From assembly GCA_947628915.1 (NCBI GenBank), contig CANRBR010000004.1, forward strand, positions 1-39,351: a DNA stretch of 39,351 nucleotides, written 5' to 3'. A program made the translations under genes and the position numbers. The notes under the pieces were generated by a model. That model was not told where the DNA came from and searched no databases. It saw nothing but the letters and a program-made list of their open reading frames with translations. This document shows positions 1 through 39,351 of the stretch, piece by piece. Positions within the stretch are counted from its first letter, which is position 1. Every line of letters starts with the position of its first letter. The DNA comes from an uncultured Bacilli bacterium. Its GTDB lineage: Bacteria > Bacillota_I > Bacilli_A > RF39 > UBA660.

Positions 1-160
1 AAGAGTAAAACGATAAAAAAACTAGATTTTTCAATGTCTATGTAAGTTTTTTTTATTAAAACTGTCAAACTAGGGTGTATGTAGTGAAGGGAACTTCATA
101 TAATAAAAAAGAGATACATTTGATTTTCTTGGTCAGGTGTAATCTCTAATCTAGGTTAGG

Positions 161-193
161 GAAAACACCAAATCAGTTGATTATGGTGTTTTC
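161..193 (+). other. strong imperfect hairpin, possible RNA switch
   Basis: GAAAACACC (161-169) pairs with GGTGTTTTC (185-193), and AATCA (171-175) pairs with TGATT (178-182) inside it, giving 14 pairs around one internal mismatch. GGTGT at 136-140 could instead pair with ACACC at 165-169, enclosing the TCTCTAA/TTAGGGA stem, so two folds exclude each other. No T-run follows directly. A function is not assigned. Confidence 0.45.
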
Positions 194-256
194 GTTTAAG
201 TTAGTCCTTATTTTTAAGGACTATGACTGTATATAATACAATAATTGCAAAAACAG

Positions 257-280
257 AAAGGTAGTTTTCTACCTTTTTTT
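257..280 (+). terminator. Rho-independent terminator
   Basis: AAAGGTAG (257-264), loop TTTT, CTACCTTT (269-276), then a run of T to 280. It separates the structured region at the left edge from the promoter of the envelope cluster. Confidence 0.75.
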
Positions 281-340
281 GGTATATTTTTACAATTTTC
301 AACCAATTGCACATTTTCGACTACATTTTCATAAAATATG

Positions 341-369
341 TTGATTTAGTTTTTGATTTGTGCTATACT
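341..369 (+). promoter_or_regulatory. sigma-A type promoter of the envelope cluster
   Basis: -35 TTGATT (341-346), 17-base spacer, -10 TATACT (364-369) preceded by a TG dinucleotide at 361-362. The start of transcription would be near 376, leaving a leader of about 135 bases before the ATG at 512. Just upstream lie three direct repeats, ACAATTTTC (292-300) and ACATTTTC (311-318 and 323-330), which could bind a regulator. Confidence 0.65.
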
Positions 370-511
370 TTAATTGTATGTATTAGAGATAGTATGAGCA
401 CGTTTTTTGGTAGTTTTTGTATATTGTTTTTCCCAAAAGGATTGCTCCAAGTATTTTAAAAAAATATTTGTCAATTTAAATACATATAAATATAAGGAAA
501 GGTGTGAAAAA

Positions 512-1687
512 ATGGATGACAAAAAGAAAAAAATAATCATAGGTGTTTTGGTTATTGTGGTCGTAATAGTTCTAGCATGGTTATTATTCTTCAACAAAGG
601 AACAAAATCATATAACGTTACATTTGAAAGCAATGGTGGTACAAATGTAACTGACCAAACAGTTGATAAAGATAAAACTGCTACAGAACCTGAAGACCCA
701 ACAAGAGAAGGATACACATTTAAAGGTTGGTTCCTAGACCCAGAAGGTAAAGAGCCATTTGATTTCGATTCTAAAATTACAGGTGATGTTAAACTATACG
801 CTGTATGGGAGAAAAATGGTGATACAACTGATGATGATAACGAATGTAACTTAACTTGTAAAGATGGAGAGGAACTTGATTCTGAAGCGTGTAAGTGTGT
901 TGTAAAAGAAGATAAAGATGATGAGGAAGAGGATAAACCTGTAGATAGTAAACCTAAAGATGTTGCAGTAACAAGTGTAACTCTTGATAAGAAATCAACA
1001 ACTTTATTAGTTGGAAACACTTTAACAGTTAAAGCAACTGTTAAACCAACAAATGCAACAAACAAAACTGTAACTTGGTCATCAAGTAATTCTAAAGTAG
1101 TTACAGTTGATAAAAATGGTAAAATAACTGCCGTTGGAGTAGGTACTGCTACAGTTACTGCTAAAGCAGGAAATAAAACTGCAACAATAACAATAACAGT
1201 TACTACACAAGATCAGATTAATATGGATAAAGCAAAATCCGTAATAGTAGGAAAAACAATAGATAAAGCAGGTGTTAAAATTAATTTTGCATCAGCTGGA
1301 TGTACTATAGCTAATACTGCTAATAGTGCAAGAGATGGTAAAACAACTATTTCAAATGAAACTGCAACAAAAGTATATAGAGGAGTTAGTGCAAGTACTG
1401 TAAGTTCTACATATACAATAACTTGTGGTTCACTTAAAGACAGTAAAACAGTAAATCATACTGTACCAGCTTCACCATATACATATACATCTAGTACAGT
1501 TATGGGAGTAACAGTTTTAAAAGTTAGTGGAGGAGCTACTAACTACACATTCCAGGAAGCTGGAGGATTAAAATATGTTGCCGATGCTGGTGGTGTACAA
1601 TATTTAACACACGTAAAAGGAACTACATATACAATGGTATTTGATAGTGATGCAAATACAATTTACGAAGTAAAATCTGCAGAATAG
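512..1687 (+). CDS. membrane-anchored surface protein with InlB B-repeat and Big_2-like domain
   Basis: The protein has 391 residues from ATG 512, chosen because AAGGAAAGGTG lies just upstream; the frame stays open back to a TTG at 407, but that start has no ribosome binding site. Residues 8-28 form one membrane helix after a Lys-rich start, so the rest should face outward. Residues ~34-99 are an InlB B-repeat (Listeria-Bacteroides repeat; motif GYTFKGW and ending LYAVW). Next come a Cys-rich patch (~111-129, five Cys), an acidic linker, a Big_2-like Ig fold (~150-230, with VTWSSSNSKVVTVD and GTATVTA) and an unrecognised Thr/Ser-rich C-terminus with two more Cys. There is no LPXTG motif. First gene of a probable operon with the next gene (22-base gap). 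The exact role is unknown; adhesion or envelope structure is an inference. Confidence 0.85.
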   Translation: MDDKKKKIIIGVLVIVVVIVLAWLLFFNKGTKSYNVTFESNGGTNVTDQTVDKDKTATEPEDPTREGYTFKGWFLDPEGKEPFDFDSKITGDVKLYAVWEKNGDTTDDDNECNLTCKDGEELDSEACKCVVKEDKDDEEEDKPVDSKPKDVAVTSVTLDKKSTTLLVGNTLTVKATVKPTNATNKTVTWSSSNSKVVTVDKNGKITAVGVGTATVTAKAGNKTATITITVTTQDQINMDKAKSVIVGKTIDKAGVKINFASAGCTIANTANSARDGKTTISNETATKVYRGVSASTVSSTYTITCGSLKDSKTVNHTVPASPYTYTSSTVMGVTVLKVSGGATNYTFQEAGGLKYVADAGGVQYLTHVKGTTYTMVFDSDANTIYEVKSAE

Positions 1688-1709
1688 AATAAGAAAGAGA
1701 GGATAAAAA

Positions 1710-3938
1710 ATGAAAAAAAAGTTATTAATATCAGCTGCCTGTTTAGGATTAAGTCTTTTTGGACTTTCAAACGTTAGTGCAAAAGAAGTATCTTTAGCAA
1801 CAGGAGAAACTGCAACTGGTAATAACATATATATCGTTGGTTCATGGGTTTTCCAATTAAATAGTTACGGTATAAATGGAAAAGATATTGCTTATGCTAG
1901 TGGACAATATGCTGCACGTACAGGCAAAAAAGATACTCCAGTATATTACATAGTTGGTGGAAGTGTATTAGAGTATGATTCAAAAGGTGCTTCTGCTGTA
2001 CCTAAACAACTAGGAACAGTAGCAGAGGTTTTCCCAGGTTCTAAAATTAATGCATCAGGTTTAAATGGAGAAGAATATGACGATGAATATTTTAAGAAAG
2101 TAGAACCTGAAATAATTAAAGAAGTAGACAAATTGAATGAAAATGCAGATACTGATGGATTTTATTCAGTTACTTATGAAAATGGAACATTAACATTTAA
2201 TATTAAAGACTCATCAAAGAGTTTAGCTGAGTATGGAAGTAAGAGTAGTATTGTTGAATTTGTTAAAAAGATTGTAAGTGAAGAATATGGTTTTGAACAA
2301 ATAAAGTATACACTTGATACTGAAATAACAAAGACAAAAGAAAATCTTAAAACTGATACTAGTGATGCTGAAATAAAAAAATTAGCTAAAGAGGTTTTAG
2401 AATATTTAGCTAAACAAAACGATTCTGAATATAAAACATTAAATTATGCATCAGTAGCTAATCAAGAGATAAGTGCTACTGTTACATATAAAGATAAAAA
2501 TCAAGAAGAATATAATGTAACATACACATTAAAATTTGTTTATGATTTTGAAACTGAAAAAGATAAAGCTCTTAATTCAGTTGCAGAGAAATTAAATGAA
2601 ACAGTACAAGAAGCTCTTAAAGGTACTGAAAAAAATTATGGATTCAAAGGTGTAACATACGAAGATGGAAAAGTAACATTTGATATTCTTGATCCAAGTG
2701 CTAGTCTTTCAACATTTGCAGAAAGTGATATAGTTAGTTTATTTAAAACTAATTATTCAGGAGCTACAAAAATTGTTTACTCTATGAATGGAAAAGAAGC
2801 AAAGACAATTACAATTAATAAAGAATTAGATGAAACTGAAATAAAGAAATATGCTGGTGAAGTTCTTAAATATATGAGTGAAGATGATGATGCAGAAGCC
2901 AAAGATTTATCAGTAGGATCAGTTGCTAATAAGAGTGTAACTGCTATTGTTACTTATGTTGATGGAACTGAAGTTACATATACTTTAAGTTTTACTTTCG
3001 ATGCAGAAACAGTAAAAGACGATGTATTATCTGAATATGCAACTGAATTATCAAAAAAAATTAGTCAATTAGGTTTTAAATCAGTTAAATACGATCCACA
3101 AACAAATGCAGTTTTATTTGAAATTAGCGATCCAAGTAAAAAATTTATAGATAATGTAAGTTTAGTAAAAGAAATTGCAGGAATGTTTGATAAATGGTCA
3201 GCTGGAGCAACTGAAGTAATATATTGGGTAAATGAAGACACTACTGGTGATGGTACAAAAGTTGAATTTGGTGGTGAAGAACCAACTAGTACAACTCAAT
3301 TAGCGTTACAATTATTAACTGCAATGGCAGGTGATGAGGATTTAGATACTAATATGACTATCGGTGCAGTAGCTGGTACAAGTGCAAAAGCTGATTTCTA
3401 CTTTGTAGGTCAAGATAAACCTAACACATATACTGTAGAATTTAAATATGATGCACAAGAAAGTCTTTATGAAACATTAGAAGGTGATGTAACTGGTCTT
3501 AAAGCTTTTGATGCTCAATTAGCTGATAGTGCATATTTTGATAACATTATTTTTGAAAATGGTAAAGCAACATTTACCGTAAAGAAGGATAAAGCAAGTT
3601 CTAAATTTTCTGAATACGGAAAAATGACAGAAGTTCTTGGTATGTTTGATGATGCTGTTGAAGGTGCTACTGAAATAAAATGGACAGTTGATGACAGTAG
3701 CACTAATACTAACACATATACTTTAGGAACTGAAAATTTAGAAAAATTTAATGGTAAAGTAATTGCTAAAGATTTATTATCTGCTATGGCTGGTGGCGAT
3801 AAAGCGAAGAATCCAACAGATATTACATTACAAGATGTTGCAGGTAAAAAAGCAACTGCAGAAATTACTTATAAAATTGGAAAAACTACAAAAACAGTTA
3901 ACTTAGAATTAGAATTCGTAATAGCTGATGGAGAGTAA
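1710..3938 (+). CDS. secreted protein with four ~150-residue tandem repeats
   Basis: 742 residues; AGAGAGG precedes ATG 1710. Residues 1-24 are a typical signal peptide ending VSA, so the mature protein would begin at Lys25. Residues 25-127 are unique, with two YIVG-type strands. From ~128 to the end are four diverged repeats (~128-281, 282-432, 433-580, 583-742). Each begins with G-(K/T)-x-(T/L)-F-x-(I/V)-x-D-(P/S)-S, as in GKVTFDILDPS at 320-330, followed by a helix, a GATEI-like strand, a second helix (EVLKYM or LLTAMAG), a (V/A)(A/G)(N/G)K-x-(V/A)TA strand and a closing YTLSFTFD-like strand. I recognise no named family. Related modules sit in the three large proteins downstream, so it probably belongs with them. 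There is no anchor motif and there are almost no Cys. The product is likely released or held non-covalently. Confidence 0.85.
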   Translation: MKKKLLISAACLGLSLFGLSNVSAKEVSLATGETATGNNIYIVGSWVFQLNSYGINGKDIAYASGQYAARTGKKDTPVYYIVGGSVLEYDSKGASAVPKQLGTVAEVFPGSKINASGLNGEEYDDEYFKKVEPEIIKEVDKLNENADTDGFYSVTYENGTLTFNIKDSSKSLAEYGSKSSIVEFVKKIVSEEYGFEQIKYTLDTEITKTKENLKTDTSDAEIKKLAKEVLEYLAKQNDSEYKTLNYASVANQEISATVTYKDKNQEEYNVTYTLKFVYDFETEKDKALNSVAEKLNETVQEALKGTEKNYGFKGVTYEDGKVTFDILDPSASLSTFAESDIVSLFKTNYSGATKIVYSMNGKEAKTITINKELDETEIKKYAGEVLKYMSEDDDAEAKDLSVGSVANKSVTAIVTYVDGTEVTYTLSFTFDAETVKDDVLSEYATELSKKISQLGFKSVKYDPQTNAVLFEISDPSKKFIDNVSLVKEIAGMFDKWSAGATEVIYWVNEDTTGDGTKVEFGGEEPTSTTQLALQLLTAMAGDEDLDTNMTIGAVAGTSAKADFYFVGQDKPNTYTVEFKYDAQESLYETLEGDVTGLKAFDAQLADSAYFDNIIFENGKATFTVKKDKASSKFSEYGKMTEVLGMFDDAVEGATEIKWTVDDSSTNTNTYTLGTENLEKFNGKVIAKDLLSAMAGGDKAKNPTDITLQDVAGKKATAEITYKIGKTTKTVNLELEFVIADGE
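2091..3935 (+). repeat. four tandem protein-level repeats of ~450 bp
   Basis: The repeat units are visible in translation rather than in DNA. The conserved start is seen at residues 159-168, 319-329, 466-476 and 618-627 of the encoded protein, and the conserved end is a TYTLxFxxD-like strand. DNA identity is low, so the duplications are old. Confidence 0.75.
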
Positions 3939-3956
3939 TACAGTTATGATATATAG

Positions 3957-3986
3957 TTAAAACGCTTTCTAGTGAAAGCGTTTTAA
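3957..3986. terminator. 13-bp perfect inverted repeat, probable terminator
   Basis: TTAAAACGCTTTC (3957-3969), loop TAGT, GAAAGCGTTTTAA (3974-3986): a perfect 13-bp stem between the second and third envelope genes. The T tract lies within the stem arm, so it may end transcription in both directions. One strand also reads TGAAAGCGTTTTAA, which differs from the CcpA cre consensus mainly at the final C, so an operator role is possible. Confidence 0.55.
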
Positions 3987-4011
3987 TGTATATTTATGAA
4001 GGTGGGGGATT

Positions 4012-6462
4012 ATGAAAGAAAAAAATAAGAAAAAAATAACAATAATTGTTGCTTTAGTTATTATAGTATTAGTTATAGTGATATTCACTTTATTATTAAA
4101 TAAACCTAAAGGATATACTGTTAAACTAATGGTTGATGATGAAACTTATTTAGAACTTGATAATGTAAGTAATGGTAAAAAAATCGGATCTTCTAAAGAG
4201 CCTAAAAAAGAAGGATATACATTTTTAGGATGGTATCTAAATGACAAAAAAGTTGATTCTGATACTAAAATAAGTGAAGATTTAACACTAGAAGCTAGAT
4301 TTGAAATAAATACATATACTGTTACTTTTAAATCAGATGAAATAAAAGATGAAGTAGATGTAGTATATAGTGAAAAAGTAGAGAAACCTAAAGAACCTGC
4401 TAAGAAAGGTTATATATTTTTGGGGTGGTATTTAGGTGATGAAAAGTTTGATTTTGATACTAAAATTACTAAAGATATAACATTAGAAGCTAAATGGACA
4501 AAGAATACTATCTCTAATTACACAGTAGAACACTATCTGATGGATTTAAATGGTAATTATAGTAAAACACCAACATATAAAGAGAAATTTAGTGGTAAAA
4601 TAAATAGTACAGTAACTCCTAATACTAAAACTTATAAGGGATTTACTTCTCCAGATGTTGAAACAGTAGAAATAGAGGATGGAGATAAAACTGTAGTTAA
4701 ATATTATTACTCTAGAAATAAATATACATTAACTTTAAAAGGTGATGAAAACATTATATCTTTATCTGGAAACGGAACCTATTATTATGGTACTAAAGTA
4801 AATATAAAGGCTAATTTAAAGAATGGATATACTATAAATAGTTGGAGTAATAAAGAAACTAAAGAATCATTTGAATATTTAGTTGGTGATAATGAAACTT
4901 TAAGTGTTACTACAAAATTAATAAACTATAATATATCTTATGTAGCAAAATATAATGATAAAATTTTAAATAATAATAACAATAAGAATCCAATAACATA
5001 TACAATTAAAGATTCAATAGAACTTATTTCACCTGAAATTGAAGGATATACTTTTGAATATTGGAAAGTTAATGGTAAAAAGATAGATGGTAATGTTATT
5101 GAGATAGGTACTTACGGTAATTTAAATATAGAAGCTATATATTCAGTTAACACTTACACCGTTACATTTGATATGGAAGATGGAACAAATAAAACTTTAA
5201 GTGTTAATTATGGTGAATTAGTTAATGATGTAACTTTAGATGAAGAATATATACCTATAAAAAAAGGTTATAGATTTATAGGTTGGAGTCTAGATAAAGA
5301 AACTTTGTATAATTTTGATATTCCAATGGGAGCTTCTGATATAACACTTTATCCTTTATGGGAAACTATAAACTATAAAATAAGTTATAATTTAAAAGAT
5401 GATGAGACTTGCAGTAAGTGTAAAGAATCTTATTATACAACTGAAAAATTTGTATCTTTACCAATACCAAGAAAAAAAGGATATGTATTTGGTGGTTGGA
5501 AGATTAATGATTCATCTGAAATTATAAATAATATTAAAAAAGGTACTTATGGAGATTTAACATTAGAAGCTGTTTGGTATAAAGAAGTTACTTTGGAATA
5601 TATTGACAGTGTACTATTAACTGATATAGTGGGTATACAATCTTATGTTAAGGATAATGCTGTATCTGTTGGAATAATAGATTATGACAAATATTTTAAT
5701 GGAAATAATACTTTAATTGATTTATCTAATAATATTAAAACTTTATTGGATTTAGAGGAAATAGATAAGCTAGAAGTAGTATATAATAATAAACCTTATA
5801 TATTAAATAGTAATGTTGAATCATTAAAGACAGTTGTTTCTGCAATTTTAGGAAAAGAAACAATTGATGACACTGATAAATATTCAGATTTATTTAATAA
5901 AAAATTGAACGTTAAAATTTATCTAAAGGAAGATATAGCTAGAACAACTGATAATAAACCAATTTTAAGTTATAGTTTAAGTCTTGAACAGTGGTCTGAA
6001 ATTTCTAAAGAAACTTTTAAAAATTTAGGTACTACCACAACTAATTATATAAATTCTCATAAGAAGGAAAAATATGAGGTTGTTGATGATGGAAATGGTA
6101 ATTTAATATTTAAATATTCTGATCCAAATAATGATGTTTTTTCTACTATGATGGGTGCTGGTCTTAAAACTGCAATGCAGACATTCTTAGGAAATGAAAA
6201 TATTGGTTATGTAATAGTTACTTTTAGAAATATGGATCCTGTAAAAGTAACTTATGATGATATAAAAGAAAATAAATTCTGGGATTTTGGGTTTCAATTA
6301 CTTGATACTTTTGAAGCAGCAGTTGGAAAAGATGCCTTTGATTTAATAAATAGTGACTTAGATGATTTAAAAGCAACAATAAAAGTATATGCTCATGACG
6401 GTAGATATTTTGGAAATGAAATAGTAGACGAATACACTATTAGTTTCAAATCTCAAAAATAA
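4012..6462 (+). CDS. InlB-repeat/MucBP-like membrane-anchored surface protein, 816 aa
   Basis: ATG 4012 follows AAGGTGGGGG. Residues 8-29 are a membrane helix after a Lys-rich start. Outside it come two InlB B-repeats (~34-98 and 101-163; GYTFLGWYL and GYIFLGWYL), a MucBP-like unit (~169-234, starting YTVEHYLMDL and ending VVKYYYSRNKY), a divergent InlB unit (~236-303, GTYYYGTKVNIKA), and three further InlB units to ~523, one with a CSKC pair. Residues ~544-658 and ~686-814 are two copies of a module like the repeat of the secreted protein upstream; the second contains GNLIFKYSDPN (696-706). There is no LPXTG motif and no second helix. It is the smallest of three tandem paralogues. A role in adhesion or envelope building is an inference. 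Confidence 0.85.
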   Translation: MKEKNKKKITIIVALVIIVLVIVIFTLLLNKPKGYTVKLMVDDETYLELDNVSNGKKIGSSKEPKKEGYTFLGWYLNDKKVDSDTKISEDLTLEARFEINTYTVTFKSDEIKDEVDVVYSEKVEKPKEPAKKGYIFLGWYLGDEKFDFDTKITKDITLEAKWTKNTISNYTVEHYLMDLNGNYSKTPTYKEKFSGKINSTVTPNTKTYKGFTSPDVETVEIEDGDKTVVKYYYSRNKYTLTLKGDENIISLSGNGTYYYGTKVNIKANLKNGYTINSWSNKETKESFEYLVGDNETLSVTTKLINYNISYVAKYNDKILNNNNNKNPITYTIKDSIELISPEIEGYTFEYWKVNGKKIDGNVIEIGTYGNLNIEAIYSVNTYTVTFDMEDGTNKTLSVNYGELVNDVTLDEEYIPIKKGYRFIGWSLDKETLYNFDIPMGASDITLYPLWETINYKISYNLKDDETCSKCKESYYTTEKFVSLPIPRKKGYVFGGWKINDSSEIINNIKKGTYGDLTLEAVWYKEVTLEYIDSVLLTDIVGIQSYVKDNAVSVGIIDYDKYFNGNNTLIDLSNNIKTLLDLEEIDKLEVVYNNKPYILNSNVESLKTVVSAILGKETIDDTDKYSDLFNKKLNVKIYLKEDIARTTDNKPILSYSLSLEQWSEISKETFKNLGTTTTNYINSHKKEKYEVVDDGNGNLIFKYSDPNNDVFSTMMGAGLKTAMQTFLGNENIGYVIVTFRNMDPVKVTYDDIKENKFWDFGFQLLDTFEAAVGKDAFDLINSDLDDLKATIKVYAHDGRYFGNEIVDEYTISFKSQK

Positions 6463-6488
6463 TTTTTAATAAATTTTCATGTAATTTT

Positions 6489-6537
6489 TAACAAATTGTT
6501 TAAAAATATAGACAATTTGTTAATTTTATATTATAAT
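6489..6537 (+). promoter_or_regulatory. promoter overlapped by an 11-bp inverted repeat
   Basis: -35 TAGACA (6509-6514), 17-base spacer, -10 TATAAT (6532-6537), before the gene at 6574. The inverted repeat TAACAAATTGT (6489-6499) / ACAATTTGTTA (6512-6522) has a 12-base loop and its right arm covers the -35 box and the start of the spacer. It could end transcription from the gene at 4012 or act as an operator; there is no clean T-run. Confidence 0.6.
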
Positions 6538-6573
6538 AGATAATGATTTTGAATGGGGTAGGAGGTATTTCTT

Positions 6574-9500
6574 ATGAAGAAAAGTAGTAATTCTAATAAG
6601 AAAAAATATATTGTAGGCATTGTTATTGTCTTTGTAATTGTTTTAATTATTTTATTACTTTTATTACGTCACGAGAAACTTGAAATAGAGTTTGAAGTTG
6701 ACGGTGAACTTTATCAAACTCAAAAACTAAATAAAGGGGATAAATTAGTTGATATAAAAGAACCAAAAAAGGAAGGTTATACTTTTGATGGTTGGTATTT
6801 AAATGGTAAAGAGTTTGACTTTAATACTAAGATTTCTGAGGGTATGGTTTTAGAAGCTAGGTTTACTAAAAATAAATACAAAGTAAATATTGTTTATGGT
6901 AATGTTAAAGATGATACTATACTTGATATAGAACATGATAGTAAAGTAGAAGAACCCAAAAATCCAATTAAAGAAGATTATACTTTTTTAGGATGGTATG
7001 TCGGTGATGAAAAATATGATTTTAATACTAAGGTTACTAGTGATTTAACTATTACTGCTAAGTGGAAAAAAACTAAAACTACATATACTGTTGAACACTT
7101 CCTAATGGACTTAGATGGTAAATATAGTAAAAAAGCAAATGAAACTGAAGTTTTAAAAGGTACTATTGGTGAAACGGTAAAACCTAGTGTTAAAAGCATT
7201 AAAGGTTTCACTAGTCCTAGTGTTAAAGTAGTTAATAAACTAGAAGATGGATTAGTAATTAAATATTATTATGAGAGAAACAAATATAGTTTAAAAATAA
7301 ACGGAGATAAAGGTATTTTAAATACCGTTGGTAGTGGAACATATTATTATGGAGATACTGTCGATATTAGAGCTGTTGTTAAAAATGGATACGTTATAGA
7401 CAGTTGGTCAAATGGATTGAAGGATACACATTTTACTTACAAAATAAGTGATAAATCTGAAACTATTAATGTAAGTACAGCAGTAAAAACATATAAGTTA
7501 AAATATAACTTAAATGGTGGGGTTTTAGATAATAAGATAACTACTTATACAGTTGAAGATGATGATTTTGAGTTAGGTATTCCAACTAAAGTTGGATACA
7601 CATTTAAGTGTTGGAAAGTTAATGGTAAGGTATCTAATGGTATTATATCTAAAGGTACATATGGAGATTTAGAAGTAGAAGCTGTTTTTGAGGCTAATAC
7701 TGATACTATATATACTGTTGAGTATTATTTAATGGATTTAGATGGTGAGAATTATACATTAGATGATACTATTAAATTAAAAGGTACAACAGATACTTTA
7801 GTAACTCCAAAGGTTAAAGAATACACTGGATTTACTAGTCCTAGTGGTATCGAAGCTAATATTGATGGTGATGGTACTACAATAGTTAAATATTATTATA
7901 AAAGAAATAAATATAATTTAAATATTTCATTTATTAATGAATTAGATGGAAATGATAAAGAAGGTATTAAAACTTTATCAAAAAGTGGTTCCTATTATTA
8001 TGGAAAAAGTGTAGATATAAATATTGAACTATTAGATGGATTTGATTTTATTAAGTGGTCAAATGGTGACGAGAGTAAGAATATAACATATATCGTTACA
8101 GCAGATGAAAATCAAACATTGACTGCTACTATTAAAAGACACAGTTATACTGTTACATTTGATAGTGATAATGGCAGTGAGGTTCCTAACAGCGAAGTGC
8201 TTTTCGGTAAAAATATAATAAAACCTTCAAATCCTACTAGAGATGGTTATGATTTTGATGGTTGGTATAAAGATGAAACATTTACTGATGAATGGAAATT
8301 TGATGAATATGTAATGCCAAATAGTGATATTACTTTATATGCTAAATGGATAATTCATAAAGATACAGTATCATTTAATGCAAATGGTGGAAGATTTAGT
8401 GATGGTAAAAATGAGCATTCTGTTACAAATCAAAACCAAGGATCTAAAATAGATAAACCTGCTGAGCCTAAAAAAGAAGGATATACTTTTAATGGTTGGT
8501 ATAAAGATAAAACATTTACTGACGAATGGGATTTTGATAGTGATGTTATGCCAAGTGCAGCTTTAACACTCTATGCTAAGTGGACACCAATTACTTATAA
8601 AGTTCATTTTGATGGAAATAATAATACATCTGGCAATATGGATGATATTACTTGTACTTATGATAAAGATTGTACTTTAACTAATAATAAATTCGTTAAA
8701 GAGTACACTGTTACTTACGATGAAAATATTAGTACTGTTTCATCTATATCTCTTGATGATCAAACAGTTAAATATAAATTTGCAGGATGGAAAAATGGTA
8801 ATGAAACTTATATAGATGGTTATACTGTTAAAAATTTAACTAATGTTGATAATGAAGTTGTTAATTTAACTGCAAATTGGGAAGTTGATGCAACTACTAC
8901 GAAACTAAAAGAAACAACAAGAACTGGCTATGATTTTAGTGGTTGGTATGATGATAAATTAAAAATAAGTGATTTAAGTAATATATCAAAGGATTTAAAT
9001 TTAAAAGCTGAATGGACACCAATTACTTATACAATTATCTTTGATGGTAATGGTGGTAAAGATTCAAAAGGTATAGAAGTTTTTAGAATAGAGGCAACAT
9101 ATGATCAAACAGTTAAAGCTTTAGATAGTTTTACCAATACTTTAATTTTAACATATGATTTTGATAATGATGAAGAAAATAAGATAGAAAGTGTAACTGC
9201 TACATTTAATGGTTGGAAGTTAGATGATAAAACATTTAAAAAAGGCGATGATTTATTAAATTTAACTTCAACTAAAAATGATGAAATTACTTTAATAGCT
9301 GAGTGGACATATCCAGAGATTAAAATTAGTGAAGAAGTACCAACAAAAGAAAGTAAAGAAAAATACTATACTTATGAATTTAAGAATTTTACTGATGGTA
9401 ATAAAACTTATAAAGTAAATGATAATATAACTTTAAATAAAAATATTACTTTAACTGCTCAATATATAAAAGTAATTGATACTGATAAGTATATTAATGA

Positions 9501-10422
9501 AAAAATGAAAACAGAAGGAAGATCGGATTTTACAGTTTCTGGTAGTGATAAAAATTATACAATTAATATAAATGAAGTTAATAGTCCTATTATAATTAAC
9601 AGTGATATTGAAAAAATCAGTAAAATTTTAAAAAGTGAAGATGTTATTAGTATTGAGCTTGAATCAGAATCTGAAAACTTAGTAACTATTAATGATTCAA
9701 GTGAATTAGAAACTAAAATAGATGAATTTTTAAAACAAATAACTTCAGAAAAAACTGTTTCAAACAAATACCTAGGATCTTTATATAAGAAAAAGATATC
9801 TATTACTGTTAACTTTAATCCGGATTTAGTTAAAACAAGTGATTCAAAAATTTCTGCAACATATACAATAAATTATGCTTATAGTGGTGATAAAATAATT
9901 ACACAAAATAAGTTGTATGATATTGCGGATTCTGGAATTAAACAGGTAAATGAAAGTGTCAATAAACCATATAGAATAAAAAGATTTGGTAATAAGGTAT
10001 ATGTTACATATAAAGAAGGCACAGAATCTAAAGCTATTATAGATGTTATTTTAGATGGTGGGACAGGACTTAACAACTGTATGAATGCTTACTTTAATAA
10101 TATAGAAGCTAGCACAGCAAAAATTTCTGTTTACTCCGATGAAAATAGTGCTAAAGACATAAATATTGAACCAATAGGAAGCGTAGACAAAACCAAGATG
10201 ACTAATTTATCTGACTTAATATATTTCGCTAAGGATGCTTTAAAAGCACTAGGTTTAGAAGAATTAGGATTAGGTGGTGTTACAAACGCCACAACTATTG
10301 GAAGACCTATGTATATGAGAATAGATTTAGACGATAATCCTGAATATATATTTGAAGATGGGGTTGATAATATCTTCTATGTAGAAGTAATTAAACCTGA
10401 TGAATTTAAAAACTTGAAATGA
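6574..10422 (+). CDS. InlB-repeat/MucBP-like membrane-anchored surface protein, 1282 aa
   Basis: ATG 6574 sits 8 bases after AGGAGG, with its own promoter. After a Lys-rich start, residues ~11-32 form one membrane helix. The ectodomain opens like its neighbours (two InlB B-repeats, a MucBP-like unit, a divergent GTYYYGDTVDIRA unit) and then adds a second MucBP/divergent pair and a run of more InlB units. Two of these are classical, with DEWKFD or DEWDFD and ending LYAKW. Residues ~982-1104 and ~1129-1278 look like the paired C-terminal module, but are more diverged than in the other paralogues. It ends with TGA. No sorting signal and no enzyme motif is visible. The expansion relative to the 816-residue paralogue is mostly extra InlB units, so length variation by repeat gain is likely. 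Confidence 0.85.
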   Translation: MKKSSNSNKKKYIVGIVIVFVIVLIILLLLLRHEKLEIEFEVDGELYQTQKLNKGDKLVDIKEPKKEGYTFDGWYLNGKEFDFNTKISEGMVLEARFTKNKYKVNIVYGNVKDDTILDIEHDSKVEEPKNPIKEDYTFLGWYVGDEKYDFNTKVTSDLTITAKWKKTKTTYTVEHFLMDLDGKYSKKANETEVLKGTIGETVKPSVKSIKGFTSPSVKVVNKLEDGLVIKYYYERNKYSLKINGDKGILNTVGSGTYYYGDTVDIRAVVKNGYVIDSWSNGLKDTHFTYKISDKSETINVSTAVKTYKLKYNLNGGVLDNKITTYTVEDDDFELGIPTKVGYTFKCWKVNGKVSNGIISKGTYGDLEVEAVFEANTDTIYTVEYYLMDLDGENYTLDDTIKLKGTTDTLVTPKVKEYTGFTSPSGIEANIDGDGTTIVKYYYKRNKYNLNISFINELDGNDKEGIKTLSKSGSYYYGKSVDINIELLDGFDFIKWSNGDESKNITYIVTADENQTLTATIKRHSYTVTFDSDNGSEVPNSEVLFGKNIIKPSNPTRDGYDFDGWYKDETFTDEWKFDEYVMPNSDITLYAKWIIHKDTVSFNANGGRFSDGKNEHSVTNQNQGSKIDKPAEPKKEGYTFNGWYKDKTFTDEWDFDSDVMPSAALTLYAKWTPITYKVHFDGNNNTSGNMDDITCTYDKDCTLTNNKFVKEYTVTYDENISTVSSISLDDQTVKYKFAGWKNGNETYIDGYTVKNLTNVDNEVVNLTANWEVDATTTKLKETTRTGYDFSGWYDDKLKISDLSNISKDLNLKAEWTPITYTIIFDGNGGKDSKGIEVFRIEATYDQTVKALDSFTNTLILTYDFDNDEENKIESVTATFNGWKLDDKTFKKGDDLLNLTSTKNDEITLIAEWTYPEIKISEEVPTKESKEKYYTYEFKNFTDGNKTYKVNDNITLNKNITLTAQYIKVIDTDKYINEKMKTEGRSDFTVSGSDKNYTININEVNSPIIINSDIEKISKILKSEDVISIELESESENLVTINDSSELETKIDEFLKQITSEKTVSNKYLGSLYKKKISITVNFNPDLVKTSDSKISATYTINYAYSGDKIITQNKLYDIADSGIKQVNESVNKPYRIKRFGNKVYVTYKEGTESKAIIDVILDGGTGLNNCMNAYFNNIEASTAKISVYSDENSAKDINIEPIGSVDKTKMTNLSDLIYFAKDALKALGLEELGLGGVTNATTIGRPMYMRIDLDDNPEYIFEDGVDNIFYVEVIKPDEFKNLK

Positions 10423-10439
10423 TAGGGGAAATATAGATT

Positions 10440-13400
10440 ATGAAAAATAATAAAACAAATAAGAAAAAAATAATAATTGGGATAATTATTTTCGCAGTAT
10501 TAGTTGCTGTTATATTATTGTCAATGTTATCTTGCGAGAAGGAATATAAAGTTCAACTTAAAGTTGATGGTAATATTTACCTAACACAAAAACTTCATAA
10601 AGGTGATACTTTAAAAAATATTGATATTCCAACTAAAGAAGGTTATACATTTATAGGTTGGTATGTAGATGGAAAAGAATTTAAAATAGATGAACCTATA
10701 GATGAAAACATTACTTTAGAAGCTAAATTTACTAAAAATAGATATACTATAGTAATTGATGCAGGTAATGGGAGTAGTGTTTTAACTGAAGAAATAGAAT
10801 ATAAAGGTAAAATTGAAAAACCTAAAACACCTAAAAGAACAGGCTATAAATTCATAGGTTGGTATAACGGTGATGAAGAGTTTGACTTTGATACTGAAGT
10901 AACTGGAAATATTAATATTACAGCAAAATGGGAAAAGATTAAAAAGACTAATGAAAGTTCAAAAACTGATGATAATTCTGTAATTAGTCAAAAATATGTT
11001 GTACAACACTTCCTAATGGATACAAATGGTAAATATCCAGAAGTTCCAAATATTGAAGAAGTTAAAGAAGCTAAGATGGATACTAAGGTTACCCCTAGCG
11101 TAAAAAACATTATAGGATTTATAAGTCCAACTGAAGAAGAAATAACTATTTCTAAGGATGAAGTTGTTGTTAAATATTATTATGAAAGAAAACAATATGA
11201 ATTAAAATTAGTTGGAGACGAAGGAATAAATGAAACTAATGGTAGTGGTACTTACTATTATCAAGCGCTAGTTGATGTAAGTGTTACTTTAAATAATGGC
11301 TATGAATTTGTAAAATGGTCTAATGGTGAGAAAAAATCAACATTTACATATGAGATTGGCTTAGATAATCAAGAACTTAGTGCAACAACAAAGTTAATCA
11401 ATTATTCAATTGCTTATGAATTAAACGGAGGAAAATCAGAAAAAGATTTAAAAGAGTCTTATGATATTAAAACTAAAATTGACTTAGGGACTCCTAGTAA
11501 AGTTGGTTATGATTTTAAGAGTTGGAAAGTAAATGGTGAAGAAATCGAAGGTACTGTAATAGAACCAAATAATTATTATGAAGATTTGAAAATAGAAGCT
11601 ATTTTTGAAGCGAGAACTGATACTCCATATAAAGTAGAACTTTATTTTATGAATACAAAAGGTGAATATTCATCAGCAACAGAAATTATGCTTAAGGAAG
11701 GAACCACTGATGAAATTCCTAAATATGCTCCAGAAAATAAAATAGGTTTCTTAGAACCAAAATTAAAAGAAAATGGTGAAGAAATACCTGTACCTACTAT
11801 TAATGGTGATGGTACTACAGTTTTAAAATATTACTATGAAAGAAAACAATATACACTAGAAATTAATAAATCTATAGGTGTTGATACACTTACTTATGAA
11901 ACAAAAGACAAATATTACTTTGAAGAGGAAATAAGTATAAATGTAACTGCTAAAGATGGATACCATTTATTAAGTAATGAAGATAATTCTAAAGTAGAAG
12001 AAGATAACTTTACATATAAAATAATAGATGGAGATAATGTTATAAATGTCGAAAGTGAAGGACATACTTTTAAAGTAAATTATCATAATGAAGATGGAAC
12101 TCTTTCTAGCATGGAATCAAGTACATTTACTTATGGTGATTCTTATAGTTTAAGTAATAATACAATTACTAAAGATGACTATACTTTAACTATTAAAGAT
12201 TATGATGGTAAAGGTAAAGACAAGACTGTAACTATAAAAAATACATTTAAAGGTTGGGCAACTGATACAAATAGTAAAAAGGTTGTATATAATGAAAATG
12301 ATACATTAAATAATTTCATACCTGAAAAATGTAATGAAGAACTTAATCTATATCCAGTATTTGAATCTGATTCTTATGAATTAACAGTTCCTAGTCAAAA
12401 TGGATATACTTTTAAAGGATTTAAGGTAAACGGAAAAGACATTCCAAAAGAAGATTATAATAATTATTTAATTAGTGAAGATAATGAAGAAATTACTACT
12501 GAATGGGAAATAATTAATTATAATATTTCATTTGATTTATCTGGCGTAGAAGGTGTTGAATGCACTGATTGCAATGAAACTACATACACAATAGAAGAAG
12601 AAAAAGAATTACCTGTTCCAACAAAAGATGGATATACATTTAATGGTTGGGTTGATTCAAAAGGTGAATTGATTAAAAAAGTACCTGAAGGAACATTTGG
12701 AGATTTAAATTTATCACTTGATGAATCTAGCTTTACTGCAAACACTAATACTCCATATAAAGTAGAACTTTATTATATGGATACAAAAGGTAATTATCCA
12801 GATAAAGCTGACACTACTATTGATGAATATGGAACAACTGATTCTCAAATAGATTATGTCCCTGTTGAAAAGGACAAAGGATTTAAAAAATCAGTTATTA
12901 AAGAAAGCGCTGATGGTGAGGAAATAAAAGAAGTTCCAATTATAAAAGGTGACGGATCTACTGTTGTAAAATATTACTATGAAAGAAAGCAATTTACTTT
13001 AAAAGTAACTACTACTGTAGGTATTAAAGATTTTACTGTTAATGATGAATCTTATGATAAGGATGAAACATATTATTATGAAGAAAAATTAAATATTAAA
13101 GTGAATGCTAAAGACGGATATCATATAATAAGTGATGAATTATTAGAATCAGAACTTACTAATAATGATAAAACTGAAACGTTTATTTATACTATAGATG
13201 ATGATACAAACGAGATTACTTTAAATAGTGCAGGAAATACATTTACAGTTAAATATCATGATGACAAAGGTGAAAATGAAAAAGTAGAAGAAAAAACTTA
13301 TAAAGAGGGAATTACTTTAGATGAAATTATTTATGAGAAAGAACCTTATACTTTAACTATTAAACACGTAGTTCCAACAGATGAAGAAAGTAAAAAAGAA

Positions 13401-15899
13401 ATTGAATTCAACAACGAATTTGTTGGTTGGTCAACTAACAAAGGTTCAAGTGATATTACATATAATGAAAAGGATTCTATTATCCCATCAAAAGATGGAG
13501 AAGAAATTAATTTATATGCTGTATTTAAAACAGAAAAGAAAACTCTAGAAAAATTAATTGATACAGAAGATTATTATTTTAAAGATTTTGAAGATTCTGG
13601 CATTGATATAGAAGAAAGAAAACTTACTAATTTTACTATTTCTTCAGATAAAGAAATTACTGCTCATTGGTTAGAAGTTATTTCATTAGAAGAATGGGAT
13701 AGCATGGTCATGGAAGCAGCTGATACAAGTATGTTTAATTCTAATGTTTTAAACGAAAGCAATATCACTGGATATATTAAAGGATTTACTACAGGATATG
13801 CTTTTTCAGCAAAGTTATTATGGCTTACAAATCAGTTGTTAGCTTTGCAAACAAATAGTGATTATATTGAAAAAATTGGATTACAATTTGGTGTAAATGG
13901 CACTTTAATTGAAACATCAGTAGACTCAAAAGGTAGAGTTAGTTGGGATTCCCGATTAATTACTCAGACTGGAAATTTTGTAAGAAATGAGATTGACGGC
14001 GATGAAATTAAAATTGTTGTTTACTTGGATAATGAAAAAGTTATTGCTAAGGATAGAGATGAAAACTTAGATTATACGATTCATATTAAAACAAAAACAA
14101 AAAAGGCAAATATTGATAGTAGCGGTACAGAGGCTTTGGGTGTGTTTAATAAAACAAAACCTGATCTAGATATTGAATCAAGAGATAAAGGTACAATTAC
14201 ATTTAGATATAGCGATCCAAATATGACTACTTATGATGCAATTTTCCAAATGGGTGTAAATACCGCAATTCATAAATTCTTTGAAAACGAATTTGTTAAA
14301 AATGTTGAAGTAACATTTGATAATGGTAAACAAGAGACATATGATAGATCAAATTTAAGCGCTTTAACACTTGATTTTAACTCTGATATTTCTTCATTTG
14401 ATGGTGGAAATTACAGTTATCCAGTATATAAGTTATATGCTGATGGTAATGATGTACAAAGATATAAACTAAAAGTAAAAGTTAATTTATATGTGGACAC
14501 AGATAAAACTATGCCAACAGAATATGAGATTTTATTTGCTCCTGTTGAAAAAATTACATATACAGTAAATTACCAAAAAAACGGAACAGGAGATAGCAAG
14601 GAAGTCACTTGTACAGTCGGTGAAGAATGTGAATTAACAGATATCGTAAACGTTGTAACATATTATAATAATTTAAATGACGATGATAATGGACCTAAAT
14701 ATTTAATACCAGATTTAAAAACTTGTACAATAGATGGTCAAGATTGTATGGATAAGATACAATTAAAAGATAACAAATATGTAATTGTGAAAGATTTAAC
14801 TACTGAAAAAAATAAGGCAATTACTTTAAAACTTACATTTGATGAAGAAAAATTACCATATATTTCAAAAACAGTTCGCGGAGATAATTACATCTTCGGT
14901 GGTTGGAGTACTAAAAATAGTACTGATGAATTAGATAGTATTATTGGATATCAATTAAAACCTAATGGATTTGTTGATGAATATACTTATGCAGAACCTG
15001 GCACTGCTCATAATTATGATGGTAATACTACTTTATATGCTGTATGGTGGAAAAAACCTTATATTGATTCTATTTCTTTTGGATTATATTCAAATTTAGC
15101 CGCAACTCAAAATGGTGCTCCTTCAAAATTATCTGAATTTAAAGTGAATGAAAAAAGTAAAAAGGCATTTTACATAACAATTCCAGAAAATGAAGATATG
15201 TTAGTATATGTTCCAAGTTTAATTGTTAAAACTACTTCAAAAATAAAATTAAATCCATATGCAAAAGAAAATGTTCCTTCAAGTGACTATGCTGATTTAT
15301 GGATAAATAGTTTAGATGGTAATATTCATATTGGTGACTTTGCAGTGTTTAATCATGAAGTTGGTTTACCATTTAGTAGTGAAGACAATATTACATGGAA
15401 AGCGCAAAGTGATACACTATTTAGTGCTGCATATGGATTGGTAGAGGAAACTAAAGCATTTTATGGAAAAAATTTCTATAGTACATTAAAGAATGGTATT
15501 ATAGTTGATTTATTTGGAGAAGAACCTATTCCTATTACAAATGGAAAAGAATTAGGCATTGTCGATAAGTTCGGATGTAATGGACTTGCTTGTACTCCAC
15601 ATTATAGTTCTATGGCAAGTGAACATATTAATGGAAAAACATATATATTCTTTGCAACTGATGAAAATATGAATAATATGCATACCATTACATATAAAAT
15701 TGGTGAAGAAACAGTTTGCACATTAAAAGTTCCAAATGACTCACCAATTCCAAATATTGCACCAATAGAAAGTGGTTATGCTGAACTTGATTGTAATGGT
15801 ACGAAATATACTGTTACAAATTGGGGAGGTTACAATTTTGATAATGCATATGCAACTAGTGATATAACAATTACTGGTCAAGGTCAGAAAATTAATTAA
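10440..15899 (+). CDS. giant InlB-repeat/MucBP-like surface protein, 1819 aa
   Basis: ATG 10440 follows a weak AGGGG, 17 bases after the previous stop, so it is likely co-transcribed. Residues ~11-30 form the membrane helix. Then come InlB B-repeats, three MucBP-like units (each ending VxKYYYERKQ), divergent InlB units, and a CTDC pair near 705. The paired module lies at ~1105-1225 and ~1240-1368, the second copy with GTITFRYSDPN from Gly1251. Unlike its paralogues the protein continues: another InlB-like unit with CTIDGQDC, then ~280 unrecognised residues (from ~1540) with four Cys and many aromatic residues. The last helix residues read MLSC, but the positions before the Cys do not fit a lipobox. 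A terminator follows the stop. It is the longest gene of the window and the distal member of the cluster. Confidence 0.85.
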   Translation: MKNNKTNKKKIIIGIIIFAVLVAVILLSMLSCEKEYKVQLKVDGNIYLTQKLHKGDTLKNIDIPTKEGYTFIGWYVDGKEFKIDEPIDENITLEAKFTKNRYTIVIDAGNGSSVLTEEIEYKGKIEKPKTPKRTGYKFIGWYNGDEEFDFDTEVTGNINITAKWEKIKKTNESSKTDDNSVISQKYVVQHFLMDTNGKYPEVPNIEEVKEAKMDTKVTPSVKNIIGFISPTEEEITISKDEVVVKYYYERKQYELKLVGDEGINETNGSGTYYYQALVDVSVTLNNGYEFVKWSNGEKKSTFTYEIGLDNQELSATTKLINYSIAYELNGGKSEKDLKESYDIKTKIDLGTPSKVGYDFKSWKVNGEEIEGTVIEPNNYYEDLKIEAIFEARTDTPYKVELYFMNTKGEYSSATEIMLKEGTTDEIPKYAPENKIGFLEPKLKENGEEIPVPTINGDGTTVLKYYYERKQYTLEINKSIGVDTLTYETKDKYYFEEEISINVTAKDGYHLLSNEDNSKVEEDNFTYKIIDGDNVINVESEGHTFKVNYHNEDGTLSSMESSTFTYGDSYSLSNNTITKDDYTLTIKDYDGKGKDKTVTIKNTFKGWATDTNSKKVVYNENDTLNNFIPEKCNEELNLYPVFESDSYELTVPSQNGYTFKGFKVNGKDIPKEDYNNYLISEDNEEITTEWEIINYNISFDLSGVEGVECTDCNETTYTIEEEKELPVPTKDGYTFNGWVDSKGELIKKVPEGTFGDLNLSLDESSFTANTNTPYKVELYYMDTKGNYPDKADTTIDEYGTTDSQIDYVPVEKDKGFKKSVIKESADGEEIKEVPIIKGDGSTVVKYYYERKQFTLKVTTTVGIKDFTVNDESYDKDETYYYEEKLNIKVNAKDGYHIISDELLESELTNNDKTETFIYTIDDDTNEITLNSAGNTFTVKYHDDKGENEKVEEKTYKEGITLDEIIYEKEPYTLTIKHVVPTDEESKKEIEFNNEFVGWSTNKGSSDITYNEKDSIIPSKDGEEINLYAVFKTEKKTLEKLIDTEDYYFKDFEDSGIDIEERKLTNFTISSDKEITAHWLEVISLEEWDSMVMEAADTSMFNSNVLNESNITGYIKGFTTGYAFSAKLLWLTNQLLALQTNSDYIEKIGLQFGVNGTLIETSVDSKGRVSWDSRLITQTGNFVRNEIDGDEIKIVVYLDNEKVIAKDRDENLDYTIHIKTKTKKANIDSSGTEALGVFNKTKPDLDIESRDKGTITFRYSDPNMTTYDAIFQMGVNTAIHKFFENEFVKNVEVTFDNGKQETYDRSNLSALTLDFNSDISSFDGGNYSYPVYKLYADGNDVQRYKLKVKVNLYVDTDKTMPTEYEILFAPVEKITYTVNYQKNGTGDSKEVTCTVGEECELTDIVNVVTYYNNLNDDDNGPKYLIPDLKTCTIDGQDCMDKIQLKDNKYVIVKDLTTEKNKAITLKLTFDEEKLPYISKTVRGDNYIFGGWSTKNSTDELDSIIGYQLKPNGFVDEYTYAEPGTAHNYDGNTTLYAVWWKKPYIDSISFGLYSNLAATQNGAPSKLSEFKVNEKSKKAFYITIPENEDMLVYVPSLIVKTTSKIKLNPYAKENVPSSDYADLWINSLDGNIHIGDFAVFNHEVGLPFSSEDNITWKAQSDTLFSAAYGLVEETKAFYGKNFYSTLKNGIIVDLFGEEPIPITNGKELGIVDKFGCNGLACTPHYSSMASEHINGKTYIFFATDENMNNMHTITYKIGEETVCTLKVPNDSPIPNIAPIESGYAELDCNGTKYTVTNWGGYNFDNAYATSDITITGQGQKIN

Positions 15900-15907
15900 T
15901 AAAAATT

Positions 15908-15933
15908 AGACATTGTTTTAAATGTCTTTTTTT
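15908..15933 (+). terminator. Rho-independent terminator of the envelope cluster
   Basis: AGACATT (15908-15914), loop GTTTTA, AATGTCT (15921-15927), then seven T. It lies 8 bases past the stop of the 1819-residue gene. Confidence 0.85.
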
Positions 15934-15951
15934 ATTAGAAATGTGAAGATT

Positions 15952-15978
15952 ATGTGAAATTTTCACATTTTTTAAATT
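15952..15978 (+). terminator. second hairpin with T-rich tail
   Basis: ATGTGAA (15952-15958), loop ATT, TTCACAT (15962-15968), followed by T-rich sequence. It acts as a back-up terminator or marks the end of a junction; ATGTGAA also occurs just upstream at 15941. Confidence 0.5.
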
Positions 15979-16017
15979 TTTTTCGAAAATAAAAAGGAAA
16001 TCGGAAAGTTTTGTAGA

Positions 16018-16047
16018 ATGATATATATAGGAGGTGATATATATCAT
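16018..16047 (+). other. 11-bp palindromic stem with a perfect Shine-Dalgarno in the loop
   Basis: ATGATATATAT (16018-16028) pairs fully with ATATATATCAT (16037-16047), and the loop reads AGGAGGTG, an ideal anti-SD match. No gene starts at the correct distance: the GTG at 16034 opens only a nine-codon frame. It sits ahead of the promoter of the Rpn-family gene. It may be a translational decoy or leader-peptide remnant, or a palindromic binding site. Confidence 0.45.
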
Positions 16048-16071
16048 TTTTAGTTTAGGCTGAGTAGTTTC

Positions 16072-16077
16072 TATAAT
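16072..16077 (+). promoter_or_regulatory. -10 box of the Rpn-family gene
   Basis: A TATAAT box 37 bases before the ATG at 16115; no good -35 box is seen at 17 bases. AGGAGG lies 8-9 bases before the start codon. Confidence 0.4.
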
Positions 16078-16114
16078 AAAAGAATAAAAAGGGATAATAA
16101 AAGGAGGAATTTAT

Positions 16115-16954
16115 ATGATAAAAGAAAAAGAACAATTTATCTCACTAAAATTCGATTTACTTTTTAAAAAAGTATTTGGAAGTGAAGAAGACTTAATTCC
16201 AATAAAGAAGTTACTTAAAGAAGTACTAGGAATAGTACCAAAGGATGTAAAGATATTAAATAGTGAACTTGTAGGTAGACCATATAAAGATAGAGATGTA
16301 AGAGTAGATTTAGTAGTAGAGTTAGAAGACTTAACAAAAATAAATGTAGAAGTAAATACCGATGTAACGCAAACTCTAATAGAAAGAAATGTATATTATA
16401 TGTGTAGGAATATGAGTATGGACTTAGCTCCAAAAAGTATATTAGGAAAAATAAATAGACACATACAGATAAACTTAGATTATAGTGGTAAACATGAAAA
16501 GTCAATAGAAAGATATGCATTATATGAAGAAGAGACACATAAAAAACTAACAGATATGATAGAAATAATAAGAATAGATATTCCATATTTCAAGAAAGAA
16601 TGTTATAATAAAGACATAAAGAAGTTGGATAGTAAGACCAAATTCTTAGGGCTCTTTGGAGCAGAGAGTATAGAAGAAGTAAGAAAGTTATGTAATGGTG
16701 ATAAAATAATGGAAGATATAGGAAAGAGAATAGATAAATATAATGATGATGAAGATGTAATAGGTTTATACCACTATAAATATGTAGAAGAGGAAGTAAA
16801 GCAAGAACAGTTAGAAGAGGCAACACAAAAAGGTATTGAACAAGAAAAAAAATCTACAGCAAGAAATCTACTAAAAGAAAATATGGATGTAAACTTTATA
16901 TCAAAAGTAACGGGATTAAGTCTAAAAGAAATTGAAAAGTTAAAGGGAGATTAA
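16115..16954 (+). CDS. Rpn family PD-(D/E)XK nuclease (transposase-like)
   Basis: 279 residues from ATG 16115 after AAAAGGAGGAA. The N-terminus (KFDLLFKKVFG, then LIPIKKLLKEVL) and the core strands VRVDLVVEL (Asp) and INVEVN (Glu-x-Asn) match the Rpn/YhgA/PDDEXK_2 family of recombination-promoting nucleases, where the motif is D...E-x-(Q/K/N). The C-terminus has the usual helical tail (EKKSTARNLLKEN...ISKVTGLSLKEIEKL). Family members cut DNA in vitro and promote RecA-independent recombination; they are common as multicopy genes in gut Bacillota. The gene stands alone between its own promoter and terminator. The strong purine bias of the coding strand makes long open frames on the opposite strand, which are not genes. 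No terminal inverted repeats of an element were seen. Confidence 0.85.
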   Translation: MIKEKEQFISLKFDLLFKKVFGSEEDLIPIKKLLKEVLGIVPKDVKILNSELVGRPYKDRDVRVDLVVELEDLTKINVEVNTDVTQTLIERNVYYMCRNMSMDLAPKSILGKINRHIQINLDYSGKHEKSIERYALYEEETHKKLTDMIEIIRIDIPYFKKECYNKDIKKLDSKTKFLGLFGAESIEEVRKLCNGDKIMEDIGKRIDKYNDDEDVIGLYHYKYVEEEVKQEQLEEATQKGIEQEKKSTARNLLKENMDVNFISKVTGLSLKEIEKLKGD

Positions 16955-16969
16955 TATTTTCCTTTTTTT
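16942..16969 (+). terminator. Rho-independent terminator after the Rpn-family gene
   Basis: AAAGGGAGA (16942-16950) pairs with TTTTCCTTT (16957-16965) through two G-U pairs, then a T-run to 16969. The stem includes the end of the coding region and its TAA. Confidence 0.7.
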
Positions 16970-17012
16970 GTTATCTCACTAAATATATTTAATTTACTAA
17001 TTTTATAATAAA

Positions 17013-17021
17013 TGTTATAAT
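17013..17021 (+). promoter_or_regulatory. extended -10 promoter of uvrC
   Basis: TG at 17013-17014, then T, then TATAAT (17016-17021), only 16 bases before ATG 17038. Transcription would start near 17028, at the GGTGAGG ribosome binding site itself. Confidence 0.6.
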
Positions 17022-17037
17022 ATTTTTGGTGAGGTTT

Positions 17038-18813
17038 ATGGATAAAAACAAACTAAAGGATAAATTATTACTACTCCCTCAAAAACCTGGATGTTATCTT
17101 ATGAAAAACAAAGATGGAGTAATAATATATGTAGGTAAGGCTAAAAAGTTAAAGAATAGAGTTAATTCTTACTTTAGAGGTACGCACTATGGTAAGACTG
17201 CTAAATTAGTTAGTGAAATAGATGACTTTGAATATATAGTAGTTAATAGTGAAATAGAATCTTTAATATTAGAAATCAATTTAATTAAAAAGTATGACCC
17301 TAAGTATAATATATTACTTAGAGATGATAAAAGTTATCCATATATAGAACTCACTGATGAGAAAGTTCCAACGCTAAAAGTAATAAGAAATATTAATAGA
17401 AAAAGAAAAGCAAAATACTTATATGGACCATATCCTAATGTAACCGCTGCAAGAAGTACAGTAAATCTATTAAATAGAATATATCCATTAAGAAAGTGTA
17501 ACACATATGGTAAAAGGCCTTGTTTGTACTATCATATTGGTGAGTGTTTAGGATATTGTTCTAATAAAGTAGAGACAAGTAAAATAAATGAAATGAAAAA
17601 CGAAATAATAAAGTTTTTAAAGGGAGACCACTCAATAGTTACAAATAAACTAAAAGAAAAGATGGAATATGAAAGTAGTTTAATGCACTTTGAAAAAGCA
17701 AAAGAGTATAAAGAATTACTCGATTACATAACTATAACACTCACTAATCAAGAAGTAGAACTTAAAGACAATGTAGATAGAGATATATTTGGATACTACT
17801 TTGATAAAGGATATTTAAGTATACAAGTATTCTTCATAAGAGGCTCTAAAATAGTTGAAAGAAAGTCTAAAATATTTGATGTAGTAGATAGTATAGAAGA
17901 AGAATTAACTAGATTTATTGCTAGATTTTATACTAATTTAAATAAACCAAAAGAAGTATTAGTGCCAAATATAGTAGATGATAAACTGCTTAGTGAATAC
18001 TTAGAGATGAATGTTAAAAAGCCTGTAAAGGGTGAAAAGTTAAAGTTAGTAAATATGGCATGTGATAATGCTAAAATATCACTAAATGAAAAGTTTGAAC
18101 TAATTAAGAAAGATGAAGAGAAAACTGTAATTGCTAATGAAGAGTTAAGAGATTTACTTAAACTTGATAAATTATCTAGAATAGAGATATTTGATAATGC
18201 TCATCTTTTTGGAACTTATAATGTATCTGGTATGGTCGTATTTATAGATGGTAGACCTAGTAAGAATAATTATCGTAAATTTAAAATAAGTATAGATACT
18301 AACGATGATTATGGAACTATGAGAGAAGTTATTTATAGAAGATATTTTAGAGTTTTAAAAGATAATTTAGAAAAGCCTGATTTAATTATAGTAGATGGTG
18401 GGATAGGCCAGATTAATGTCGCTCGTGATGTAATTAATAGCCTATGCCTTGATATACCAGTTGTAGGCTTAAAAAAAGATGATAAGCATACAACAAGCGC
18501 ACTTCTTGCATTTGACCCAATTGAAGAGGTTATAATAGATAAAAAAAGCAATCTATTTTATATGCTTGAAAGAATGCAGGATGAAGTACACGAATTTACA
18601 ATTAATTACCACAAGCAAATAAGAAGTAAGGGAAGTTTATCTAGCGTTTTAGATAATGTAGAAGGTATTGGAGACAAAAGAAAAAAAGAATTACTTAAGA
18701 AATTTAAAACAATAAATAAAATGAAAGATGCAAGTCTTGAAGAGTTAGAAGAGATATTACCAGAGAGTGTTGCAGTTAACCTCAAAGAATTTTTAAAAAA
18801 TTATGATAAATAG
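17038..18813 (+). CDS. uvrC: excinuclease ABC subunit UvrC
   Basis: 591 residues. The start is ATG 17038 after GGTGAGG (17028-17034); the in-frame TTG at 17026 lies inside the promoter-proximal DNA and is rejected. UvrC makes both incisions around a lesion in nucleotide excision repair, after UvrB loading. Visible parts: an N-terminal GIY-YIG nuclease (GCYLMKNKDGVIIYVGKAKKLKNR split as GCY..., IIYVGKAKK), a Cys-rich segment in the middle (CNTYGKRPCLYYHIGEC, then GYC), a UVR helix (~195-230, MEYESSLMHFEKAKEY) that binds UvrB, the RNase H-like 5' nuclease (IEIFDNAHLFGTYNVSGMVV, then LIIVDGGIGQ) and a C-terminal helix-hairpin-helix pair (VEGIGDKRKKELL). Length is normal. It is monocistronic, with a promoter and terminator on either side. 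Confidence 0.97.
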   Translation: MDKNKLKDKLLLLPQKPGCYLMKNKDGVIIYVGKAKKLKNRVNSYFRGTHYGKTAKLVSEIDDFEYIVVNSEIESLILEINLIKKYDPKYNILLRDDKSYPYIELTDEKVPTLKVIRNINRKRKAKYLYGPYPNVTAARSTVNLLNRIYPLRKCNTYGKRPCLYYHIGECLGYCSNKVETSKINEMKNEIIKFLKGDHSIVTNKLKEKMEYESSLMHFEKAKEYKELLDYITITLTNQEVELKDNVDRDIFGYYFDKGYLSIQVFFIRGSKIVERKSKIFDVVDSIEEELTRFIARFYTNLNKPKEVLVPNIVDDKLLSEYLEMNVKKPVKGEKLKLVNMACDNAKISLNEKFELIKKDEEKTVIANEELRDLLKLDKLSRIEIFDNAHLFGTYNVSGMVVFIDGRPSKNNYRKFKISIDTNDDYGTMREVIYRRYFRVLKDNLEKPDLIIVDGGIGQINVARDVINSLCLDIPVVGLKKDDKHTTSALLAFDPIEEVIIDKKSNLFYMLERMQDEVHEFTINYHKQIRSKGSLSSVLDNVEGIGDKRKKELLKKFKTINKMKDASLEELEEILPESVAVNLKEFLKNYDK

Positions 18814-18827
18814 AAAATCTAAAATAT

Positions 18828-18855
18828 AGAAATCAAAATAAAAAGATTTCTTTTT
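18828..18855 (+). terminator. Rho-independent terminator of uvrC
   Basis: AGAAATC (18828-18834) pairs with GATTTCT (18845-18851) across a 10-base loop, then T-rich sequence to 18855. Confidence 0.65.
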
Positions 18856-18869
18856 CTTTATTTTTATAG

Positions 18870-18875
18870 TATAAT
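18870..18875 (+). promoter_or_regulatory. -10 box of proS-frr
   Basis: TATAAT (18870-18875), 19 bases before ATG 18895. It overlaps the in-frame ATG at 18874, which rules that ATG out as the start of translation. Confidence 0.6.
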
Positions 18876-18894
18876 GAATAAAGGAGTTGATTGT

Positions 18895-20589
18895 ATGAAG
18901 TTAAGTAATTCTTTCTTCTACACATTAAGAGAAAATGTAAAAGACGAAGAATCTGTTAGTGGTAATTTACTAGTTAAATCTGGAATGATAAAAAAAAGTA
19001 GCAACGGTATATATATGTATATGCCTCTAGGATTAAAGGTACTACAAAATATAGAAAATATTGTTAGAGAAGAAATGAACAATTCTGGCGCGCAGGAGCT
19101 TACTATGCCACAACTTCTTCCTCAAGATGTATACGAAGAAAGTGGTAGACTTAAAAATTTTGGACCTAGTATGTTTAAATTAAATGATAGATATAATAGA
19201 CCATACGCACTAGGTCCTACACACGAAGAATTATTTGTTCATGCAGCTAGTATGAAAATTAAAAGTTATAAAGATATGCCATTTAATTTATATCAGATAG
19301 GAAATAAATATAGAGATGAAGTAAGACCAAGACTCGGATTAATTAGAGTAAGAGAGTTTATCATGAAAGATGCGTACAGTTTTGATGCAGATTTAGATGG
19401 ATTAGATAAATCATACCAAAAAATGTATGTTGCATACAAAAATATATTCGATAGAATTGGACTAAACTATAAGATTGTAAAGGCTGATACCGGAGTTATG
19501 GGTGGCTTCTTATCTGAAGAATTTCAGGCTATAACAGATACTGGTGAAGATATCTTAGTTTTATGTGATACTTGTGAATATGCAGCTAATCAAGAAATTA
19601 GTGAATGTGTTTTAAACGATTATAACGATGAAAGCGATTTATTACCAAAAGAATTGGTATACACACCATCTCATGGAACTATAAAAGAAATATGTGATTT
19701 TCTAAATGTGCCTATGTCTAAAGTAGTAAAAACACTAATATACAAAGTAGATGATGAATTTTGTGCTTGTATGGTTGCTGGAGATAAAGATGTAAACGAA
19801 GTTAAACTTCAAAAATTATTGAAGGCTGTTAATGTTGAACTTGCAAGTATGGAGGATGTCGAAAAAATTACGAGTGCTAAAGTAGGTTTTGCAGGACCAA
19901 TTGGACTTAAGTGTAAAATAGTTGTTGACCAAGATATATTAAAGATGAAAAATTTTGTCGTAGGAGCAAACAAGACTGATTATCACTACAAAAATACTAA
20001 TATAAGTGATTTTACATATGATATTGTAGGTGATATAAAATTTGTCTGTGAAGGTGATACTTGCCCTAAATGTGGTGGACATCTTTATTTTAAAAAAGGT
20101 ATTGAAGTAGGAAATATATTTAAATTAGGAACTAAATATTCAGAATCACTAAATTTACAATACTCAGATTCTAATAATAAATTAAATTATGTATATATGG
20201 GCTGTTATGGTTTAGGTATTCCAAGAACTATGGCAAGTGTAGTTGAACAAAATAACGATGAAAATGGTATAATATGGCCTATTAGTATTGCTCCATACAA
20301 GGTTGCTATAGTAATAGTTTCAAATAAAGATGATAAACAACTTATGGTAGCTAACGATTTATACGATAAACTTAATAGTATTGGAATAGAAACTATTTTA
20401 GATGATAGAGATGAAAGAGTAGGTGTTAAATTTAACGACATGGATTTAATTGGAATACCAATTAGATTGACTGTTGGAAAAAAGGTTAATGAGGATATGG
20501 TAGAACTTAAACTTAGAACTGAAAAAGAAAGCAAAGATGTTAGTTTAGATTTAATAGTTGATGAAATAAAAAAAATTATAAATAATTAA
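18895..20589 (+). CDS. proS: prolyl-tRNA synthetase, bacterial type with editing domain
   Basis: 564 residues from ATG 18895, which follows AAGGAGTTG (18881-18889). The longer frame from ATG 18874 would have the ribosome binding site inside the gene and its ATG inside the -10 box. The enzyme charges tRNA-Pro. The class II core is clear: motif 1 region (GIYMYMPLGLKVLQNI, then ELTMPQLLPQ), motif 2 (YQIGNKYRDEVRPRLGLIRVREFIMKDAYSFD) and motif 3 (YMGCYGLGIPRTMA). Between motifs 2 and 3 is the INS/YbaK-like domain (~230-380, MSKVVKTLIYKV, FAGPIGL) that removes Ala from tRNA-Pro, followed by CDTCEY- and CPKCGG-type Cys pairs. The anticodon-binding domain (IAPYKVAIVIV) closes the protein. frr follows 11 bases later in the same operon. 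Confidence 0.97.
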   Translation: MKLSNSFFYTLRENVKDEESVSGNLLVKSGMIKKSSNGIYMYMPLGLKVLQNIENIVREEMNNSGAQELTMPQLLPQDVYEESGRLKNFGPSMFKLNDRYNRPYALGPTHEELFVHAASMKIKSYKDMPFNLYQIGNKYRDEVRPRLGLIRVREFIMKDAYSFDADLDGLDKSYQKMYVAYKNIFDRIGLNYKIVKADTGVMGGFLSEEFQAITDTGEDILVLCDTCEYAANQEISECVLNDYNDESDLLPKELVYTPSHGTIKEICDFLNVPMSKVVKTLIYKVDDEFCACMVAGDKDVNEVKLQKLLKAVNVELASMEDVEKITSAKVGFAGPIGLKCKIVVDQDILKMKNFVVGANKTDYHYKNTNISDFTYDIVGDIKFVCEGDTCPKCGGHLYFKKGIEVGNIFKLGTKYSESLNLQYSDSNNKLNYVYMGCYGLGIPRTMASVVEQNNDENGIIWPISIAPYKVAIVIVSNKDDKQLMVANDLYDKLNSIGIETILDDRDERVGVKFNDMDLIGIPIRLTVGKKVNEDMVELKLRTEKESKDVSLDLIVDEIKKIINN

Positions 20590-20600
20590 AGGAGAATAAT

Positions 20601-21143
20601 ATGGATGAAATTTTAATGAATGCTGAACTTGAAATGACAACAGCTATAGAAAATATGGAAAAGAGATTTTTAAATATACGCGCAGGGCGTGCTAATCCTG
20701 CTATGCTGGATGGAGTTATGGTTAATTATTATGGAGTTGATACTCCAATAAAACAACTTGCAACAATTAGTATACCTGAGGCAAGACAACTATGTATTAA
20801 GCCTTATGATAAAGGTAGCCTAGGTGCTTGTGAGAAGGCAATATATGAATCTAATATAGGACTTACACCTAATAATAACGGAGAGATGATTATACTTAAT
20901 ATTCCTGCACTTACAGAAGATTCGAGAAGAGGATATGTTAAACAAGCAAAAGAATATGCAGAAGACTGTAAGATAGTTCTAAGAAATATTAGACAGGATG
21001 CTAATAACGATATTAAAAAATCAGAAGCAACTGAAGATCAAAAAAGAAATGGTGAAGAAGATGTTCAAAAACTTATAAATAAATATAACAAAATAGTTGA
21101 TGAAAAGTTTAAAGAAAAAGAAACAGAGCTCATGTCAGTATAA
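20601..21143 (+). CDS. frr: ribosome recycling factor
   Basis: 180 residues; AAAGGAG precedes ATG 20601 by a short gap. With EF-G it splits the post-termination ribosome. Typical features are present: NIRAGRANPAMLDGVMVNYYG near the start, IPEARQLCIKPYDKG, LGLTPNNNGEMIILNIPALTEDSRR (here GLTPNNNGEMIILNIPALTE) and the C-terminal helix ending in a Lys/Glu-rich stretch. The length equals the family norm (~185). It shares a transcript with proS; in many Bacillota frr pairs instead with pyrH and tsf, so this arrangement is a lineage feature. Confidence 0.97.
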   Translation: MDEILMNAELEMTTAIENMEKRFLNIRAGRANPAMLDGVMVNYYGVDTPIKQLATISIPEARQLCIKPYDKGSLGACEKAIYESNIGLTPNNNGEMIILNIPALTEDSRRGYVKQAKEYAEDCKIVLRNIRQDANNDIKKSEATEDQKRNGEEDVQKLINKYNKIVDEKFKEKETELMSV

Positions 21144-21160
21144 AGTTCAATGAACTTTTT
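21142..21160 (+). terminator. Rho-independent terminator of proS-frr
   Basis: AAAGTTC (21142-21148), loop AAT, GAACTTT (21152-21158), then T. The left arm overlaps the TAA of frr. Confidence 0.75.
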
Positions 21161-21182
21161 TCTTTTATTTTAACATATAATA

Positions 21183-21191
21183 TGGTATAAT
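21183..21191 (+). promoter_or_regulatory. extended -10 promoter of the permease-cmk-alaS operon
   Basis: TGG then TATAAT (21186-21191), 15 bases before ATG 21207. The predicted leader is about 9-10 bases and consists of little more than the GGTGATGAT ribosome binding site. Confidence 0.55.
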
Positions 21192-21206
21192 TAATTAGGT
21201 GATGAT

Positions 21207-22328
21207 ATGAATAAAAATATAGATAAAGATTCTTTAAATGAAGTAATAGGTACATCTAAAAAAATACTTAAAATATTTTATTTGATATTAATAGTAATAG
21301 GTGCTTATATACTTTTAAAAATTATAAAAGAACTTCACATACTACATATCATTTTAACTATATTAAAAATATTAACTCCATTATTTATTGGAATAATAGT
21401 CGCATGGCTTTTAAATCCTTTTGTTAAATGGCTTGAAACTAAAAAAGTTAGAAGAGGACTTGGATGCTTACTATCCTATGTAATACTAATAGGTTGTATA
21501 ATTTTATTAATACAAGCAATAATACCTCTTTTATATAATCAGGCACTAGACTTAGTATCTAATGTACCTAATATATTTTCGAATTTAAAGAATTGGGCAG
21601 AAAACTTATTTAGAAATATAGATTCAACTACCATAAATATAGAATCTATAGAGAGTAATCTATTTTCTAAATTAGATGAATTTTCAAATGGTTTACAAAC
21701 TTCACTTCCATCAATGATAATAAATGGAGCAACCACATTAATATCATCTATTGGTACATTTATAGTTGGACTTGTAATTGGATTTTTCTTACTACTTAGT
21801 TGTAATAATATAGGTTCAACACTTTTAGATTTAATACCTAAAAAATTTAGAAAAGGAACTAGTGAACTATCACAAAAGATAAACCAATCTTTAAGAAGTT
21901 ATGTAAACGGTGCTTTAATAGATGCATTTATAGTATTTGTAGTATCTACTATCGCATTTGCTTTAATAGGTTTAAAGGCTCCGGTACTCTTTGGACTTTT
22001 CTGTGGTCTTACTAATGTAATTCCATATGCAGGACCATATATAGGTGGTATACCAGCAGTAATAGTAGGTTTTTCACAGAGTACTGGTATTGGTATTGCA
22101 ATACTTATTGCAATTATAATAATACAAATGATAGAAGGAAATGTATTACAGACTCTAATAATAAGTAAAACTACTAAATTAAATCCAGTAACAATAATAA
22201 TAGGATTACTTATATTTGGACATTTCTTTGGTATAGTTGGTATGCTTTTATCAACACCTATAATAGGAGTATTAAAAGTAATATTAAAATACTTTGACGA
22301 TAAATATGATTTACTTAATTTTAAATAG
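21207..22328 (+). CDS. AI-2E family transporter (PerM/YtvI-like permease)
   Basis: 373 residues with about eight hydrophobic segments: two near the start (~23-43 and 49-69, LKILTPLFIGIIVAWLLNP), one at ~84-108, then an amphipathic stretch (~110-170), and a cluster in the second half (~175-200, 235-262, 262-300, 300-360). The GLTNVIPYAGPYIGGIPA segment and the closing STPIIGVLKVILKYF are hallmarks of the AI-2E/PF01594 family. Members include TqsA, sodium/proton antiporters and sporulation-linked YtvI; the substrate cannot be told from sequence. First gene of a run with the NMP kinase-like gene (8-base gap), cmk and alaS. Confidence 0.9.
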   Translation: MNKNIDKDSLNEVIGTSKKILKIFYLILIVIGAYILLKIIKELHILHIILTILKILTPLFIGIIVAWLLNPFVKWLETKKVRRGLGCLLSYVILIGCIILLIQAIIPLLYNQALDLVSNVPNIFSNLKNWAENLFRNIDSTTINIESIESNLFSKLDEFSNGLQTSLPSMIINGATTLISSIGTFIVGLVIGFFLLLSCNNIGSTLLDLIPKKFRKGTSELSQKINQSLRSYVNGALIDAFIVFVVSTIAFALIGLKAPVLFGLFCGLTNVIPYAGPYIGGIPAVIVGFSQSTGIGIAILIAIIIIQMIEGNVLQTLIISKTTKLNPVTIIIGLLIFGHFFGIVGMLLSTPIIGVLKVILKYFDDKYDLLNFK

Positions 22329-22336
22329 GAGGCAGT

Positions 22337-22885
22337 ATGGAATTTGTAAAAAGAGACCCTAAAATATTTATAATATCTGGTAAAGCTAGGAGTGGTAAAG
22401 GAGAAGTATCTAAAATAATAAGTGATTATTATAAAGATAAAAAATCTATTATCATTTCTTTTGGACATTATATAAAAGATTATGCTAAAAGAATTAGCGA
22501 CTGGAATGGTGATGAAGAAACTAAACCTAGAGAACTTTTACAACAACTAGGTATAGAACTTATTAAAAACAAAATAGATGATAAACTATTTATTAAAAGA
22601 ATTAAAGAAGATATTGAAGTATTTTCTTACTTTTATGATATAATAATCGTTAACGATGCAAGACTTTTAGATGAAATAGAATCTTTAAAAAATAGTTATA
22701 GTGATTCTATTGTTATAAGAGTTAAAAATAAAAATGAAAATAATCTTACTATTAGTCAAAAAAATCATATAACAGAGACTGATTTGGATAATTATAAATA
22801 CTTTAACTATATAATAGAAAATAATGGTTCTAAAGAAGATTTAAAAAAACAAGTAGAAGAGATTTTAAGAGGTAAATATGAGTAG
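22337..22885 (+). CDS. P-loop (deoxy)nucleoside monophosphate kinase-like protein
   Basis: 182 residues; AGGAGGC lies 4-5 bases before ATG 22337. Near the start, GKARSGKGE is a Walker A loop of the NMP-kinase type. It is followed by a likely base-binding region (SFGHYIKDYAKRISDW, then KPRELLQQLGIELI), a Walker B-like IIIVNDAR and a basic RVKNKNEN segment. The layout resembles phage-type deoxynucleotide monophosphate kinases and dephospho-CoA kinase-like folds. The specific substrate is not decidable by eye. It overlaps cmk by 8 bases, so translation is likely coupled; both would feed nucleotide synthesis. Confidence 0.65.
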   Translation: MEFVKRDPKIFIISGKARSGKGEVSKIISDYYKDKKSIIISFGHYIKDYAKRISDWNGDEETKPRELLQQLGIELIKNKIDDKLFIKRIKEDIEVFSYFYDIIIVNDARLLDEIESLKNSYSDSIVIRVKNKNENNLTISQKNHITETDLDNYKYFNYIIENNGSKEDLKKQVEEILRGKYE

Positions 22886-23537
22886 ACAAAAAATAGTTGC
22901 AATAGATGGCCCTGCTGGAAGTGGTAAAGGTACTGTTGCTAAAATACTTTCAAAGAAGTGTAATTTAGTTTATATAGATACAGGAGCGATGTATAGAGCA
23001 ATCGCTTATTTGACTTTGAAAAATAATATAGATATAACTGATGAAGATAAAATAGTAAGTCTTGCTCGTGATTCTAAAATAGACTTTATAGATGGTAAAA
23101 CTTACTTAAACGGTGTCGATGTAAGTAGTGAGATACGCACTATGGAAGTAACTAAAATAGTCTCACCAATATCAAGTATAGTTAAATTAAGAGAAATATT
23201 AGTTGATATGCAAAGAAAAATGGCAAGTGATAAAGATGTAATTATGGAAGGTAGAGATATTACTACAGTAGTATTTCCTGATGCAACATATAAATTCTAC
23301 TTAGATGCTACAATAGAGGAACGCGCTTTAAGAAGATATAAAGAAAATAAAGAAAAGGGTATGGATGTATCTTTAGATGAGATTAAAAGTAATATAGAAA
23401 AAAGGGATTACAACGATACACATAAAAAGGTTGGCAGTTTAACTAGAACTGAAGATTCAATATATATAGATTCTACTAATTTAACAATAGATGAAGTAGT
23501 AGAGAAAATGAGGAAAATAATAGAGGAGGAATTATGA
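22878..23537 (+). CDS. cmk: cytidylate kinase
   Basis: 219 residues from ATG 22878, overlapping the previous gene. It phosphorylates CMP and dCMP. The N-terminus AIDGPAGSGKGTVAKILSKK is the canonical cmk P-loop, followed by YIDTGAMYRAIAYLTL (substrate binding), the inserted NMP-binding region with YLNGVDVSSEIRTMEVT, the MEGRDITTVVFPDATYKFYLDA strand-loop (GRD motif) and a lid Arg segment (ERALRRYKENKEKG). Length is normal. It ends in TGA and overlaps the alaS start (ATGA). Confidence 0.97.
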   Translation: MSRQKIVAIDGPAGSGKGTVAKILSKKCNLVYIDTGAMYRAIAYLTLKNNIDITDEDKIVSLARDSKIDFIDGKTYLNGVDVSSEIRTMEVTKIVSPISSIVKLREILVDMQRKMASDKDVIMEGRDITTVVFPDATYKFYLDATIEERALRRYKENKEKGMDVSLDEIKSNIEKRDYNDTHKKVGSLTRTEDSIYIDSTNLTIDEVVEKMRKIIEEEL

Positions 23538-25288
23538 ATTTAAAAGATTTATATATAGATTATTTCGTAAATTTAGGTCATAAACAAATTCCAAGCGCAC
23601 CAGTAGTACCAGAAAATGACCCTAGTGTTTTATTTAATACTGCTGGAATGCAACCATTAATCCCTTATTTAATGGGACAACCTCATCCATATGGAACAAG
23701 ACTTTGTGACTATCAAAAATGTATTAGAACTAACGATTTAGATGAGGTAGGGGATACAACACACCATACTTTCTTTGAAATGTTAGGTAACTGGAGTTTA
23801 GGAGATTATTTTAAAGATGAAAGTATTACTTGGAGTTTTAACTTTTTAACTAAAACATTAAATATTCCTAAAGAAAGACTTGCTGTAACAGTATTTGCTG
23901 GAAATAAAGATATTTCATTTGACAAAGTTAGTTTTGATAAATGGGTAAGTCTAGGAATAAGTGAAAAAAGAATTGCTAAAACAGAAGATGATAACTTTTG
24001 GATAGCAGGAGAAACAGGTCCATGTGGTTCTGATACCGAGATATTTTATTTTAGAAGTAATGATGAAATACCTGAAGTATTTGATCCAAGTGATGATAGA
24101 TGGGTAGAGATATGGAATAATGTATTTATGGAATATAATAAGAGTTCGGATGGAAGTATTTCATTTTTACCTAAAAAGAATGTAGATACAGGTATGGGTG
24201 TTGAAAGAACAACAGCAATACTTGAAGGAGTAAACGATAACTATTTATCTAGTATATGGAAGGATGTAATAGATTTAATATCAGAAATATCTAATGTTAA
24301 ATACGAAGATAATCCAAAAAGTATGAGAATAATTGCTGACCACATTAGAACTGCAGTATTTATATCTAGTGATTATGCAGGAATTAAACCATCTAATACA
24401 GACCAAGGATACATACTTAGAAGACTTATAAGAAGAGCAATTAGACATGCCTTTAAACTCAATATTGATATAAATAGTGATTGGGAAAAAAGAATTGCTA
24501 GTTTAATAATTGATAAATATAAAAAATACTATAAAGAATTAAGTGATAATGAACAAGTAGTATATGAAGTATTAAAAAATGAAAAAGAAAAATTTAATAA
24601 AACCTTAGAAAAAGGAATAAAAGAGTTCGATAAGATTGTAAATAGTTTAAATAGCGATACTATAAATAAAGATTTAGCATTCAAACTATACGATACTTAT
24701 GGATTTCCAATAGAACTTACAGAAGAACTTGCAAGTGAAAGAAATTTAAAAGTAGATACTCTAGGTTTCAAGGATAAGTTTAGAGAACACCAAGAAAAAT
24801 CTAGGACTGCATCTCAAGGTAAGTTTAAAGGTGGTCTTGCTGGAAATAGTGAGATAGAAACTAAATATCATACAGCAACACATCTACTTAATGCCGCACT
24901 AAAACAAGTAGTAGGTAGTGATGTTCACCAAAAAGGTAGTAATATAACAGTAGATAGAATGCGTTTTGACTTTTCTTGTGATCATAAACTAACTGATGAA
25001 GAAAAGGCTAAAGTAGAACAGTTAGTTAATAAATGGATTAATGAGTCTATCGATGTTAAATGTACTGAAATGAGTAAAGAAGATGCAATTAAATCAGGTG
25101 CTGAATGCATGTTTATAGAAAAATATCCTGATATAGTTACAGTTTATAGTATTGGTGATATATCTAAAGAACTATGTGGCGGACCTCACGTTAAAAACAC
25201 TAGTGAAATAGGTAAATTTAAAATAATTAAAGAAGAGGCTAGTAGTGCTGGAGTTAGAAGAATAAAAGCAATTATTAGTGATGAATAA
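23534..25288 (+). CDS. alaS: alanyl-tRNA synthetase, short form lacking C-Ala
   Basis: 584 residues, against ~870-880 in most bacteria; start ATG 23534 after AGGAGG, overlapping cmk. It charges tRNA-Ala. The catalytic part is complete: NDPSVLFNTAGMQPLIPY, QKCIRTNDLDEVG, THHTFFEMLGNWSLGDYFK, ETGPCGSDTEIFY and the helical tRNA part with ADHIRTAVFI and RRLIRRAIRHA. The editing site is kept: HTATHLLNAAL (HxxxH) and CGGPHVKNT (CxxxH). However, the ~120-residue beta-barrel expected between the helical part and HTATH (the segment with the SGGQ-type motif in E. coli) is missing, replaced by a short GKFKGGLAGNSE link. The protein stops right after SAGVRRIKAI, so the C-Ala domain is absent. A terminator follows the stop, so this is not a frameshift. 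I recall similar ~580-600-residue forms from Patescibacteria. Confidence 0.95.
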   Translation: MNLKDLYIDYFVNLGHKQIPSAPVVPENDPSVLFNTAGMQPLIPYLMGQPHPYGTRLCDYQKCIRTNDLDEVGDTTHHTFFEMLGNWSLGDYFKDESITWSFNFLTKTLNIPKERLAVTVFAGNKDISFDKVSFDKWVSLGISEKRIAKTEDDNFWIAGETGPCGSDTEIFYFRSNDEIPEVFDPSDDRWVEIWNNVFMEYNKSSDGSISFLPKKNVDTGMGVERTTAILEGVNDNYLSSIWKDVIDLISEISNVKYEDNPKSMRIIADHIRTAVFISSDYAGIKPSNTDQGYILRRLIRRAIRHAFKLNIDINSDWEKRIASLIIDKYKKYYKELSDNEQVVYEVLKNEKEKFNKTLEKGIKEFDKIVNSLNSDTINKDLAFKLYDTYGFPIELTEELASERNLKVDTLGFKDKFREHQEKSRTASQGKFKGGLAGNSEIETKYHTATHLLNAALKQVVGSDVHQKGSNITVDRMRFDFSCDHKLTDEEKAKVEQLVNKWINESIDVKCTEMSKEDAIKSGAECMFIEKYPDIVTVYSIGDISKELCGGPHVKNTSEIGKFKIIKEEASSAGVRRIKAIISDE

Positions 25289-25316
25289 AGTTTAGTTAAA
25301 TCTAAACTTTATTTTA
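25285..25316 (+). terminator. Rho-independent terminator of alaS
   Basis: AATAAAGTTTAG with CTAAACTTTATT around a TTAAAT loop; the core stem is 25287-25295 with 25302-25310. The left arm contains the TAA of alaS, so the short gene end is a true transcript end. Confidence 0.8.
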
Positions 25317-25391
25317 AATTAAAATATCACTTATAATAGTTTACTTGAATCAATATACATACTACAATTTTTTACAATTTGTATATTTTTC

Positions 25392-25420
25392 TACACAATT
25401 TTTAAAATATATGTTATAAT
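25392..25420 (+). promoter_or_regulatory. promoter of the thioredoxin-like gene
   Basis: -35 TACACA (25392-25397), 17-base spacer, TGT then TATAAT (25415-25420), 18 bases before the GTG start. Three ACAATTT repeats lie within or upstream of the promoter; one reads ACAATTTGT (25374-25382), also found in the promoter at 6512-6520. Confidence 0.6.
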
Positions 25421-25438
25421 TATCTAGGAAGTGGTTAT

Positions 25439-26182
25439 GTGAAAAAAGATAATTTATATAAAATATTAATACCAATTGGTGTTATTTTATGTGCAGTACT
25501 TGCTGTACTTGCATACGTAAAAATAATTAATAATAAAGATAATAATAATAATGATGCTTTAAAATTTAAAGAAGAATACGAAGAATTAAATGGAGAGAAA
25601 AATCAAAACTTTCAAGAATATAAACTACTTGAAATTGATGAAGATAATCCTGTAAAATATGCAGACTATGATGAATTAATAGATGTTATAAAAAATAAAA
25701 CAGGTGTGATTTATTTAGGGTTTCCTCCATGTCCTTGGTGCAGAACCGCACTACCAGTATTATTTGATGTATTAAAAGATAATAATATTGATACATTATA
25801 CTATAAAAACATATTAACTGTAAGAGATTCTTATGTAGTGGAAGATGGAAAACTTACTTATGAGTTAGATGATGAAGGTAAAGAGATTAAAGGAGAAGAT
25901 GGATATTTCAAATTAATGGATGCACTTGATGAACATCTGACAGATTATGTTATTTCTTTTGAAGGTAAGACGTATGAAACAGGGGAGAAGAGAATATATG
26001 CTCCAACAGTTATATTCGTTAAAGATGGTAAAGTTATAGGATTACACGTTTCAACAGTAGATAGTCAAGAAAGTGGATATGACGAATTAACTAAAGAGCA
26101 ATACGAAGAATTATATTCAATTTATGAGGATTATATAGTTGAGATGAAAAGTGAGACTTGTTCTTCTGACTCTTCTTGTTAA
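25439..26182 (+). CDS. membrane-tethered thioredoxin-like protein (CPWC)
   Basis: 247 residues from GTG 25439, 7 bases after AGGAAG. The ATG two bases upstream meets TGA at once and is not a start. Residues ~8-30 are a membrane helix, so the domain should lie outside. Residues ~85-205 have a thioredoxin fold: GVIYLGFPPCPWCRTALPVL with Cys98 and Cys101, and a YAPTVIFVKDGKVIG strand carrying the cis-Pro. An acidic insert of ~40 residues separates the first helix from the second half. The C-terminus ends CSSDSSC (Cys241, Cys247), a possible extra redox pair. It resembles the thioredoxin-like bacteriocin-transport-accessory family. It may handle disulfides of exported proteins, several of which carry Cys pairs in this window; that link is an inference. 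Single-gene unit. Confidence 0.8.
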   Translation: MKKDNLYKILIPIGVILCAVLAVLAYVKIINNKDNNNNDALKFKEEYEELNGEKNQNFQEYKLLEIDEDNPVKYADYDELIDVIKNKTGVIYLGFPPCPWCRTALPVLFDVLKDNNIDTLYYKNILTVRDSYVVEDGKLTYELDDEGKEIKGEDGYFKLMDALDEHLTDYVISFEGKTYETGEKRIYAPTVIFVKDGKVIGLHVSTVDSQESGYDELTKEQYEELYSIYEDYIVEMKSETCSSDSSC

Positions 26183-26203
26183 AAGGCACGTATGTGCTTT
26201 TTA
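26181..26203 (+). terminator. Rho-independent terminator of the thioredoxin-like gene
   Basis: AAAAGGCAC (26181-26189), loop GTAT, GTGCTTTTT (26194-26202), with one G-U pair. The left arm overlaps the TAA. Confidence 0.75.
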
Positions 26204-26217
26204 TACTTTGGTGAAAT

Positions 26218-26835
26218 ATGAATTATCAAAAAGTATTGGATGAAATATTAGAAAAAATAAAGAAAGAAGAACAAACTCCCACATTACTATTACACGCTTG
26301 CTGTGCGCCATGTTCTTCGTATGTACTTGAATATTTAAGTGAATATTTTAAAATAACAGTATACTATTATAATCCAAATATATATCCCTTTGAAGAATAT
26401 AATAGAAGAATTAATGAATTAAAGAAGTTTTTAAGTGAATACAAACCTAAAAATGAAATAAAATTTGTAGAAGAAGAATATAACCCTTTAGATTATTACA
26501 AAAGCGTTAAAGGATTAGAAAACTTAGGAGAAAGAAGTAAGAGGTGCTACAACTGCTATAAATTTAGAATGGAAAAAGCATCTATATATGCTAAAGATAA
26601 TGGCTATGATTATTTTACAACTACTTTATCTATTAGTCCTTATAAAGATTCTAACTATATAAATGAAATAGGTAAACTATTAGAAGATAAGTATAACATT
26701 AAATATTTATACGCAGATTTTAAAAAGAAAAACGGTTATAAAAGGTCATTAGAACTATCTAAAATATATAACTTGTATAGACAATCTTACTGTGGATGCG
26801 TATATTCTAAAGAGAGTAAAGATTTAAAAAATTAA
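26218..26835 (+). CDS. queH: epoxyqueuosine reductase QueH
   Basis: 205 residues. It reduces epoxyqueuosine to queuosine in the wobble position of tRNA, the last step of that pathway, replacing the unrelated QueG. The DUF208/QueH signature is clear: LLLHACCAPCSSYVLEYL with Cys28, Cys29 and Cys32, then YYYNPNIYPFEEYNRR, the RCYNCYKFRM pair, the FTTTLSISPYKDS loop and YRQSYCGCVYSKE near the end. The Cys sets bind a [4Fe-4S] cluster and a second metal in the characterised family member. Length is normal. The start is ATG 26218 with GGTGA just upstream. The synthase gene follows 17 bases later. No other queuosine gene lies in the window, so the cell may salvage the precursor. Confidence 0.93.
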   Translation: MNYQKVLDEILEKIKKEEQTPTLLLHACCAPCSSYVLEYLSEYFKITVYYYNPNIYPFEEYNRRINELKKFLSEYKPKNEIKFVEEEYNPLDYYKSVKGLENLGERSKRCYNCYKFRMEKASIYAKDNGYDYFTTTLSISPYKDSNYINEIGKLLEDKYNIKYLYADFKKKNGYKRSLELSKIYNLYRQSYCGCVYSKESKDLKN

Positions 26836-26852
26836 TAGGAGTTTTGGTTGAT

Positions 26853-28847
26853 ATGAAAGAGAAGTTAAAAAAGATAATTAAAACTAAACAGTTTAAAAAC
26901 ATGACTGTACTAACACTTTTTATATTTATTGTAGAGATATTATTTAAAATATTAGGTAATACATTTACTTTTGATTATACAATTCTTAGAATATTTATAA
27001 GTTCTTTAATTATTGGTTATCTAGTAAGTTTAATACTAAACTTTATTAAACACAATTGGATTAATAGAACAATAATTATATTAATATCTCTAACTGTTAG
27101 TGTTTATGCTATGTTACAACTCGGATTTAACAATTTTATAGGTAATTATGTATCAGTTAATACATCTAGTCAACTAGGTAAAGTAACTGATTATATAAAC
27201 GATTATTTCATGAGTTTTAATATTAAGTTTTATTTAATATTAATTCCATTTATACTTTTAATAGTATATTACATATTTATAGATAAAAAGCTTAAAGTAG
27301 AAGAATATAAGTTTGATAATCCTAAATTTATTTATAATATATCAGTACTTGTAATATTATGTGGGATTTATTATAGTACACTTTTAATAGGCTTTATGCA
27401 AAATAAATACCAATCTATTGAAAACAAAGAACTATTTAAAAGTCCTGCAGTACAAAGTATTGCTATAAATCAGTTTGGTGTTTCTACATTTGGAATACTT
27501 GATGTTAAAAACTACATACTTGGAATAGATTACGATGTAGATATCAACTATACAGTAGAAGATAAAGTAGAAGTAGATAAAGTTAAAGAAAGAAAAATAG
27601 ATGATTCTAAATGGGAAGATGTTATTTCAAGTGAAGAAAATAGTACATATAATGATTTAAACAATTATTTTATATCTAGAAATATTACTCCAACAAACGA
27701 TTATACAGGTTTATTTGAAGGTAAGAATCTAATACTTATAATGATGGAATCAGTAAATAATATTGCTGTAACTAACGAAGAGTATTTTCCAACACTATAT
27801 AAGCTTTATAACGAAGGATGGGCATGGACTAATAACTATTCTCCAAGAAGTAGTTGCGCAACAGGGAATAATGAGTTTAGCGCACTTACAAGTATATATG
27901 CTATAAATACTATGTGTTCTGCTAATGTATATAGAGATAATACATATTATGAGAGTTTATTTAATGTATTCAAAAATAATGGATATACGCCTCTTTCATT
28001 CCACGATTATACAGATTATTACTACGATAGACATATAATCCATCCTAATTTAGGAAGTACTTATTACGGTGTTGTTGATTTAGGTATAGAATACAGTAAT
28101 GAATATAAAGAATGGCCTAGCGATGTATCATTTATTGAAAAGTCTTACGATATATTTAGTAAAGAAGATAATTTTGCAGTACTTTTAACTACCGTAACAA
28201 CACACCAGCCATATTATAGGTCATCTACTTATGGTGATATGTACTTAGATGACTTTAAGGACTTAAATGTACATACATATTTAAAAAGATATATGTCTAA
28301 AATGAAAGTATTAGATCAAGCGCTTGCACTATTACTTGAAAAACTAGAGAACGATGGCAAGTTAGATGATACAGTAATAGTTATGTTTGGTGACCATTAT
28401 CCATATGGACTTGCAAATAGTGTATTACAACCTATGTTTGACTATGATATATCAGTAAATAGTGAAGTAGATAGAACCCCATTTATAATATATAATAGTG
28501 AGTTAGAACCTAAAAAATTTGATGAATATACAACATATATGAATATATTTCCAACACTTGCAAATCTATTTGATTTAGATTATGACCCAAGATTATATTT
28601 AGGTGAGGATTTATTTGACGATAACTATTCTAACATTGCAGTATTTCCTGATGGTTCATGGCAAAGTCCTTATGCCTTTTACGATTCAAATAAAATGAAA
28701 CTTTCATATATAACTGAAGAATACGAGTATACTGATGATGAGATAAAGAGGATTAATGATTTAATAAGTACAAAGATAAATATATCTAAAAGTGCGATTA
28801 AATCAAATTACTTTGAATATTTAGGTAATAAACTAAATGGTTCTTAA
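26853..28847 (+). CDS. LtaS-type lipoteichoic acid synthase / sulfatase-fold membrane enzyme
   Basis: 664 residues from ATG 26853, with AGGAG at 26837; a TTG at 26844 is in frame but only 2 bases from that site. Five membrane helices lie in residues ~17-190, followed by an extended linker and an extracellular sulfatase-fold domain from ~280. Seen in it are LILIMMESVNN (metal-binding Glu), SSCATGNNEFSALTSIY (catalytic Thr), TTVTTHQPYY (His), TVIVMFGDHYPYG (metal-binding Asp-His) and DRTPFIIYN. The family moves glycerol phosphate from phosphatidylglycerol to the growing teichoic acid chain. The CDP-alcohol phosphatidyltransferase at 30135 could provide such lipid. The exact polymer is unknown. 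It is likely co-transcribed with queH. Confidence 0.9.
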   Translation: MKEKLKKIIKTKQFKNMTVLTLFIFIVEILFKILGNTFTFDYTILRIFISSLIIGYLVSLILNFIKHNWINRTIIILISLTVSVYAMLQLGFNNFIGNYVSVNTSSQLGKVTDYINDYFMSFNIKFYLILIPFILLIVYYIFIDKKLKVEEYKFDNPKFIYNISVLVILCGIYYSTLLIGFMQNKYQSIENKELFKSPAVQSIAINQFGVSTFGILDVKNYILGIDYDVDINYTVEDKVEVDKVKERKIDDSKWEDVISSEENSTYNDLNNYFISRNITPTNDYTGLFEGKNLILIMMESVNNIAVTNEEYFPTLYKLYNEGWAWTNNYSPRSSCATGNNEFSALTSIYAINTMCSANVYRDNTYYESLFNVFKNNGYTPLSFHDYTDYYYDRHIIHPNLGSTYYGVVDLGIEYSNEYKEWPSDVSFIEKSYDIFSKEDNFAVLLTTVTTHQPYYRSSTYGDMYLDDFKDLNVHTYLKRYMSKMKVLDQALALLLEKLENDGKLDDTVIVMFGDHYPYGLANSVLQPMFDYDISVNSEVDRTPFIIYNSELEPKKFDEYTTYMNIFPTLANLFDLDYDPRLYLGEDLFDDNYSNIAVFPDGSWQSPYAFYDSNKMKLSYITEEYEYTDDEIKRINDLISTKINISKSAIKSNYFEYLGNKLNGS

Positions 28848-28867
28848 GAAGATATTCTTCTTTTTTT
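28846..28867 (+). terminator. Rho-independent terminator of queH-LtaS
   Basis: AAGAAGA (28846-28852), loop TAT, TCTTCTT (28856-28862), T-run to 28867. It overlaps the stop codon. Confidence 0.8.
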
Positions 28868-28891
28868 ATATTTGATTTAATGTAAATTATT

Positions 28892-28900
28892 TGATACAAT
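28892..28900 (+). promoter_or_regulatory. extended -10 promoter of tcdA
   Basis: TGA then TACAAT (28895-28900), 16 bases before ATG 28917. The same eleven bases, TTTGATACAAT apart from the first position, precede the gene at 32494. Confidence 0.5.
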
Positions 28901-28916
28901 TTTAGTGGTGAGAAAC

Positions 28917-29600
28917 ATGTTTGAAAGATTAGAACTATTAATTAATGATAAAATAAATCTTATAAATAAAACAAAGATACTTGTAATTGGACTTGGCGGA
29001 GTAGGTAGTTATGCGGTTGAAGGACTTATTAGAAGTGGTATAGAAAATATAACTATCGTAGATAACGATAAGATATCTCTTTCAAACTTAAATAGACAAC
29101 TTATGACATATCAAGATAATATTGGTAAATATAAAACTGATGAAATAGAAAAAAGAATACTTAGTATAAATCCAAACTGTAAAATAAAAAAGATAACTAG
29201 TCTTATAACCTTGGATAATATTAATGATTTATTTAATGATACTTATGATTATATAGTTGATGCATGTGATAGTGTAGGTGTAAAACTAGAACTTATTAGA
29301 ATATGTAAAAGAAAAGGTATAAAACTTATATCTTCTATGGGTACAGGAAACAAAATGGACCCAACCAGATTAAAGATAATGGATATAAGAAAAACATCAT
29401 ATGACCCTCTTGCTAAAATAGTTAGAAAAATGGTTGTGAGTGAGCACATTAAAGAAAAAGTAATGGTTGTATCAAGTGATGAGAAACCATATGTTAAAAT
29501 AGATAAAACAATTCCCTCTAATTCTTTTGTTCCTGCAACCGCTGGACTTTTATGTGCAAGTTACATAATAAACGATATAGTAGGTGATGATAATGTTTAA
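28917..29600 (+). CDS. tcdA: tRNA threonylcarbamoyladenosine dehydratase
   Basis: 227 residues from ATG 28917, after GTGGTGAG. In-frame GTGs at 28905 and 28908 form part of that binding site and are rejected. The enzyme cyclises t6A37 to ct6A in ANN-decoding tRNAs using ATP. It is an E1/ThiF-type fold: VIGLGGVGSYAVEGLIRSG (nucleotide loop), ITIVDNDKISLSNLNRQL (Asp and Arg that hold ATP), the DACDSVGVKLELI strand, and SSMGTGNKMDPTRLKI followed by KTSYDPLAKIVRK, which are specific to TcdA/CsdL rather than to MoeB or ThiF. The end of the gene overlaps the next one, so the two are translationally coupled. Confidence 0.93.
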   Translation: MFERLELLINDKINLINKTKILVIGLGGVGSYAVEGLIRSGIENITIVDNDKISLSNLNRQLMTYQDNIGKYKTDEIEKRILSINPNCKIKKITSLITLDNINDLFNDTYDYIVDACDSVGVKLELIRICKRKGIKLISSMGTGNKMDPTRLKIMDIRKTSYDPLAKIVRKMVVSEHIKEKVMVVSSDEKPYVKIDKTIPSNSFVPATAGLLCASYIINDIVGDDNV

Positions 29601-30126
29601 AAAGTTAGAAGATATTATAAAAAAATTAGAAGGTAATGTACTTGTAATAAGTATAAATGATGAACTCGTTAATACATTTAACAAAAATAATAAAGTAAAT
29701 CTTTATTCTATTGATTCAAATAAAGGCAATGGAATATTTAGTAAATCTAAAAAAAGAACTACTAATAAGGGTAAGACTATTAATATAAAAAAACTTAGGA
29801 AGTATATCAATAAAAAATCAGTAGACTATATCATATGTAATATGGAAGATGTTATTGGATATTATAAATACTTAATTAAAGATACCATATATTTAAATAA
29901 TAATACAATTTATATATACTCTTCAAACAAAGTAGATAAAGATTTCTTAATAAAAAAATATAAAAGATATGATGTCGAGGTAGATGTAACTGATTATAAA
30001 AATGGATTTATTATAACAATTGATAATAAAAATGGAAAAACTAACTTTTTCAAAGATAAATTATATTTTATAAAAGATACATTATATAACTTTGCAGAAT
30101 TTATTGGGAATATTTTAGTTAGTTAA
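29593..30126 (+). CDS. uncharacterised protein coupled to tcdA
   Basis: 177 residues from ATG 29593, preceded by GGTGATGAT; the upstream GTG and ATG (29584, 29587) lie within that site. I do not recognise a family. The N-terminal half alternates strands and helices (VLVISINDEL, VDYIICNMEDVIGYYKYL), suggesting a Rossmann-like fold such as a degenerate methyltransferase, but no cofactor motif is present. The C-terminal half is very Lys/Asn-rich with a hydrophobic end that may be amphipathic. The 8-base overlap with tcdA suggests a linked or regulated role. It may be a lineage-specific gene. Confidence 0.7.
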   Translation: MFKKLEDIIKKLEGNVLVISINDELVNTFNKNNKVNLYSIDSNKGNGIFSKSKKRTTNKGKTINIKKLRKYINKKSVDYIICNMEDVIGYYKYLIKDTIYLNNNTIYIYSSNKVDKDFLIKKYKRYDVEVDVTDYKNGFIITIDNKNGKTNFFKDKLYFIKDTLYNFAEFIGNILVS

Positions 30127-30127
30127 A

Positions 30128-30155
30128 AAAATGACTATTTGTCATTTTCTTTTTT
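30128..30155. terminator. bidirectional terminator between convergent genes
   Basis: AAAATGAC (30128-30135), loop TATTT, GTCATTTT (30141-30148), T-rich on the + side and, in reverse, after A-rich sequence on the - side. It serves both the tcdA operon and the converging phosphatidyltransferase gene, whose last codons form part of the stem. Confidence 0.8.
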
Positions 30156-30983
30156 TAGTATTAAAGTTTTTGATTTATTATCTAATTTACTCTCTTTAAT
30201 CAATATTTGATTTAATACATCTCTTAGTTTTTGATATTGTTCTTTTCTAGACATAGTATTATTAACAGTATTATTACTATTTGTCTTTTCTAATACTAAT
30301 TCTTTACTGTGCTTATTTTCATCTTCAACTTCAGTTAAAATAGTTTTTTCATTAATATTATTTTTAAGTTTTTTAACTTCATCATTATTTTGTTTTATAT
30401 AAGTTATAGCAGTAAGTATTTGAACTAAAAAAGTTATTATTACTGCTATATTTGCAATACTTAACAAAACAGAATTTATAGTTGATAGATATCCTAAGGC
30501 AAGAGTTATATAAAGTGGCCACTGTTTAAATTTACCTACAATAGAACTTTTACCTTCCATATCTTTATATTTTAATTTATATGATACATTAACTGCTCCG
30601 ATAATTGCTTCACCAAGCAAAGTAATTAAATACATAGGATTTAATAAAGATAGGTTTATTCCAACAACACCCGCATAATATTTATCTGTAACTTGATCAA
30701 GTACTTTTCCATATTCACTTTCACTTTTATATTTTCTAGCACTTTTTCCATCAAAGTGGTCTGTAATTGCCCCAAATCCAGCTATTAAACATGAAGCAAT
30801 TAATAGTGGCATAGTATTTGTTATAATTGATATAATAGAAAGTATAAGTGTTATAATTGGAATGATAAGTCTAGAAAAGCTCCACATGTTTGCTCTTTGT
30901 TTTTTATTAGTCTCTTTATTAAAGAATTCTTTAAACATTATCTTAGTACCACTCTTAAATTTTTCCCAATATTCTTTAATCAT
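30135..30983 (-). CDS. CDP-alcohol phosphatidyltransferase family protein
   Basis: 282 residues from ATG at 30983 (minus strand), 9 bases after AGGAG; a GTG at 30992 is in frame but abuts that site. The full CDP-alcohol phosphotransferase signature D-x2-D-G-x2-A-R-x8-G-x3-D-x3-D is present, from DHFDGKSAR to GKVLDQVTDK, and about five membrane helices cover residues ~35-200. The family exchanges CMP of CDP-diacylglycerol for an alcohol; phosphatidylglycerophosphate synthase (PgsA) is the likeliest role in a cell with an LtaS-type enzyme, but this is inferred. Residues ~200-282 form a charged, Glu/Lys/Asn-rich tail, probably coiled coil, that ordinary PgsA lacks. It is the only long minus-strand gene here and has its own promoter. 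Confidence 0.85.
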   Translation of the reverse strand: MIKEYWEKFKSGTKIMFKEFFNKETNKKQRANMWSFSRLIIPIITLILSIISIITNTMPLLIASCLIAGFGAITDHFDGKSARKYKSESEYGKVLDQVTDKYYAGVVGINLSLLNPMYLITLLGEAIIGAVNVSYKLKYKDMEGKSSIVGKFKQWPLYITLALGYLSTINSVLLSIANIAVIITFLVQILTAITYIKQNNDEVKKLKNNINEKTILTEVEDENKHSKELVLEKTNSNNTVNNTMSRKEQYQKLRDVLNQILIKESKLDNKSKTLILKKENDK

Positions 30984-31015
30984 TATTCCCACTCCTAAAA
31001 ATACTCTAGTTAATT

Positions 31016-31043
31016 ATTTTATCACTTTTCCTTTAAAAGTCAA
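31016..31043 (-). promoter_or_regulatory. promoter of the phosphatidyltransferase gene
   Basis: On the minus strand: -35 TTGACT (31043-31038), 16-base spacer, -10 TAAAAT (31021-31016) preceded by TGA. It lies 32 bases ahead of the start codon. Confidence 0.6.
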
Positions 31044-31070
31044 CATATTTTAAGTTAACTTACATATACT
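31043..31070 (+). promoter_or_regulatory. possible sporulation sigma-E-like promoter ahead of spoIIP
   Basis: ACATATT (31043-31049) and CATATACT (31063-31070) resemble the sigma-E elements (an ATA-containing -35, then CATACANT), with ATA to CATA separated by 15 bases, one short of the usual range. spoIIP is under sigma-E in Bacillus subtilis. In such AT-rich DNA the match may be chance; TATACT (31065-31070) could also serve sigma-A. Confidence 0.35.
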
Positions 31071-31073
31071 TTA

Positions 31074-31140
31074 ATGTACTAGGAAACTAGTATATAGAAA
31101 TGATAGTGAATGCAAGAAATTGCTTATCATTTCTTTTTTT
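31074..31140 (+). ncRNA. two GAAA-capped hairpins with a T-run: small RNA or spoIIP leader attenuator
   Basis: TACTAG-GAAA-CTAGTA (core 31077-31092, extended by four-plus pairs outward) is followed by a long hairpin: GAAATGATA (31097-31105) with TATCATTTC (31125-31133), containing GCAA-GAAA-TTGC (31112-31123), and then a T-run to 31140. Both loops are GNRA tetraloops. A start near 31077 would give a 60-65-base RNA consisting only of these stems, ending 48 bases before spoIIP. There is no frame in it. Confidence 0.4.
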
Positions 31141-31187
31141 CGACATTTATTAACTACACTCTATTATATATTAATGGTGGTGATTTA

Positions 31188-32147
31188 ATGAAAAAAAGAT
31201 TCAAAGCAAAAAAGAAATTTAAATATAGACTAGTTATAACACCTTTTTTAATAATAATTTGTATATATTTAATAAATTATTGTCTAGGTAAAGTAAGAAT
31301 ATCACTATCAAATGAAAATATAATAGAGCTTGTATTTAATTCAGAGAATAAATATTCAATTGATAATGTAGAAAATAAAAGTGTTTATAATGAAATCATA
31401 GGTTATTTGAAAGAAAATATATTTAACAACCCAGTTGAGATGCTTAAAAGTGAATTAGATTTAAACTATAATAATGATAAAACTAATAATAATGAGATTA
31501 TAAGTTTTACATATAAAGAACCTAATAAAAATAGAATATACATATATAGTTCGCATCAAGGTGAGACATATTCTATGGAATACTTAGAAAACCATAATAT
31601 AGTGCCTGATATTCTTATGGCATCACATATGTTAGAAGAAAAGTTGGAAAATTTAGGTATAAATACTATTGTAGAAGAAAGCGATATACTATCTTACATG
31701 AAAGAGAATAACTTAAATCATGCAGGTAGTTACATAGCAAGTCGTAAATTTTTAACTGAAGCAATGGATAAATATAAAGATATAGAACTATTTATAGACC
31801 TCCACCGTGATGCGGCAACCCATAAAGCAACATACACAAACATAGATGGTAAAGACTGTGCGAAAGTATTATTCGTAATAGGACTTGAGAATGAAAACTA
31901 TCAAAAGAATTTGGATATAGTAACTAAAATAAACAACATAATCGATGAAAAATATCCAACACTCTCACGAGGTATTATGAAAAAACAAGGGGTTGGAGTT
32001 AACGGTGTTTACAATCAAGATTTAAAAGAAAATGTAATACTAATTGAACTAGGTGGAAATGAAAATAATATAGATGAAATTAATAATACAACAGATATAA
32101 TTGCTAAAGTACTAGAGGAATATTTAAATGAAAAAGAAGAAAAATAA
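31188..32147 (+). CDS. spoIIP: stage II sporulation protein P (engulfment peptidoglycan hydrolase)
   Basis: 319 residues from ATG 31188, after GGTGGTGAT; the frame is open further upstream but runs through the terminator hairpin there. SpoIIP cuts septal and lateral peptidoglycan (amidase and endopeptidase) in the mother cell during engulfment, with SpoIID and SpoIIM. Residues ~14-33 are the membrane anchor. The SpoIIP domain runs from ~105 to the end: IYIYSSHQGETY (His123, Glu126 in place of the common HTHTTE-type string), PDILMASHMLEEKLENLGI, SYIASRKFL, LFIDLHRDAA (His206) and VILIELGGNENN (Glu287), the expected zinc ligands. It is shorter than the Bacillus protein (~400) because the region after the anchor is reduced. 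It overlaps the next gene by 20 bases. Confidence 0.93.
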   Translation: MKKRFKAKKKFKYRLVITPFLIIICIYLINYCLGKVRISLSNENIIELVFNSENKYSIDNVENKSVYNEIIGYLKENIFNNPVEMLKSELDLNYNNDKTNNNEIISFTYKEPNKNRIYIYSSHQGETYSMEYLENHNIVPDILMASHMLEEKLENLGINTIVEESDILSYMKENNLNHAGSYIASRKFLTEAMDKYKDIELFIDLHRDAATHKATYTNIDGKDCAKVLFVIGLENENYQKNLDIVTKINNIIDEKYPTLSRGIMKKQGVGVNGVYNQDLKENVILIELGGNENNIDEINNTTDIIAKVLEEYLNEKEEK

Positions 32148-32460
32148 CAATATATTCAACATTATATTTATGATATTCTTTATTAGTTTCTTAGTTGTAT
32201 ATTTCTCAGAGATGGCAGGTTATTACGAATATAAAAACCATAAGAAAACTGCACTTACAGAAGAGCAAATAAAAAAGTTTGAAAGTGATGTTGCAAGTGG
32301 AAAAGAAGTAGATTTAAACGATTACTTAGTAAAAGAAGATAGAAAATACGACAATAAACTTTCTAAACTTGCTAGTAACTTATCTGATGGAATAAGTAGT
32401 GTGGTTAAAAATAGTGTTGAAAGTACCTTCAAATTTTTATCAAACCTTATTGAAGAATAA
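32128..32460 (+). CDS. small single-pass membrane protein coupled to spoIIP
   Basis: 110 residues from ATG 32128, inside the end of spoIIP, with AGAGGA ~9 bases upstream. Residues ~8-27 form one membrane helix after five Lys/Asn residues; then comes a charged region (TEEQIKKFESDVASGKEVDLNDYL, residues ~44-67, as two pieces) and a C-terminal amphipathic helix (ISSVVKNSVESTFKFLSNLIEE in parts). I do not recognise a family. The tight overlap with spoIIP suggests a part in engulfment or septal membrane work, by inference only. Confidence 0.75.
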   Translation: MKKKKNNNIFNIIFMIFFISFLVVYFSEMAGYYEYKNHKKTALTEEQIKKFESDVASGKEVDLNDYLVKEDRKYDNKLSKLASNLSDGISSVVKNSVESTFKFLSNLIEE

Positions 32461-32469
32461 ACTAAAATT

Positions 32470-32478
32470 TGATACAAT
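32470..32478 (+). promoter_or_regulatory. extended -10 promoter
   Basis: TGA then TACAAT (32473-32478), 15 bases before ATG 32494; nearly the same as the tcdA promoter at 28892. Confidence 0.5.
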
Positions 32479-32493
32479 AATAAAGGTGATGAT

Positions 32494-32880
32494 ATGTATT
32501 TATTAAAAAAAGAAAACTGGTGGATATGGCTTTTATTACTATTTTTTTCTGGAGGTTCATCTAGTATAGTACTTGGTGCCTTACTTAATGTATATGACAA
32601 AAACGCTTGGTATAAAAAGTGGTATATATGGGTAATAGGTCTTATATTAATCATTCCATTTTCTGTAATGGTTATGGTATTTAATATAGATATTACAACA
32701 AAGACTGCCTGTAAATTAGGTGTAAAGGGAAGTGAAGCTTATTTATCTCCTTATATATGGATTATTCTTTTAATAATACCAATATTAGGTTGGATATGTT
32801 TTGTTGGATTACTAATTTATCTTAATATAGCAATACTTGTTAAATTATATAACGGAAATGGTGAAAAATATATAGGTTAA
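32494..32880 (+). CDS. small multi-pass membrane protein of unknown function
   Basis: 128 residues from ATG 32494 after AAGGTGATG. Three hydrophobic helices (~10-32, 45-65, 88-115) alternate with Trp/Tyr/Lys-rich edges (KKENWWIWLL, KNAWYKKWYIWVIG). Two Cys occur (near residues 73 and 107). No family is recognised and nothing catalytic is visible. It lies between the spoIIP unit and nusB with its own -10 box; it may be a lineage-specific envelope protein. Confidence 0.7.
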   Translation: MYLLKKENWWIWLLLLFFSGGSSSIVLGALLNVYDKNAWYKKWYIWVIGLILIIPFSVMVMVFNIDITTKTACKLGVKGSEAYLSPYIWIILLIIPILGWICFVGLLIYLNIAILVKLYNGNGEKYIG

Positions 32881-32904
32881 CTTATATATTTTTTTTAATA
32901 TTTA

Positions 32905-32913
32905 TGATAAAAT
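32905..32913 (+). promoter_or_regulatory. extended -10 promoter of nusB-xseA-xseB
   Basis: TGA then TAAAAT (32908-32913), 16 bases before ATG 32930. Confidence 0.5.
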
Positions 32914-32929
32914 AATTAGTGGTGATGTT

Positions 32930-33346
32930 ATGGAACAATTAACTCGTTCAGAACTTAGAAAAAATATAATGACAATACTTTATCAAATAAATGTATATAC
33001 TTCTAATAAGATAGAATATAATGTAGATGACATAATAAAAGAAGTTAATCCTATAGATAATGAATTTGTTAAAGATATGGTTTATGGTGTTGTAACAAAA
33101 AAAGAAGAATTAGATGAGATAGCAAATAAATACTTAAATAAATGGACTATTGATAGATTAGGTAATACTGACCAATCCATACTTAGAATGGGTATATATG
33201 AGTTAATATACACTAATACTCCTGATATAGTTGCAATAAATGAAGCAGTAGAACTTGCAAAGTTATATAGTGATGATGATGTTAAAAATATGATTAATGG
33301 TGTGCTTGATAAGGTATACCACAGTAAGGTAGATAACAATGGATAA
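32930..33346 (+). CDS. nusB: transcription antitermination factor NusB
   Basis: 138 residues, the usual length, from ATG 32930 after GGTGATG. With NusE (S10) it binds boxA RNA in rRNA leaders. All-helical family features: TRSELRKNIMTILYQINVY at the start (Arg-rich RNA face, here shorter in parts), DNEFVKDMVYGVV, WTIDRLGNTDQSILRMGIYEL (the central signature), TPDIVAINEAVELAKLYSDD and the closing NGVLDKVY. It overlaps xseA by 8 bases, as part of the nusB-xseA-xseB operon. Confidence 0.96.
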   Translation: MEQLTRSELRKNIMTILYQINVYTSNKIEYNVDDIIKEVNPIDNEFVKDMVYGVVTKKEELDEIANKYLNKWTIDRLGNTDQSILRMGIYELIYTNTPDIVAINEAVELAKLYSDDDVKNMINGVLDKVYHSKVDNNG

Positions 33347-34616
33347 TAAGTATTTAAGTGTTAGTGCGATTACTAGGTATTTAAAAGCAAAATTCGATAG
33401 TGATGATAACCTTAGAGTAGTATTTCTAAAAGGTGAGATATCTAATATAAAGTACCACACAACAGGACATATATATTTCTCACTTAAAGATGAAACTAGT
33501 AAGATAAACGCTATTATGTTTTCTAGTAGTGCGAAAAAATTACTATTTAAACCTATTGATGGCTCTAAAGTACTTGTAACAGGTAGAATTAGTGTTTATG
33601 AAGCAACGGGTGGATATCAAATATATGTAGATGAGATGCTTGAAGATGGTATAGGTAACCTTTATATAGCATTTGAAGAGTTAAAGAAAAAATTATCTAA
33701 AGAAGGTTTGTTTGATACTAAATACAAAAAACAAATACCTAAAATACCAAATAGGGTAGGAGTTGTAACAGCTCCAACTGGAGCTGCTATTAAAGATATA
33801 ATGTCTACTATTAAAAGAAGATTTCCTATATGTGAAGTAATACTTTTTCCATCATTAGTACAAGGAGAGAGTGCTAAAGAAGATATAGTAAAGAATATTA
33901 AACTTGCAGAAAATTATGATTTGGATGTATTAATAGTAGGTAGAGGTGGTGGCTCTATTGAAGATTTATGGCCATTTAACGAAGAGATAGTCGCACGTGC
34001 TATATTTGAGTGTAATATACCTGTTATTAGTGCAGTAGGGCATGAAATAGACTTCACAATAGCAGATTATGTTGCAGATATGCGCGCACCAACTCCAACA
34101 GGAGCAGCAGAGATGGCTGTACCTAATATGAGCGATTTAATAAGTCTTATAAGTAATTTAAAAATTAGATTAAATGAAGCAATAAATAAGAAAGTTAATT
34201 ATCAAAAATTATTGCTAGATTCTATTAAAGGTTCATATGCATTAAAAAATCCGCTTATAATGTATGAAAATAAAAAACAAAAACTTGATATGTTACTAGA
34301 TAATTTGAATAAAACTTTACTTAAGAAATACGATAATTCACTTCATAAACTTGAAATAGTTAAAAAAAGTTTTATTTTAAATAATCCAACATTACTTTAT
34401 AAAGAAAAGATGACTAAACTAGATAGTTTAATAGAAAAGTTAGAACTAATTAATCCACTTGGAGTATTAAAAAGAGGATACTCTCTAACTTATAAAGATG
34501 ATAAAGTTTTAAAAGAAATTAAGAGTGTCAATGTAGGAGATACACTACTTATAAAACTATATGATGGCGAGATTAATACTACGGTTAAAAGTGTAAAGGA
34601 GAATAAAAATGACTAA
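33339..34616 (+). CDS. xseA: exodeoxyribonuclease VII large subunit
   Basis: 425 residues from ATG 33339. Together with several XseB chains it degrades single-stranded DNA in both directions to short oligonucleotides. Residues ~1-100 are the OB-fold (LRVVFLKGEISNIKYHTTGHIYFSLKD, in parts). The catalytic domain follows: VGVVTAPTGAAIKDIMSTI, CEVILFPSLVQGESA, LIVGRGGGSIEDLWPFNEE, VISAVGHEIDFTIADYVAD and RAPTPTGAAEMAVP. A long helical region for XseB binding and a small C-terminal beta domain (LKRGYSLTY) complete it. Length is normal. It overlaps both neighbours by 8 bases. Confidence 0.97.
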   Translation: MDNKYLSVSAITRYLKAKFDSDDNLRVVFLKGEISNIKYHTTGHIYFSLKDETSKINAIMFSSSAKKLLFKPIDGSKVLVTGRISVYEATGGYQIYVDEMLEDGIGNLYIAFEELKKKLSKEGLFDTKYKKQIPKIPNRVGVVTAPTGAAIKDIMSTIKRRFPICEVILFPSLVQGESAKEDIVKNIKLAENYDLDVLIVGRGGGSIEDLWPFNEEIVARAIFECNIPVISAVGHEIDFTIADYVADMRAPTPTGAAEMAVPNMSDLISLISNLKIRLNEAINKKVNYQKLLLDSIKGSYALKNPLIMYENKKQKLDMLLDNLNKTLLKKYDNSLHKLEIVKKSFILNNPTLLYKEKMTKLDSLIEKLELINPLGVLKRGYSLTYKDDKVLKEIKSVNVGDTLLIKLYDGEINTTVKSVKENKND

Positions 34617-34833
34617 AGAAAAAGAAAAAACATTTGAAGAAAAATTAAAAGAATTAGAAACTATTGTAAATGAACTTGAATCTGGTGAGATAGATTTAGA
34701 TTCATCAATAGAAAAGTATACAAGTGCCATGAAACTTGTAAAAGAATGTGATGAAAAACTTAAAAATGTAGAAGAACAAGTAAATAAGATAGTTACTGAA
34801 AACGGTACTTTAGAAAATTTTGAAGTTGAATAA
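34609..34833 (+). CDS. xseB: exodeoxyribonuclease VII small subunit
   Basis: 74 residues from ATG 34609. The hairpin of two long helices is recognisable by FEEKLKELETIVNELESGEIDLDSSIEKY and GMKLVKECDEKL-type sequence (here AMKLVKECDEKL). Several copies decorate each XseA chain. Start and end are normal. In many Bacillota ispA or dxs follows; here an unknown gene and a toxin-antitoxin pair do. Confidence 0.95.
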   Translation: MTKEKEKTFEEKLKELETIVNELESGEIDLDSSIEKYTSAMKLVKECDEKLKNVEEQVNKIVTENGTLENFEVE

Positions 34834-34854
34834 ATAACAATATCAGGAGGGTTT

Positions 34855-35466
34855 ATGACAAATAATGAAATTGATAGATTACTTGAGATGCTAGATAATA
34901 AGTCTTTGGAACAAGTAAAAAAATTTCTTTTAAATCAAAAAATGAAAAATATTAATAATTTAAGGCAAAAAACATTTGAAAACTATATGTGTAATGAAGG
35001 GAAAAATTTTTCCTTTAATGATTCAAGTGGTACATTGATTTTTGAAGATACTAATGATATTGTTTTTTCAAATGGGATAAGCTTTTATATTTTAAATAAA
35101 GGTTTAGTTAACGTTACTTCGCCTAAAATCATTAATAATATGACTGGTCATACAATTCATTATCAACATAGGATTCGACAAATGAGTATGGATAGCAAAG
35201 ATAAATTATTAAATAAAGTTGAAAGCTTAAAAAATAATTTGACTGAAATTCAAAATACTGAATGCATTGATAAAGTAGTAACAAGATTAACTTCGTTTAT
35301 ACATTATCCAAAAGAGATAGAATTTGACTTTAGAACTTCAGAATTAAATACAGCAGAAATATTGCTTGATAAACCAGAATTAAAAATGAATACTAATTAT
35401 CCTTTATTATATGGAGAAAATGATAATGGAAAAGTATATATTTTAGGATATAAATACAATGATTAA
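34855..35466 (+). CDS. unknown protein at the start of the accessory insert
   Basis: 203 residues; AGGAGGG precedes ATG 34855 by 4 bases, 21 bases after xseB. The N-terminal ~45 residues are helical (NEIDRLLEMLDNKSLEQVKKFL), followed by alternating strands (SGTLIFEDTNDIVFSNGISFYIL) and a second helical part with KDKLLNKVESLKNNLTEI. No membrane helix, signal or known motif is seen. Its Asn/Ser-rich composition looks more like accessory genes than xseA. It may be cargo delivered with the toxin-antitoxin pair that follows, or a related immunity or defence gene; nothing in the sequence decides this. It ends at a terminator identical to the one after the antitoxin gene. Confidence 0.65.
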   Translation: MTNNEIDRLLEMLDNKSLEQVKKFLLNQKMKNINNLRQKTFENYMCNEGKNFSFNDSSGTLIFEDTNDIVFSNGISFYILNKGLVNVTSPKIINNMTGHTIHYQHRIRQMSMDSKDKLLNKVESLKNNLTEIQNTECIDKVVTRLTSFIHYPKEIEFDFRTSELNTAEILLDKPELKMNTNYPLLYGENDNGKVYILGYKYND

Positions 35467-35486
35467 TACCTTTTTGGTATTTTTTT
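35465..35486 (+). terminator. terminator, copy 1 of an identical pair
   Basis: AATACC (35465-35470), T5 loop, GGTATT (35476-35481), T-run to 35486, overlapping the TAA of the unknown gene. The same 22 bases recur at 36849-36870. Confidence 0.75.
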
Positions 35487-35487
35487 C

Positions 35488-35516
35488 TTGACAATATTGG
35501 TTACATATGTTACCAT
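35488..35516 (+). promoter_or_regulatory. toxin-antitoxin promoter with a palindromic operator
   Basis: -35 TTGACA (35488-35493, perfect), 17-base spacer, -10 TACCAT (35511-35516, weak). TGGTTACATATGTTACCA (35498-35515) is a palindrome with one mismatched pair, centred on CATATG, and fills the spacer and -10. This is where an autoregulating antitoxin would bind. It differs from the E. coli mqsRA site (AACCT-N3-AGGTT). Confidence 0.6.
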
Positions 35517-35556
35517 TGTATTTGGAGGATATAAGGTCAAAACTGGAGGTGCATCT

Positions 35557-35874
35557 ATGAATGGAACACAATTAAAACAACTTTCAAGAATGAAAGAATT
35601 AATTACTCTTGGAAAAAGAAGATTTCAAAATAGACCTGATAGAGATTATTTAAGTGATTTAGTAGAACTTGGAATAAGTGAAGAAGAAGCCTGGAATTAC
35701 ATATTACTTTTAAATAAAAACTTTTATTTTTACGATACGATGCCCAGTTATTATAATACTAAAGCACTCACATTTAAAAGAAAAATAAATGGAATTAATA
35801 CATATATTAAGTTAAAAATAGAGAAAAATAATGATGAAGAGGTAGTTTGTTTATCTTTTCACAAAGATAATTAA
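35557..35874 (+). CDS. MqsR-like mRNA interferase toxin
   Basis: 105 residues from ATG 35557 after TGGAGGTG (35544-35551); an upstream in-frame start (35488) lies inside the promoter and is rejected. By recall, the order of elements follows E. coli MqsR (98 residues): LSRMKELITLGK against LSQVKKLVNAG, LVELGISEEEAWNYILLL against DELGLDFDGMCNVIIGL, then NFYFYDTM, TYIKLKI against VYLKLTV, and VVCLSFHKDN against VLIVSFKEK. MqsR is a ribosome-independent RNase of RelE fold. Tyr83 matches the catalytic Tyr of MqsR and Lys103 or His102 the last Lys, but two other active-site positions (Lys and Gln in E. coli) look substituted. The antitoxin gene follows 14 bases later. Confidence 0.7.
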   Translation: MNGTQLKQLSRMKELITLGKRRFQNRPDRDYLSDLVELGISEEEAWNYILLLNKNFYFYDTMPSYYNTKALTFKRKINGINTYIKLKIEKNNDEEVVCLSFHKDN

Positions 35875-35888
35875 AATGAGGTGAGACT

Positions 35889-36848
35889 ATGAAATGTGAT
35901 ATTTGTAACTGTACAGATACTTATATAAAAGAACACACACATGAATACATTATTAAAGGTAAAAAAATAGAATTTATATCTAAAAGAAGATTTTGTAAAA
36001 ATTGTAATAATTTAGTATATGATTCTAAACTAGATAATATAGCATCTAAAAAAGCAATAGATATATATAATAAGAAATATGGTATATCTAAGGATAGTAT
36101 TATTGAACTTAGAAAAAAATATAATCTGTCACAAGACCTTTTTTCTAAAATAATAGGCTGTGCGAAAAAAACTTTGGTTTCATATGAAAATGGTAATTCT
36201 ATTCCTAACGATAATTACCTTATAATACTTAGAAGTTTAATTAACAAGCCAGAAGTTATATATACACTTATAGAATCTAATAAAGATAAGTTTACAGATA
36301 TAGAGTATAATAAAATAAAAGATAGACTAGATTACGATACAATTTTATTTAATGATGAAAAATTTACTCCTTCAAAATATAACGGATATACTAAACTAAA
36401 TATGGATAAAGTATATAATATGATTCTTTGTTTTGCTGAATCAAAAGTACTAAAAACTAAATTATTAAAAGAAATGTTTTATGCAGACTTTATTAATTAT
36501 AAAAATACGGGTGCTTCTATAACTGGTCTTGAATATGCAAAACTTAATTATGGACCAGTACCAAACAATTATGAAGAAATAATATTTAAATGTTCACTTA
36601 AGGATTTAATTAATTATGATGTCGAATTTAAAAATGATTTTGAAAGCCATTTTATTGAGAAAAAAGCAAAACTAAATAAAAAAATTTTTTCAGAAGAAGA
36701 ATATAATTCAATATGTAAGGTTAAAAAATTCTTTCAAAATTATAATTCTAGTGATATAGTTAAATATTCACATAAAGAAAAAGCTTTTACTGATACAAAA
36801 TATTTTAATAATATAAGTTATGATTATGCTTTTGATATAGATATTTAA
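35889..36848 (+). CDS. MqsA-like zinc finger-HTH-Panacea antitoxin
   Basis: 319 residues from ATG 35889 after GAGGTGAG. Three parts are visible. Residues 1-45 are an MqsA-like zinc-binding unit (Cys3, Cys6, Cys36, Cys39). Residues ~68-118 are a Xre-type helix-turn-helix (IIELRKKYNLSQDLFSKIIG, then TLVSYENGNSIP). Residues ~172-310 match the Panacea/DUF4065/SocA domain (KLLKEMFYADFINYKNTG, then ITGLEYAKLNYGPVPNNY). Panacea domains neutralise very different toxins. Here the MqsA zinc finger and the Panacea domain occur in one chain opposite an MqsR-like toxin. It is likely the repressor of its own promoter, through the palindrome at 35498. A terminator follows its stop. Confidence 0.85.
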   Translation: MKCDICNCTDTYIKEHTHEYIIKGKKIEFISKRRFCKNCNNLVYDSKLDNIASKKAIDIYNKKYGISKDSIIELRKKYNLSQDLFSKIIGCAKKTLVSYENGNSIPNDNYLIILRSLINKPEVIYTLIESNKDKFTDIEYNKIKDRLDYDTILFNDEKFTPSKYNGYTKLNMDKVYNMILCFAESKVLKTKLLKEMFYADFINYKNTGASITGLEYAKLNYGPVPNNYEEIIFKCSLKDLINYDVEFKNDFESHFIEKKAKLNKKIFSEEEYNSICKVKKFFQNYNSSDIVKYSHKEKAFTDTKYFNNISYDYAFDIDI

Positions 36849-36870
36849 AATACCTTTTTGGTATTTTTTT
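36849..36870 (+). terminator. terminator, copy 2 of an identical pair
   Basis: AATACC (36849-36854), T5, GGTATT (36860-36865), T to 36870; it follows the antitoxin stop directly and is the same as copy 1 (35465-35486) over 22 bases. Confidence 0.75.
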
Positions 36871-36874
36871 GCAT

Positions 36875-36903
36875 TTATATTTTAATTAAAGTTTTTCATA
36901 ATA
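36875..36903 (+). promoter_or_regulatory. possible sigma-G-like promoter of the spoIVB homologue
   Basis: CATAATA (36897-36903) fits the forespore sigma-G -10 consensus CATWHTA, and TTATA (36875-36879) fits four of five positions of GHATR at 17 bases (18 expected). spoIVB is under sigma-G in Bacillus. The base composition makes chance matches easy. Confidence 0.35.
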
Positions 36904-36933
36904 TAAATGGTAGTCTAAAAAGGAGTTGTTTTT

Positions 36934-37923
36934 ATGTTTTTTAAAAAATTAAAAAACCAAACTCTACTTTTTCTTCTAACACTCTTTATTATTCCACAAT
37001 CTCTTTTAGCCTATTCAGATAAAATAATTGCTGGAGGCGAGACCGTTGGTATTAAACTTAATACTGATGGAATACTAATAGTAGGCTCATATGAAATCAA
37101 AGGTCATAATTCACTTATAGAAGCAGGACTTAAAACTGGTGATATAATAAGCCAAATAAATAATAAAGATGTCTATACTGTTGAAGAAATGGCAAATATA
37201 ATAACTAATTGTAACTGTAATAGTATCAAAGTGTCATTTATAAGAGATGATAAACTAAAGAACACTACACTTGATTTATATGAAGATAATGGTATACTTA
37301 AAACTGGACTATATGTTAAAGATTCCATCTCAGGAGTAGGAACTCTTACATTTATAGACCCAAATACAAAACTATTTGGAGTACTTGGTCATGAGATAAC
37401 TGATGTTAATACTGGAGAAATTATAGATATAAAAGATGGAACTATATTTGATTCTAAAATAACTGGAATAGTTAGAAGTGATAAAGGTAAACCAGGTGAG
37501 AAGAATGCTATTCTTTATAGTGATAAAGTAACTGGAGAAGTATTTGAAAATACAAATAAAGGTATTTTTGGTGAATATACTAGTGAAATAAACAACTCTA
37601 AAACTTATGATGTCGCAACTATCGATGATGTAAAAATAGGGGATGCTAAAATACTTACTGTACTTAATGGTACAGATGTAGAAGAGTTTTCTATTAAAAT
37701 TACAAATGTAGCAGAAACTAAAGACAAACTAAAAAATATTCAGTTTGAAATAACTGATGAAAAGTTACTTAAAAAAACTAATGGAATAGTTCAAGGAATG
37801 AGCGGTAGTCCAATAATACAAGATAATTTTATAGTTGGTGCGGTTACACATGTAGTTGTAGAAGATCCTCATAGGGGTTATGGAATATTGATTACTAATA
37901 TGTTAGAAGAAGCAGAAAACTAG
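36934..37923 (+). CDS. spoIVB: SpoIVB-type serine peptidase (family S55)
   Basis: 329 residues; AAGGAG lies 9-10 bases before ATG 36934. Residues ~8-26 are a signal or anchor helix. Residues ~30-115 are a PDZ domain (GGETVGIKL, LKTGDIISQINN). The S55 peptidase follows: SGVGTLTFIDP, FGVLGHEITD (His153) and NGIVQGMSGSPIIQ (Ser290 the likely nucleophile), then GAVTHVVVEDPHRGYGI. In Bacillus SpoIVB is secreted from the forespore and starts sigma-K activation by cutting SpoIVFA. In B. subtilis the gene lies downstream of nusB-xseA-xseB too, so its position here is ancestral, with the accessory insert in between. The protein is shorter than in Bacillus (~425) but keeps all key parts. Confidence 0.93.
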   Translation: MFFKKLKNQTLLFLLTLFIIPQSLLAYSDKIIAGGETVGIKLNTDGILIVGSYEIKGHNSLIEAGLKTGDIISQINNKDVYTVEEMANIITNCNCNSIKVSFIRDDKLKNTTLDLYEDNGILKTGLYVKDSISGVGTLTFIDPNTKLFGVLGHEITDVNTGEIIDIKDGTIFDSKITGIVRSDKGKPGEKNAILYSDKVTGEVFENTNKGIFGEYTSEINNSKTYDVATIDDVKIGDAKILTVLNGTDVEEFSIKITNVAETKDKLKNIQFEITDEKLLKKTNGIVQGMSGSPIIQDNFIVGAVTHVVVEDPHRGYGILITNMLEEAEN

Positions 37924-37940
37924 ATAAATTCTAGTTTTTT
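37916..37940 (+). terminator. Rho-independent terminator of spoIVB
   Basis: AAAACTAG (37916-37923), loop ATAAATT, CTAGTTTT (37931-37938), T to 37940; the left arm ends with the stop codon TAG. Confidence 0.75.
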
Positions 37941-38017
37941 AGTTATAGTTTAAAAAAACAAAAAAATGAAAAGAATTATATAGAAACTGTAAATTTATAG
38001 AAAAAAATTGGTGAATG

Positions 38018-38026
38018 TGCTATAAT
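38018..38026 (+). promoter_or_regulatory. extended -10 promoter of mscL
   Basis: TGC then TATAAT (38021-38026), 17 bases before ATG 38044; GGAGGAG is the ribosome binding site. Confidence 0.6.
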
Positions 38027-38043
38027 GAACGTGGAGGAGTAGT

Positions 38044-38442
38044 ATGTTAAAAGAGTTTAAAAAATTTATCTCAAGAGGTAATGTTGTAGACCTTGCTGTA
38101 GGTGTTGTTATTGGTGGTGCTTTTGGTGATATAGTAAATTCGCTTGTTAATGATATCATAATGCCACTTGTAGGTATGATAATAGGTGGAATTGACTTTT
38201 CAAAATTATCATGGACTATTGGAAGTGCTAAAGTAGGATATGGTCTATTTATCCAAAATATAGTAAACTTCTTGATAATAGCATTCTGTATATTTATGGC
38301 AATTAGAGTATTCAATAAAATAATACATAAAAAAGAAGAGGAAAAACCTCCAGTACCACCTAAGAAAGATGAAGTAATATTACTAGAAGAGATAAGAGAC
38401 TTACTAAAATCAGAAAACAAAAAAGCAACTAAAACTAAATAG
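38044..38442 (+). CDS. mscL: large-conductance mechanosensitive channel MscL
   Basis: 132 residues from ATG 38044. The pentameric channel opens under membrane tension in hypo-osmotic shock. The family start is plain: EFKKFISRGNVVDLAVGVVIGGAFGDIVNSLVND (in parts), with the pore-lining first helix, the IIMPLVGMIIGGIDFS loop, the second helix (NFLIIAFCIFMAIRVFNK) and the C-terminal bundle preceded by PPVPPKKDEVILLEEIRDLL. Length is normal. Single-gene unit whose terminator is shared with the minus-strand peptide gene. Confidence 0.97.
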   Translation: MLKEFKKFISRGNVVDLAVGVVIGGAFGDIVNSLVNDIIMPLVGMIIGGIDFSKLSWTIGSAKVGYGLFIQNIVNFLIIAFCIFMAIRVFNKIIHKKEEEKPPVPPKKDEVILLEEIRDLLKSENKKATKTK

Positions 38443-38450
38443 TTGCTTTT
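38421..38450. terminator. bidirectional terminator between mscL and the small membrane peptide gene
   Basis: AAAAGCAACT (38421-38430), 10-base loop holding the mscL stop, AGTTGCTTTT (38441-38450). T and A tracts at both ends suit both directions; the right arm touches the stop of the converging small gene. Confidence 0.75.
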
Positions 38451-38535
38451 ATCTTGCAAAAATTGCTAAAACTCCACTCGCAACCATAGCAAGTATTAAT
38501 ACTATAATAACTATTTTTTGTACTTTTTCTCCCAT
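38449..38535 (-). CDS. 28-residue membrane peptide, Prli42/DUF4044-like
   Basis: Minus-strand frame from ATG (38535-38533) to TAA (38451-38449), encoding MGEKVQKIVIIVLILAMVAS followed by GVLAIFAR. AGAGGTG lies 6 bases before the start, and a TATAAT box (minus strand, 38560-38555) lies 19 bases before it, the spacing seen at other genes here. The charged start, single helix with a small-residue patch (A-M-V-A-S) and ~30-residue length resemble Prli42, the stressosome-associated membrane miniprotein of Bacillota, and DUF4044 proteins. Prli42 tethers the stressosome in Listeria; no stressosome gene is in the window, so the role is open. It is convergent to mscL and divergent from spoIIM. Confidence 0.7.
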   Translation of the reverse strand: MGEKVQKIVIIVLILAMVASGVLAIFAR

Positions 38536-38554
38536 AATAAACACCTCTAATACA

Positions 38555-38560
38555 ATTATA
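38555..38560 (-). promoter_or_regulatory. -10 box of the small membrane peptide gene
   Basis: TATAAT on the minus strand, 19 bases before the ATG at 38535. No -35 box is evident at 17 bases. Confidence 0.4.
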
Positions 38561-38623
38561 ATATATTTTAAATAAAAATGGAATAAAAATATATTTACTT
38601 AATAGTATTAATTAGGTGATAGA

Positions 38624-39250
38624 ATGAAAAAAGTAATGGACAAACTATTAAACACAATAAGATTTGATAAAAAATACGTACTATTTTGCATGATATTAGT
38701 TATAATAGGTATAATATCTGGTTCTTTATTCATAGTAATATTAAATAGTAGTGATAAAAGTTTAGTCATAGAATATATTACTAATTTTATTGATACTATT
38801 AAAAACAACAGTTTTAATTATGTAGATACGTTTAAAAATACAATATTAATCAATTATATAATTATAGCTATAATAACAATACTAGGTTTTACATATATAC
38901 TCGCACCCGTTAATATATTAATATTATTTTATAAAGCCTTTATTATAGGATTTAGTATGTCATCATTTATATTAACTTTTAAAATAAAAGGATTATTATT
39001 AAGTATAGTATATATATTCCCACATCTAATACTTAATATACTCATATTTTCTATTTTAACAGCGTTTACTTTAAAATTATCTATAACAATGACTAAAAGT
39101 ATTATTAAGAAAAAAGAGGTTAATATGAGGCATTATTTTAATAAATATTTATATACATCTATATTTATTATAATATTAATTACTATTACAAGTTTATATG
39201 AATCATTCATAGCTCCATATTTACTCAAATTAGTATCTAATTTAATATAA
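38624..39250 (+). CDS. spoIIM: stage II sporulation protein M
   Basis: 208 residues from ATG 38624 after AGGTGAT. Membrane protein with five helices (~19-41, 75-95, 96-120, 122-150, 175-198) and a conserved N-terminal GIISGSLF stretch typical of SpoIIM. In Bacillus it anchors SpoIIP and SpoIID at the septum for engulfment. SpoIIP is in the same window, SpoIID is not. The identification rests on topology, length (~210 in the family) and this stretch, together with the sporulation context; YxlG-like permease subunits would be the main alternative. Confidence 0.8.
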   Translation: MKKVMDKLLNTIRFDKKYVLFCMILVIIGIISGSLFIVILNSSDKSLVIEYITNFIDTIKNNSFNYVDTFKNTILINYIIIAIITILGFTYILAPVNILILFYKAFIIGFSMSSFILTFKIKGLLLSIVYIFPHLILNILIFSILTAFTLKLSITMTKSIIKKKEVNMRHYFNKYLYTSIFIIILITITSLYESFIAPYLLKLVSNLI

Positions 39251-39286
39251 ATATTAAGGGCATTTACCTTACTTTTAAAAATATAT

Positions 39287-39323
39287 AATACATAGTGACC
39301 CCATGGTTATTATGTATTTTTTG
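39287..39323 (+). terminator. 14-bp terminator after spoIIM
   Basis: AATACATAGTGACC (39287-39300), loop CCAT, GGTTATTATGTATT (39305-39318), then T. Two G-U pairs are included. A TATAAT box (39334-39339) follows and probably belongs to a gene beyond the right edge. Confidence 0.75.
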
Positions 39324-39351
39324 TATTTTGGTATATAATATGTGGTTATAG

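Follow-up and report, generated by a model that had tools for sequence, protein, structure and literature searches.

A domain family shared by secreted and anchored InlB-repeat proteins, and its conserved gene cassette, in uncultured gut bacteria

Among the described surface-protein systems, SlpA, an S-layer protein from C. difficile (LMW S-layer, PF12211), contains a domain D1 that is composed of a four-stranded sheet with two helices and into which D2 is inserted (PMC5601205), and the D1 domains contribute contacts to the lattice (PMC8881574). The S-layer assembly domains of Bacilli have been described as β-sandwiches (PMC8881574). Further comparable systems are Sap of Bacillus anthracis, a secreted surface protein with related domains in tandem, the Ig-like families (BIg21, PF05688, and Big_2), which are also tandem extracellular domains, and the InlB B-repeat proteins (Flg_new, PF09479, and Flg_new_2, PF18998). 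In the present study, a stretch of 39,351 nucleotides from an uncultured Bacilli bacterium (the window) was analysed, in which a domain of ~145 residues (the module) occurs in a secreted protein, SP, and as a pair, A and B, in three giant proteins, G816, G1282 and G1819; the module defines a new domain family that is solidly established and whose gene arrangement is conserved. The same InlB B-repeats form the stalks of the three giants, but the named InlB-repeat protein families found here have neither the A+B pair at the far end nor an SP partner. Unlike SlpA, SP and the giants contain no CWB2 domains and show no sequence match to it, and their modules stand in tandem and also on anchored stalks. 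SP resembles Sap in its tandem related domains, and Sap is among the lower-ranking Foldseek matches; however, the module is predicted to be α/β and SP has no SLH domain. The Ig-like families are similar in use, with an E value of 0.005 between BIg21 and SP that is below the cut-off, whereas each predicted module contains three long helices, in contrast to an Ig sandwich.

The window corresponds to contig C4 in a genome assembly of ~1.06 Mb and 90 contigs; its G+C content is 26.6%, and the five relevant genes (S407, SP, G816, G1282 and G1819) all lie on the + strand (Table 1). Since the genome encodes penicillin-binding transpeptidases and sortases, the organism most probably is Gram-positive and has a cell wall. 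In each giant, an N-terminal hydrophobic segment, interpreted as a membrane anchor that is not cleaved off, is followed by a series of InlB repeats, which score 125–241 bits with Pfam Flg_new against a cut-off of 27, and then by the A+B pair. The InlB B-repeats are the only Pfam matches in the giants, SP remains below every family cut-off, and SLH, CWB2 and LysM are absent from the Pfam matches of the five proteins. The SP of the window has a pI of 4.5, no Cys and no LPXTG; the pI of the SP-type proteins (n = 11) ranges from 4.2 to 5.7 with 0–9 Cys, traits that are common to many other surface proteins. For S407, the ATG at 512, which is preceded by a Shine–Dalgarno sequence, is a likelier start than the TTG at 407, and its C-terminal ~160 residues form a conserved unnamed domain with 56% identity between genera (window 1199–1687; L008:3239–3718).

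Table 1. Genes, modules and hairpin of the cassette, in window coordinates, with E values from the profiles named.
Feature	Position	Strand	Evidence
S407, membrane-anchored, one InlB repeat + Big_2 + conserved C-terminal domain	512..1687	+	Pfam; first cassette gene
SP, secreted, 742 aa: signal peptide, N-terminal ~105-residue domain, four modules, no anchor	1710..3938	+	
SP1 module, SP residues 132-284	2103..2561	+	3.9e-35, profile without window rows
SP2 module, SP residues 285-434	2562..3011	+	1.2e-40, profile without window rows; AlphaFold2
SP3 module, SP residues 435-582	3012..3455	+	2.0e-27, profile without window rows; AlphaFold2
SP4 module, SP residues 583-742	3456..3935	+	4.3e-24, profile without window rows
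Terminator-like hairpin, SP–G816 junction; probable partial terminator	3956..3987	+	folding
G816 (816 aa), N-terminal membrane segment, InlB repeats, C-terminal A+B pair	4012..6462	+	
G816 A module, residues 528-668	5593..6015	+	8.9e-7, profile without giants; 6.2e-15, without window rows
G816 B module, residues 669-816	6016..6459	+	4.6e-10, profile without giants; 4.2e-43, without window rows; AlphaFold2
G1282 (1282 aa), membrane segment, InlB repeats, C-terminal A+B pair	6574..10422	+	
G1282 A module, residues 966-1112	9469..9909	+	3.6e-14, profile without giants; 5.2e-29, without window rows
G1282 B module, residues 1113-1282	9910..10419	+	2.6e-23, profile without window rows
G1819 (1819 aa), membrane segment, InlB repeats, A+B pair, then ~450 more residues	10440..15899	+	
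G1819 A module (divergent), residues 1080-1222	13677..14105	+	collinear with A modules of two orthologues
G1819 B module, residues 1223-1370	14106..14549	+	3.4e-4, profile without giants; 6.8e-32, without window rows

A preliminary description of the window had proposed ten copies of a shared module without a known name, four in SP and one pair per giant, recognized by a short motif. The count of ten was borne out by profile searches with decoys and, for G1819 A, by orthology, and the module indeed matches no named domain in Pfam or NCBIfam, nor any PDB entry by sequence; the profile searches of the PDB gave matches at chance level only, for example a Takeout-like protein at E 0.37, and no paper on the module was found in the published literature. 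The motif, [VLIA]xFx[IYV]xD[PS][SN], occurs five times in the five proteins, compared with 0.01 expected in shuffles, and starts at residues 159, 320 and 467 of SP, 697 of the 816-aa protein and 1251 of the 1819-aa protein; the reading frames and sites had been placed correctly, with numbering that was off by about one. As a shared pattern it is far above chance, but it is present in only 8/70 modules across genomes, and because it marks only some copies the defining feature is the whole module.

A profile built from the SP copies of the window alone found nothing significant in the giants, and relatives were therefore gathered; wider profiles subsequently linked the two. Profile–profile comparison with 4–7 rows per side gave no more than a hint of a link (E 0.001 between SP and B, across 118 columns). 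Whole-genome searches within the same bacterial family yielded SP-type and giant-type proteins in other genera, together with bridging proteins (L059, L060 and L122) whose tandem copies are matched in the same register by the SP, A and B profiles. Three separately iterated seeds, from the SP copies, giant A and giant B, converged on 139, 136 and 141 shared modules of 140–150. A profile grown from 121 modules in 55 proteins, with no anchored giant included, finds four of the giant copies, G816 A, G816 B, G1282 A and G1819 B, at E values of 3e-4 to 4e-14, compared with 0.16 for the best of ~1,500 reversed or shuffled decoys. Class profiles lacking all window rows recover 9/10 copies; the exception is G1819 A, for which the A+B stretch is collinear with two orthologues at 54–57% identity overall, and lower within A. 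With a broad 60-row profile one decoy reached 5e-5, so that weaker values from that profile were not relied on, and an initial pair alignment of 34 rows was discarded for its many gaps in favour of a later one. That the ten copies constitute one homologous domain family is well supported by these comparisons and close to certain. The opposing explanation, that the modules of SP and the giants are unrelated and alike only superficially, could appeal to the failure of the first profile to reach any giant, but it is contradicted by the profile grown without giants, by the wider profiles, which link SP and giants clear of decoys, and by the in-register matches in bridging proteins such as L059 and L122, and we regard it as highly improbable.

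With a 51-row profile, the module was detected in 43/288 genomes drawn from the order, all from one family and covering 21/102 genera, and in a phylum-wide draw of 295 genomes it was detected only in the window's own genome; as judged from these searches, its range does not extend beyond this one bacterial family. The records of the module-bearing relatives are titled uncultured Bacilli, with some Clostridia. The number of copies per protein ranges from 1 to 8, and a secreted protein of 1,605 aa, encoded on a different contig of the window's own genome, adds one more copy. In a relative (G382:C9), a frame of 24,816 aa was set aside, as the stretch analysed opens with masked sequence, through which a frame runs without stops. 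In the tree, all A modules form one clade (98/95) and all B modules another (96/97), so that the A+B pair probably arose once; the SP modules of the cassettes stand mostly apart from both, with SP positions 1–4 largely kept between genomes. The A, B and SP-type modules represent three separate old lineages, a division that is new here. We infer that different positions do different jobs. The positions have not been levelled out, except in L099, where SP copies 2 and 3 (L099:10874–11737) are nearly identical, which indicates that they were duplicated recently; the copies in other genomes are older.

A second unnamed domain (YVYIIGDYAFTSxxxLxTxDIMLA), ~105 residues that follow the signal peptide, occurs at the N-termini of L059, L060, L063 and L070–L124 and at residues 25–131 of SP; it characterizes a large secreted family of which nearly all members carry the module. 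The search with this N-terminal domain (YIIGxYAFTS type) gave 54 loci in named genomes, again with the module in nearly all of the proteins; 52/54 of these loci come from one metagenome series, Lapin (read as rabbit), and two from BRZ, which may reflect host restriction or sampling bias.

The preliminary description expected the same fold in SP and the giants, and named differing folds, or a strong match to an SCP or Ig family, as grounds for abandoning the idea. Two AlphaFold2 models, whose input alignments share no protein, were compared by the order of their elements: SP2–SP3 (18 SP-type rows; pLDDT 84.8, pTM 0.79) and G816 A+B (8 giant rows; pLDDT 75.7, pTM 0.65, with B mostly at 82–92 and A weaker, with stretches <50). 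In SP2, SP3 and G816 B alike, the prediction begins with a long helix and two strands, continues with a second helix and two more strands, and closes with a third helix, a short helix and a last pair of strands, so that the independent models agree with the expectation at the level of predicted element order. Neither of the two families was found: SCP/CAP is absent from the Pfam and NCBIfam matches, no Ig-like family reached its cut-off in the module (BIg21, the best, at 17.8 bits versus 27.4), and the α/β order predicted in both models does not fit an all-β Ig sandwich. The search against solved structures returned nothing at E 0.001 or better, the best Foldseek E value being 0.02. After re-alignment with SP, SlpA (SLPL domain D1) and Cwp2 of C. 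difficile take most of the top places (9f8f_A, Z 5.6; 7acz_A, 5.4; 3cvz_A, 5.2; then 7acx, 7acy and 7acv), and the best SlpA entry shows an order-preserving two-layer α/β likeness over 86 residues at 3.3 Å, at a Z below the level that excludes chance; with the giant model SlpA recurs lower in the list, at Z 3.8. Because a Z of <8 may be chance and the SlpA/Cwp2 entries represent one family, the resemblance to SlpA D1 is a lead only. No SlpA chain appeared in the PDB profile searches, and PF12211 gave no match in the window's own genome, in a search whose control matched nowhere either. Other folds in the list, namely kinesin, polymerase beta, Ig receptors and, at Z 5.3, the BAM-complex chain 9hjm_H, rank level with SlpA or lower and have no biological connection to the module.

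A gene for an SP-type protein, with a signal peptide and 1 to 5 modules but no anchor, precedes a same-strand gene for an anchored InlB-repeat protein in 11 loci; the loci were chosen for holding the module, so the count is not that of a random sample. The anchored neighbour carries one or two modules in 9/11 loci, and none was seen in two, one of them cut by a contig end. The order in L146 (S407, SP, giant, giant) is that of the window, an S407 homologue precedes SP in five genomes and lies directly upstream of it in L008, L146, L057/L153 and L154, and in the smallest cassette, L154, a 260-aa SP with one module adjoins a 461-aa anchored pair. This cassette of SP followed by one or more anchored proteins is kept across genera and is new here.

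The junction between SP and the anchored gene contains a stem–loop with T after or in the stem end in 11/11 loci by folding, at 1.5 to 6.4 standard deviations below shuffles. A strict hairpin pattern matches 7/11 junctions, compared with 12/63 other same-strand gaps, which places similar hairpins behind other nearby genes also, and with 0.02/11 in shuffles. Where the strict pattern matches, the end of the hairpin lies 21–48 nt from the next start codon, which leaves little room for a separate promoter; the simplest reading is therefore a partial terminator that would give much SP and little giant. A terminator-like hairpin in all 11 junctions is new here and predicts SP in excess. Before G1282, a strong promoter-like site at 6509–6537 (11 of 12) lies beside an inverted repeat, AACAAATTGT...ACAATTTGTT, in the gap 6463–6573, around which promoter matches are no commoner than in shuffles; G1282 may have its own promoter at this site, and G1282–G1819 may perhaps be a second regulated unit.

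The cassette and the hairpin fit an assembly of SP with the giants, for which copies of the module could, as the preliminary description suggested, bind each other across proteins. In the arrangement that we propose, the cell would have a non-covalent surface coat with SP as its abundant, major subunit. The mRNA hairpin would stop much of the transcription before the giants and so leave SP in excess, and the fewer giants would reach through the wall with their InlB stalks and hold the coat on the cell by docking of their A+B heads to the SP modules. Such docking is quite possible, at somewhat less than an even chance. The more inclusive claim of a two-part coat of a new kind, with an outer layer that is built from the module, has no known wall-binding domain and is tied to the membrane through InlB-repeat stalks with heads of the same module, the ratio of coat to stalk being set by the mRNA hairpin, seems rather unlikely. 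The main rival to docking is that the modules belong to separate adhesins, either as structural spacers or as binding sites for host or fibre ligands; SP and the giants would then never meet, and the cassette would reflect common regulation only. This rival is almost as probable as docking. It accords with the InlB repeats or Pectate_lyase_5 adhesive domain in some module proteins, with the variation in copy number and with the many large secreted proteins that carry the module but, in the stretch examined, have no module-bearing giant neighbour (L071, L072, L103, L118 and most of L073–L124), from which it follows that docking to giants cannot be the sole use of the module. However, an SP without an anchor would be lost from the cell unless it were held, and the order of SP and then anchor is kept in all 11 loci, down to the smallest cassette.

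A regular S-layer would be a stronger form of the coat idea, in which SP would make a two-dimensional lattice by contacts between modules, as in the D1 domains of C. difficile SlpA. The leading places of SlpA and Cwp2 with SP, their recurrence with the giant, the lattice contacts of D1 (PMC8881574) and the acidic, Cys-free composition of SP are consistent with it; it rests on a weak resemblance to D1 in predicted models, with a Z of at most 5.6, a best Foldseek E of 0.02, no sequence link and no CWB2 or SLH domain, and D1 (PMC5601205) has fewer elements than the module. We consider a regular lattice unlikely. If docking to the A+B heads is true, the coat would be held on the cell without the sortase or wall-binding domains looked for here. 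The family provides a definable domain for gut bacteria whose surfaces have hardly been studied; with it, giant unannotated reading frames become readable as a system of stalk, head and secreted partner.

Immediately 3' of the cassette, a PD-(D/E)XK nuclease family transposase is encoded at window 16115–16954. An MqsA-like and a Panacea antitoxin domain are joined in a single fusion protein at 35889–36848, and the sporulation genes for SpoIIP and SpoIVB are present at 31110–32147 and 36934–37923 of this ~1.06-Mb genome's window.
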